A stretch of DNA of 64,000 bases from Malania oleifera (lineage: Eukaryota > Streptophyta > Magnoliopsida > Santalales > Ximeniaceae). Shown here in pieces: positions 1-64,000 of this stretch. Location: NCBI RefSeq assembly GCF_029873635.1, contig NC_080418.1:11236062-11300061 (forward strand), read 5' to 3'. The notes below the pieces were generated by a model. That model had not been told where the DNA came from, did not search any database, and saw only the letters and a list, made by a program, of their open reading frames with translations. Positions within the stretch are counted from its first letter, which is position 1. Every line of letters starts with the position of its first letter. The translations under genes were made by a program, and so were the position numbers.

Positions 1-908
1 CATGACTGGCCACAGTTGTAACAATTACCCCCAAATAGCTAGTACTCACCACTATGCCATTTGCGGCACCTGACATAATGATCACCTGTCCGGCTCATCT
101 GAGAACCCTGATGCTTAGTACTCTGGCGGTAACCCAAGCCCCTATTCCTCTTCTTCCATGATCCCTAACAAGATCCAGACTAAGGACCAGAAGGTACTGG
201 CCTCTTCTTCGACTTTTGATCCACCTCGTCCTCTCGGATACCAGTCTTAATCATAGTGGCTTTATCCACCAAAACTGAGAACTCACGGATCTGAAGCATA
301 CCCACTAGCCTGCGGATATCTTTCCTCAAACCCTTCTCAAATCTCTGAATCTTCTCATACTCATTCAAGATCAAACACAGTGCAAACCAGGATAGCTCTA
401 TATACCAAGCAGTGTACCCCTGCACCATCATACTCTCCTAAATCAATGCAAAAAACTCATCCTCCTTAGCATCGTGTACAGAAGCTGGGAAGTATCTGTC
501 AAAGAACACCTCCTTAAAACAGCTCCAAGACATCTCCACAGGGCCGGCCCTTTGCTTCTTTAGCAGACTCATTGTAGTCCACCAACACCCTGCCTCCCTT
601 GACAACTAGAAGGTAGCATAGAGGACTCTCTGCCTGTCCGTACAGTGTAGGACCCCTAAAATCCTCTCAATCTTCTTGACCCAATCCTCTGCTATTATCA
701 GGTCATGTTCCCCTATGAACGTCAGAGGATGCATGTGTGTGAACCTCTCAATGGTGCACCCCGCAGACATAGGAGAGTGTTCACGTCTCCTAACACTCCG
801 CCCGATCTCTCGTACGACCTGCCTCGTCAAACCTTGAGGCACTGACGGAGACTCATTGCCAATCGTCTCCTCCGAGCCGCTTCCCAAGTTATTATCCTTG
901 AGCTCCAT
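1..908 (-). pseudogene. Ty3/gypsy gag (Tekay/Del-like), broken and cut by window edge
   Basis: This is the capsid/nucleocapsid gene of an LTR retrotransposon, read leftward from the ATG at 908 and running off the window. One frame carries recognisable gag text: the TFIGEHD region near residue 40 (the usual F-x-G-x-x-D capsid start), DRYFPASVHDAKEDEF in the middle, then NEYEKIQRFEKGLRKDIRR and VGMLQIREFSVLVDKA. At the left edge a zinc-knuckle-like CYNCGQS can be read, preceded by a decayed HSGEY. The frame is interrupted by in-frame stops at about 606, 432, 180 and further left, but the blocks stay in phase, so decay is by substitution rather than indels. It cannot make full-length Gag. It lies 3' (in minus orientation) of its primer-binding site and 5' LTR. 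Lineage assignment is from memory of Tekay/Del gags. Confidence 0.85.
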
Positions 909-1210
909 TCAAAAAATTCGATAGGAACCTATTAGCATTCCTTTGCAAATATAGTAAACGTAATTATCTACAACTAATCATGTTAACTACCACCTATCAA
1001 GTCTAGGTCTATCCTATCACAATGACATGAAAGTCATCAATGGATTGCCTTGATTTTACAAAAATCTTCATTCCAGGAAAAACATAGAACACAACCAATG
1101 AGTCCAGGTTCAGCAACAAAACATCCCTAGACCAACTCTACCTATTTTCTACCTCCTATACTATGGTATGTACTCATAACTATGCCTAACCAAGTCTACA
1201 AGACCTAACA

Positions 1211-1231
1211 ACCTGGTTCGCTCTAATACCA
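1211..1231 (-). promoter_or_regulatory. Primer-binding site, initiator-tRNA-Met type
   Basis: On the minus strand this reads TGGTATTAGAGCGAACCAGG, close to the TGGTATCAGAGC-type sequence complementary to the 3' end of plant initiator tRNA-Met. It lies 3 bp inside the end of the LTR at 1235-2981, as expected for minus-strand DNA priming. One change from the canonical motif (A-T-T-A for A-T-C-A) is visible. Confidence 0.8.
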
Positions 1232-1234
1232 AGT

Positions 1235-2981
1235 TGTCATACCCCTAACCCGAAAATGGGACTCAGGGGTTAAATAGTAATCAAACCCATCCCAGTATCA
1301 AACAAAACACCCAATGATATAGTACAATGAATGGGGGTCCAACCCCATAGGGTTCCCAAGCACCCTATACACATTCATATGCAATCATATACACATCGAA
1401 AAAAGGTCTTTCTATTCATATACAGTACCATACCACAGTCTATACAACATGAGTTAGAGCTCCATAGCACAACATAAATCCAGTTGCCAACCATACCCCA
1501 AATTGACAACCCGAGAACAAAAAGTCCTAGCACTTATGCAAGTGCTATCTGTAGTACACTGACCACTATGCTCCTACACTAAGAAGCTAGCTCTGGTTAC
1601 TCGAAGGATCTGAAAAAATATGTACGTACAACATGGGTAAGACACCTCTCAGTAAGGCAGACATAGGTTATATCAATGTGTGGCATTTGAGTGTTATCAT
1701 GACAGCAAAACATACACAGTTAAATGCAATTCCAGTATTTTCACAAAACAGTTCCAGTATAGTGCATACATGCACACACACACATGAACAAGCAACTCGG
1801 TGTCGTCACACTCTTCGGTCCATAGCTAGCCCGCATTACACGGCATCCTCGGTACATTGCGAACCCCAGGCTCCCATGGTATCATTCTAATACAAACTGG
1901 TGGATCCACACCCTTCGATGATCAGCCAGTAAGGTTCAAGCCCTCGGATATAGAGTCGAACACTTTTTTTGAACCTGGAACAACTCGAAACTAAGTTCCT
2001 ATTGCATTTTAATAAAACACAACGATGCATGCTCATATAACCAAACAAACCACACCCACTTAGTAATCCAAAAATCATGTTTTCAAACATATACAGTTTA
2101 AATAAAGTCAAGGCACGGCCATCTCTATTACAAAGTATAAATCACCATATACATACAATTTTCCAACAAAACCAGGGATGCAACCCAATACACACTTTGC
2201 CCAAAACTGTAACATGAAAAACCCATCATTTTACCCATCAGATTCCCCCAAATGAGTAACCAAAATGCACACAAGACTGTGAACCATAGTTCTACCGACT
2301 CTGATTTTGAAAATAACCGACATAAACTGAATCCCTTTACCTTTTCCCTAAATGGCAAATACCGAACTCCAAAGCCCCCAAACATTGAACCGAGTTCCAA
2401 AACCTAAAACCTACAGTACAGAAATTACTCACAACCCTGTTACCTACAAGATTATCGAATCAGAACTGAAAATCGAGCCTCGCCTCGATTTTATGCCAAA
2501 ACCTCAAAATGCCAGGAACGAAGTTCCGATCCACAAATCTTGAAAAGAATCCTTCCCTGATCCTCATGGTAATGTCGGATCGTCGATTCTAGTGATGTAT
2601 GACGAAGAAATCTAGAGAGAGAGAGAGTGGCCTTCAAGTTCTAGAGAGAAAGGGAGAGATTTTTTAGGTTTCTTAGTTTGGCAGTAATGAAAATATCTAT
2701 TTATAGCCCTTTGACCCAACCACTTCTCGTTGACGAATGACGTCCTCGTCGATGAGACCATATAGACAACTCGTTGACGAGATGATGGCCTCGTTGACGA
2801 ACCTTATATTACTGGTTTCCTAAAACCCCTCAATTTCTCCTCGTCGACGAGCCTCTCGTCAACGAGCAACACAAGGCCTTCGTCGACGAACTCTGACTTC
2901 ATCGACGAAGCCTCGTCAATTACCAATTTTACCCTTCTTTTAAATTATTAAGTTCCCTATATCACGGTTCGAGTTCTTACA
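1235..2981 (-). mobile_element. 5' LTR of minus-strand Ty3/gypsy element (family A, copy A1)
   Basis: The LTR runs on the minus strand from TGTAAGAACTC (2981) to GGGGTATGACA (1235), about 1.75 kb, and ends next to the tRNA-Met primer-binding site. A block around 1630-1665 matches, in reverse complement, the CTTACTGAGAGGTGTCTC block near the 3' end of the solo LTRs at 15703 and 59987, so these LTRs share ancestry. The promoter side (2695-2930) carries a TATA box and an array of TCGTCGACGA palindromes. The flank at 2982-2986 (TGATG) is the candidate target duplication; its partner lies beyond the window. Confidence 0.8.
2696..2926 (-). promoter_or_regulatory. LTR core promoter: TCGTCGACGA array plus TATA box
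   Basis: On the minus strand an array of about seven degenerate copies of a palindrome close to TCGTCGACGA (2722-2926) is followed by TATAAATA at 2706-2699. Copies include CGTCGACGA at 2840 and 2881 and variants with CGTTGACGA or ATCGACGA elsewhere. The arrangement, array then TATA, recurs in three other gypsy LTRs of this window (24763, 60064, 63224). The TATA call is by motif; the array's role is inferred. Confidence 0.6.
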
Positions 2982-3281
2982 TGATGTGGTATTAAGTATG
3001 ATATTGATAGTCATCTTTATATATAAGTATAATATTGAAATTGATATTTGAAATATACATTGAGTTAGTATGCATTCATGATATATATGTTTAAAAACTG
3101 ACATAACTTACAAATATTGTTGAGTTGATGCTTATTGTAAGGGGAAGCTTTATAAAGGCTCACTCATTTTTACTCCTTATTTGTCATCATAAAAGAAAGA
3201 GAGATTTTTTGCCTCAAAAGGATTAGAATCTTGTTTCGATGATGAAAAATCAAAGGAATTTAACATATTTTGTTAACTAAA
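2982..3281 (+). repeat. Remnant of SIRE-like copia 3' untranslated region
   Basis: The stretch has no gene. Its right part (about 3115-3200) resembles the sequence before the polypurine tract of the copia element at 45610-45690: ATTGTAAGGGGAAGC, a CT-rich middle, then TTTGTCATCAT followed by AAAGAAAGAGAG. The remainder is AT-rich with nothing I recognise. Confidence 0.45.
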
Positions 3282-3323
3282 TGTAGACACCATATTTTTG
3301 CCCAAACCAAATATAACAAATGG

Positions 3324-3327
<4 letters not shown>

Positions 3328-3390
<63 letters not shown>

Positions 3391-3393
3391 GTA
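3328..3393 (+). repeat. ATT microsatellite
   Basis: More than twenty consecutive ATT units lie in the Tat/Ogre-like LTR, followed by further imperfect ATT runs to about 3505 and a poly(A) run at 3517-3533. Confidence 0.95.
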
Positions 3394-3562
3394 TTTCTAT
3401 TTTATTATTACTTTACTATAATTATTGTTATTATTTTTAATATTTCTATTTATTATTATTAATAGTATTATTATTATTTTATTATTATTATTATTATTAT
3501 TATTTTAAAAAGATTAAAAAAAAAAAAAAAAAACTAAAAAGGGGGCTTTTAGGGTTTATGCC

Positions 3563-3570
3563 TATAAAAG
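3563..3570 (+). promoter_or_regulatory. TATA box of Tat/Ogre-like LTR
   Basis: TATAAAAG is followed by a CT-rich, GC-rich leader, the usual layout of a plant LTR promoter. The position, about 280 bp into the LTR, fits a U3 end. Confidence 0.55.
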
Positions 3571-5400
3571 GACTTACTCACAAGGAGCCGGAGGGGGGGC
3601 AACACACAAGAAAAAAAAAAGAGCTCTAGCCACACGCAGAACCAGCTCTCTCTCTCACTCTCCCAGCAACCCCTGCTGAAATCCCCCTTTTGCTGCAACT
3701 CTCCCGCCACCCTGTAACAACTCTGCTCTCACCTTTCCATCTTTCTCTCCCTCACGCAGCGACCTTGTCCCTCTTGATAACTCTTTTCGCTTCCTCTCAT
3801 CATCTTCACCAGTAGCCGAGCCACCTTGCTCTACCGCCAGTCCACAGAACCAGCCACCATCCCGGAGACAACGCAAACCGCCGTAACCGGAGCAGAAGCA
3901 TGCCGCAGGTAACCCACGCAGACCAACAGTCGGCCGGCCACGTCTCTCAATCAGCTCCCTCTTGCCTAGCCACCGCCCTTGTTCTCCGTTCTTTCCCTCA
4001 ATCGATCTCTATCATCGTCGCTGCTCCCTGCAGATCCAACCCACGACAAGGAGCCGTCACGCTGCTCATCTCCGCCGCTGCAACCATCCGAGAGCTACAT
4101 AGCAGCCACCTTGCGGCCAGACTTCTCCCAGCCTCCCTCCGGCCACGCATAGCAACTCTGCAACTCCGAATACCAGACCCGAGCACCAGCCACCCCGAGC
4201 CACTCGCAGCACAGCTGCTACGGCCGTCCTCGTCTGCAACTCCGGCCATCAACCTCCCACGGCTACACCTCACTGCCTCCATAACCTCTCCGACGCCCTC
4301 ACGCAAGCACTCAACCACTTGCAACCGCATCTACCCGTGAGCCAACAACCTAGCCGAGCACCAGCCGGAGACGTTAACAGTCGGCAATCCCAGCAACCAG
4401 CCCCCGCAATCTCCTCCCTCTACTGTCGCCGCCGCCTCCATTCCCATCTCTCCGGTCATCCACACTCAACTCCGGCGACCACTTCACGCACCCCACGGCG
4501 AGTCCCTGCACACACACTCATACCACAACACACACCCTCACACCACTCACACACTGGAATACACACCTGCACACACACTCACTCACACACAATACACACA
4601 CAGTGAATGCACACACATCACACACAGTTTATCACATACATGCACGTTCACCCATGTGTATTATTTTTTTTTTTATTCACTGTGCGGTATTAAGTAGTCA
4701 TTATTATTGTAGAAATTTTTGGTTTGTTTTAATATCTAAATTTTTGTTGTATTTGTGTTTATATTAAATGATTGATATTTGAAAGAGTCTTTTGTTGTTG
4801 TATATTTAAATATTCATGATTAGGATTTTGTTGTTATATTCATGTTGTAGGTTTTTATTATTGTTATAGTTATTTTAAATGTCCGATTTCTCATTGCTAT
4901 TGTATGTCATACTTAATGTTCACATTAGGGTCATATTCAATATTAGTATTTAGGGTTTTTGCCATAACTAATGTTCATACATAAAGTTATTACTATTGTT
5001 CATGTTTAGTGTTTACTTCATATCTAGCACATCAATTTTTAGGGTTGTACATCAATTTTTGATTCGATTTATTTCTATAATTTCTCATTTAGTGGTCATA
5101 TTGAATATTTACATATTAATATTAGTTTTAAATTGTTTTCATAACTTCACTGTTTACTTACCATTGTATAATTACTCACTAAATTTAAAGTTAATTGGTT
5201 TCCATCTTTTGATTGTAAGTTTGAATTTTTTCCTTAATCTTGGTAATTGCTTCCATATGTGTGTGTTGTGCATATCCTTAATTGTATGTTAATATTAAAG
5301 GTAACTATTATATTGTATATTACCTTTATTACTATTATTAATTATATTGTTACTATTAATATTATTACCATTATCATAATTTATTATTACCATTATTGTG

Positions 5401-5402
5401 TC

Positions 5403-5460
<58 letters not shown>
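5401..5460 (+). repeat. ATT microsatellite
   Basis: About eighteen consecutive ATT units are followed by a short TTG run (5464-5480), inside the same LTR as the ATT tract at 3328. Confidence 0.95.
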
Positions 5461-5461
<1 letters not shown>

Positions 5462-6022
5462 TTGTTGTTGTTGTTGTTGTTTGTTACTATCGTCCTTATT
5501 ATTATTCCATTTTGAAGCATATGTATATTCAATTGCAGTAATTTTAGTATTTATATTAACCTGTTATTATTTTAGTATTATGATTATTTTCGATTTTCAT
5601 CCCTATGATTTCAAAAAGGGGTATGAGCTTTCGAGCTTCAGGTACCTTTAGTTCTGAGGGAATATATATTGCGTATATTTTTGAATGATTTATTTATTTT
5701 GCATGTGTATTTGTAAATTCACAAAATGAGTAAACTAAAAGGCTTTTTAAATTTACTTAGGGATAATTTCATAATTAATTAGGTAACATTTGTAAGAACG
5801 GGTGCGTAGGAGGTGCTCGTACTTTCTCCTCGCGTAATCGAACTCCTAATCCCGGCTTTGGTAACACAGACCAATCTTACCCTTAACCGGGTAGTAATTA
5901 CGTGTTCTAACCATACTAAAAGGTTAGTGGCGACTCCATTACATTCCTGTTTTTCCCAAAAATATATCATAATTTTTATTTCGCCACCTCGGGGCACCCG
6001 TGCTCCGGGACATTGCGATAAC

Positions 6023-6041
6023 TTGGCGACTCTGCTGGGGA
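6023..6041 (+). promoter_or_regulatory. Primer-binding site of Tat/Ogre-like element
   Basis: TTGGCGACTCTGCTGGGGA follows the LTR end. I recall this string as the usual primer-binding sequence of Tat/Ogre elements (tRNA-Arg type; the tRNA identity is from memory). It fixes the element's orientation as plus. Confidence 0.75.
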
Positions 6042-6099
6042 CCTTAGAGAGTCGAGCCAGTAATTAATTAGAAATTATCCCAAACTCAAATTTAATAAA

Positions 6100-6494
6100 T
6101 CTTTTAGTTTCTCCTCATTTTGTGAATATTAATTGTGAATATTTTCTTTGCAAATTTTTAATATTATTTTCTCTCCAAATTTGTAGATAAGAATATTAAT
6201 GATAAATATTTTCTTTCCAAATTTTTAATTTTAATTGTAAATATTTTCTTTCCAAATTTGTAGATAAGAATATTAATGGTAAATATTTTCTTTCCAAATT
6301 ATTTGTAAATATTTTCTTTCCAAATTTTTAATATTAATTATAAATATTTTCTTTCCAAATTTTTAGATAAGAATACTAATTGTAAATATCTTCTTTCCAA
6401 ATTTTTTAGATAAGAATATTAATTGTAATTATTTTATTTCCAATTTTTTAGATTAAGTATGTTAATTGTAAATACCTTGTTTCCATATTTTTAA
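6100..6494 (+). repeat. AT-rich tandem repeat in Tat/Ogre-like leader
   Basis: About eight imperfect units of 35-50 bp repeat a core of AATATTTTCTTTCCAAATTT, several with GATAAGAATATTAAT between them. The array starts about 60 bp after the primer-binding site and runs up to the LINE insertion; a related AATAAATATGTGATTAATTG phrase continues at 13028 beyond the LINE. Confidence 0.85.
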
Positions 6495-6511
6495 TAAACA
6501 TGTGATTGATT
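6495..6511. repeat. LINE target-site duplication, 3' side
   Basis: TAAACATGTGATTGATT here is identical to 12993-13009. The pair bounds the LINE and shows target-primed insertion into the Tat/Ogre-like leader. Confidence 0.95.
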
Positions 6512-6856
6512 TTTTTTTTTTTTTTAAGAAGGGCGGTACCTCTATTTATTTATTGATAACCCCTCACTTTTGGCGGAGGAATACCATGGTTACAAGACAA
6601 TCAATGAGAGATAACAAAAGATAAACGTTAAAAATCTCTCAAAGAACAACGCCAACATCTAGCCAAAATCAGGTTACAAGTCCAAACAAAATGAAACAAA
6701 TCAGGACCTACAAAACAAACCTGACACAACAAAACAAAACAAAAGATAAACAGCAAAAAGTATAAGAAAAAACCAAAAGAAAATCAGTTAAACATACCTC
6801 ATATAAGTCATACCCATCTTCTCCAATTTATACAAATCATTGCTAACTCTAGGGAG

Positions 6857-9800
6857 TTAACTACTATTTATAAACAAACTATTTCTCCCCATAGCACCTT
6901 GTTGAGCCAAGGCATCTGCTACTTTGTTCCCTTCTCTATACGAATGATTTATCAAAAAATCCACTCCCTCCAATAAACCAATAAGCTGCTCCCAAAAATC
7001 CCACAAATACCATAATGAGCACTTCCTGACTCTAATCCAATTAACTACAATATTCGAATCACATTCAATATCGATACAGGTATGATCCAACTGTTTGCAA
7101 ATCTTTATTCCCTCTAACACAGCTCTCAATTCAACTTCATTATTCGAACAAGAACAAAAATATTTTGAAAAACCAAATACAGAAGAACTTGTATGGTCTC
7201 TAAGGATGCCACCATCACTTGACCGCCCTAGCTTCCCCAAACTGCTCCCATCCAAATTTAGTTTCAACCTCCCTTGCCTCGATTTTAGCCATCTTACACT
7301 TTGCATAGTTTTAATTCTTTTATTCACAATTTGCACTTCCAGATTCTGCAAAACCCGAAAATCAACATCCTTTAACTGAACCATTTCTATCATGTTCCTA
7401 CTCAAAACCCCCACCCAATACTTAATGGAGAGCCACACATCAGTACTACTCTCTAATTTTCCTCCCATTCTAGCCACACATCTCCCTCTCCACAGCCTCC
7501 AAACTACTAAACAAGGAATCAAACCCATCAATGAAGCCAGTTGAGAGAACCTAGAAGCCCTATTAAACCACATTTGGACTCCTTTTTTCCAACTTTGTTG
7601 CCTAAGGAAAGGAACACCTACCTCCACTGAAACCTTCCTCCAAACCTCAGAAGCAAGGTCTCCCTTATTTAACACATGCTCCAAATCTTCTGATTGCCTC
7701 ATCTCACAACAATTACACGCCGAAACCAGAGAAACCCCCACCCTTCTCACCTTTTCATTAACACTTAGGCACTCAAAAGCAGCCTTCCACATACAAATAA
7801 AAATTTTCTTCGGTAACCATTTGTTCCAAACCCATTTAACCTAATCAAATTTTGGAGCTCTAACTCTGATAACATCTCATGCAATTTTTGTATTAAAGTA
7901 GCCATCCTTTTCCGGGAGCCATAACAGAATGTCCGAAGAATTTCTAAGATTTCCCACCTTTTCCATCACTTCATCTGCTTTACTAAACCCCAGAATCCTC
8001 TGCAAATTTTTCACATCCCACGCATTGTTGATAACCAAATCTTTTAATTTGATATGAAATTGTGTACCATTTGGACAATTTGCAAACAAAGGTCCCGAAT
8101 CTAGAAACTTATCATACCACAATTTTACATCTCCTTCTCTAACATTCCACTTAGATTTACTTAACAGATCAGGCATACCCTGCAGAACTTTCCTCCAAAA
8201 GGAAGAATCTGATCCATGCGATCTGCAAAGAGCAATATGTCCTCCTTTCACATATTTAGCTTTAAAAAATCTAGCCCATAAAGAATTTTGTGTTAATAAA
8301 TGCCAACCAAACTTCATGAATAAAGACTGTTGCACTTCCGAAATGTCCTTTACTCCAATGGCCCCCTCCTCCACAGGAACACACAATTTCTTCCAAGCCC
8401 TCTATTTCATTTTTTCTCTTCCATCCTTAAATCCCCAGAAAAAAGGAGCAAACATACCTTGAATCTTTTAAATCACCAGTTTCGGTACATTTAGAACAGC
8501 TAACAGATGCAATGACATACTTGAAAGCACATGTCTCAACAAAACAAGACAACCTCCTTAAGACAACAGTCTACTTTTCCAGCCCTTAACTCTCTTACTG
8601 ATTTTTTGGGTTAAAGGGTCAAAATGACAGCCTTTCAATTTACCATCCACTATTGGCACACCCAAATACGTAAAAGGAAATTTACCCTCAATAAAACTAG
8701 TCTCTTGAAGAATTTCTCCTTTTCTCTGAACACCCAACTTGTTTGACAAAAAAATAGCTGATTTATCTTTATTCACCCTTTGGTCAGTCCAGTTTTCATA
8801 CTCCTTAATCACCTCCATTAACTGACTAACAGATTTTTTTCCAGCATTAGCAAAAATAGCAACATCATCCGCGTACATTAAATGCGATATAATAGGTGCA
8901 CCACACGGGTGTGCAAATGGTAAAATCTGCTTCTCAGACAACTTTTTTTGAATTAATTTAGAAAGAATTTCTTCCATGATGATGAAAATATACGGCGACA
9001 ACGGATCCCCTTACCTCAAACCCCTTTTTGACTTGAAGAAACCTCTATAAGTGTCATGCATCATGACAAAAAACCATGGAGTGGAAATACAATTCTGAAT
9101 CAACTTACAAAACCAATTTGGAAAACCAAGAGGCTTAAAAATCTGATCTACCACCTGCCACTCCACTCGATCATACGCTTTGCTCATATCAAGCTTTAGC
9201 ATTATATTACCTCCTCTCACCCACCTATGTAATAATTTTGTCATTTCTTGAGTAAGCATTATATTTTCAAAAATACTCCTCTCTTTCACAAAAGCACCTT
9301 GTTCTAAAGAAATTAAATCACTTATCACCAACGAAAGCTTACCAACAAGGATTTTGGAGAAAATTTTATAGATCACATTACAAAGGCTTATTGGCCAAAA
9401 TTTATCAAAAGACTGAGGATCCTTTACCTTAGGAATAAGCACTATGTAAGAGGAACAAAACTACCGAGGCAACATATCACCTCTAAAGAATTCTTTTACC
9501 GCATCCATCACATCATTTTTAATAATCTTCCAACAGGTAATATAAAAAGAAGACCCAAACTCATCCGGTCTCGGGCTACTATTCACAAAAATAGACAAAA
9601 CAGCTTCATAAACCTCCTCCTCGGTCAATTCTTCCCTTAGCTGACCTATAGACTCCTCAGAAACTACCGAATGGATGATATCTTCCAAGTTTGACCTTTG
9701 CACCAAATTATTTTGTCCTAAGAATTGCTCAAAATACTTCACAGTCTCATTATATACCATCTGCATATTTTCTAACACCGAACCATCAGGAAGCGTCATT

Positions 9801-10926
9801 GAATTTACACAAGAATTTCGTGTCTTTTGAGTCATCACAGCATGGAAAAACTTTGAGTTCTGATCCCCATCTATCAACCATTTCACCTTTTCTTGTTGCG
9901 CCAATCAAGCCTCTTCTCTTCTATACCAAACCTCCAATTCAACCTTAGAAACAAGGAACTCTTCTTCAACTGATTCCGAGTATTCTATCTGTAGTAAATT
10001 CTCATATTTTTCCACCCTTTCCTCCAATTCTCGAATAAAACTACCAACACGACCGAAGATCTGTTTGTTCCACACCCTAAGCCTTTGTTTTAACCTTTTT
10101 AATTTATCCGCCAATTTACACAATCCTGAATCCGCCATATGTGTTCTCTTAAAGATGATTCAACCATTTCCAAAAAATCCCCATGTGACGTCCACATGTT
10201 CTGAAACCTAAACGGCGCTAGCCCGTACCTCTCCATACTCGCACACAGCTGTAATAAGATAGGAAAATGATCTGAAGTATTCCTTTTCAACAAAGAAGTC
10301 TTAGCTTCACCATATTTTATAGAAAAAACATTATTAATCAACACCCTATCCAGTTTCGCCCAACTTCTTCTCCAACCTTGTTGGCCATTACACCATGAAA
10401 ATTGACTTCCTTCGAATTTGAGGTCCAATAACCCACAACTATTAATACAACCATTGAATTCAGCCATAGACGAACCCAAGCGAGGTCTACCTCCCACCCT
10501 TTCCTCATCTGATCGAATTACATTAAAATCTCCCATAACAACCCAAGCCACATCAACACTCGACATCCCCTGAAGCTATTCCCATAAATCTCTTCTCTCA
10601 ATATGATAACATTTAGCATATACAAAAGTAAGAAGCACGGAGTCTCTATCATCTGTTACCAAAACTATCACACATTGATTTAAGGTACCCACCCAATCCA
10701 CTTGAACATCATCTTTCCAAAACAATCAAATCTTCCCACCTTCCTCTACATTAGAGCAAAAGTTAGTAAATTGCAAATACATCGCCCGCCTTTGTATCTT
10801 TTCTATATCTTGAAAAGGTTCTAATACTGCCAAAATCAAAACTTTCTGATCCTTCATGATTTGTTTCAATCTTCTCTTCGATGTGCCCAACCCTCTTATA
10901 TTCCAAAACATAATTTTATCAATCAT
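6857..10926 (-). pseudogene. LINE ORF2: endonuclease, reverse transcriptase, RNase H (broken)
   Basis: ORF2 encodes the LINE replication enzyme, which nicks target DNA and reverse-transcribes the LINE RNA there. In order: apurinic-type endonuclease (10926-10099, starting MFWNIRGLG, with MGDFNVIRSDEE and the TSDHFP block), a linker with IDGDQNSKFFH (9870), reverse transcriptase (9442-8558, with the QGAFVKERSI block, KLDMSKAYDRVEW, GDPLSPYIF and the catalytic YADD at about 8870), a zf-RVT region with CNCC (about 7720), and RNase H at the C terminus (about 7270-6860, NLDGSSLG, NEVELRAV, CDSN and NKVADALAQ). Breaks are a TGA at 10726, a TAG near 10570, a phase change between 10138 and 10099, stops at 9905, 9461, at 9008 where the conserved Gln of the RQGDP motif should be, at 8558, near 8400, and around 7820-7880. 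A span of about 1,356 codons is normal for plant L1 ORF2 with RNase H. Confidence 0.93.
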
Positions 10927-12369
10927 AGGTTCAACTTTTGAGGTACTGCCTTAGACCTCTTAGACTTTCTCACTTGTCCATCATCTTTCTTTCTTCCTTC
11001 TGATTCACCCACTGTCACATTATCTGGATCAGAATAATATTCTTTTTGAATATCAATGCAAACCTCCAAATCTCCCTCAGATACCACATCATAATTATCC
11101 CTCCATAATCCACCGTCCACTTCACCCTCTCTCTCATCCACCTCCTCCACTAAAATCAACTCTTCATCATTATCCTTTTCAACTTTTCCCCTCCCCCCTT
11201 CATGAACAACTCTGATTTCCTAAACAGACCTAGAACAATCTCCCCGTTCTACCTGCACCCCTACCACCCCTGACTTCTAGTCTTTACAACGATCGGCTTT
11301 CTCTCTTAACTTCCTCCACTTTTTTAGTACCCACATTATTAACCTCATTCACAATTTCTTTATTTTTCTCAATCACCTTCGACAGACCATTCACATTTCC
11401 ATCCTTTTTCTCCTTTGCCCGTTGTTCCTGACTTTTCAAAATAGAATCTTCCTCTTCAACTATCATATTCTCTTTTCTACTCACTTCTTTCCAAACCATC
11501 CCATCTACCTCCTTCCTCATACCTACCTTCCTTTTATCCTTAGACTTAACTCCAAACTGGCATACTACTTCAGTGTGACCTTTCCTACAACATTTGTTAC
11601 AATAGAAACCCCTCTTCTCATATATTACCCTTTGCCAATTCTATTTTTTTCCTACCACGAACGGAAAACCCTCCACAGGATCCTTTTGCAAATCCACTTC
11701 AACACATATTCTCGCACCCGTGGCTCGTGTTCTATATAACGTGGCATTATCCGTTCCCAAGAATCTACCAAATCTTGTGGCCAAACTCTGTAAACAGTCT
11801 GTTCTATATAAATATAAAGGCAGACCTGGTAAGAAAATCCAATGAGGTGCGATCGATGGCTCCTTGTTGACATCAAAATTCATAGACCAATTAAAAAGCC
11901 GAAATTGGTACCCTGCCACCCATCTTCCTTCTCGTGCCCATGCATGAATGTAGTCCTTTTCGTTTACCAAATGCAACAGAACATGGTAGTTATCCATGAA
12001 ACTTATCATGGGAACTTTAGAGAGGCCCCGGGATTGGATAATATGCTTTCGAAGGACATCAATAGACGGCCTTGTAGAAATAAATTTAAGCACCAATGCA
12101 AACTTCAGATCCTCCGCAGCCTTTTCCATCTCCACATCTGAGAAAACAAAACCAAATTCTCCATTAATTAGTTCTGGTTTCTTCAATGGGATTTTGAATT
12201 TTGAGAATGGAATTGGCCTCTTCAAGGCTTCCGCAAATGATTTTCCCCCAATGAAACCTTCCCCCTTTTCGATCTTAACATCCCCCGAACCACTTCCTGT
12301 CTCTTGTATACTAGCATCGACACCTCTCCTCAACCCTCCGGTAATAGCTACCGAAGATGGTTCAATCAT
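10923..12369 (-). pseudogene. LINE ORF1: DUF4283-like protein with zinc knuckle (broken)
   Basis: ORF1 would be the RNA-binding partner of ORF2. It starts at the ATG at 12369. Residues about 60-240 resemble the plant DUF4283 region (FVFSDVEMEKAAEDLKFALV, then HWIFLPGLPLYLY and a terminal GRFLGTDNAT block). A stop at 11641-11643 follows, and the frame then continues into a CCHC knuckle, CNKCCRKGHTEVVC (about 11562-11605). After that comes a charged, low-complexity tail (11520-11160), with a phase change near 11280-11160. The end is KRSKAVPQKLNL, whose TGA at 10925-10923 overlaps the ATG of ORF2 in ATGA. About 480 codons is a normal size. It is not functional as it stands. Confidence 0.85.
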
Positions 12370-12842
12370 GTCTAAAAAATAAGTTACCTATTTTTCATAT
12401 TGACCACCAAAAAGCGAATACAAATAATAATTAAAAATTAAAAAATAAAAAATAAAAACCAAACCTGCAGTCCCGTAGATCTACGTCTACCGTCCCCGTA
12501 TGTTTCGCAGATTTTCCGTCACCGCTACGTCTTTTCCCCAACCCTCCTCGCAACAATGCCTGAGCCGATCGCTACCAACGCTGGAGGTGAAAACACTGCC
12601 ACTGCGTCCTGGAACTCCGTTGCTAGGAAGCTGAAGACGCGGAACGCCGCTACTGCAAGGCCTAAGCCGTGATCGACGTAGCGGAGATGGCGGCGCTGGC
12701 ATAGGGACTGGCAACGGAAGCACTCCATAGATGGTCACAGGATGCCGCTGCTGCAAGGCCTACTAGCGACAGCAAGGCAATCCCACCCTAATTGCCGTTC
12801 AGAGATCCACTTCAATGACACAATGACTGGAGAATGAAGCCA

Positions 12843-12982
12843 CGCGAGTGACAGAGTTTACGTCCGGTGACGGAGGCTCGCAAGAACATGCGAGCAACAG
12901 TCCGGCGAAGGCAGCAGACCAGAACACGCGAGTGATAGAGATGTCCGGCGACGGCGGCTTGCAAGAACACGTGAGCAATAGT
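12843..12982 (-). repeat. Tandem repeat in LINE 5' leader
   Basis: Two units of about 83 bp spacing (12843-12901 and 12926-12982) share CGCGAGTGA, CAGAG or TAGAG, GTCCGG, GACGG and GCAAGAACA. They lie at the extreme 5' end of the element, where LINE promoters sit. Their role is not shown. Confidence 0.7.
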
Positions 12983-12992
12983 TAGGGCACAG

Positions 12993-13009
12993 TAAACATG
13001 TGATTGATT
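12993..13009. repeat. LINE target-site duplication, 5' side
   Basis: This is a perfect copy of 6495-6511, marking the exact 5' end of the LINE at 12992. Confidence 0.95.
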
Positions 13010-13380
13010 GTAAACACTTTATTTCCTTTGTTGTTTGAATAAATATGTGATTAATTGTGAATAAGCATATGACATGCATGTGGGGTAGTGGGATTAGGCT
13101 AAACTAGGATTCAAACTCTCCTACGTGCTCTGTACCCGAGCTTTACCTATTAGGGTTAGATAGGGGTATAATAGCATTTTTCCCTTCATAGCTTAAACTT
13201 GATGGGATCCACAAACCACTCCGCTCAGTTTGAACTTTATCCAAACCCCTATTGGGTAAGGATGGGGGTCTGATTAGGAACCTATTGTCAATAGGGTTAG
13301 AGCCTAGCCACACATAACTATCCATAATCTCTTGCCTAGGATAAAGCCTTGTAGAACCCTGTATATACTATTTACTAATA
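13010..13380 (+). mobile_element. Continuation of Tat/Ogre-like leader, no gene
   Basis: The sequence resumes the AT-rich leader interrupted by the LINE, then enters GATTAGGCTAAACTAGG and CTTAGGATAAAGCC-like text seen in untranslated leaders of Tat/Ogre elements (from memory). No gag domain follows, so the element is truncated around 13380. Confidence 0.5.
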
Positions 13381-13918
13381 ATTTTTTTGAATTTACTAGC
13401 ATAGCATATTTCCCTTACCTAACTAACTAAGCTCGTCTGCTAACTTGCTAACTTATGTCCATGGCGTTCATAATTCCATAATCTTGAAATTATATACATA
13501 CATATTTTCCTATTAATTAACTAAATTCCTAGAACAATTTTCATACTCACATTTCCTGAATCATAAACTACTTATCATTTACCTGGGTCCCTGAAGAAAA
13601 ACACCCACTAAAAACCTAGCCTGCCTACCATGTATATACCAACCCTGAATTATCCAAAATCCCAATTTCTCAATTTAACCTTAGAAATACATTCATATCT
13701 AAGCTTACACCTTCAATAATTAAATAACCAACCCAAAACACTCAAATAACACTCTTACCTCAGTTTTGAGATGGTACCCCAAAACATCAAACTAAAATTC
13801 TACTCCGCCTACGTTGTAGAGAATCTTCCCAGAAATCCCGTGGCAGTTCCTGATCATTGAAACGAGGCTTAACGGAGCGGAATTTGTAGAGAGAAAGGGA
13901 GGGGTTTCATGGGTTCTT

Positions 13919-13991
<73 letters not shown>

Positions 13992-14160
13992 ATTTGTTTA
14001 AAAAAAATATAGCTCTCGGTTCTTTATAAGTTTCAGCACTGGCCAAAAACCCATCGCTGATTTTCTGTGCTTCTCAATAAACCTTCGCCAGTTTTCTATT
14101 AACCTGCTAAAAAATTTACTATTTTACTTTTACCTGGTTGTGGAAACTTCCCAAAATTGT
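13380..14160 (-). mobile_element. Partial gypsy LTR, related to family A
   Basis: Read in reverse, the block parallels the gypsy LTR at 40997-43341: CCTAGAACAATTTTC (compare 42594), TTACCTCAGTTTTGAGATGGTACCCC (compare 42675-42710), and a GTAGAGAATCTTCCC phrase followed by the Pro/Arg-type CCGTGGCAGT region (compare 42735). A TG/GA microsatellite sits at the promoter side as in other copies. No termini or duplications are visible. Confidence 0.55.
13922..13986 (+). repeat. Compound TG/GA microsatellite
   Basis: About sixteen TG units run directly into about sixteen GA units. GA runs occupy the same place in the gypsy LTRs at 43014 and 63106, so the tract is probably LTR-derived. Confidence 0.95.
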
Positions 14161-15697
14161 TACCGATTTTCTTCTTCCTTAGCCAAATGTCCATTTTTCC
14201 ATTTTATTTCACTACACACATGATAAACACTTTAAAATCAGAATTTAATCAACCAACATAAACAAAATAAATTAGTTTTATCATACGGTCCAAGGATTTT
14301 AAAAGGTATATAACTATATTCAAATTCAGTCCCAGGTGATTCTTTCACATGATAATCAAGTTATATGCCATAAACATATATGCTCTTCAATTATTCAAGA
14401 AGATAATTCTAAGCTACCACAATCATATTCCCATGGTTGACATTCAAATATATGTTTAAAATGAGAAATTTGGGGAATCCTGAGAGTATATAATGGATTT
14501 TCAGCCGCAAATACCCTTTGGTATTTGGAGCGTAACTTTTGCTTCAGAACTCCAAATAAGGTGATCTTGGTGTCAAACTAAAGCTAAGAAAGTTTCCCAC
14601 AACTTTTGTTTTAATGTGTTTTAAGATGGGAAGGTTTTGATAGTGAAAATCGCACATCAAGTAGGAAGACAAACACTGTCAAGCAACAGGGCAGCAAAGG
14701 GTCAGCTTAAAAACGGGATTTTTATGGGGCTTTACGAAACTACGGTTTATGTAATCTTAAAAAAAAAAAATGATAAACAAAGTTATGGATGGGCAGGTAT
14801 GAGTTTTACATTGTCGATTCTCTGAATAACTTACCAATGATCAACGAATATGAATCACACCAAGGAATCCGTCAAGATTGCAGTGAACCGGTGTAAAGGT
14901 TGTTGCTTGTTGTTTGTAGTGTGTGGGTGGTGTGAGACAACCTGAGATGGTGTAGATGTGATGGACGGATTGTGATAGATAGATGTTGGATAGGTTGTTG
15001 GTCTCACACCAACTGATCTCCGAGGAGAACGTCGTAGCCTCTCACCACATAATTGCAAGGATCGGAACAAAGCTTCAAGAGCTTCACAAAGGAAGAACCT
15101 TTTTCATTCAATAATAATACTTTACTTCCTTTCCGTGTTTACAATAGCAATATATATAGGAAAGTAAAAACCTAAACAATAAATGACCTAAAAGTCCCCA
15201 TAGAGGCATGGGGGATGACTCATTTTAATGTTCACAATTAAAACTTATTAATCACTCAATCCTCTCATAAAATAAATACCTAACAACTCATAATGCAATT
15301 AATTAAATAAAATCAAATCAAAAGGGACATCCAAGCTATGTGGGGCCTAGATGGGCCATGTGGGGCCCAATAGGTCCGTGTGTGGCCCACAAGGGTCTTG
15401 ATCACGAAATTGCAAAATCAAAAGTCGGGCTTCTTTGTGCTGAAAAATCTTCAAGTATTTCCATAAAATCTTCGAGTATATGTGGACATCTGGGGGCAGT
15501 CCACGTGTCACCATGTCAGAAAACGAAAGGTGGTCATCATGTCAGCGAAGAGCGTAGACATCTAGAGGTTGTCCACATCTCAAAACATTTGCAAAAGGAA
15601 GGGATAATGCATGTCGATCCCCATCACATTAGTTAATTGTTTGGTTTGATAAAATCATCAAAGTTCTGATATTTGAATATCAAAACAACTACAAGGT
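14160..15697. other. Gene-free stretch; possible copia LTR fragment
   Basis: I recognise no gene here. The part 14860-15180 has the look of a minus-strand Ty1/copia LTR (TTACAATAGCAATATATATAGG at 15142 reads in reverse as a TATATATT box followed by a short leader), but no termini or duplication are seen. The part 15300-15620 contains GGGCC-rich short repeats (TGTGGGGCC at 15339 and 15360). The last 60 bases are flank of the solo LTR at 15703. Confidence 0.3.
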
Positions 15698-15702
15698 TTC
15701 TT
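15698..15702. repeat. Target-site duplication TTCTT, left
   Basis: TTCTT is repeated at 18085-18089, on the other side of the solo LTR. Confidence 0.85.
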
Positions 15703-15844
15703 TGTAGTAACCGGGTAAAATAAAATTTTATAAAAAATAATAATAATAATAAAATAATAAAATAAAATAAATTAATTAAATTAACAAGTAAAATAAATAG
15801 TATGATAAGGAAAAAATATATATATATATAAATATTGAAACATG

Positions 15845-15880
<36 letters not shown>

Positions 15881-15916
15881 AGTAAGTTATTATGATATAC
15901 ATTTAATATATAGGTT

Positions 15917-15950
<34 letters not shown>

Positions 15951-15963
<13 letters not shown>

Positions 15964-16009
15964 GTGAAAGCTTCTTTAAGAAGATTTACTTTATTAAATG
16001 ATTATTATG

Positions 16010-16062
<53 letters not shown>

Positions 16063-16094
16063 AAATGGTGTGCACGATTCTTCAAGAAGCGTGC
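15951..16094 (+). promoter_or_regulatory. A3 LTR core promoter with palindromes
   Basis: TATATAAAG is followed at once by AAGCTTCTTTAAGAAG (15968-15983), and after a TA run by a 23-bp near-perfect palindrome at 16072-16094 with GCACG/CGTGC arms and CTTC/GAAG inner arms, one mismatched pair. The same TATA-then-CTTCTT/AAGAAG order is in the solo LTR at 40997-43341. The function is inferred from position only. Confidence 0.5.
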
Positions 16095-16828
16095 TTAGAT
16101 CTTTTTTTTTTGGAAGTGCTCTCTCTCTCTCTCCTCTCTCTCTCTCCTACGACTCTCTCTCTCTTCGATTCCGAGTTAGTTTTACGCCGGATCGACAAAC
16201 CGAAGCCACCACGACGCTCCTGATGAAGTTCTCTACAAGTCTGCCGGAGTGGATCGTCAGGGAAACGAAGTTGGATTTCATCCCAAATCCAAGGTAAAGC
16301 ATTATATTCAATATTTGGATTTTTGGCAATTGAAGAAAGTGATATACGCGTAAAAATACTGAACTTTAATACTGGAAATTTTCAATTCCAGAGTATTGAT
16401 TGGGATCGTTGGGAATCATCCCTAAGTTGAGGTAAGACTTTTTAAGTCGAATTTGACTTAGTGGTAGTTATAAAAAATATTGTACGTACGAAAATACTAA
16501 ACTTTAATTCTGCGAGTTTTCATTTTCAGGGTGTTGAGTTGAGAACCTTGTGGGTACGGGGAAGATTTTCTTAGGGGCTTTTCAGGAATCAGGTAAGGGG
16601 ATAAACTAAGCTAGTTTTGTTTTGAGAAAATGTATATATATATATATATATAGCATCTGGTTTCAGGAAAAATAAATATATTTATATATATGATTTATAT
16701 TTGGAAAATACTGTTTAAATGATGATATGTTGAATACGTAGAAAATTTGTTTAGTGTGACATGAGTATAAAAATGTTGTGAAATACTGTTTTTTTTGGAA
16801 TGGGGACGATATGGATTTCTATGATGGA

Positions 16829-17080
16829 AAACCGGCATACGGGCCGAGATATTTTTATATGTATATGTGATTTGCCGGCGTATGGGCCGTGCTATGTGGA
16901 TGAGATTTGCCGGCGTACGGGCCGTGCTATGTGATTTGCCAGCATACGGGCTGTGCTATGTGATTTGTCGGCGTACGGGCCGTGCTATGTGGTTTGCCAG
17001 CGTACGGGCTGTGCTATGAGATTTGTCGGCGTACGGGCCGTGCTATGTTAAAATGTGTAATACCGGCGTACGGGCCGATG
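16829..17080 (+). repeat. GCCGGCGTACGGGCCG tandem repeat in LTR
   Basis: Eight imperfect units of about 29-36 bp repeat GCCGGCGTACGGGCCG followed by TGCTATGTGATT. Related but diverged arrays with GCCGGCGTAAGGGCCG are in the LTRs at 25262-25460 and 60905-61100, and a minus-strand version with GCGGCCTTGCAC at 62318-62410. All lie in the transcribed half of the LTR. Confidence 0.9.
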
Positions 17081-18084
17081 ATTTTCATGATACACGTATA
17101 TATGTAAAATGATATGATTGATGTGAAAATAAATGATATGAGATATTTATGTATCACGATTTTAGTATATGTATATGATATCAGAACCTGGTTGGCTTGG
17201 TCTAGGCTAGCACTTGCACGGTACCGTTGCTATGTGTCCATGGTCCTCGTGATCATGATATCTGTGTTAACGCCGCTGTATGGAGTGGTGTGAGATTGGA
17301 TGGTCGATGTGGTTATTTTCAAGAAGTGTGCTGTTATCGCCCCTGGTGTACGGACCAGTCTGGGTAGACCCATCGGACCTACAGATTACTGTTTGACTTA
17401 GCAGTGGTCGGCCAACCATTGTCAGGTCCCGCCTTCGGGCCACACAACCCAGTCATGTGGGGGTAATACATGACAACAGCCAGCTAACCTACCAGGATTG
17501 TTTTATGTTATTATTAGTGTATGAGATGAGATATGTTTATGAAAATGCAGTATATTCTGCTATGTGTTGATATGCATATGTTTTCCCATATTTGATAAAC
17601 AGTATTGAATATGTTATGTATGGTATATGTAGAACACAGAATACTCATGTTGCCACACACTGGTATTAGTTTATTTCCCTTACTGAGAGGTGTCTCACCC
17701 CTAAATCTTATACATTTTTCAGAAGCCCCTGATAGGAGAGCGGGAAAAGCCTCGCTGATCTAGATCAGTTGTTTGCCCTCTTTGGAAGGGTAAGTTTTTG
17801 GTAGGGACAGTTAGGTTTTGTGGGGATTGTCCCTAGATTTCATTTTTGAGATGTATATACTGTGAGATAGTGATTATAGTGACTCTGATATGTGTTATGC
17901 ACATTATGATGAGTTGTATATGATTTTATACTTTCTGCTGCGTAGGCTTCTGCTGTATGTTTTGTTATATCCCTGGTGCCCATGGGCTCAGGTGGATTGT
18001 GACCTGCTGAGTTGGAATGTATGATGTGATGATAATTTATTTATATAAAAAAAAATATATGTAAAAAAGGAGCAGGTCGTTACA

Positions 18085-18432
18085 TTCTTAGACTTAAAGT
18101 TTTTCAAAAATCTAAAACTTATATTTCATTAATTGAAGTAAAGGAATAAAATCTGAGTTTTGAATTTAAAATTTGAGTTTTATTTATAAATCATTATAAT
18201 CTGATTTCGGAAATTTAATCAACTCAGTATTAACATCAAAGGTTTAAACTTGAGATTGAATATTTATTAAACTTAATTGATCATCAATAGTATTGCAATT
18301 ATTGATAACTTGCTGAAAGTATATATATTGCTGAGATTAAATTTCAACTAAGGAATCTTTAAATACAAAGTAAGCAAAGAAATTTTAAGAAACCCAATTC
18401 ACCCCCCACCTGGGAGTTCACCTTACTTTTCA
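18085..18432 (+). repeat. SIRE-like copia LTR tail remnant
   Basis: After the TTCTT duplication the sequence ends in AACCCAATTCACCCCCCACC and TGGGAGTTCACC (18390-18422), which resembles the 3' end of the copia LTR at 47935-47985 (CAATTCACCC, a C run, TCTTGGGAATACACC). It is an old fragment into which the solo LTR inserted. No gene. Confidence 0.5.
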
Positions 18433-18739
18433 AACATTTTAATTAATCATAGTGCTTAATTCTTCTTTATTTTTAATAATAGTTAAATTTGAACTTAAAC
18501 ATACAATTCCCTATGGAAATGACTTAGGGAACTCCCTTATACTACTTAGTTACACTCTTATATTTGGGAGTTATTCTCTAAGGTTTTTAGAGTGAGTCAG
18601 CTATCAGTGTAGTGAGCAAATATATGCATTGCCCTAGGACGAGGCACTACTAAGCAATCAAATGGATTATGGCTTGGTTTATGGCAAGTGAAAGACAATT
18701 ATTGGTATCATAGGATATTCAGTTTTGGATTTTTCAAGT

Positions 18740-19165
18740 GACTTGGGCAAGCATAGGTCCTTGATAGGTTATGTTTTCACTTTTCTTGGACATAATCAAT
18801 TGAAAGGCAACTTTGCGATCAATAGTAGCCTTGTCAACAACTAAGGCATAGTACATGGCTCTTTTAGAAGTAGTGAAGGAAACTTGGTGGCTAAATCGTT
18901 AGTTAAAGACATGAGAGTTGATAAAGATTGAAGTACAATTTATTATGATAGTCAGAGTACTATACACTTGATCCAAGATCATATATGCCATGAGAGGACC
19001 ATCATATAGATGCCAAGTATCACTTTTGTTCAAGAGGTTATCACCAAGCTAAAATGAAAGTCAAGAAGATTGGTACAAAAGATAATCTTGTAGCTACATT
19101 GATTAAGCCAGTTCATATAATCAAGTTTTTGCATTACTTGAACTTGGTTAATCTTTTCAAAATGA
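18740..19165 (+). pseudogene. Ty1/copia RNase H remnant (in duplication copy 1)
   Basis: This is a decayed C terminus of a copia pol, readable only in pieces across three frames: GYVFTFLG, then the region where ALSTTEAEYMA should be (18830-18860), CDSQSA-like text at 18945, AKYHFCSRGYHQAKMKVKK (19010-19070) and GTKDNLVATLIKPVH (19075-19115), ending in the LNLVNLFKMR block. Full-length copia RNase H shows the same blocks in the same order. An AACAAGGTGGATATTTATTG polypurine-like boundary follows at about 19210. It duplicates 53600-54020. Non-functional. Confidence 0.75.
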
Positions 19166-19551
19166 GGTAAGCCCTTTGAGGAGCATGGCGGTGAAGGAGC
19201 AAAATTCAAAACAAGGTGGATATTTATTGAAGTTTCTTGTGTTTTTTGCTCATATTTGGAGTCCCACATTATTTTTGTCTAGCTAGTGCTAGTCATAGGA
19301 CTTACATAAATATTATAAGCTATAGTTGTATAGTGGTCTATAAGAAAACATAAGTTTATTTGGGATTTGGGTGAGAGAGAGAGAGACTACTTTCATATTC
19401 TTTTACTATTCATGGTGAATATTTTCTCCTTGGTATGGGTGAGAATTTGTTCGACTTGATTAAAAAATTCATTACTCGAACCAAACCGAAATTCCATATC
19501 AACCAAACTCAAAACTGACTGAACCAAATTTCGGTTATATCGGTTAACCAA

Positions 19552-19597
<46 letters not shown>

Positions 19598-20559
19598 TGA
19601 TTAATTTATACTATTTGGTTAATTCAATTAACTGAATTAACCAATCTTAAAAACTAAATCAAAAATTGAAATTCAATTAAAATGTAAACCGAATCAAAAT
19701 GAAAATTTTTTTAACCAAATCAAACCAACCGAATTTACTCGATTAATCCTGTTTTAATCGAATTATGCTCCCCTACTCCTTGCTCCTATGGACGTAAGTT
19801 TGACATTAAAATTGAACCACGTTTTATCTTGTGCTCATTGTGTGTTTGTGTTTGCTTTTTTTTTTTGTTTGTTCATTGTTCTTGATTAAATTCAGCAATT
19901 CAATCTTAACAAACATTATCTTTGAAAAAAGAAATAGAGGTCCTCCATAGGTATTTAGCCACGTGCTGTGACGATCAATCTTTTGGTTGTATATCTTAAT
20001 ATGCTAGAAGTTGTACTTGAATACTCAACATTAAAATATATAAAATTTTGAAATGAGCTTTGGGATGATGTGATTGAATTTAAGTGGTCATGTACAAACA
20101 TATGTTAGTATGCTACGTGTTTTTTTTAATAAATATTTTTGCCAATTGTGGTAGAGTCACATGAAGAAATTTGTAAATTTTTTTGTCTAAATTACCAATG
20201 CTCAACAAAAATTACAAACATTTCTTTTAATGCTATTACATTGTTTGCAGTAGTTACCAATTGCAAGTTCAAGGCAAATGGCAATGAGAGAGTTAGGTTA
20301 GTCTTAAGTGGTAAAAGGGCAGATGTTTTATATAAAATAAAAAACAAATTTAGTGTATCCAAGCAACCACAAGCCAACTTCTAGCGGCAAAAATCATAGT
20401 CCCAACTCTGTTCTTTATAGTGAATACTTTTTTCTAGGTGAGAATTTTCTCCACAAAGAGCATAAAAACAAAAATGTCATATTTTCAACAAAACCACTAG
20501 AACCAATGGGACATAAGGCTTGAATTCAATCATATTTTTAGAAGAATTTCTAACTTAGC
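19166..20559. other. Gene-free stretch: copia LTR remnant, TA run, GRAS 3' flank
   Basis: From about 19220 the sequence (TATTGAAGTTTCTTGTG and the following 200 bases) looks like the start of a copia LTR just after the polypurine tract. It is followed by AACCGA/TCGGTT-rich simple text and a TA run at 19557-19592. An 81-codon open frame at 20139-20384 also exists in copy 2 at 55015-55260, but I recognise no domain in it and it is probably chance. The last 150 bases are the 3' flank of the GRAS pseudogene. Confidence 0.45.
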
Positions 20560-22560
20560 TCACTGATTATGAGTTTTTAAAAATTGCCTCCAAGAATCAT
20601 TTGAAAACCAGCAAGAGAGAGTCATCAACACTCGACCTTTCCATCCTTGCAACACCCATTGTCCATCTTTAGCAATCAAGAAATCTTTGTGGTAGCCAGA
20701 TTTCACCTTAACCCTCAATGTGTTCGTAAGTTCTGTGCCTAGTCGGAGCTGCTTAAACTCAGCTCTCATATTTCGAATCTTCCATTGCTTGTATGTGTTC
20801 GGGTCTGAAAAACCTATTGAACCTTCACATGCTATAATATTCATCATTACCATCCCATTAAACTCTTTTTCAAATATCAATCTGTCTTGACTTTCACGGG
20901 TAAAATTTATATCCATCATGTCAAACACTGACAAGTAATGAAAGAATGTCTCCTGAAACCGTGTAACAAAGAAAGGGGCATTATAATATCCATTATTAAC
21001 ACCATGAATGAATATATTTGGATTTATCTTCTGGATTAAGTTTAGAGTAACATTCCTCGAACTATCTAATGTAATACTCTCATCACATACAGCCTCAAGT
21101 CGGAACTGACAGATAACAATGACGACCTCATTTTTGTCAATCTTGAGGTCAATAGCTTGGATAGTTTCCTATTTCTTTGCTATAGCATTATACTCAAATG
21201 AGACATTAAAACACTTACAATAAGTTGCTAGACGGCGGCCCGTATCCCCAACTTTTCTTGCTGGGTGAAAACCTAGTCCTGAAAACATGTGAAGCCCACC
21301 AACCAAGGTTGAGAGATCTTGGATAACCATGAGCCATTGGAACCATACAGGATACCAAAATCTATAATATGTTTCGCCCTCGCCTTTCTGGCTAAATTCA
21401 AAATGTGCTGATTTGCAAAATAAAAAGAGATCCTTCTAAATGGACAGACTGAAACAAAAGACCGGTAAGCTTTCAGCATGGCCGTAGCTGATGGCATCTT
21501 AGATGACAAAGCAGCATAAATTTGAGTACCAGTACCCGCCAAGCGCGCTTTGACGGCATTGGCAAAATAGTGGCACACCTCTGAAACCCATCTCCGAAGG
21601 GAGAAGAGTGCCCCCGAATCTCCTTCAATCGTTCTTTTGCAGTTCTCCAATCTTCAGCAGCGATATCCTGTGCACACAGAACAAGATAAGCCTTCAAATC
21701 AACTAACTCTTCATTTCCTGTTCTCTTTGCTCCCTTCCCAGGGTTAAACCCACAAGCTTCCACATTCTGCACCGGCAACGACTCGCCGACACTATTGTCC
21801 GATAACGACTCAACAGTATTCTTATTTTCTTCAACTGGAAAGAGAAAAACATTGTCAAGCATCTCTGATAACTCGTCCTCTTCGCCCGAAACCACCAATT
21901 GCTTATTTCTCCTCCGTTCTTCATCCGAATCCTCCCTTTGATGATTCTTCTTTCCCCTCACGACAGCAGACGAATACACCCTGTCATCCTCATTTGCATC
22001 AGGACTGTCATCGTCCTTGGACGACTTTGGAGTTAACTTGGTGTTGGAGTTTTCCAAATTAACAAGTAGAAGATTTTCACGAGGAAGGAACTTGCTAGCT
22101 TCCTCTTGGCCTCTTTGAAACTGCAGTTTGTACTCGCCCCGGCTAATAGAATTCCAAAAATAAGTGTACTTAGAAAAGGCTGATGCATTTCGAGACTCCC
22201 ACTGAGCCCGCCTTTCATTTCTGTAGTGTCAGACTGAGAAACAGAATAATTGCTAGTGGTAACATTACAATCAGGGGAAATATTATTAGGACAGCCGAGA
22301 GTGGGTGGGTGGGCAGGGGAGGGAGGATACTTCTTACCCACAGCTTCGTAAAACGATTTCTCGGTAGCTCGAAGAGCCGCAGGGTCGTGCAACAAGCTAC
22401 CCTCCTCGTCCAGGTCCTCTTCCATAAGCATTTGCGCTATGTATTGTAAAACTGGATCAGAAAAGCCGTCGTCGCCGGCGGAATCTACATCCGGATTCGC
22501 AGTCGACGTCGGAGCCAAATACGCCGGGGCTTGCTCCGGTGGAAGGGAAGACAAACCCAT
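20560..22560 (-). pseudogene. GRAS family, LISCL (SCL14/SCL33-like) pseudogene, copy 1
   Basis: GRAS proteins of the LISCL group are nuclear transcriptional regulators. The N-terminal LISCL signature is clear: DPVLQYIAQMLMEED, then AALRATEKSFYEAVGKKYPP. The GRAS domain follows: VDLKAYLVLCAQDIAAEDWR (leucine heptad I), LAGTGTQIYAAL, AYRSFVSVCPFRRISFYFAN, HIIDFGILYG (VHIID motif) and the C-terminal SAW region (YKQWKIRNMRAEFKQL, GYHKDFLI, GQWVLQGWKGR, SCW). Against copy 2 there are single-base losses near 22158 (phase change after FLST), 21570 (before HYFANA) and 21335 (after ILYG), and a TAG at about 21171 replacing the Trp of the WETIQ block. No intact protein can be made. The ATG at 22560 may not be the original start, because an in-frame ATG lies 93 bp upstream behind two stops. 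Confidence 0.93.
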
Positions 22561-24378
22561 GAAATTGGTATCAAACCGTAGTCACTGAAAGTGAGTCTGT
22601 TCGTGAAAAAACCAGGGCAATGGTCAGCCGGGGTAGACTCTGTCATCATTCATTTTGAACCCGTTTATGCAATTGCAGAAAATAATTACTAAAGCATTCC
22701 CCAGAGTTCAATTGCAAACGATAAATTTAGGAACCAAAGCGAGCAAGAAAATAAACGGATGAAATCAAAGTGGAGAGAGAAGGAGAAAAATGAGGAAGAA
22801 CGAATTTCTTTCAAAATGCGGCAGGGTAGGAGAGAGTGTCAAAATCATGGATTTTGAATTATGTTTTATTTGTTTTATGAGGTGTTTAGTCATTAATTTT
22901 TTATAAAATTACATCTAATAAGCATTTTGCAAGACTATGGTTGATTACCTTTGAAAAAAATTTCAATTTGTTTATTCACTTTTCAAGACATTACACTAAT
23001 TAATTTTTTAATTTAATTTATTTATGTCAATATCATTTTATTTGTATTTTCATATATTTTTTGAAAAATATAAAATAATAATGAAATTATATTGATATTC
23101 TTTTGTCAATTAATTGATTCAAAATGATTGAACCGATGCATCATTCAATTCAAAAATAGATTAAGTTTCTTGTCGTAATGCCTCGGAAAAGGGTCTGAAA
23201 TGACAATAAATAATAATATTGAAAGTTCAATGAAGTTGTCACTAACCTATTATTTACTTAGGTACGGTTAGTTCATCTAATTACTACTCGTCGGTTGGTC
23301 TCTAGACTAAGTTTATGTTAAGGAACCAGTAGTCTCTATTTGCTTTTACCAGAGTTGAGACCGGGAGTTCAGTTATACGAGAAAAAGGTACTAGCACCCC
23401 CTATACACCTATTCTACAAACAGTATCTAATTAATTATGAATTATTCCTAAATTAAATTTAATGATCTTTAATTGACTCTTTTAAAATAAATATCTAAAA
23501 ATATTGAAAAATTAAGTATAATTTAGGAATGAATAATAAGGCCTGCAAAGGAAGGAATCTTGTTAGATAAACCCCCCCCCCCCAAAAAAAAACTAATATA
23601 TGTGAGGTCCAAAATACTTCTTTACCCTTTATTAAATTATTGTGATGTACAAGAAAAAAAAAAAGAAGAATATGTACAGATAATAATAAAAAATCAACAA
23701 GTTTGGGCCAAAAAAGTCTCTAAAATATTCCCAAACTTTTCCAAAAATATTTGTAAAAATTTTTTGACATTTTTCCAAAAATTTTTTGGGATTTTTAAAG
23801 ACTTTTCTTTATTTTTTGGTATTCTTTATTTTTCCATTTTTTTTGTTATTCGAGTCAAAATAACTCAAATAATTTTTATTTTTTTCTAATTTTTAAAATA
23901 TTTTTTAACTTTTTAATTTATTTTTTTCTAGTTTTCAGAATTTTTTAAAAAATTATGAATTAAATTAAAAATAAAATAAACAAACCACTAGTTTTAAAAT
24001 CAGACTAGTTGAACTATTTTGAATCAGGTCTCACCTAATTGGGATAAGTGGACCACGTATCCACCTATAATGGTGACACATGGTTCTAATTTTTTTTTAT
24101 TTTTTTTATTTTAATTCATTATAGTAGGATGATGTCATCATGACATTATCTACCACATGGTAGTATCGAGTTGATTCTAGGTGTTTGTCATGGATTGTTG
24201 ACATGATAGCAATCTAGCCGTCTAGAAAAAACACATTTTGGACGGCCAAGATTGCGCCATGTCGCCTTTCGAAGGCACGATCCTGGTTGTGCTGCGTGTC
24301 ACCGTACGGACGGTTACACGTGTCCAACTACGGACTGTGACATGTGTCCCACTAACACCCATATAAAAACTCATTTTT

Positions 24379-24417
<39 letters not shown>

Positions 24418-24687
24418 CTTCCTTTCTTCCATTTCTTCTCTTTCTTTTCTCTTTCTTCTTCTCACACAAATTCTTTTCCCTCTCAGATATCTCTTATGTT
24501 CTTCTCTCTCTCATCTCTTTTTGTTTCAATCTCACTATTCTTCCTCTTAGATTCCTCGCTCTCTATCTCTCTTTTTTCTTTTTTTCTCTTTCATCTTTTT
24601 TTTTTTTTGCCTTCTTTTTTCTCTTTTCTTTCTTCTTCTCTCTGTTCTTCTTTCTTCTTCTCACACACATTCTTCTCTTAAAGTTTT
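22561..24687. other. GRAS 5' flank and AT-rich DNA, no gene
   Basis: The first 300 bases are upstream sequence of the GRAS pseudogene, conserved in copy 2. From 22861 to 24250 the DNA is AT-rich with poly(C) (23573-23583) and poly(T) runs and no domain-bearing frame. A CT microsatellite at 24379-24412 leads into a CT-rich tract up to the LTR at 24688. Open frames in this tract (for example 24252-24692) are Ser/Phe/Leu low-complexity translations, not genes. Confidence 0.6.
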
Positions 24688-25998
24688 TGTAGAGACCCAA
24701 AGAATTATGGTATTTAAATACTAAAAGAGGGAGAAAAAGGATATTGTAAAGTGAGTCACAGCACATCCTCGTCGACGAATGCAGAGCGTTCGTCGACGAG
24801 GTGACTTATTGGGATCATCGACGAGAGGATACCGAGAGACTATTTTCAGTTTTGAATTTCGTCAACGAGGAATAGGTGTCCGTCGACAAATTTCCTTCGT
24901 GACCTTGATGACAAAGTGACGTGTCTCATCGATGAGTGCAGGTGTACAAATAGCCCTAAACTTGGATTCAGAGCAGATTTCTTCAAACAAAATTGGATTC
25001 TCTCTCTCCTATTCATCCCCTCTGCATTCTCTCTAAGATTTTGGGTCCATTCTTTGTCGGATCGACGATTCAAAGCCACCACGACACTCCTAAGAAAATT
25101 CTCTTCAAGTTTGCTGGAGTGGATCGTTGGTGGGGCTAACTTGGACTTCATCCCAAGTTTAGGGTAAGGCTTTTTATTTAGTATTTGTCTTTCATACAGT
25201 TGTAGAATAGGTAGTACTTGAAGAAATACTGAAGTTTTCAAACTAAGAAATTTGTATAATATGTCGGTGTAAGGGCCGAGGATTTTATACGATATGTCGG
25301 CGTAAAGGCCAAGGATTTTATACGATAAGCTGGTGTAAGGGCCAAGGTTTTATATTATATACCAGCGTAAGGGCTGAAGGTTTTTATGATATGCTATACT
25401 AGCATAAGGGTCGTGATTTACAAGATACAAAATGCTGGTGTAAGGGTCGTAAATTCTATATGATATGTTATGCAAAGTTTTATGAAAATATTAATATGAC
25501 AGATATTATTATAAAATTGTCATGTATCGTTATTTGGAAATATATTATATGTTATCAGAACCTGGTTGGCCTGATTTAGGCTTTCACGAAGCACGGTACT
25601 GTATCTATATGATCATGATCATGTTTATGTTAGTGCTATTGCTTGTCGTATGGGGCAGTGGGAGATCGGCAGTCAATGTGGTTTATTGTAGTGCAGACCT
25701 CCCTCTGGTGTCCAAACCAGAAAGGGCAAACTCATCGTACTTACAGACTTATGTTGATCTATCGTGGTCGGCTAGCCATTGCTAGGTCCCATCTTTGGAC
25801 CGCACAACCCAGTCATGTGGGGATAAGACATGACACTAGCCAACTATCCATCTAGGGTGTTTTCCATATACGGTTATATGAGATAATTTATGTCTATAGA
25901 AACTCAATATATTATACCATGTTATGGAAAAATATGTTTTTCCCAAATATGTTATAGATAGTTTTAGCAAGTATGATTTATATATTGTTATATGTACA
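24688..25998 (+). mobile_element. Gypsy LTR, 5' part (copy A4), cut by copia insertion
   Basis: It starts TGTAGAGACCC right after GTTTT, at exactly the same place in the host DNA as the LTR at 59987 in duplication copy 2 (where the duplication is GTTTC). It carries the TCGTCGACGA array (24763-24943), a weak TACAAATAG box (24945), and the GCCGGCGTAAGG repeat (25262-25460). It stops at 25998, where the SIRE-like element begins; the remaining third is not in the window. Confidence 0.9.
24763..24953 (+). promoter_or_regulatory. TCGTCGACGA palindrome array of LTR A4
   Basis: Copies include TCGTCGACGA at about 24769 and 24791, ATCGACGA at 24815, TCGTCAACGA at 24860, CCGTCGACAA at 24881 and CATCGATGA at 24927, followed within 15 bp by GTACAAATAG where related LTRs have TATAAATAG. 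Confidence 0.6.
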
Positions 25999-28116
25999 TG
26001 TTAGCTTTACCGTGATCCCAAGAGGTGGGTGAATTGGTTTTTTTTTAAATTTAATCCCTAGGTAAATATTCTAACACCAGTATATTCACAACCCTATGGT
26101 CAATCTAGTACAAGTAATGTAAATGTATACTGGAAAGTAAATAAAGCAATTTAATCATATACACATGCACCAGAAAATAGTAAAGTAAAACTGACACACA
26201 GAAATGTTATCGAGGTTCGACCGATTGCCTATGTCCTCGCCTTGGCTAACAAGCACAAGGATTAACACTATAATTGCTCACTTAAACGGGTGGAGCAGCG
26301 CCTAACAAACCAGGTCAATTAGCACAGGGCTGACCTCAACCATTACAACCAATCCTTATCGAACTGAATTACCGCCCCCTCAGGCCACCCTTAGAAACAC
26401 TTAGATTTTACAATCAATGGATATCGATACGGTGATTGTGCTTTCGTGTAAAGCAGATATGTACCCAGATATGCTTAGTCACATACACCATAAAATGATT
26501 TAATATGTAAGCTTAGTGTAGTCTAATATTTCAACTCTCAAATATATTTGCTATCAATGTAATGAGTGCGTGAGAGTGTCGACAAGCAATCTTTGTATCA
26601 CAAGGTATTCAACCAATGTATTCACACAAAGATATCAAGCAAGTCTCAAGTATATTAATCAGCAGGATATCTCAATCACGTAGATGTCAAATAATGTATA
26701 TGTTTGGTTTGCAAAAGATATTTAATCTTTGTATTCAGCAAAATGATATGTAAGTCAATGAATATTGTAACAAAGATTAATCTCACATAAACAAATATCT
26801 TTTCAACAATATATCAAAATAAATCACCCAAGATATTTGAGAATGTTTTTTTTTTTTTTTTAAAAAAAGTTTTCAACCTAAAAAAAAATACAAACTTCCT
26901 AAGATATTGAAACCAATATGCAATACTCAGAAGTTTAATGCAAGTCTTCTTAGGAGAGACTTTCTAACAAAGTCCCCTAAGAACACTTAGGTTTAGCTCT
27001 CTATAAAATTGAATCAATCAAACAAAGATGGGAGAGAAAACCTATTAAAACAAACACTCAATCAACTTATAGAGAGTTTAAACACTAGTAGAGAGTAAGT
27101 TTGAGTGAATGGAGTACGAAAAATGAGTAGTAAGATTTTTGAAAATGAAAGAGAATTTCTTAATTAGGTTTTCTAATCAAGTTACTAATTATCCCAAATG
27201 AAGGGGTATTTATAGACTCCCCTTGAATTATAACCGTTAGGGATAAGGTTGGGATTATTAGAAAAGATTTAATGATTTTTAAATTATTTTAAACCTATTT
27301 AACCGAGTCAACCGCGCTAAAACATAGGTCCAACCTGAGCGCACCAGTCAACCAGGATGGGTTCGGTCAACCGAAGTTCTTGAGGCTCGGTCAATCGAGC
27401 CAAAATTGAACTGCCAGTTCGGTCGATCGAACATGTATGTTCTAGCCAATTTTTCCTATTTTGCGAGGTTCAGTCGACTAGGGTCATTTTGAACTACATT
27501 GGTCGGTCGACTAGACTATTGGATTCCCATACTTGAGAATTCGATCGACCAGGTTGGTGCAATACAAAAAAGGCTCGGTCAATTAGGAAGTCAATAATGT
27601 TGACTTCAGGGAGGTTTGGTCGACCGGGGTCATTTTGAACTACAGAGTTCAGTCGACCGGGACGTGGTCAACTTGTTGACTCAGGCTGGGTTCGGTCGAT
27701 CTGGGCTAGAATGAACTATCTAGGTCGGTCGACCGAAAGTGCACATTTTGTGCATTTCGGTCCTATTTCATTTCACATTCACCATATTCAAATGCCTAAC
27801 ACATACAAGTGCAATGGTGAGTGTTCTAGGATCTTTTCTAGGTCCAGTTTTAGTTATGATTCAATTTGACCTTACCTATTAGACCATGCATGTAATGTGT
27901 GCGATTATTATAAGTAAAAATCCTAATTACTATTACAGACCATTTACATAAATGAATTATCTATTACAACATAAAATGATTGGGTCTTGATTCTTCACTT
28001 TCTCTATGTGCATCTTGATCTTGACAATTTATGTTCCTGCACATAATCTCAAACACCCATTAGATATAATGAGTATTTGTCATAATCAAAATCGGACGTG
28101 ACCTATAAGGTCAACA
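25999..28116 (-). mobile_element. 3' LTR of SIRE-like element
   Basis: The LTR reads TGTTGACCTTATAGG (28116 leftward) to the TGTTAG-flanked end at 25999, 2,118 bp. It matches the LTRs at 45696-47985 (plus) and 48111-50295 (minus) in both ends and in its promoter layout. It has a GGTCGACCGA array at 27301-27742, TATAAATA at 27214-27207, and a poly(T)/poly(A) stretch at 26847-26890. Confidence 0.9.
27207..27742 (-). promoter_or_regulatory. GGTCGACCGA array plus TATA box of SIRE-like LTR
   Basis: More than ten degenerate copies of a palindrome near TCGGTCGACCGA occur between 27742 and 27301, with spacing of 20-50 bp. TATAAATA follows at 27214-27207. The two other LTRs of the family show the same order, so the array belongs to the U3 region upstream of transcription start. 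Confidence 0.65.
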
Positions 28117-28135
28117 TTCTCCCCCTTTTTGATGA
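28117..28135 (-). promoter_or_regulatory. Polypurine tract of SIRE-like element
   Basis: On the minus strand the bases just before the LTR read ATCAAAAAGGGGGAGAA, the plus-strand primer site. The plus-oriented element at 45680-45695 has ATCAAAAAGAGGGAGAA in the same place. Confidence 0.85.
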
Positions 28136-28820
28136 TGACAAATACAACCAGCAAAAATATGGGCTTAAGCCTAAGAAGGCTCCCCCTATCAATATGCATG
28201 CAATTATTTTAAGTTCCTAATTACTTTTACCCAGTTATATTTTTGCCTCTCCATCTCCCATTTTTGGCAACAGTAAAAAGGGTTATAAAAGTTAATTACT
28301 CTAGGCAATGGGTAAGTATTACATTTATACATTATGAGTTTTGGAAAGATTTTGAAAAATTTCAGTAGAGTTTCTTTTAAAAATTGGACTTTCAAAAACA
28401 AATCATAAATAAATTGTAACCTATTTGAGTTTATATAGCCTAACAGTTTATCCACAATTACTCGAACAGTTTAGTATGGTCCAACAATCAAATATAAATT
28501 TCAATATCATCATGAAGTAGACAAAGGAGTGATGCATCACAAGCAATAATCGATATGCATAAAGTCCAATATGATCATACTATAGATATAAGAAATTTGC
28601 ACATGAACAATAATCAACATTCACAAAGTCTAAGGCAAGAAGACATATCAATAATAATATTAGTTGCAAAGACTTTTTTAGATTTCACTTGAGAGCTCCC
28701 CCTAAATTTATGCAAATTATGAAACATCTAAGAAGCTTCTCTACTATGCATTAAGCTTAATTCACGTCTAATTTATATGAACCTATCTTCAGGAAGTGGT
28801 TTAGTGAGTATATCTGCCCA

Positions 28821-31800
28821 CTATTCATTAGTGGATACAAAGTCAAGAGCCACATCTCCTTTTTGCACATGATCACAAAGGAAGTGATGCCTAATCTCAA
28901 TGTGTTTAGTTCGTGAATATGAGATAGGATTTTTATAGATGTTAATTACACTTGTATTATCACATTTAATTTGTATTTTATTATAGTGCAATCCATAATC
29001 CGTAAGTTGTTGTTTCATATAAAGAGTTTGGGCACAACAACCTCCAGCCGCAATATATTCTGCTTCGGCTGTGGATAAGGCAACTATGTTTTGTTTCTTG
29101 GAGAACCAAGAAACAACAGATTGTCCGAAAAGTGACAAGTGTCATTGGTGCTTTTTCTATCAACCTTACAATCGGCAAAGTCAGCATCAGTATAGCTCAC
29201 AAGCTCAAAGGAAGTATGCTTAGGGTACCATAAGCCTAACTCTATAGTCCCAACTAGATACCTAAGGATTCGTTTAACTGCTTTTAGATGGGATTCCTTA
29301 GGGGCAGCTTGAAACCTAGCACATATACACACGCTAAACATAATATCAGGCCTACTAGAAGGGAGAAATAGGAGACTCTCAATCATGACACGATACAATT
29401 TTACATCAACAAGGATTCCTTGCTTATCTTTATCAAGATTAATGGAAGAGTTCGTAGGTGTGCCAAGAATTTTACAATCTTCCATATTAAATTTCTTTAG
29501 CAAGTCCCTAATATATTTAGATTAGCATATGAAAGTTCCATGATTAGCTTGCTTAATTTGTAGTACTAAGAAGAAACTAAGTTCACCCATCATGCTCATT
29601 TCAAATTCACTTTGCATGCATTTAGCAAACTCATTACACAACTCATCATTAGTTGCTCCACAAATGATATCGTCCACATAAATTTGAACAAGGACCATAT
29701 CATTATTTTTGGATTTGATGAAAAGTGTCATGTCAATTTTGTCACAAGTAAACCCATTTTCTAGTAGAAAACCACTAAGCCTCTCATACCAAGCTCTAGG
29801 AGTTTGTTTCAATCCATACAGAGCCTTAGACAACCGATAAACATGATCTGAATATTTATGATTTTCAAAGCCGGGTGGTTGTTTTACATATACTTCTTCA
29901 TTAATATAGCCATTTAGAAAAGCGCTTTTAACATCCATTTGAAACAATTTAAAATTTTTGAAAATGGCATAAGCAAGTAGCATACGAATGACTTCTAATC
30001 TAGCAATAGGAGCATATGTTTCATCAAAGTCAATTCCATCATCTTGATTATATCCTTGGGCAATTAGTCTAACTTTATTCCTAGTTACTACCCTATTTTC
30101 ATCTTTCTTATTTCTATATACCCATTTAGTTCCAATAATTGTGTGATCATTAGGCCTAAGAACTAGAGTCCACACTTTGCTCCTTTCAAATTGATTAAGT
30201 TCTTCTTACATGGACATTACCAAAGACTCATCCTCTATTGCTTCTTTAATATTTTTAGGTTCTTCTTGGGATAAGAAAGTAGAATGATTCACTAGATTTC
30301 TCAAGGAGGATCTTGTGGCTACATCACGGGATAGTTCACCTATGATTTGATCTATAGGATGATTTCTAACAAATTTCCAATCTCTAGGCAACCCTTGATT
30401 TTCATTTCATTATCTTCAGATGATATCTCATTTGCTTCTTGGTTTTCACTTGCATTGTTCTCAATAGATAATTTTTCTAAGCATTTTCTAATATCAATAT
30501 CATCTTCATCATCTTTATTAGAAAATGGATTAGATTCATCAAACACATCATGAATAGATTCAATGACGGTCAATATTCTTTTATTGAAAATCCTATATGC
30601 TTTACTATTAAGTGCATAACCTAGGAAAATGCCTTCATCAGATTTAGAATCAAATTTTCCTAAGTGTTCATTATCCATAAGCACAAAGGATTTACAACCA
30701 AACACACGAAAATAGGAAATATTAGGTTTATGGTTGTTCCACAATTCATAAGGGGTTTTATTTATTGACAGTTTAATCAACACCATATTCATAACATAGC
30801 ATGCAGTATTTATGGCCTTGGCCTAAAAATATTTAGGTAATTTATGTTCATTCAGCATAGTTCTACCCATCTCTTGCAGTGACCTATTCTTTCTTTCTAC
30901 CACACCATTTTTTTTAGGTGTCCTAGATGCAGAGAAGTTGTGTGATATGCCCTCTACGTCATAATATTTTTCTATGTCCTCATTTTTGAATTTCGTGCCT
31001 CTGTCACTTCTTATATGAGTTATCTTATATCCTTTTTCATTCTGAATTCTCCTACAAAGTTTGGTAAATTTTTCACATGACTCATTTTTGTGTGCAAGAA
31101 ATAACATCCATGTGAATCTAGAAAAGTCATCCACAGTTATAAAAGCATATGATTTTTCACCAAGACTTTGTATTGAATTAGGATCAAACAAGTCTAAATG
31201 AAGCATCTCAAGTGGTCTAGAAGTAGATATGAATTTCTTTTTCTTAAAGCTAGATTTTGTTTGCTTACTTATTTGACATGCATCACAAATTTTATCTTTT
31301 ACAAATGATATTTTAGGCAAACCTTTTACTAGTTCTTTTCTAACAAGTTTTGACAATAAATCAATGTTTGCGTGTCCTAAGCACCTATGTCATAACCAAT
31401 TAGTTTCATTTATAGCAGAAAAGCATGTTACTTGTTGTGAAGTTAAATTATCAAGGGAAGTAGTATAAACGTTTTCATGGCGATCGACAGTAAAAAGTAC
31501 TTTGTGATCTAATTTGTTTTCTACTTTGCATTTATCATTTTCAAAAGATACTTCATATCCTATATCACACAGCTGACTTATGCTTAGCAGATTATGTTTC
31601 AGTCCATCAACCAATAAAACATTATTAATAGTAAGGGAGGAATTCTTACCAACCTTACCTTACCCGATGATGCGACCTTTTGCATTGTCACCAAATGTTA
31701 CATAGCCTCCATTCTTGGGAACAATTGAAGTGAATTTTTCCTTGTCACCGGTCATGTGCCGTGAGCACCCGCTATCCAAGTACCACCGGTCCTTGGAAGA

Positions 31801-31830
31801 GGATGGTCTTAGGCATACCTGCAAAATAAG
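28821..31830 (-). pseudogene. SIRE-like copia pol: protease, integrase, RT, RNase H (broken)
   Basis: This is the polyprotein that processes, integrates and copies the element. Domains in minus order are aspartic protease (DSGCSRHMTGD, about 31795-31740), GAG-pre-integrase (LKHNLLSISQLCDIGYEVSF at 31600, HRCLGHAN near 31380), integrase core (31290-30830, CDACQISKQTKSSF, LHLDLFDP, TVDDFSRFTW, IRSDRGTKFKN, NGVVERKNRS), reverse transcriptase (30175-29522, GTKWVYRNKKDE, FQMDVKSAFLNG, ALYGLKQTPRAWYERL and catalytic YVDDI), and RNase H (29140-28821, ALSTAEAEYIAA, CDNTSVI, RTKHIEIRHHF). Phase changes lie near 30370 and 29110, and stops near 31650, 31387, 30820, 30206 and 29519. The conserved residues remain, but the frame is not open. 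Confidence 0.93.
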
Positions 31831-31839
31831 CTAAGTAAC

Positions 31840-32112
31840 AAATGTTGGTCCCCAAATTTTGTTGGGTCCACAGGGATTAGTAGCTAGATCTCCCTTAACT
31901 ACCCATACTTTCCTAATTCTAGCATGCTTATTCCTAAGTGGACAATCAAGTTAAATGTGACCAATTTGTTTACATTTAAAGCATCTTATTCTACACTTAG
32001 GATCTTTAGGAGGAATATGGGACTTTGACTCACATGTAAAATGCCCTAAGTAAAGATTAGGTCGTCTAACATTTTTAATGCCATTAAAACCAAAACCCTC
32101 TTTACTTAAGGT
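31840..32112 (-). pseudogene. SIRE-like gag 3' end with zinc knuckle, truncated
   Basis: On the minus strand CFKCKQIGHI, a stop codon, then LDCPL gives a CX2CX4HX4C nucleic-acid-binding knuckle (about 31985-31940) with one stop inside it. NVRRPNLYLGHF lies before it. The gag is cut at about 32112, where the Athila LTR begins. The plus-strand copy at 50845-51340 has the same region with CILCKKKGHIKFDC. Confidence 0.75.
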
Positions 32113-33373
32113 GTACAGAATAATCAAACAAATATTAATGAAAACTACTTTAGATTAACATCAAAGAGCAAGCATAGTTTGAAACTGGCTACATCGTTCT
32201 CCTAGAATATAAAAATTTAGTTTATTCCGAAAATTAAGTCCGACATAACAGATTTCATAATATTTTCTTCTATTTGGAGCGTACAGGAAAGATCAACATT
32301 CGCAGCACCACCGTCGCGCGTCACGAACACCCCGAATACCACCGTTGTTTGCCGCCTTCTAATTCCGAAAAGATTTTATTTTTCTGTGCCGTCAACTCTC
32401 CTTTTACCATTGTTCATCTTGTTTTTCAATGCAGCGTAGCCTCTCTAAGAATCCAAGAAAGACTCCCCAAAAGCCTCCTGCTCACCACGGCCTTTATATC
32501 TCCCAAAAAAAAAAAAAAATTCTCTCTGTCGTCCGGCCTCCAACCCAACGCCTCAAATAATCTCCAAAGCTCCCCCAAGAATCCCTACTTGCGCACAGCC
32601 TCCCATAAGGAAACCCTATGTCTATTTTCCCTGTGACTTTTCCAACCCCCTTTTTCTTTCCTTTTTTTTTTTTCCTTTCTTTCCTTTCCTTTTCTTGCCT
32701 TTCTTTCTTTCCTTTTCTTTGTACCGAGTGCCTCATCCTAATGAGATGACCTGACTGCATGGCCGGGTCACATCTCATTTTTTCAATTTTTTATTTTTTC
32801 TTTTCTTTTTTTCTTTTTTTTTTTCAAAGGTACACAAACTGCCCTCCATCTTCAAGAGTGATTTCAACACTTCTATAGCCCTTAGATCTCAAAGGTCAAA
32901 ACATGAAAGTTGTAAAGCTCTTTCTCACCTTTTCCCATAATTTTGAATCGTCTCGATTGGAGCTCGGACGAGAATGTTACACCCAGATTACGAAGAATTA
33001 TTGAAATAGTCCACAAAATGGCATATGGTAACTTCACGTCTGCTTTCGACCTTCATGCAGCCAGTATTTTGCAAAACGCAAAACTCAAAAATTGTAGATC
33101 GTTTTCTTATCTTTTTATACAATCTTGAATAATCTAAATCGAAGGTTAGATGAGAGAGTTACGCATAGATTAAAAAGTGTCATCGGTTTTTGGCTTCCAG
33201 TAGTTGCCCTACAATAAAAAATACCAAAATTTCATAAATTACTCAATAAAACTCAAATATTATAAATAGAACACAATGTTAAAATATTTAGAGTAATTAT
33301 GCATTTAAATACAAAATATAATTCACAATGCATGAATTAAAGCACCTAATTACGCAATTTAAGCGTGCAATCA
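32113..33373 (-). mobile_element. 3' LTR of Athila element, truncated
   Basis: It aligns by eye with 38506-39757 over about 1.26 kb, including a poly(A/C/T) track, GAGATGACCTG and the LTR start reading TGATTGCACG in reverse. About 590 bp corresponding to 37920-38505 is missing at the left, where SIRE-like gag is joined. The polypurine tract lies at 33374-33385 (minus strand TTGGGGGTTG). Confidence 0.88.
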
Positions 33374-33385
33374 CAACCCCCAACT

Positions 33386-35045
33386 AAGTTTTGCTAGTCC
33401 CTAGCAAATAACGTGAATGCAATTCAGGGTGGTGTCATACCAATTTCAATGTATGAATATACATGCAACACAACCATACCCTTTCACATATAGGAATATC
33501 ACCAAATTACACACAAACTCATTTATATCCAATTCACGCAACTCCGAAGTAAGTCATTCATACAAATCTCATCATTATATAGCATCATTAAGAACAATAA
33601 ACTCACGTAAACTTAACCAACGAGCACAATTCAGAGTTAATGTAGCCAAATAAATTCAAGTGTAAATAGGTGAAATCTTGAAGCATGTGTAATGTGTGTA
33701 ACTCGTTACACCCAGGATATCCGTGGACACCTAAAGAACTATCGCTTTGACTCGGCTTAACTGGTATACCCTAAAAAACACTCAAAAAGGATAGCTTCGC
33801 TCATCATATGTGAGGAGGAGTGTCATGATCAAACATCCCACATACTGCAAGGAACAAATGCTAAATGTACGGAGTGGACTAGTCTGAAAAGGATCAAGCC
33901 TATTTAGGAGGTGTCGGGTCCTTCACCCTAGCATCTTCTCACCTACTCGCCATATCCAACCAAGGCCACCCTAGATCAACTTATTCACAAACCAAGCATG
34001 AATACATCTGAGGCATTAGGCGGGTGAAGAATCTTCATGTGTGGATAACATGTGTCTTGTCCGTGACTTTTTTTGTAGTTGTGTGGAGCAGGTATTAATC
34101 TTTCACCTCTTCTGGGGTATTTCTATTTCTCCTTTTCTTTCTTCTGCTCATTTTTTAATTTCTTTCTTTTCATGGTCAATTAGGACAATCATAACACTTC
34201 TTTTATTGTTTTTATACCACCCATGTGCATTAAGTTCGAAAAAGAGTCCATGAAATAAGTCTATTTCTAGGGGTGATTCAGCCTTCACATCTTAAGTAGG
34301 CTAAGAGACCTAAGTCTTTATCTCCCCACTAGAAGTCACCTCAAGGCTAGCAATTCAAAAACCAAGACTAGTGTACAAAGGGTATCGAAAAAAAAAAAAA
34401 AAAAAGTTGAGTTTCATGAACTCTCAGTTGACGTCAAAACTCAAAAGAGCGATAAATGGCTCAACAGTACCTCACAAGGGGTCAAAATCTCCACGGGCGC
34501 TCTCTCAGTGTTCACAAGGAACCCTAAGTGCTACAAGTCATGTGAACGTGAATTTTTTTTTTTTTTTAAGCCTCAAGAGATACTATGTATATACAAGAGT
34601 TTATATGGCCAGATTAACACAATTGCACTACAAATCAACTTTCAATTAGTTACGATTCCTAGTTTAGCCTTATAAACAGAAACTACACATAAATGACCCA
34701 AGTGTGTACTCCTAGGTTATATGTAGGTATATGAAGGCCATAAGTAGTGTCACGCATGGCCTAATAATCCATATTGACACTTTTTTTTCAATGTTATTAA
34801 AAAATGAGAAAGATTGAAGAAAAGAAATAAACTTCCCTGACTTATTGGTGAACCCATAGAGGAATTAAGTTTTCAGCTTTGTACTCATGCCAAATAAACC
34901 TGCATTAAAAATATAATTTATTCAAAAGTGCATAGATAAATAAATAAAGTAATAAAGATAAAGGAAATAAACAAAAGAAAAACTCTTTGGGTTGCCTCCC
35001 ATAAGTGCTTGTTTTAACGTCTCCAGCCAAACGTTTCAATCTTCA
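33386..35045 (-). other. Athila 3' untranslated region, no gene
   Basis: Long non-coding DNA between integrase and 3' LTR is usual in Athila elements. On the minus strand the part next to the LTR reads GCTAGGGACTAGCAAAAC (33411-33394), a phrase I associate with Athila. Poly(A) at 34388-34405 and poly(T) runs at 34551-34568 are present. I see no coding domain. Confidence 0.6.
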
Positions 35046-35372
35046 TCAACTAGGATCTCCATGAGGAATAAATGCACAGTTCCTCTCCATTTGTTCTCCA
35101 TAGTAGTGCTTTAGTTTCTGACCATTAACTCTGAATATTTTCTCTGTCTTGTCCTTCAAGTCTATTGCTCCAAACGGGAAAACTTTGTCAATTCTATAAG
35201 GACCTGTCCATCTTGACCTTAACTTACCTGGGCAGAGTTTTAATCGTGAGTTGAAGAGTAGAACCTGGTGTCCTGGAGCAAACTCACGCCGAAGAATCTG
35301 TTTGCCATGCCACTTTTTCGTCTGCTCATTTGTAGATTTTTGCATTTTCATACGCATCACCTGAGAACGCAT
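35046..35372 (-). pseudogene. Athila integrase C terminus (remnant)
   Basis: Only the C-terminal DNA-binding portion of integrase is left: KKWHGKQILRREFAPGHQ, VLLFNSRLKLCPGKLRSRWT, GPYRIDKVFPFGAIDL, ending near HGDPS. The block just before it (AYENAKIYK) is in a different phase because of one extra base near 35330. Immediately upstream lies KKFPEHLRYAF, which normally precedes reverse transcriptase, so about 2.5 kb of pol has been removed between 35365 and 35385. Confidence 0.88.
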
Positions 35373-35384
35373 AGCGAAGATGCT

Positions 35385-37778
35385 CAGGGAATTTCTTCAA
35401 CTCTGGAGATATAGGTTGTTGCATCTTTTCTTTTAAGATTACAGAACCCGTCTTTGCTACCATAGGATCTAGCCTCTCCACACGCTGCTATGTTGTAATT
35501 TGCTACAAGGATTGTTCTAGGTGATCAGCTGGTACATCTTTTTGAAAGAATTTTTCTACACCTTGCTGAATGATATCTACTCGGAAGCAAGTGCTTGGAT
35601 CTTCTGGGAATCTCATGTCTCGGTAGATGTTGAACATAACCTCTTCCTTGTCCACTCTCAATGTTAACTCACCCTTTTGAACATCAATTAAAGCCCTTCC
35701 AGTGGCCAAGAATGGTCGGCCAAGAATTAGTGGGACTTCTTGGTCTTCCTCCATATCTAACAACACAAAATCAGCAGAAAAAATAAATTTATCCACTTTT
35801 ACCAATACATCTTCTATGATTCCATGTGGATACTTGATGGATCAGTCTGCTTGTTGCAAAGAAATGGTTTTTTGTTTGATCTCTCCAAGTCCCAATTTCC
35901 TACAAACAGAAAGTGGCATAAGATTAATGCTAGCATCGAGATCACATAAAACTTTATCAAAAAATGAATTTCCAAAAGTGCAAGGCAAAGTAAAACTCCC
36001 TGGATCTTTTAATTTTTGAGGCAATTTCTTTTGAAGAATAGCACTGCATTGTTCGGTAAGCTTCATTGTTTCGAACTCCTCCAACCTTCTTTTCTTTGAA
36101 ATGATCTCCTTTAGGAATTTGACATAGTTTGGCATTTGTTCCAAGGCATCTACAAAAGGAATATTTATGTGAATATTCTTAAAAATATCCAAAAATTTAG
36201 AAAATTGCTTATCTAATTTTTTCTTTTGAACGCGTTGAGGATAAGGAAGTGGAGTAGAGAGAATAGGAGGATTGTTAGGAAATGAAATTGCTGGAAGCAT
36301 GTCCGTCTCTCTTGGTGTATCATCCATAATCTCCTCTTCTTCCCCCTTATTCTTGCTTTGGCCATTCTTTTCAAGTGTAGGTGTGGACATGGTTTCCTTT
36401 GCTGGCGATTTCTCAATTTCTCTTCCACTCCTAAGTGTGATGGCTTTGCATTGTTCCTTAGGATTCACTTCTGTGTTGTTAGGAAAAGTTCCTCTCTATT
36501 GGGTATTTATGGTCGTGGCTAGTTGCCCAATTTGCATTTCAAGGTTCTTCATAGTGGCTCCCATATTGTTGCAATGAGTCTTTATGTGGTCTAATCATGC
36601 ATCTGCCTTTTTAAACCTTGCTTTTGTCTCCTCAACAAAAGATATCATGACATCCTCAAGTGACATCTTCTTCTCACCTTGATGACTCTCAAATCCTTCA
36701 TGAGGTTGTAGAACATTCCTTGAATTTCCATAAGACAAATTCTCATGATTTCGAAGCCCTAGATGGTAATATTGTGGCAAAGGATCACCACGATAATTGT
36801 ATTCCCGATTGTTGATGTATTGAACCTATTCTTGACTCGCTCCAATGCTCGGATCTGTCCTACTTGTAGCTGCCACATATTCTGCACATTGTGGTATCCT
36901 TTGGGTTGTCGAAGATGAAATCTGATGAGACAAAGAAGCAACTTGAGCTGAAAGTGCAGCAAATGGCTCCAGTTCATGAATTCCAGCATCTTTCTTAGCC
37001 ATAGTTCTTTCAGTTGGCCATTGATAGTTATTTGAGGCCATTTCTTCCAAAATAGCAGTAGCACCCTCAGGTGTCTTTGACATCAAAGTTCCTCCAGATG
37101 CAGCATCAACTAAAGTCCTTGTTTGCCCATTTAATCCATTATAGAACATTTGAATTTGCAACCAATCTGCAATCTATGTTGTGGGCAGCGTTGAATCAAA
37201 TCTTTATACCTTTCCCATGCTTCATAGAGTGATTCAAAATCATGTTGCTTGAATTGACCAATCTCACTCTGGAGTTCAACAGTTTTTGCTGGTGGAAAGA
37301 ATTTAGCTAGAAATTTTTCTTCCATTTCTTGCCAACTAGTGATGCTCTCAGGTTGTAGCGACTATAGCCAACCTCTTGCTTTGTCCCTCAAAGAGAAAGG
37401 GAATAATCTCAGTCTAATGGTGTCTTTAGTAACACCATTGATCTTCACAGTATCACAAATCTCCAAAAACATCGTCAGATGGATATTGGGATCATCAAGT
37501 GGTGATCCACTAAATTGGGCCTGCTGCACCATGCTGATTAATGCGGGTTTGAGCTCAAAATTGTTGGCATTAATAGGCTGGCGTCTGATACCCGAATAAT
37601 TGTCATTCACAACTAGTCGCACATAATCCTTCAAGACACGTGGCTGTGCATTATCTTGTCTATTCTCCATGGCTAATGCCCTCTTTTTCCTTAGTTCTCT
37701 AAGCATTCTTTCAATCTCCAAATCAAAAGGAATAATGGCACGTGTTCTAGCACTGCGCATCCAACATAAAAAGCTCAC
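35385..37778 (-). pseudogene. Athila gag-protease (broken)
   Basis: Gag blocks in minus order are ELKPALISMVQQAQFSG, DPNIHLTMFLEICDTVKING and RLRLFPFSLRDKARGWL (37660-37365), then KFFPPAKTVELQSEIGQFKQ and ESLYEAWERYKDLIQRCP (37300-37170), then NPKEQCKAITLRSGREI (36465-36415), VPFVDALEQMPNYVKFLKEI-like text at 36150, and the protease region LCDLDASINLMPLSVCRKLG (35945-35890) with the D-x-G-type active site changed to DLDAS, followed by VPLILGRPFLATGRALID (35735-35680). Stops or phase changes lie near 37362, 37190, 36830, 36600, 36500 and 35842. The text is typical of Athila gag-protease. Confidence 0.9.
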
Positions 37779-37896
37779 CAGAAATACAAAAAAATAAAAT
37801 AAAATAAAATAAAGAAATAAAAATATAAAAAGAAAATTCTAAATTAAAACTAAGATTACTTTGTATCGATATTGGCAAAAATAAGAAAAACTCAAT

Positions 37897-37912
37897 CCCC
37901 GGCAACGGCGCC
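37897..37912 (-). promoter_or_regulatory. Athila primer-binding site (tRNA-Asp type)
   Basis: In reverse complement this reads TGGCGCCGTTGCCGGGGA-type sequence, the standard Athila primer-binding site (tRNA-Asp, from memory), seven bases from the LTR end at 37920. Confidence 0.9.
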
Positions 37913-37919
37913 AAAAACT

Positions 37920-39757
37920 TGACCGGTGCAAACTGCAAGTGCACAATATCGTAGTTTTATAATATAATGATGTGTAGAGTATCATCCTTAGGGATTGATG
38001 TCTTAATTTTACCAAGTACAGAAATTTTACTAACGTTGATTTTATTTAGACAAATTAAAAATTTTAGACTACGAAATTGAAACAAAGCTACTTTAAATAA
38101 ACTATTCAAGAGAATTTAAAACTGGATACCGCGTGTCAAATTGATGATGGTGAAAACTTCTAAGAAACCGATTTCACCTAGTTTCTCACTATGCTTTACT
38201 CATTTAGCTAATTCAATTTCGTTTTCTCCATTTGTTAGCAAATTGCCAATTTTTCCAAAAGCCTCTTTCGATAGTCAATCATAACCTATTTTTGTTTATT
38301 CTTTAACATAAGAGTATGGAAATTAATAACGCAAGTACGCAGTAAGACCCTCGATTTTTAATGCTACGTAGGTTCATACAAGTCTTTCGATCTCTATATT
38401 TACTTACGCTGAATTGTCCAAGATCTATCTTATAATCACTCCTTTCGGTAGCAAATAAAAAGACTAAAATCATTTAATTAATGGTCAGTTAATTATAAGC
38501 ATTAGGCATAGAATAACTCAAACAAACATTAATGAAAACTACTTCAGATTAGCATCAAAGAGTAAACATAGTTCAAAATTGGCTACATCGCTTTCCTAAA
38601 ATATAAAAATTTAGTTTATTCCGAAAATTAAATCCGACATAACAGATTTCACCATATTTTCTTCTATTTGGAGTGTACGGGAAAGATCAACACTCGCAGC
38701 ATCGCCATCGCGCATCACGAACACCCCGAATACCACCATTGTTCGCCGCCTTCCAATTCCAAAAATATTTTATTTTTCTATGCTGTCAGCCCTCCTTTTA
38801 CCGTTGTTCATCTTGTTTTTCAATGCAGCGTAGCCTCTCTAAGAATCCAAGAAAGACTCGCTGAAAGCCTCTTACTCACCACAGCCTCTATGTCTCCCCA
38901 AAAAAAAAAAATTCTCTCTGTCGTCCAGCCACCAACCCAGCACCTCAAATAATCTCCAAAGCTCCCCCAAAAATCCCTTCTTGCACACAGCCTCTCAAAA
39001 GGAAACCCTATGCCTATTTTCCCTTTGACTTTTCCAACCTCCCTTTTCTTTCCTTTCTTTTCCTTTCTTTCCTTTCCTTTTATTGCCTTTCTTTATTTCC
39101 TTTTCTTTGTACAGAGCGCCTCACCCTTCTGAGATGACCTGGCTGCATGGCCGGGTCACATCTCATTTTTTTCATTCTTTTATTTTTTCTTTTATTATTT
39201 TTTTTTTCAAAGGTACACGAACTACCCTCCATTTTCAAGACCAATTTCAACCCTTCTATAGCCCTTAGCTCTTAAAGCTCAAAACATGAGAGTTGTAGAG
39301 CTCTTTCTCAGATTTTCCTTGAATTTTGAATCGTCTCGATTGGAGCTCAGACGAGAAAGTTACACCTAGATTACGAAGAATTGTTGAAGTAGTCCATCAA
39401 AACGGCGTCTGGTAACTTCACGTCTGCTTTCGACCTTGATGTAGCCAGTATTTTGCAAAATGTAAAACTTAAAAATTGTAGATCATTTTCTTATCTTTTT
39501 ATGCAATCTTGAATCGTCTAAATTGGAGGTTGAATGAGAGAGTTACGCACAGATTAAAAAGTGTTGTTGGTTTTTGGCTTCCGGTAGTTGCCCTACAATA
39601 AAAAATACCAAAATTTCATAAATTACTCAATAAAACTCAAATATTATAAATAGAACACAATGTTAAAATATTGAGAGTAATTAGGCATTTAAATACAAAA
39701 TATAATTCGCAATGCATGAATTAAAGCACCTAATTATGCAATTTAAGCACGTAATCA
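37920..39757 (-). mobile_element. 5' LTR of Athila element
   Basis: The LTR is 1,838 bp from TGATTACGTGC (39757 leftward) to TTTGCACCGGTCA (37920), abutting the primer-binding site. It contains a poly(A) run at 38897-38908 and a CT-rich stretch at 39040-39110. The right flank is GTATC. Confidence 0.88.
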
Positions 39758-40654
39758 GTATCTAACTTAGAAATGCTAGAAGCATGGACAAAGAAATGAT
39801 GTGGGTTATTATGAAAGCAAACCCCGTAGGTCCTAACGAAAAATGGATTTAAATTAACATTACTTTATTAAATATTTCCTTAGATCCTAGGTTTAAGTTT
39901 ATGGGGTTGTGACGACTGTAGGCTTGGGAAGTGATTGTTGTTTAAAATGAAATCTTAGTATACACACCTATCTTGTTATATTAAGACTCTTTATACACTT
40001 CCAAATGGACATGGCATCTCTACCTAGTACTTAATTCTAAATGCTTAACCCATGCCGACATGAAAATCATAAAGTTAAGCAACAGTTATCCATTGCACAA
40101 AATTAAGTGTTAGGGTTCCATCTTATATCGTATATCACCATACCCTAAACTCACTTTTGAACATGAAAAGCCTAAATCTTACTCAAGTCATCACTCCAGG
40201 CTTAAAGTACTATTGATCATAAATGTCTAATGTATATTCAGTGCTTCTCATAGCTATAACCAAATTAGAGGTATCCTCTAGGGAATTGGTCCCTCTGAGT
40301 TTGAATTAAAAATCTTTTAATTATGGTTTATCTTATCCATAGGGAGTCCTTACCAAACCACAATCATACTTGGTGAGGTTTCACTCATTTCTTGGTTCGT
40401 ATCCTTGCTCCTCTTTGTCCTCACTTTCGAAGGATACTTTCCAATCACCAAAGAGCATAGTTTAAGAGAAGTCTCATACTCCTTAGTGCTCGGTGCCAAA
40501 ATAGGTCAATAAGTCAATTCTTGGTGCATACCTTAATTGTGCAATATCTCATCACCAAGAATCCCTAAGAATCATGTTTATGTTGTAACATATCAAATAT
40601 GAGCCTAAAGGAGAACTTTAGATAAAAATGCAGAAAAATCGAGAAAATTCACTA

Positions 40655-40939
40655 TGCTCGATCGACCGAGCATTGCAAGTGTAAAGTCTACCGGTCGACC
40701 AAACCATGTTGACTTTGACCCTCACGGTCAACCAAAACTCAGTGACCACATTTTCACGGTCGATCGAAACTTTTGATTTTCCCCTGGTCGACCGAACAAG
40801 TTACAGTACTCCCTTTCGGTCGACCGACCATCCCAATTCATTTTCTTCTCGGTCAACCGAACAGTGTCGGTGCCTGGGGAAGTTCAAGCGTCGATCGACC
40901 GTATCTACTTTTGGTCGACCGAGCTGTGGTATATATATA
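40655..40939 (+). promoter_or_regulatory. Internal GGTCGACCGA array followed by TATATATATAC
   Basis: About nine copies of the palindrome found in SIRE-like LTRs lie between 40655 and 40922 (for example CGGTCGACC at 40692 and TGGTCGACCGA at 40786), followed by TATATATATA at 40930-40939. This is the LTR U3 layout, yet it lies far inside the element and, before the solo LTR inserted, about 100 bp upstream of the ATG at 43387. It may be an internal promoter or the relic of an older LTR. Confidence 0.45.
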
Positions 40940-40991
40940 CACTTTCTTCATTTGCAGCTCACTTGCGCGAAATTCTTGAGAGATTGCCACC

Positions 40992-40996
40992 CCTTC
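40992..40996. repeat. Target-site duplication CCTTC, left
   Basis: CCTTC recurs at 43342-43346 across the solo LTR. Confidence 0.85.
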
Positions 40997-42272
40997 TGTA
41001 ACGACCCCGACACGCCATGTGGGCCCGAAGTGCTACTTTAGTTACATCAGTGTACCTAATACCTTATTCATCAAATATAAAACACACATACGCAGAGGAA
41101 ATAAAATATAAAATCTTCAAATTACATTACCAGAGTTCTAGTTATCTTTATACACAAAAGTATCCATTTCCATATAACTACATCCCATAAAACTAAACAA
41201 AATTAAAATCTCTATCTACACACTACCTACATAAATTTACACCACTAGCCCGGCTCCCTCCTCTAGCTCGCTAGACCCGATCTCTAGGATTTCCTGAAAA
41301 GATAGTTTGTAAAGTAGGGGTGAGGCACAACTTAGTAAGGGAAAGACAAAGTTAATGTCAGTGTATGGCCAGTATGCATTTAGTGTACAGAAAATAATCA
41401 GTTCACTAAGTAGATAAATACATTTATGAAAACATTCTTATTTTACACTCACACACACAATTTGTTGAGGATGGGGAAGATTACCTGCCCATACAAGTAG
41501 CTTCCCTCTGCTCTAGTACCATTACTGCTACCAGGGCACTCACCTTTCTCAGTAAGCCCTCGAAATTATCTTATTAATTAACCGTATTCACATAAATTAA
41601 CAGATATGCATATAAGACACTCCCTGTGATAAACACACCATTTACATCCCCATGACACGGGTTGTACGGCCCGAAAGCTGGACTAATGTCCTGAGGGATC
41701 CACCCAAGCAATAATCATCCATACTCTTCGCTAACATACTTTGCGGGTACACACAGCTACAACTGCTGGTCCGATTGCCCTCACCCAAGAGTGCATTCTC
41801 CTCACGAAGGCAAATCGGACAAGGCCACCCTACACCTCTCAACATAGGTGCGAGCGCACACGGCTACATAAAAAATCTCTAGCAACGGTACCATGCTCAC
41901 ACTACACTGGTCCCTAGGGTTGCTAAGCATATCATGTAATTTAAATAATAGAAAATATCATTTAAAACATAATTCATATATATTTCCTGTTATTCCAAAA
42001 ACCCGGCCCCTAACCAAAAATACAATTCAGCATATAGCCATCAATTAAAACTCGGCCCTCAACCGTCAAATAATAATTCTGGCCCTTAGCCAATCAAACA
42101 ATACCCGGCCACTAGTCCTTAGTTCAAACCCCTGTATTTCATAAACAGTTCCAGTATTTTCATAAGCATTTTCAGTATTTTTCACAACAATTCTAGTATT
42201 TCAAAATCTCAAATCCAGATATACAATAATTCATACAAATTAAATCATCTGCCACACAATTTTCCACATTCT

Positions 42273-42313
<41 letters not shown>

Positions 42314-43003
42314 AATCTTTCCACCATTCGTTTTATTCAAAAATATCATACCGTATATCCTACATTTGTAAAACCCATTTCGAACGGTTGGTTTTCAAAA
42401 TAGTATTTAAATTCTCAAATGAATAAATAAATAAATATATTAATTTAATCGGTTCGAATTAAATAAAATTCCTGACTTAACTTAATCCCCTTACCTGATT
42501 CCTGCAAAAAGTCCGCTAACCCCAGCCTACACCCCAGGCATTCAAAAATCCCTAAACCCTGGAATTCAAATTTCACCATATTATTCATTATAATTCCTAG
42601 AACAACTTTCCCTAAAATTTCCCTAAGTTTTGAATACACTAAATAGCCTAATAAAAGTCTAAATTATCAAACTTACCCCCGATTTAGGATTGATACCCCG
42701 GAGCTCCAATTCGAAAGCTCGCTCCGGCTAGATTGTAAAGAATCTCCCCACGAGTTTCATGGTAATTTTCGTTTGTTAATAGGGCTTATAATTTAAGAGA
42801 AATTGAGGTAAGTTTGAGATTTGGCCTTACCCCAGGACATATGCCTACGCCGCTCCCATGATAGATCCACTCCAGTAGAAATGTTGGTAGTGGCGAGTAG
42901 AGCCCAACGGTATTTTCATATATTTGATCGGCTGAATAACGGAGATGAGGTGGAGGAGAGTGGGAGAGAAAAGACGAGGAGATGATAGAAATGGAAGACA
43001 GAC

Positions 43004-43064
<61 letters not shown>

Positions 43065-43341
43065 TGAGGCGCAGATGACTTTGCAATCCAATTTAAAATT
43101 GGATGTAGAGAAGCTTCTGAAGAAGCTTTATATAAGGTTTAAGATAAACTTACATATATATATATATATATATATATCATTATAATATTATATTATATTA
43201 TTTAAATAATATTAATTAATTAATTAATATATTTTAAAAAAAATTTAATTTTTTATTTCAATTTAATTTTAATTTTTTTAATTAATTTTTATTTATTATT
43301 TATTTTATTTTTATTTTTATTTTCTTTTTAGGATCACTACA
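40997..43341 (-). mobile_element. Solo gypsy LTR (copy A5)
   Basis: On the minus strand it runs TGTAGTGATCC (43341) to GGTCGTTACA (40997), 2,345 bp, with perfect CCTTC duplications and no internal region. It belongs with the LTR at 15703 (shared start, TATATAAAG followed by CTTCTT/AAGAAG palindromes, a GA run at 43014-43061, TA runs at 42280-42310 and 43153-43177, and the conserved block at 41300-41340). Confidence 0.95.
43110..43136 (-). promoter_or_regulatory. A5 LTR TATA box and palindrome
   Basis: On the minus strand CTTATATAAAG (43136-43126) runs directly into AGCTTCTTCAGAAGCT, a perfect inverted repeat with a two-base loop, then CTTCTC. GAAGCTTC (43110-43117) has the nGAAnnTTCn spacing of a heat-shock element half-pair, though the full three-module site is not present. 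Confidence 0.45.
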
Positions 43342-43386
43342 CCTTCCTTGTATTTCCAAGCATCCAAGCCTCACATCCTTGCCGTC

Positions 43387-44565
43387 ATGGCACACATTAA
43401 AGCTGACGACATTGCACACGCCAAGGATGAGTACTTCATTTCAAAGTGGTGCAAAGTCAGATACATACGCGAGTTCCGTCCCAAGGAGGCAATATTAGGT
43501 AAGATCCTCGATCTAGACTTCATGAATCAATACTTTAGCAACGTAATGGATATGTTCGAGTATCAGGGGTGGAAAACGTTTATTTCCTACCAGCCTGGGG
43601 GTTATTACCCAACCTATGTTAGAATGTTTTACGCAAATTTGGGTAACGATGAAAATGGGTACTTCTCCTGTGTATTGAGAACAAATGTGCGTTTTGACGC
43701 CTAATATATCTCAGATGTCCTTAATATTGACCGTGGAGACTTCGAGTGCCCCAATGTGGTAAATTCCTGGATCTTCGAATAGGACTTCACAGTCGCCATA
43801 TTCACAAACCTGACCCTGTCTGACCCTGGCATTGCTAGCCAAAACCATCTTCCATAGTACAGACAGTTCAAATTAGAGGCTAAGGTTGTGCACCACTTGA
43901 TCACGTATAATGTCCTGCCCAAGGCAGGGTTTAGAGTGCACGTATCATTTTTGGACTGCTTTATCATGTGGTGTCTGTTTGCCCGAAAGAGATTGGATCT
44001 GCCCAGCCTAATAATCCGATGGATGATGGCCAAGACGATTGGCCACCGAATTATAATGTTGTATGGGGGCATCCTGAACAAGTTGTTTAGGAATATTGGA
44101 GTCACGCGCTTAAATGTGGCTTCACTGAAGAGGAGATGACCTGCTGATATCTTTTTTGGCGTGATCCTAAGACTGATGGGGTACGAGCTTGTTGGGAACA
44201 TCAGGGTGCCTTCCAGGGGAGCAACAGCATAGGAAGAGGTCCTGCAAGAGCCACCACAGCCTCCACAACCATCAAATGTGGATCTTAAGGTTGCTATCAC
44301 CAGTCTGTCTAACTCGTTTGCACAGTTTCGAGGATCAATCCAGTCAGATCTGTGCAACTTGGCATCGTCATCCACTGCACTTTGTGAGGAGTTCCAGTAG
44401 TTCTCCATCTCTACTACCAGTCGCTTTACATATTTAGAGAGGTCCATGACAGTCAGTTTCAGCAAGCTGAACGACCACATTCAAGAGATACAGGATGAGA
44501 GGGATAGGATGACCATGGAATTTGACTTTGATGCCGGTGACGGTGGTGATGGAGGGGAGTTCTAG
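43387..44565 (+). pseudogene. Orphan retroelement ORF, Transposase_32 (PF20167)-like, with stops
   Basis: The first ATG is at 43387; an open frame extends upstream only to the solo LTR junction. The frame runs 393 codons to a TAG at 44563 with no indel, but has stops at 43702, 43780, 43855, 44137, 44230 and 44398. The N-terminal half resembles the plant gag-like domain annotated as putative plant transposon protein: FEYQGWKTFISYQPGGYYPT followed by YVRMFYANL and CVLRTNVRFD. The middle (LITYNVLPKAGFRVHVSFLD, then RWMMAKTIG) fits the end of that domain. A Pro/Gln-rich linker, a possible coiled coil (about residues 310-370) and an acidic Gly/Asp tail finish it. The domain name is from memory and unverified; its function is unknown. 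Confidence 0.65.
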
Positions 44566-45066
44566 AATCTAGAGTTGTCTGCAGATCAAATTGTGTGGCT
44601 TTGATTTTTTATATTTTATCTTATATCATCTGGTATGTACTAAATAAAAATAGCTTTTACTTTTTTTTGTATTCTCATACAGATATTACGATATACCACC
44701 CTATTTGATTATGATATATATCAGCAGTACCTTGACTTGCATGTTCTTGTGGTTAAATGATTATATTCTATTGAAATTCATGAATTGTATAGAATGCCTA
44801 CTGCATGGTGGATGTAGTTGTAGAGAATTGCCTATTGGTAGATAATGGGTTCTCGCATGCCTTACTCTTCTGATACTGCTTGTTTAAGAATCATTTTTTG
44901 TGCTGGTAAAATTTGGGAAATGTCCTGTTTATAGCCGGCATGCTGCCGAATTTTCTGTAGACATTTGCCCAAATAATTAAAACATTACATTTTGTGTGTG
45001 CAAAATCTCAATATGTCACAATTGATTCATTTGCATTGAAATGTTACATTCCCTGGAGTTGATTGT

Positions 45067-45108
<42 letters not shown>

Positions 45109-45679
45109 TTAAAGTAATTGTTTCATAACTTGCATAAACTTAAGGGGAGCTCTCTCATGGGAACTTTCCAAGTCTTAGCAACTGATACTAATGATCAACT
45201 AATCCTCCTGCTTTAGTCCTTGTGAAAGTTAATTATTGATTATGTGCATACTTTATACTTCTATTGCATATATTATATGTGATGAAAAAATTGCATTTAA
45301 TGATAACTTGAACATATATATTTAAGTATTGGACCATACTGAATTGTTTAAGTAGTTGTGGATAAATTGCTAAGAAATTTAAACTCAAACAGGTTACGAT
45401 TATACAAAATGTCTTTTGGAAATTCCGATTTACAAATGGCACTCTGCCGAAATTTTTTCTAAATCTTTCCAAAATTCTTCTTGTATAACTGTAATTCTTA
45501 CCCATTTCCTAGCAATTTAATTCAAATGACTCTTTTTGCTATTGCCAAAAGGGGGGAGATGGAAAGAGGCAAAAATAATGGGTAAAAAGACTTGTGTTTA
45601 AACATAAATTGGATGCATATTGTGAGGGGGAGCCTTCTTTGGCTTAACCCTATATTTTTGCTAATCATATTTGTCATCA
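44566..45679 (+). other. Element filler, no gene
   Basis: This non-coding DNA lies between the orphan ORF and the polypurine tract. It includes the ATGCCTACTGCATGGTGGATG and GCCGGCATGCTGCCGAA phrases that recur near 52355 and 52530, and a TA run at 45077-45103. Confidence 0.6.
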
Positions 45680-45695
45680 TCAAAAAGAGGGAGAA
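45680..45695 (+). promoter_or_regulatory. Polypurine tract of plus-strand SIRE-like element
   Basis: TCAAAAAGAGGGAGAA lies directly before the LTR start TGTTGACC, matching the minus-strand element at 28117-28135. Confidence 0.85.
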
Positions 45696-47985
45696 TGTTG
45701 ACCTTATTGGTCATGTCCGATTTTAATTATGAAAAATACTCATTGTATCTAATGAGTGTTTGAGGTTTTGTGCAGGAACTAAAATTGTTAAAGATCGAGA
45801 TGTGCACAAAGAGGAATTAAAGCTGAAGACCCATTTATCGATTGTATTGTATTTTATTCATATGCAAAGAGTCTGTAATAGTAAATAGGATATTTGGTTT
45901 GTAATAAGCTCACATACATCACATGCATGATAATACGTAAGCTCAAACAAACCGTAAATGAAAAATGACCTTAGAAAGACCTTAGGGTTTTTCCTTCGGT
46001 CGACTGACACCGGACTATTTCGGCGTCTTCAAAATTGGACCCCAAGTGACCTTAGGACACTCACCTTTGCACTTGCATGTATTAGGCACTTGAATAGGGT
46101 TTTTATGTTTCAAGACTGGATCGAAATGCACACATTGTGCACTTTCGGTCGACCAGCCTTGACAGTTCATTCTGTCTTGGTCGATCGAAACAGGCCTCGG
46201 TCAACAGTTGACCAAGGTCCTAGTCGACCAAACCAAAGTAGTTTAAATCCCCTGGTCGACCGAAATCCTCTCTGGTCAACAATTTGACCATCTGGTCGAC
46301 CGAACCAATTTTGTACTCCAACTACCTGGTCGACCGAGGGTCCTCAGGAAAAATCCCAATGGTTTGGTCGACTGAACCAGCCAATTCAAAATGGTCCGGT
46401 CGACCGAACCTCATAGAAATGGGAAATCGCCCACTTACGATCGACCAAGTCTTCAGTTCAAAAATGCCCTAGTTGACCGAACCATATGAACTATGGTCGA
46501 CCGAAACTGTTCTGGTCGACTGAAACTGTTCTGGTCGACCGGACCTCTCGGGTTGCCCTAATTTTTACTGTGGTTAAACATTTTTTAAACAGGGTTAAAG
46601 TATTTGAAATGTCATTAAACTTTCCTAATAATACCCAATAGGTCCCTAACGGTCATATCTCTTCCCATGTCTATATATATGAGATCATTTGTGCAAATTA
46701 ACAAGACATTAGCCACTTTGATTAGGGGTAATTCTCTAAAATTTCCAAATCCTATAATACTCATATCTAAACCCCAACCACTCAAACTTACCTTCTCTTA
46801 TTGCTCAAACTCTCTGTAAGTTGATTGAGTGCTTGATTAGAAAGGTTTGCTCTCCCATTCTGATTAGATTGATTTGATTTTTACGAGAGTTAAACCTAAG
46901 TGTCCTTAGGGACCTTTGTTAATAAGTCTCTCCTAAGAAGACTTATATAAAACTTCTGAGTATTGCATATTCATTGCAATATCTCGAGAAGTGTATTTGT
47001 TTTTGGATTGCAAAGACTTGTCAAACATTTTCAAATATCTATTGTGTCTTTATCTTGAAAAAATATTTGAAGAGATATTTGTTCATGTGATAAAATCTTT
47101 GTTGCACTATTCATTAACTCACATATCCTTTGCTGAATACAAAGATTGAATTTCTATTTGCAAACCAAACATATACATTACTAGAGCATCATACGATTGA
47201 GAAAACCCGCTCATTGAAATATGCATATATATTGTTTGGCTAGCATCTTTGTGTGAACATCTTGCCTGAATATCTTGTGATACAAAGATTGCTAGATTGA
47301 TACTCTCATGAACTTATTACACTGATAGTAAATATATATATATATCTTGAGATTTTGGACCACACTGAGCTTACATATCATATCATTTGTGGTGTATGTA
47401 ATTGTGTGTATTTGGGTACATATCTGCTTTATACGAAAGCACAATCACTGTACCATTTGATTGTAATACAAATCTGTTGTATTTCCAAGCACAGGCCTGA
47501 AGAGGGAGACTAGCCCTGGAATAGTCCCAGATTGGCTTAGATCCGGTTAGGAAAGCTAGGTGCGTCATCCTGTTAAGGCGTGTAGGTTGAGGTCAGCCCG
47601 CTAATTGACCTAGTTAAGGTTAAGGTCAGCCCTGTGCTAATTAACCTGGTTGTAATCGGTGTCGCTCCACCCTTAAGTGAGCTATTAGTGGAATCCTCGG
47701 GCTTCCGAGCTAGAGGCAGGGATGTAGGCACAGTTGGCCAAACCCCAATAACATATCGTGTGTTTGTGTATATTGTCGCACTTTATATTTACTGCACGTG
47801 TATGTTATTATGTGAATGATGTGCTTGATTTAAATTTTTGCATATTATATTTATCGGTGTATTTGGAAATGGATAGAAAGACCCTAGGTTGTTATACTCA
47901 ATTGACTTCTAGTTCAACCTAGGAGAAAATTTCAAAATTCCAATTCACCCCCCCCCCCCCTCTTGGGAATACACCAATTCTAACA
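45696..47985 (+). mobile_element. 3' LTR of plus-strand SIRE-like element
   Basis: The LTR runs TGTTGACCTTATTGG to CACCAATTCTAACA, 2,290 bp. U3 carries a GGTCGACCGA array (45995-46545) followed by TATATATAT (46672-46680), and a run of C at 47948-47960 lies near the end. It is colinear with the LTRs at 25999 and 48111. Confidence 0.9.
45995..46680 (+). promoter_or_regulatory. GGTCGACCGA array plus TATA box, SIRE-like LTR
   Basis: About fifteen copies lie in 550 bp, among them TGGTCGACCGAAATCC (46252), TGGTCGACCGAACC (46292), CGGTCGACCGAACC (46397) and TGGTCGACCGGACC (46531). They are followed about 125 bp later by TATATATAT. This is the clearest example of the array in the window. Confidence 0.65.
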
Positions 47986-48110
47986 CGGAGCAACCACTTA
48001 CACACTCCTTATAGACGGAGCCACCTCTTTGAGTAATATTCCCCCACTCAGTTCACTCCTTATAGGCGGAGCCACCTCTCCAAGCGATAACCCACGCTCG
48101 GTACACCACG
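47986..48110 (+). repeat. 51-bp tandem repeat, two units (third unit at 50297)
   Basis: Units beginning CACTCCTTATAG, then A/GCGGAGCCACCTCT, start at 48003 and 48054. A third starts at 50297, on the other side of the solo LTR. They are probably part of an older copia LTR remnant. Confidence 0.75.
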
Positions 48111-50295
48111 TGTTGGAATTGGTGTGATCCCAAGAGGGGGGTGAATTGGGTTTTTGAAAAATTTCTGACTAATTTAAACGTTTCATCGATTCACCGCGTA
48201 TCATATCCCATTCAACATATACACGTGTATGTAAAATGATTTTAACACTGAAAGCAAACATACACGTGTGCAGTATATCTTATTTAAATTAAATGCGTGT
48301 ATGTAAATAATTAAAACATTAAACAACCATTCATACACATGCTAAAATTTAAGTGCAGGAATTTAAATAAGATAGAGAGAGATACAAGATTTATTATTGA
48401 GGTTCGGCCAAACCGGCCTACGTCCCCACCTTGGGCATATCCCCAAAGATTCCATTATACCTACTCACTTAACTAGGCGGAGCAGAAGCCTTTTACATCC
48501 TCTCCTTACGGGGCAAGAAAAACTCCAGCTCAATTACTAGGCTGAGTCGAACTAGTCTCACTTACGTGGCTAAGACTCCATAGTTCAATTTCGGGCTAAA
48601 TCGAATTGGTCTCATTTATGGGGCTGAGATTCCCCAGTTCAATTAATGGGCTGAATCCAACCAATACATTAAAACCATTTTTGTACATGAAAATGCTTCC
48701 AAAAAATACAAGCAGAAATGTACACAATAAGCTTAATAAAAATACGCACTCCAATGATATAAAACAATGCTTAGGGGAGTAAGGGTGCTTAATTATATTT
48801 AAACATTAATAAAAAGTGTTCTCCAAAAAGATGTTTCAATAATAATATAGGAGAACCTAGGGTTTTGCTCTTTCAATAATTTTTGCACAAATAGAATGTG
48901 TATGAAAAATGAGTATTATGTTTTCCTATAAATATTTTTGCAAATAAGAAACATATGGAGAATCTAGGAATTTAAGCTCAATAAAATATTTTTGCAATAA
49001 ATAAATTCTCCTAAAAATATTTATCATGAAAATAATGAGGAGAAACCAAAACTATGCTCTCAAAAAGATTTTCAAGAGTAAGAATAAGTCAGAGTAAGCA
49101 CGTAAAAATAAATGCCCAAAAATAAAGATACTCTCTTCAAAAGTAATTTTGAAATGAAGGAGAAGAGAGTTGGAAAGTTTTGTATAAAAATTTGGCCCCA
49201 AAATAATGATTTAAACAATAAAAACATTTTTGGGGAACTTTGATTAACAATGGATTAGAAAGAAAATTTGGGTTAATCAAAGTTGTTAATCTGACTTATG
49301 GAGGGGGTATTTATAAATTTTCAACAAATTTGACCATAAAGGGACACACTTGACATTTTGGAAAAGTTTAATTAAATTTTAATGACGTTTTAGAACTTTT
49401 AAAAAATTCCAACCAGAGAGCTCCAGTCAACCAAAGGTGAGGTTCGGTTGATCGAGTTACTTTAAGTTCGGTCAACTGATGATAAATTGAACTACAAGTT
49501 CGGTCGACCGGACTAATGTCCCAAGGGCGATTTTTCTATTTAGCGTGGTTCGATCGATCGGGAACTTTTTGAACTAACTAGTTCAGTCGACCAAACCGTT
49601 GAGTTCTCACACATGGGAACTCGGTCGACCAGGTAGTTGGTTTATAATTTGAGCTCGGTCGACCGAGTGGTCAAAGTGTTGACTTATAGGGAGTTCGGTC
49701 GACCAGGAGGAATATACTGACCATGTCTCGGTTGACTGGGTTGTGGTCAAACTATTGACCCTATCCCGGTTCAGTCAACTGGGAGGATTTTGTATTATCA
49801 AGTACGATCAACCGAACAAGCAACTTAAGAGCATTTAGGTTCTTTTCACATATATAAACACTCATTCCATTTAACCATATTTGTATATGCATGTGTGAGT
49901 GTCTTAGGGTCATTCTAGGTCATTTGAGGACACCGAAAAAATCCAGCGTTAGTCGAGCTTCGATCGACCGAAGGGAGCCTTAAGGTCATTTAGTTCCCTA
50001 TGGTCAAACTTCGTCCATTTGAGCATATAATCCATATCATGTAGATGTATGCATTATTACAAACCAGAGATATAAAAATTAACTGCAATTACATAAAATA
50101 AACGTCTTCTTCATCATTTTGCTCTTCTAACTTCATGGAATGCTTGATCGTATAGTCTTTGAGTCCTACAAGCTTCCATCGTTGTTTCCTTATGTGTATG
50201 TCAAGTTAATGGATTTGTTCATATGCTAAATACACACATAAAAAACATGTGTTTTGACAGCATCAAAAATAGGGATCGGACTCAAAAAGTCAACA
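48111..50295 (-). mobile_element. Solo SIRE-like copia LTR
   Basis: On the minus strand it runs TGTTGACTTTTTGAG (50295) to CACACCAATTCCAACA (48111), 2,185 bp, colinear with the two other SIRE-like LTRs. It has a GGTCGACCGA array at 49419-49980 and TATAAATA at 49315-49308. Flanks CCACG (48106-48110) and CCACT (50296-50300) are a duplication with one mismatch. No internal region adjoins it. Confidence 0.88.
49308..49980 (-). promoter_or_regulatory. GGTCGACCGA array plus TATA box, solo copia LTR
   Basis: More than ten degenerate copies (for example TCGGTCGACC at 49500, TCGGTCGACCGAG at 49657 and CGATCGACCGAAG at 49961) precede TATAAATA on the minus strand. Confidence 0.6.
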
Positions 50296-50844
50296 CCACT
50301 CCTTATAGGCGGAACCACCTCTCCAAGTGATATCCCCTCACTTGGCCACAGTTCACAACCTGTACCGCAAAGAGTATGAATGAAAATGAAATTTGCGTAC
50401 AATGAATGCTTCTTCACAAGCAGATTTGTACAATGAAAAAATATATCTAAATGCACACTCAAATTATTTGAAATGTGAAGCTCAATAGAGTTTGGTAGAA
50501 ATGATTTTTCTCAAGTGACCTTTGAAATATTAAATGTAAGAAGGCTTTCAAGAAATATATATGAGTGTGAATATATGCTATAGCCTTTCAAGGATAACTC
50601 AAAAATGTTTTCTCCAAAAGATTTTTCAAAAGAAGAGTAAGAGAAATTTAAATTTGATGCTTAAGAAGACTTTTGAAATATCAAATATAAGAAAGTTTTG
50701 ATGTAGAAAATATGAGTGTAAAAATATGCCCAAAGCTTTTCAAGAAACCCTCAAAATGTTTTCCCCAAAATTGTTTTTCAAGAAGAGTAGGAGAAATTTG
50801 GATATGATCTTCAAATATCTGCACTAGAGTATAAAGCAAACACG
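50296..50844 (-). repeat. Decayed copia LTR remnant, no gene
   Basis: After the third 51-bp unit, A-rich text with repeated CAAAATGTTTTCTCCAAAAG and AAGAAGAGTAGGAGAAATTTGG-like phrases resembles the transcribed half of the minus-strand LTR at 48800-49150. There are no termini. Confidence 0.4.
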
Positions 50845-51340
50845 ATGACCAAAGAATTCATAAAATTACAAGGTGTTTGCAAGGGTTTAAAAGATCTAAA
50901 AATTCAAGGTTTGGAAAGAAAAATTGAGGACCAAGCTAAGGTCATCCATATATTCACTAGGGGTAAAGGAAACTTTGACAAGCTCCTAGGTTCACAAAAT
51001 ATGACCTTAGATAAAGAAGGTATAGGTTTTAATGGAATTGAAAATAGGAAAAGGAAGAACCTATACATGGGGTACTTTGTAAGATAATTTGAACATTATG
51101 TTAGTACCTCCTCTGGTCCATATACTCACACCACCTGCATCTTGTGTAAAAAGAAAGGGCACATAAAATTTGATTGCCCATTTAAAAGAAAAGGTGTGAA
51201 ACCCAAATGAGTATGGAAAGTCAAAGAATCACCAACTCCTAACCCATCGAGAATCAAAGACAGAAAAATGGTATGGGTTGTTAAGCAAGCAAACCCCTTG
51301 AAATTCAAAAAAGAATTTGTTCAAATAGAAATTACATGAT
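50845..51340 (+). pseudogene. SIRE-like gag 3' end with zinc knuckle
   Basis: An open stretch of 80 codons (KLQGVCKGLKDLKIQGLERK then FTRGKGNFDKLLGSQNMTLD and KEGIGFNGIE) is followed in the same phase, after stops near 51085 and 51208, by CILCKKKGHIKFDCPFKRKG, an intact CX2CX4HX4C knuckle, then WVVKQANPLKFKKEFV. These blocks are the usual end of SIRE-type Gag. There is no LTR or pol nearby in the same orientation; the remnant continues as filler. Confidence 0.75.
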
Positions 51341-53323
51341 CACACAATTCTTCCTTAGCGTTTAGGATTAGCTATAGGGGGTAGTGATGACTCTAGACTA
51401 GGGAAGTGGTTTGCGCATGAAATGTCAAATCTTAGTATATGCATTCACTACACTATTATTACACTAAGAACCATAGAGAAGCAAGCCAATACGAAAATTT
51501 AAGTGTTTTATCCAATCTGAGTTTAATCCATCTCTTCCATAGGAACACTTTATCAACCACGATCACATCTGATAAAGATTCATTCATTCATCAGGTCGTA
51601 TCCTTGCTCCTATCTATGATCATATCTAGAGGATACCCTTTATTTAGGGGAAATAAGAAATACCCAAAGAGCAACGTTCACAAATTCATATTCTTCCTAA
51701 ATGCTCTTTGCCAAAATTGTTAGGACATATCTTAAGCTTGTTCAATCTTAATAATGTCCTACTTCACCTGAATACACTTCTAAACTTAAAGAAAATTTAA
51801 TTGTTAAGAGTATTTATCCAAACTCTGCTTCATACGCTCTTAAATAAAAAAATCAAATCATTTAGAGTTTCATTTCCTTGGAGATGTGTTGAGTGGCTAA
51901 GATGATTGCCTAAGTTTCAATTAAAAGGAAAATCAAACATCTAAGAAACCTGTGCTCGAGCAATTAAAGTTAAAGCCATCCATTTTTGTGCCTCTCACAC
52001 ATTAAAATTCATAAGAAAAGAGGCATTACAGGCTTATGACTGTGAAGAACAATTATTTATGACTTTTTAGTCTGATAAGCCTAAAGCACTCAAAGGTCAA
52101 GTTTAAATCATTGAAAATCTTAAAACACTTAGATAAGAACTTGATAAATAGATAAAGGCGTAAAATGATGTTAGTGCATAGCTCATGGGGAGCATTTCTC
52201 TTTCATGTCTTTCAAATTTAAATGCTCTCATGATTTTATATGCCTTAGATGAACAACACTACAATCCACTATCCATAATGCACCAAATGATTAAAATTGT
52301 GGACACTTTTATTTCATATGAATTGTTGATTGAGCTACCTTAATGCAAGCTTGTATTGAATGCCTCCTGCGTGGTGGATGCAATGATGAGAATTGCATGC
52401 TAGTAGTGGATTTTAGGTTCTTGCATGCTTGAACTGAATGATATCTGCATGATGCAAATTACTCTAATTACTTGCTTGAATCTATCAAGTTTTTGGTGCA
52501 TGTTTATATGGGAAAATGCTCTTTTACAGTTGGCATGCTACCGAAATTTCGTGAAATTTTCCAAAACAAAACTATGTACCAAAATGACAATGATTTAATG
52601 CATCTCAAAATGTTTTTGAAATGATGAGTGAATCAAATGAATAGATAACTAAATCTCATCATTAATTAGAAATCACATGCATGAGAACATACATAAGGGA
52701 GCTCAGCTCCATTATTAGATAAAGAGCACAAAGGACTCACATGTATCACTTTCGCTTTTTGAATATTGAGGCTCTTCTTAAAACCCTGAACATCATATCC
52801 AATCTTTAAAAGCTCTATGACTTGATATGAAGTGTTCTTGGTTATGGATATTATTGTATGCCTTAATATGTATTTTCTGATGCCTATGTGACCTATTAGG
52901 ACAACTATACTGATCAAATGCTTTAAATGATTGCTTATACTGCTTGGTTTGCTTAATGAAATTAATAGTTAATAGGTATATGTACTTCATTTCATCGAAG
53001 AATGTATTCAAATTAATAGAGGGAGCTTTCAAAATTAAATTTCTATCATGTTTTGCTCACCAACACTTTTGGCTTAGATCTGTTAAGAACTCTTTGTGGC
53101 TTGTGATCAATTATGATGATTTTATTGAATATTTTAAATGGAAATATATTCCTTTTCCACAAGTTCTTTATTTCTCCACATGATCCTTGTTTTATATGTT
53201 CAATCTTCTTGGGATTTATGTGATTGATTTTCTTTGGTTATATTATGAAGTGTGCGTAGATGCTGAACTAAGAAAATATTTGCTTGCTTGAACTTTAAGT
53301 ATTTAAAATCAAAATGTTGACTC
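51341..53323 (+). other. SIRE-like element filler, no clear gene
   Basis: Phrases shared with 39850-40600 and 44790-45000 run through this stretch in the same order (GGGTAGTGATGACTCTAGACT near 51380, TCGTATCCTTGCTCC near 51596, GCCTCCTGCGTGGTGGATG near 52358, GGCATGCTACCGAA near 52532), so it is a second, older copy of the pol-less element. At 51900-52150 one frame with several stops (KVKAIHFCASHTLKFIRKEA then LQAYDCEEQL) occupies the place of the orphan ORF, but I cannot say it is the same protein. Confidence 0.5.
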
Positions 53324-53599
53324 ACATTTTTAATTAATCATAGTGCTTAATTCTTCTTTATTTTTAATAATAGTTAAATTTGAACTTAAACTTAGTGAAT
53401 TCCCTTACTACTTAGTGACACTCTTATATTTGAGAGTTATTCTCTAAGGTTTTTAGATTGAGTTGGCTATTTGTGTAGTGAGCAAATATATGCATTGCCT
53501 TAGGAAGAGGCACTACTAAGTAATCAAATGGATTATGGCTTGGTTTATGGCAAGTGAAAGACAATTGTTGGTATATTCAGTTTTGGATTATTCAGGTGA

Positions 53600-54020
53600 C
53601 TTGGGCAAGCATAGGTCCTTGATAGGTTATGTTTTCGCTTTTCTTGGAAATAACATCAATTGAAAGGCAGCTTTGCAATCAATAGTAGCCTTGTCAACAA
53701 CTAAGGCAGAGTACATGGCTCTTTTAGAAGTAGTGAAGGAAACTTGGTGACTAAATCGTTGGTTAAAGACATGAGAATTGATAAAGATTGAAGTACAATT
53801 TACTATGATAGTCAGAGTACTATACACTTGATCCAAGATCATATGTGCCATGAGAGGACTAGCATACAGATGCCAAGTATCGCTTTTGTTCGAGAGGTTA
53901 TCACCAATCTAAAATGAAAGTCAAGAAGATTAGTACAAAAGATAATCTTGTAACTACATTGACTAAGCCAGTTCATATAATCAAGTTTGTGCATTACTTG
54001 AACTTGATTAATCTTTTCAA
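53600..54020 (+). pseudogene. Ty1/copia RNase H remnant (duplication copy 2)
   Basis: This is the counterpart of 18740-19165, with the same blocks (GYVFAFLG, the RTKHIDVRYHF-like region at 53855-53900, KVKKISTKDNLVTTLTKPVH at about 53915-53970, LNLINLFKMR) and the same stops and phase changes, so the decay largely predates the duplication. A GGTGGATATTTATTG boundary follows at about 54075. Confidence 0.72.
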
Positions 54021-54423
54021 AATGAGGTAAGCCCTTTGAGGAGCATGGTGGTGAAGGAGAAAAATTCAAAACAAGGTGGATATTTATTGAGGTTTCTTGT
54101 GTTTTTTGCTCATATTTGGAGTCCCACATTATTTATGTCTAGCTAGTGCTAGTCATAGGACTTACATAAATATTATAAGCTATAGTTGTATAGTGGTCTA
54201 TAAGTAAACATAAGTTTATTTGGGATTTGGGTGAGAGAGAGAGAGAGAGACTACTTTCGTAATGTTTTACTATTCATGGTGAATATTTTCTCCTTGGTAT
54301 GGGTGAGCATTCGTTCGTTTCGATTAAAAAATCTCACTACTCGAAGCAAACCGAAACTCCATACCAACCAAACTCAAAATTGACCGAACCAAATTTCGGT
54401 TATATCGGTTAACCGATTTAATG

Positions 54424-54462
<39 letters not shown>

Positions 54463-55435
54463 AAATATACATAATTTTTGATTAATTTAACCAAACTTAA
54501 AAACTAAATCGAAAATCAAAATTTAATGAAAATGAAAACCGAATCAAACTGAATAAATTTTTAACCAAACCAAACCAACCGAATTTACTCGATTAATTTA
54601 GTTTTAATTGAATTATGCTTTCCTACTCCTTTGCTCCTATGGACGTAGGTTTGATATTAAAATTGAACCACGTTTTATCTTGTGCTTATTGTGTGTTTGT
54701 GTTTGCTTTTTTTTTTTTTTTTGTTCATTGTTCTTGATTAAATTCGGCAATTCAATCTTAACAATCATCATCTTTGAAAAAAGAAATAGGAGTCCTCCAT
54801 AGGATTACATAAGCTACACACCATCATTTTTAGCCATGTGCTGTGACGATCATTTTTTTTGTTGTATATCTTAATATGCTAGAAGTTGTACTTGAATACT
54901 CAACATTAAAATATATAAAATTTTGAAATGAGCTTTGGGATGATGTGATTGAATTTAAGTGGTCAAGTACAAATATATGTTAGTACGCTACGTTTTTTTT
55001 TTTAATAAATATTTTTGCCAATTGTGGTAAAGCCACATGAAGAAATTTGTAAAATTTTTTGTCTAAGTTACCAATGCTCAAGGGAAATTACAAACATTTC
55101 TCTTAATGTCATTACATTGTTTGCAGTAGTTACCAATTGCAAGTTCAAGGCAAAAGACAATGAGAGAGTTAGGCTAGTCTTAAGTGGTAAAAGGGTAGGT
55201 GTTTTATATAAAATAAAAATCAAATTTAGTGTATCCAAGCAACGACAAGCCAACTTCTAGTGGCAAAAATCATAGTTCCAACTCTGTTCTTTATAGTGAA
55301 TACTTCTTACTAGGTGAGAATTTTCTCCACAAAGAGCATAAAAATAAAAATGTCATATTTTCAACAAAACCACTAGAACCAATGGGACATAAGGCATGAA
55401 TTCAATCATATTTTTAGAATAATTTCTAACTTAAC
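54021..55435. other. Gene-free stretch, counterpart of 19166-20559
   Basis: It holds the same copia LTR-like start, GGTTATATCGGTTAACCGA-rich text, a TA run at 54430-54457, the uncharacterised 81-codon frame at 55015-55260, and the GRAS 3' flank. Nothing else is recognised. Confidence 0.45.
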
Positions 55436-57460
55436 TCATTGATTATGAGTTTTTAAAAAATGCTCTAAAGAATCATTTGAATCCCAGCAAGAGAGAGCCA
55501 TCAACACTCGACCTTTCCATCCTTGCAACACCCATTGTCCATCTTCATCAATCAAGAAATCTTTGTGGTAGTCAGATTTCACCTTAACCTTCAATGCATT
55601 CATAAGTTCTGTGTCTAGTCGGAGCTGCTTAAACCCAGCTCTCGTATTTCGAATCTTCCATTGTTTATATGTTTTGGGTCTGAAAAACCTCATTGAACCT
55701 TCACATCCTATAATATTCATCATTACCATCCCATAAAACTCTTTTTCAAATATCAATCTATCTTGACTTTCACGGGTAAAATTTGTATCCATCATGTCAA
55801 ACACTAACAAATAGTGAAAGAATGTCTCCCGAAACCATGTAACAAAGAAAAGGGCATTATGATATGCATTATTAACACCATGAATGAATATATTTGGATT
55901 TATCTTCTGGATTAAGTTTAGAGTAACATTCCTCGAACTATCTAATGCAATACTCTCATCACATACAGCCTCAAGTCGGAACAGGCAATTAACAACGACA
56001 ACCTCATTTTTGTCGATCTTGAGGTCAGTAGCTTGGATAGTTTCCCATTAATTTACTATAGCATTATACTCAAATGGGACATTAAAGCGCTTACAATAAG
56101 TTGCTAGACGGCGGTCCGTGTCTCCAACTTTTCTTGCTGTGCGAAAACTTGGTCCGGGAAACTCTATCCCCGTAACACGAAGCATGGGAGGCCCACCAAC
56201 CAAGGTTGAGAGATCTTGGATAACCATGGGCCATTGGAACCCATACAGGATACCAAAATCTATAGTATGAATCGCCCTCGCCTTTCTGGCTAAATTCAAA
56301 ATGTGGTGATTTGCAAAATAAAAAGAGATCCTTCTAAATGGACAGACTGAAACAAAAGACCGGTAAGCTTTCAGCATGGCCGCAGCTGATGGCATCTTAG
56401 ATGACAAAGCAGCATAAATTTGAGTACCAGTGCCCGCCAAGCGTGCTTCGAGGGCATTGGCAAAATAGTGGGCACACCACTGAAACCCATCTCCGAAGCG
56501 AGAAGAGTGCCGCCGAATCTCCTTCAATCGTTCTTTTGCAGTTCTCCAATCTTCAGCAGCGATATCCTGTGCACACAGAACAAGATAATCCTTCAAATCA
56601 ACTGACTCTTCATTTCCTGTTCTCTTTGCTCCCTTCCCAGGGTTAAACCCACAAGCTTCCACATTCTGCAACGGCAACCACTCGCCGACGCTACTGTCCG
56701 ACAACGACTCAACAATATTCTTATTTTCTTTAGCTCAAAAGAGAAAAACATTGTCAAGCATCTCTGTTAACTCGTCCTCTTCGCCTGAAACCGCCAATTG
56801 CTTTCTTCTCCTCCGTTCTTCCTCCGAATCCTCCCTTTGATGATTCTTCTTTCCCCTCACAACAGCAGACGAATACACCCTGTCATCCTCACTTGCATCA
56901 GGACTGTCATCGTCCTTGGACGACTTTGGAGTTAACTTGGTGTTAGAGTTTTCCAAATTAACAAGAAGAAGATTTTCACGAGGAAGGAACTTGCTAGCTT
57001 CCTCTTGGCCTCTTTGAAACTGCAGTTTGTACTCGCGCCGGCTAATAGTATTCCAAAAATTAGGTGTACTTAGAAAAGGCTGATGCATTTCGAGACTCCC
57101 ACTGAGCCCGCCTTTCATTTCTGAAGTGTTAGACTGAGAAACAGAATAATTGCTAGTGGTAACATTACAATCTGGGGAAATATTGTTAGGACAGCCGAGA
57201 GTGGGTGGGTGGGCAGGGGAGGGAGGATACTTCTTACCCACAGCTTCGTACAACGATTTCTCGGTAGCTGGAAGAGCCGCAGGGTCGTGCAACAAGCTAC
57301 CCTCCTCGTCCTGGTCCTCTTCCATAAGCATTTGCGCTATGTATTGTAAAACTGGATCAGAAAAGCCATCGTCGCCGGGGGAATCTACATCCGGCTTCGC
57401 AGTCGACGTCGGAGCCAAATACACCGGGGCTTGCTCCGGTGGAAGGGAAGATAAACCCAT
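55436..57460 (-). pseudogene. GRAS family, LISCL (SCL14/SCL33-like) pseudogene, copy 2
   Basis: This is the better preserved of the two GRAS copies: one phase runs about 674 codons from the ATG at 57460 to the TGA at 55436, with two nonsense codons, a TGA at about 56735 (residue 242, after DNVFLF) and a TAA at about 56047 (residue 472, just before WETIQ). The N-terminal LISCL motif (DPVLQYIAQMLMEEDQDEEG), the leucine-heptad region, IDFGILYGFQWP (VHIID motif), GGPPMLRVTGIEFPGPSF, the RRLATYCKRFNVPFEYNAI region and the C-terminal SAW region (GYHKDFLIDE-like, WVLQGWKGRVL, LSCW) are in the right order, and the length is near normal for LISCL. If transcribed it could yield only the acidic N terminus. 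Both stops are private to this copy. Confidence 0.94.
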
Positions 57461-59986
57461 GAAATTGGTATCAAACAGTAGTCACTGAAAGTGAGTCTGT
57501 TCGTGAAAAAACCAGGGTAATGGTCAGCCAGGGTAGACTCTGTCATCATTCATTTTGAACCCGTTTATGCAATTGCAGAAAATAATTACTAAAGAATTCC
57601 CCAGAGTTCGATTGCAAACGATAAATTTATGAACCAAAGCGAGCAAGAAAATAAACGGATGAAATCAAAGTGAAGAGAGAAGGAGAAAAATGAGGAAAAA
57701 CGAATTTCTTTCGAAATGCGGCAGGGGAGGAGGGAGTGTCAAAATCATGGATTTTGTTTGTCCCCTGCGCTGCTTTCAAGGCGCACTAGGCAGTAGTGGT
57801 TGCCGGCCAAAGTTAATTGATTACTTTCGGCGTATCATAATTAATAAAAGGATTAAAATTTAGTAAAATGACAATCTACACCCTTAGTTTTGAAAACTAT
57901 TAAAAAAAAATCTCTTGTAATTTAAATTTAGTAAAAAATAAATCTACTATAAATTTAGGTGTTCTTTATCTATATAACTAGAATTCAACTTTATAATTTT
58001 GATTTATAAAATTTAAAATTTGAAATTTTAGTTTATATTTTTTTAGCATTATGTTTGATAGGTTACTTGTATTTAAAAATATTGAATTATGTTTTATTTG
58101 TTTTATAATGTATTTAGTCATTTATTTTTATAAAATTACATCTAATAAGCATTTTGCAATACTATGGTTGATAAGCATTTTTATGCTTCATTAGTATTTT
58201 TATTTTTATATATTTTAAAATAATAATAAAATTATTTTATCATGCTTATATCAATTGATTAATCCAAAGTGATCGCCTAGTAAACTGTTCAAATCGAGAA
58301 TCAATAAAGTTTCCAATTCGTTTATTTACTTTTCAAGACATTGCACTGACTAATTTTTTAATTTAATTTATTTAATACAATATTATTTTATTTTTATTTT
58401 CATATATTTTTTAAAAAATATAAAATAATAATAAAATTATATTGTTATACTTATGTCAATTAATTGATTCAAAATGATTGAACCGGTGCATCATTCAATT
58501 CGAGAATAGATTAAGTTTCTTATCGTAATGCCCCGGAAAAGGGTCTGAAATGACAATAAATAATAATATTAAAAGTTTGATGTAGTTGTCACTAACTTGT
58601 TATTTACTTAGGTGCTGTTAGTTCATCTAATTACTACTCGTCGGTTGGTCTCTAGACTAAGTTTATGCTAAGGAACCAGTAGTCTCAGTCTACTTTTACC
58701 AGAATTGAGACCGAGAGTTCAGTCATGTGAGGAAAAGGTACTAGCACCCCCTATACACCTATTATACGAACAGTACCTAATTAATTATGAATTATCCCTA
58801 AATTAAATTTAATGGTATTTAATTGACTCCTTTAAAATAAATATCTAAATGGAAAGTGAAAAATTAAGTATGATTTAGAAATGTATAATAAGGCCTGCAA
58901 AGGAGGGAATCTTGTTAGATAAACCCCCCTAAAAACTAATATATGTGAGGTCCGAAATACTTCTTTACCCTTTATTAAATTATTGTGATGCACACACAAA
59001 AAAAAAAAGAATATATATAGATAATAATAAAAAATCAACAAGTTTGGGCAAAAAAAGTCTCTAAAATATTCTCAGACTTTTCCAAAAATATTTATAAAAT
59101 TTTTTTGAAAATTTTTCGACATTTTTCTAAAAAATTTCTGGGATTTTTAAAGACTTTTCTTTCTTTTTTGGTATTTTTTATTTTTCCATTTTTTTGTTAG
59201 TCAAGTCAAAATACTCAAATAATTTTTATTTTTTTCTAATTTTTAAATTATGTTTAAATTTTTAATTTATTTTTTCTAATTTTTAAAATTTTGAGAAATA
59301 ATTATAAATTAAATTTAAAATAAAATAAACAAACCACTAGTTTAAAAATTAGATTGGTTGAACTGTTTTGAATCGGGTCTTACCTAATTGGGATAAGTGG
59401 ACCACGTATCCACCTACAATGGTGACACGTGGTTCTAATTTTTTTTTATTTTTTTAATTTTCTAATTCATTGTAGTAGGATGATGTCATCATGACATTAT
59501 CTAGCTCGTGGTGGTATCGAGTTGATTCTCGGTGTTTGTCATGGATTGCTGACATGGCAGCAATCTAGCCATCTAGAAAAAAACACTTTTTGAACGGCCA
59601 AGATTGCGCCACGTCGCCTTTCGAAAGTGCGATCCTGGTTGTGCCACGTCTCACTGTATGGATGGTGACACATGTCCCACTAACACTCATATAAAAACTC
59701 TTTTTTGCTCCCTCTCTCTCTTTTTCTTCCTTTCTTCCATTTCTTCTCTCTCTTTCTTCTTCTCGCACAAATTATTTTCTCTCTTAGATATCTCTTATAT
59801 TCTTCTCTCTCTCCTCTCTTTTTATTTCAATCTCACTCTTCTTCCTCTTATATTCCTCACTCTCTATCTCTTTTTTTTTTCTTTTTTTCTTTTTCATCTT
59901 TTTTCCTGCCTTCTTTTTTCTCTTTTCTTTCTTCTTCTCTCTCTTCTTCTTTCTTCTTCTCGCATACATTCTTCTCTTAAAGTTTC
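57461..59986. other. GRAS 5' flank and AT-rich DNA, no gene
   Basis: It is the counterpart of 22561-24687 plus an extra block at 57758-58080. On the minus strand the 93 bp upstream of the GRAS ATG reads in phase to another ATG (57553) with two TGA stops that copy 1 shares; it is either 5' UTR or an N-terminal extension lost before duplication. The CT-rich tract 59690-59986 gives low-complexity frames only. Confidence 0.5.
59982..59986. repeat. Target-site duplication GTTTC, left
   Basis: GTTTC recurs at 62015-62019; copy 1 has GTTTT at 24683-24687. Confidence 0.85.
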
Positions 59987-62014
59987 TGTAGAGACCCAAA
60001 AAATTATGATATTTAAATAATAAAGAGGGAGAAAAAGAAAATTGTAAAGGGGGTCACAATACATCCGCATTCGTCGACGAAGTGCCTTATTGGGATCGTC
60101 AACGGGGACATGTATCTCGTTGACGAGAAGATACTGAGAGACTATTTTCAGTTCTGAATTTCGTCGATGAGGAATAGGTGTCCGTCAACAAATTTCCTTT
60201 GTGGCCTCGACAACGAGTATAGGTGTACAAATAGCCTTAAACTTGGATTCAGCGTAGATTTCCTCAAACAAAATTGGATTCTCTCTTTCCTGTTCATCCC
60301 CTCTACCTTCTCTCTAAGATTCTGGGTCCATTCTTTTCCGGATCGACGATCCAAAGTTGCCACGACACTCTTGGGGAGGTTCTCTTCAAGTTTGCTAGAG
60401 TGGATCATTGGTGGGGCTAACTTGAACTCCATCCTAAGTTTAGGGTAAGGCTTTTTATTTAATATTTGGCTTTCCTACAGTTGTATAATAGGTAGTACTC
60501 GAAGAAATACTAAAGTTTTGTTCGGGGCAATGTTGTTTACAAGGTGTTGAACGAGGAACCCTGCGGGTGTAGGATTGGTCATTTTAGGGGCTTTCCAGAA
60601 GTCAAGTAAGGGGATAAACTAAGTTAGGATTTCACGAAAATGTATTTATTATTTTACAGCATTTAATTTCAGATAAATACGTGTATTGTAGAATTATGTT
60701 GGAAATAATGTTGTTGAATAGAAATATAGATTTCATGTATAATATCAGAAATATGTTTAATATCTCTTTCGTATGGCATGAGTAATATTTACCATAAAAA
60801 TTATTATGATGAAATATTGTGTTTACAAAATAAGTATGTTATTATTGCTTTCAGGAAAATGTTAAAATGATAAAAGGAATTTTCAAACTAATGAATTTGT
60901 ATAATATGTCGGCATAAGGGCCGAGGATTTTATACGATATGCCGGCGTAAAGGTCAAAGATTTTATATGATATGCCGGCATAAGGGCCGAGGTTTTATAT
61001 GAAATACCTTTGTAAGGGCCGAAGGTTTCTATGATATGCTATACCGGTGTAATGGCCGTGATTTACAAGATACAAAATGCCGGCGTAAGGGCCGTAAATT
61101 CTATATGATATGTTATGCAAAGTTTTATGAAAATATTAACATGACAGATATTATTATGAAATAGCCATGTATCGTTATTTGGAAATATGTTTATGTTAGT
61201 GCTATCGCTTGTCGTATAGGGCAATGGGAGATCGGCAATCGATGTGGTTTATTGTAGCGCAGGTGTCCCTCTAGTGTCCGGACCAGGAGGGGTAGACCCA
61301 TCATACTTACAGACTTATGTTGATCTAACGTGGTCGGCCAGCCATTACTAGGTCCCGCCTTCGGGCCGCACAACCTAATTATGTGGGGGTAAGACATGAC
61401 ACTAGCCAACTATCCATCCAGGGTGTTTTCCATATACAGTTATATGAGATGATTTATATGTATAAAAATTCAGTATGTTATACCATGTTATGGAAAAATA
61501 TGTTTTTTCCAGATATGTTACAGATAGTTTTAGCAAGTATGATTTATGAATTGTTATATGTAAAACATGAAAATACTTTTTTGCCACACACTTATATTAG
61601 TTTATTTCCTTTACTAAGAGGTGTCTCACCCTAGTTATCTAAATATTTCAGGAGCCCCAAATAGAAGAGCGGATAAAGCTCCACAATGTTAGGGTTCATC
61701 TCTTTTACCCTATCTGAAGGGTAAGTCTTGTAGCTAGAGTCTGACAGATTTTTGGGTGGTGACCCTAGGCCACTTTTGGATGTTTTGGGATATGTGTATG
61801 TATATGATAGTTGTAGTAAAACTCTGGTATTGTGTTGGTTGGACAATTTGGTAAATTTTATATTTCCTACTGCTTAGGTATCTGTATTGTATTTCAAGTA
61901 TATCCCTGGTACCCACGGGTCTAGGTTGATTATGATTTGTCAGGATTATTATATTGGATGCTATTATGGAAAGAAAAAAAAAATAAATTATGGTAAATTA
62001 GGCAAGTCGTTACA
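59987..62014 (+). mobile_element. Solo gypsy LTR (copy A6)
   Basis: It runs TGTAGAGACCC to GCAAGTCGTTACA, 2,028 bp, flanked by GTTTC on both sides, with no internal region. It is the complete counterpart of the LTR at 24688. It has a TCGTCGACGA-type array at 60064-60225, a GCCGGCGTAAGGGCCG repeat at 60905-61100 and the CTAAGAGGTGTCTCACCC block at 61615. Confidence 0.95.
60064..60232 (+). promoter_or_regulatory. Palindrome array of LTR A6
   Basis: Copies are TTCGTCGACGAAG (60069), TCGTCAACG (60096), TCGTTGACGAG (60117), TTCGTCGATGAG (60160) and CTCGACAACGAG (60206), before GTACAAATAG at 60224. Confidence 0.55.
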
Positions 62015-62019
62015 GTTTC

Positions 62020-62149
62020 TCTCTTTGTTTCTCTTTTTGCTTCAATCTCACTTTTTTTCCTTTTGTATATCTAGATCAAGGAAGGGAAACATGAGCTAAG
62101 GAACTTCAAGTTAGCACAAGTATGAACTCGACTGAACTGTATAGCTACG
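62020..62149. other. CT tract remainder and unassigned DNA
   Basis: The CT-rich host tract resumes after the GTTTC duplication, then passes into text I cannot assign before the minus-strand LTR fragment. Confidence 0.4.
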
Positions 62150-63102
62150 GTACCGTACTCCTGATAACTGATCTGAACTATCATTCAGATTCTGATAACA
62201 TATAGTACATGATAATATACTATTTTAGCTTAAATAGATAGTACATGATAATATACTATTTTAGCGTAAATAAATTGATAGCATTTTTTGAATTTTGTAA
62301 TAACATAAATAATTACGGCCTTGCACTGAATACATTATTAATTGCGGCCTTGCACCGAATAACATGCATAACTGCGGCCTTGCACTGGCTATCAATCACA
62401 ACCTGGCGTCGAACATATCATACATACTGATCTGAATAAATGTATTGTTTATCATATATTATGAAATCATAGTTTACTGTATTATCATGTTATTCCTAAA
62501 AATAACTGAAACATGCTTTTCCCTGTAAAATTGACTGAACATAATACAATTTGCATAAAATAATATTCATGCCACACAAACCGAATAAAATCATGAATTC
62601 TGTTTTGAAATCACATTTCCTGACATTTCATACTAAAAATACATATTCCTGTGTAACAATAGTATTTTTCCAAATATATATTTTCACAAATACGCTTATA
62701 TATAATACATGCTTTTTGAACATAAACTTGCTATTAAATAATAACTATTTTCATGAAAAATTACTACTTTAGTTTACTCATTTACCTGACTACTAAGTGG
62801 CCCCTAATATGGCTAGTCATGTACCTGTAGGGCTCCCAGCTCAACACCCTGAAAACAACATCTTTCTGAACAAAATTTCAGTATTTCTTCGAGTACTACA
62901 TTTTCTACAACTATAGGAAAGCCAAATACTAAATAAAAAGTCTTATGTTAAATTTAGGATGAAGTCCAAGTTAGCCCTACCAATGATCCACCCCAGCAGA
63001 CTTGAAGAAAACTTTCCCAGGAGTATCGTGACGGCCTCGGATCATTGAACTGGTAAGAGACCAACCCAAAATCTTAGAGAGAATGGAGAGGGGATGAATA
63101 GG

Positions 63103-63175
<73 letters not shown>

Positions 63176-63270
63176 CGTTTTCGCATGATTTCTTTAGAGA
63201 AAATCAAGTTTAGGCTATTTATACACCTGTACTCGTCAATGAGCCACGTCACTTCATCGACGAGGCCACG
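62150..63270 (-). mobile_element. Partial gypsy LTR (copy A7)
   Basis: In reverse complement it matches LTR A4/A6 from mid-U3 to beyond the tandem repeat: TTCGTGGCCTCGTCGATGA (63266), TATAAATAG (63223-63215), a GA run (63106-63171), the CTAACTTGGACTTCATCCTA block (62955-62980), the GGTGTTGAG block (62843-62853) and GCGGCCTTGCAC units (62318-62410). Both ends are lost. A 36-bp tandem duplication is at 62202-62273. Confidence 0.85.
63106..63171 (+). repeat. GA microsatellite
   Basis: About thirty-three uninterrupted GA units sit in the LTR leader, where the related LTRs have CT/GA-rich sequence. Confidence 0.97.
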
Positions 63271-64000
63271 AAATCATCCCTGCTAATTCTAGATCCTCCT
63301 TCTAAGTAGCTTTAATCCTCTCATGCAGAGTAGGCTGCACCACTAAACTGACAATACAAACCTGAGGATCACTCTTGACCAACTCTATGCCAAGTCTCTC
63401 CAAATCTATCTTGATCGGATATTGAATCTCCATAGCTGTTAGCGTTGGTCCCACAGACTTCCTGCTCAATGCATCAGCTACCACATTTGCTTTTCTTAGG
63501 TGGTAACTGATAGTACAGTCAAAGTCTTTAATAAGCTCCAATCACCTTCTCTGCCTCATGTTCAGTTCCTTCTGAGTGAAAAAGTACTTTAAACTCTTAT
63601 GGTTGGAGAAGATTTCACATCGCTTGTTATACAGGTCATGCCTCTAAATCTTCAATGCATGTACCACTGCAGCCAATTCAAGATCATGGGTAGGGTAGTT
63701 CTTTTCATACTCTTTCAATTTCCTGGAAGCATATGCTACCACCCTGCCATGCTGCATCAATACACAGCCAAGTCCCTTTAAGGACGCATCACTGTAAATA
63801 ACATAACCCTCACGATAGGATTATCAGCACTAGTGTCGTGACAAGCCTTTGCTTTAATTCCTAAAAGCTCTGCTCACAGCTGTCGTCCTATTCAAACATG
63901 ACCTTCTTCCTAGTTAGTCACATCAGAGGCCTTGATAATGCTAAGAATCCCTTAACAAAACGACGGTAATAACCAGCTAGAGCTAAGAAATTCCTAATCT
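63271..64000 (-). pseudogene. Ty3/gypsy pol: RT end and RNase H (broken, window edge)
   Basis: In minus order are the end of reverse transcriptase (RNFLALAGYYRRFVKGFLAL, 63995-63935), a connection with several stops, then RNase H from about 63800: [58 protein letters not shown] and KANVVADALSRK (to about 63470), then VKSDPQVCIVSLVVQPTLHE (to 63310). There are stops at about 63923, 63895, 63875, 63650 and 63543, and a phase change near 63810. The frame passes straight into LTR U3 at about 63270, so integrase is missing. The text is of the Tekay/Del kind and could belong to the same family as the gag at 1-908. Confidence 0.9.

Follow-up and report, generated by a model that had tools for sequence, protein, structure and literature searches.

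Palindrome arrays in the LTRs of the window

How did LTRs of two retrotransposon superfamilies in one plant genome come to carry arrays of short palindromes upstream of their TATA boxes? The question is raised by a stretch of 64,000 nucleotides from Malania oleifera (the window, C2:11236062-11300061; genome 1.494 Gb, 510 contigs), for which a preliminary description had suggested that unrelated gypsy and copia LTRs may have converged on a GTCGAC core at the same promoter position. The features of the window that bear on it are collected in Table 1.

Table 1. LTRs, palindrome arrays and TATA boxes in the window (spacings in bp)
Feature	Position	Strand	Description
LTR A	1235..2981	-	5' LTR of gypsy element; TGTAAG start at 2981, TGACA end at 1235
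TATAAATAG of LTR A	2697..2705	-	21 bp past last unit
Array A	2727..2922	-	8 YTCGTCGACGAR units and 1 with three changes; spacings 14,19,24,15,50,20,25,19
LTR E	15703..18084	+	solo LTR, TSD TTCTT; AT-rich U3, zero units
LTR B	24688..25996	+	starts TGTAGAGACCC; 3' part missing
Array B	24769..24935	+	6 units, spacings 21,25,44,21,46
TACAAATAG, TATA-like box of LTR B	24945..24953	+	9 bp after last unit
Copia array, CGGTCGACCG-type units	27363..27736	-	~147 bp from TATA box
Further CGGTCGACCG-type array	40658..40922	+	7 bp before TATATATA; spacings 33,33,32,28,32,33,42,20
LTR F	40997..43341	-	solo LTR, TSD CCTTC; AT-rich U3, zero units
Copia array, CGGTCGACCG-type units	46145..46542	+	~129 bp from TATA-like box
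Copia array, CGGTCGACCG-type units	49423..49815	-	~107 bp from TATA-like box
LTR C	59987..62014	+	solo LTR; TSD GTTTC both sides
Array C	60071..60216	+	6 units, spacings 25,21,44,21,25
TACAAATAG, TATA-like box of LTR C	60226..60234	+	9 bp after last unit
LTR D	62701..63300	-	truncated gypsy LTR fused to RNase H remnant (63300-64000, minus)
Array D	63233..63263	-	two units at a spacing of 21; TATAAATAG (63215-63223) follows after 9 bp

Allowing up to two mismatches, the gypsy unit TCGTCGACGA matches the window 30 times, where 7.0 matches would be expected (100 shuffles, maximum 15). At the same threshold the U3 regions of LTRs A, B and C hold 8, 6 and 5 units, compared with 0.43, 0.35 and 0.17 in dinucleotide-preserving shuffles of the same U3 (n = 1000 each), and in none of the three was the observed count matched (0/1000). 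These U3 regions have a GC content of 40–44% and a CpG observed/expected ratio of 1.60 (A), 1.40 (B) and 1.34 (C), and the array-less LTR E shows a ratio of 1.39 at 15% GC. The preliminary description had placed arrays of five to seven palindromes at four sites of the window, and those of A, B and C were recovered, whereas D keeps two units. Reading array B by eye adds a seventh unit, at 24905-24914, that has decayed by four changes. A PBS-like TTGGTATTAGAGC follows LTR A, with a gag-like frame beyond it that was judged by eye and has no Pfam match.

LTRs B and C are one insertion, copied along with a segment that is present at 18437-25996 and 53328-61935 in direct orientation (aligned pieces 86–93% identical) and holds a GRAS gene, with the LTR upstream of it, on the strand opposite to these LTRs (Pfam match tested in the first copy only). 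Since both lie inside this duplicated segment, the array at 24.7 kb and that at 60.0 kb are not two independent cases and were counted once, which leaves units in three of the five independent gypsy-type LTRs of the window, one of the three being truncated. The body of LTR E links to array-bearing gypsy LTRs. LTR F shows a weak likeness to array LTRs (local score 46 with C, shuffle maximum 37) and no link to them at E 1e-15; beyond it, at 43282-43704, a frame matches PF20167 weakly (25.8 bits; cut-off 45). Elsewhere in the window, frames on the minus strand at 6857-9010 and 11641-12387 with matches to RVT_3, zf-RVT, RVT_1 and DUF4283 are probably those of a non-LTR retrotransposon.

Most departures from the unit in the four arrays of the window (22 of 27; 23 units, up to three mismatches) are CpG transitions, which make up only 6 of the 30 possible single changes. 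The proportion is similar in two larger samples, at 243 of 291 departures (309 units) and 94 of 111 (129 units), where units were accepted with up to two mismatches of any kind in clusters first found by a definition tolerating CpG changes. From this pattern we infer intact ancestral palindromes that have been decaying as methylated CpGs do.

Abundance and placement in the genome

Exact copies of TCGTCGACGA occur at 132,361 places genome-wide, against 433 for TCGACGTCGA, a control palindrome with the same letters and CpG number. Units lie strictly on one side of the TATA box, with 11,503 genome-wide matches to unit-N1-30-TATAAATAG (6,217 and 5,286 on the two strands, a box with two units in reach being counted twice) and 53 matches (28 and 25) to the reverse order, TATAAATAG-N1-30-unit. 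We then examined a sample from contig C1, in which 100 listed places of TCGTCGACGA fell into 43 clusters, 40 of which were fetched. Clusters of at least four units were present in 38 of the 40 loci (39 clusters, 301 units; not in L097 and L098), and a TATA-like box lay within 45 bp in 20 of the 39 clusters, at 9–11 bp in 14 and at 19–21 bp in six; the remaining 19 had no TATA-like box within 45 bp by the pattern used. The repeated-motif (RM) boxes of Sireviruses are characterised by eight or more copies ahead of the TATA box; the eight-unit lattice described below agrees with this, with many sampled arrays keeping fewer recognisable units.

An array-blind sample was taken from the 7,988 sites of ACANNTTGGTATCAGAGC, which joins an LTR end to a PBS; the first 20 of these, all on C1, were used, and about 2.6 kb of the LTR side was read per site. 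At least four units were found in 17 of the 20 LTRs, 16 of them with the array in its expected place, 1.4–2.2 kb before the PBS, and a control palindrome of equal composition never occurred more than once per LTR. In this sample the arrays are thus not missing from most members, an outcome that the preliminary description had named as speaking against it. No array was seen in L133, L135 and L139. In L130 only 191 bp separate the array from the PBS, which belongs to another element; past the array the sequence reads as a reversed LTR start, apparently that of a reverse-oriented LTR. A TATA-like match (down to TATAA) followed within 70 bp in 14 of the 16 arrays in the expected place (absent in L134 and L147). 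Among the positives of this sample, LTRs ending in TTACA/TCACA and similar have the TATA match at +8 or +9 where one was found, and those ending in GACA at +16 to +22 in six cases, at +9 in L138 and nowhere in one.

Many of the elements that carry these arrays are of gypsy type. Array-bearing loci gave matches above cut-off to gypsy RNase H, Integrase_H2C2 and Tf2-1-like SH3 domains (PF17917, PF17919, PF17921, PF24626), and one rve match below its cut-off (4.6e-06). Same-strand tblastn matches to gypsy coding sequence lay beside 11 array loci, all of which belong to a single set of LTRs linked through the bodies that follow the array (E 1e-15, at least 120 bp). This linked set comprises 47 sampled arrays together with A, C and E of the window; L121/L122, L107, L090, L094, L113, L119, L123, L130 and LTR F of the window fall outside it. 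Of the window LTRs, C, E and F are solo copies with TSDs, and A, like L109, L125 and L127, is followed by TTGGTAT(C/T)AGAGC. As is the rule for Ty3/gypsy, the LTRs are of TG...CA form with a 5-bp TSD and a PBS after the 5' LTR. A chromodomain at the end of the integrase is a trait of Del/Tekay chromoviruses; the candidate in L117 matched PF00385 below the cut-off (E 2.8e-4, 21.2 bits; cut-off 25.1). Two members of the linked gypsy set, L091 and L129, also adjoin copia coding; in L129 the array-bearing gypsy-type LTR begins directly in a copia RT frame, apparently as a nested insertion.

A fixed lattice of units

The array consists of about eight 12-bp palindromes, YTCGTCGACGAR, each with three CpGs, in two groups of four. 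Distances within each group are 20–21, 24–25 and 20–21 bp, and the groups are split by about 44–52 bp from unit to unit, so that a full array read toward the TATA box runs about 21-25-20-[46]-20-24-21. Of 262 neighbour distances in the C1 sample, 133 were 19–22 bp and 64 were 24–25 bp (197 of 262 together), none was 23 or 26–39 bp, and the remainder were at least 40 bp. Counts of exact unit pairs genome-wide, which involve no selection for spacing and are independent of how decayed units are called, gave the same picture, with 11,454 pairs at 20–21 bp and 6,374 at 24–25 bp, but only 105 at 23 bp and 331 at the fourteen distances of 26–39 bp together. Exceptions are spacings of 14 and 15 in LTR A, 23 in L141 and a lost centre in the copia locus L159. 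Helical phasing alone was rejected as the cause of the lattice, as 20–21 bp corresponds to two turns and 24–25 bp does not. A different layout, with repeated 46-bp steps and different flanks, was seen in L094, L113, L123 and L140. Of these, L140 precedes an LTR end of gypsy type, and L123 has two elements of the central type described below.

In 14 full arrays, of which one is copia, the likeness between the two halves is stronger when they are compared as direct copies (z 5.6) than as inverted ones (z 2.2). This suggests that the halves arose by duplication of a four-unit module, and duplication probably took part in building the array.

The direct likeness of the halves also bears on an explanation at the level of RNA or single-stranded nucleic acid. 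U3 lies near the 3' end of the transcript, and an array folded as a rod could serve the RNA of the element or its silencing by small RNAs. Units 1-8, 2-7, 3-6 and 4-5 could pair in such a rod, because each unit is self-complementary; the predicted folds of the 14 arrays (one copia) are far stabler than those of base-shuffled sequences (mean z -5.9), and those of L129 and L091 are long rods. Passages of two papers (PMC10760457, PMC5311732) describe the clustered palindromic motifs of Sirevirus LTRs as hot spots of small RNAs. The real order and letters of the spacers add no stability, however (mean z +0.21 and +0.25), so that fold energy does not explain the geometry, and halves that are direct rather than inverted copies are not what a rod favours. 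A long hairpin was accordingly rejected as the cause of the lattice, the spacers not being tuned for fold stability, and we regard a role of the array through RNA structure as unlikely.

The copia arrays of the window

The arrays in the copia LTRs of the window are of a different kind. With units called at up to 4 mismatches of 12, 22 of 35 intervals measured 32–43 bp, and their motif CGGTCGACCG has 37,462 places genome-wide against 256 for its reverse, a control that is not CpG-matched. According to Bousios et al. 2010 (PMC2829016), Sireviruses have CpG islands made up of palindromic repeated motifs ahead of their TATA box, and Table 3 of that paper gives CGGTCGACCG as the repeated motif of a Vitis Sirevirus. 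The motif of the window's copia arrays, with its CGG-CCG core, is therefore the published one. Convergence of the window's two families on GTCGAC consequently has little in its favour, since the copia motif is known and differs in core, spacings and TATA distance. The same promoter position that the preliminary description had seen in both holds loosely, the copia arrays ending some 147, 129 and 107 bp before their TATA-like boxes.

A further CGGTCGACCG-type array in the window (40658..40922) could not be clearly aligned to the copia LTRs once its units were masked (scores 31, 20 and 23; background maxima 23, 28 and 25), so the Sirevirus motif, too, may be common to unrelated elements. In the copia arrays at 27363-27736 and 49423-49815, decay of the central CpG turns CGGTCGACCG into GGTTGACC, which contains TTGACC. 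We take TTGACC to be the W-box core, a WRKY site, and silenced CGGTCGACCG arrays may thus turn into WRKY sites.

A copia family with the gypsy-type lattice

The gypsy-type array does occur in copia LTRs, though not in those of the window. One element at about C1:780701-785891 has L121 and L122 as its LTRs, which share 81% identity over 585 aligned bases and both carry the array (6 and 8 units). The element shows the features of Ty1/copia: an RVT_2 match upstream of the L122 array, a PPT, GGTGGAGAT, at its junction with the 3' LTR, a PBS, AATTGGTATCAAAGC, after the 5' LTR, a TSD, TTTCT (by inspection), and an array in both LTRs. The RNase H end of the family looks Tork-like. L107 is a second insertion, which aligns over 1,736 bases, from RT to the end of the array, at 75% identity.

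Further loci of the family were sought through the PPT-LTR junction, for which 40 of 2,469 candidates were scored and the best 20 of 39 non-query loci were fetched. All of these best 20 of 39 have at least four TCGTCGACGA units, and 10 of the 20 show the complete lattice, 20/21-25-21/22-47/48-20-25-20, the other 10 lacking units or, in L159, the long centre. Of 125 distances in this sample, 101 were 20–22 or 24–25 bp and none was 23 or 26–44 bp. A TATA-like match stood 84–93 bp past the last unit in 14 of the 20 loci and 110 bp past it in one; five had none. The array-bearing copia LTRs have bodies without a link to gypsy LTRs at E 1e-15 and at least 120 bp.

A promoter array shared by copia and gypsy, as the preliminary description had it, is therefore found, in this other copia family (L121/L122 and 20 of 20 loci) and not in the two families of the window from which the idea came. 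As this family shares the motif, the lattice and, as shown below, a like central element, a common GTCGAC core alone does not explain the resemblance.

Spacer letters and a central element

Spacer letters were compared between full-lattice arrays of three groups, 11 from copia, 12 with the TATA box at 9 bp and five with it at about 20 bp, excluding two arrays without a clear TATA class. The two gypsy groups are defined by TATA distance alone, with all members but L090 in the linked gypsy set, and as the arrays were picked for their distances the comparison tests letters only. Between copia and either gypsy group the six short spacers agree at chance level in all 12 comparisons (z -0.9 to 1.0). 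The central spacer is alike, with z values of 3.9 and 4.6, the value against the second gypsy group resting on two distinct gypsy central spacers of modal length, and none of 300 permutations that keep relatedness reached these values (0/300). This test supersedes earlier central-spacer values of z 4.5–7.4, obtained from three copia spacers, which ignore relatedness. Between the two gypsy groups likeness is seen in short spacers 2 (z 2.9) and 6 (z 3.3), the other four being at chance level, and the central spacer gives z 1.1.

The central likeness is an element resembling ATACCGAGAG that begins 3 bp after the 12-bp unit 4. A loose pattern finds it at +3 in 14 of 23 copia arrays and in 39 of the 56 others, the strict sequence ATACCGAGAG in 4 of 23 and 11 of 56, and a narrower pattern in 9 of 20 copia loci. 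Loose hits up to 17 bp after a unit always lie at +3, save one case at +1, and further loose hits at 18–28 bp are mostly those expected from the preceding unit. Genome-wide, CGACGA-N1-6-GATACCGAGAG has 2,497 matches and its reversed control one; among the matches listed, all but two have exactly three intervening bases. L107 holds the ATACCGAGAG-like element twice in its long centre. Spacer 7, the last of the short ones, reads GTGACGTGG or GTGACGTGT in the gypsy-type arrays L090, L091, L093, L101 and L103, which have the TATA box at 9 bp; we take this to be a bZIP-like site, and none appeared in the copia arrays or the remaining gypsy-type arrays displayed in the spacer comparison.

Spacers that saturate neutrally would be expected to gain indels, and since the distances agree while the letters do not, the geometry of the lattice looks selected. 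The gypsy arrays may owe part of their common lattice to descent from one ancestor, as the LTR bodies still link and spacers 2 and 6 are alike. The same data weigh on the notion of a functionless short repeat spread through U3 by tandem duplication and gene conversion. The direct likeness of the four-unit modules noted above is what such a process would leave behind, but gene conversion should run on past the 12 bp of a unit and make the neighbouring spacers alike as well, which they are not, nor does a passive by-product fit copia and gypsy distances that agree when spacer letters do not, or the strict one-sided placement relative to the TATA box. We consider this origin very improbable.

Convergence in a stronger form, in which gypsy and copia would each have evolved the eight-site layout because the same host factor complex demanded it, draws on the six short spacers being unrelated between the two, on LTR bodies that do not link and on the TATA distance, which for gypsy is 9 or about 20 bp in most LTRs and for the copia family about 90 bp. 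Against this stands the agreement in motif, in the distances as a set and in a similar 10-bp central element placed at one and the same offset, and one inherited module with later turnover of spacers needs fewer coincidences. Independent origin in this form seems unlikely to us; a single shared module appears more probable, although the unrelated short spacers lend convergence some weight.

Relation to known LTR promoter arrays

Our arrays agree with Sirevirus RM boxes, as these are set out in the passages of PMC2829016 concerned, in having many copies of a short palindrome in the LTR ahead of the TATA box. RM boxes form a CpG-rich block, with which the CpG ratios of 1.34–1.60 in the U3 regions of A, B and C may be compared, array-less E giving 1.39. 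Our arrays differ in that the gypsy unit TCGTCGACGA lacks the CGG-CCG core, which one of the 13 RMs treated there (Tnd-1) also lacks, and in that the hosts are gypsy elements and another copia family; the gypsy loci are not Sireviruses, whereas the same passages call the RM Sirevirus-specific and absent from the classic retrotransposons compared there. They add that a common site for a single binding factor could not be identified, and neither a lattice nor a central element is found in their description. The Sirevirus palindrome in passages of PMC10760457, CACCGGAC-NNN-GTCCGGTG, is likewise from copia and is compared here by motif and not by lattice. Maize Sirevirus palindrome clusters in the regulatory part of the LTR show high small-RNA mapping (2016 study, as cited in passages of PMC5311732 and PMC10760457).

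For gypsy elements, passages of Cruz et al. 2014 (PMC4029996) report 5' CpG islands in Del-type LTRs of monocots and none in the eudicot group; these likewise make the 5' part of gypsy LTRs CpG-rich, but vary in length and sequence, and the word stem 'palindrom' is absent from the main text. The 'palindrom' passages of PMC8282616 concern short palindromic LTR ends. In the portions of the open-licence literature covered by our searches we found no description of a fixed lattice, of an array in gypsy LTRs or of one shared by gypsy and copia, and of 33 publications containing the letters TCGTCGACGA none was on retrotransposon LTRs, judging by titles and the beginnings of abstracts. In IMG/VR, two units 5–30 bp apart occur in 81 stretches, and blastn with the low-complexity filter (E 1e-5) matched none of the 80 loci listed to the window.

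Repeated activator boxes are otherwise familiar from plant retrotransposons, where the BII boxes of Tnt1 and the heat-shock elements of ONSEN form arrays of host-factor sites in U3. These arrays have fewer sites, and we know of no geometry in them that is common to superfamilies.

A candidate promoter module shared by two superfamilies

The arrays are real and more extensive than first noted, and the stronger result is a fixed eight-site module in both gypsy and copia LTRs of one genome. From its sequence and placement, the array is probably a promoter-proximal enhancer module of LTR retrotransposons, and the TATA distance of about 90 bp in copia argues against a strict part of the core promoter. 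A symmetric dimer of a host DNA-binding protein would sit on each palindrome, and neighbouring dimers would assemble with a binder of the central element into one rigid complex, which would account for the fixed distances and would recruit the transcription machinery to the nearby TATA box. DREB/CBF proteins, with the site RYCGAC (PLACE database), are a possible lead to the binder. CpG methylation of the sites would be expected to block the complex, and deamination of the methylated CpGs would in time erode the silenced copies.

Palindrome, lattice and a similar central element are common to gypsy and copia, and from this the module appears to have passed between the superfamilies, for instance by template switching or recombination, and would then have been kept by selection; template switching between LTR elements has been described in Triticeae (PMC1950507). 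The full reading, in which a rigid eight-site module with its central element moved between gypsy and copia and now serves as the code regulating a large share of this plant's retrotransposons, read by one methylation-sensitive host complex, goes further, and we put it forward tentatively, as a possibility that falls somewhat short of even.

Retrotransposon promoters usually evolve fast, yet the gypsy and copia LTRs described here have the same site-to-site distances with different letters in between. With 132,361 exact units, a single genome offers a natural saturation experiment on regulatory grammar, and promoter exchange between LTR superfamilies becomes directly testable. The arrays also point to a host factor that might switch many of the mobile elements of the Malania oleifera genome.
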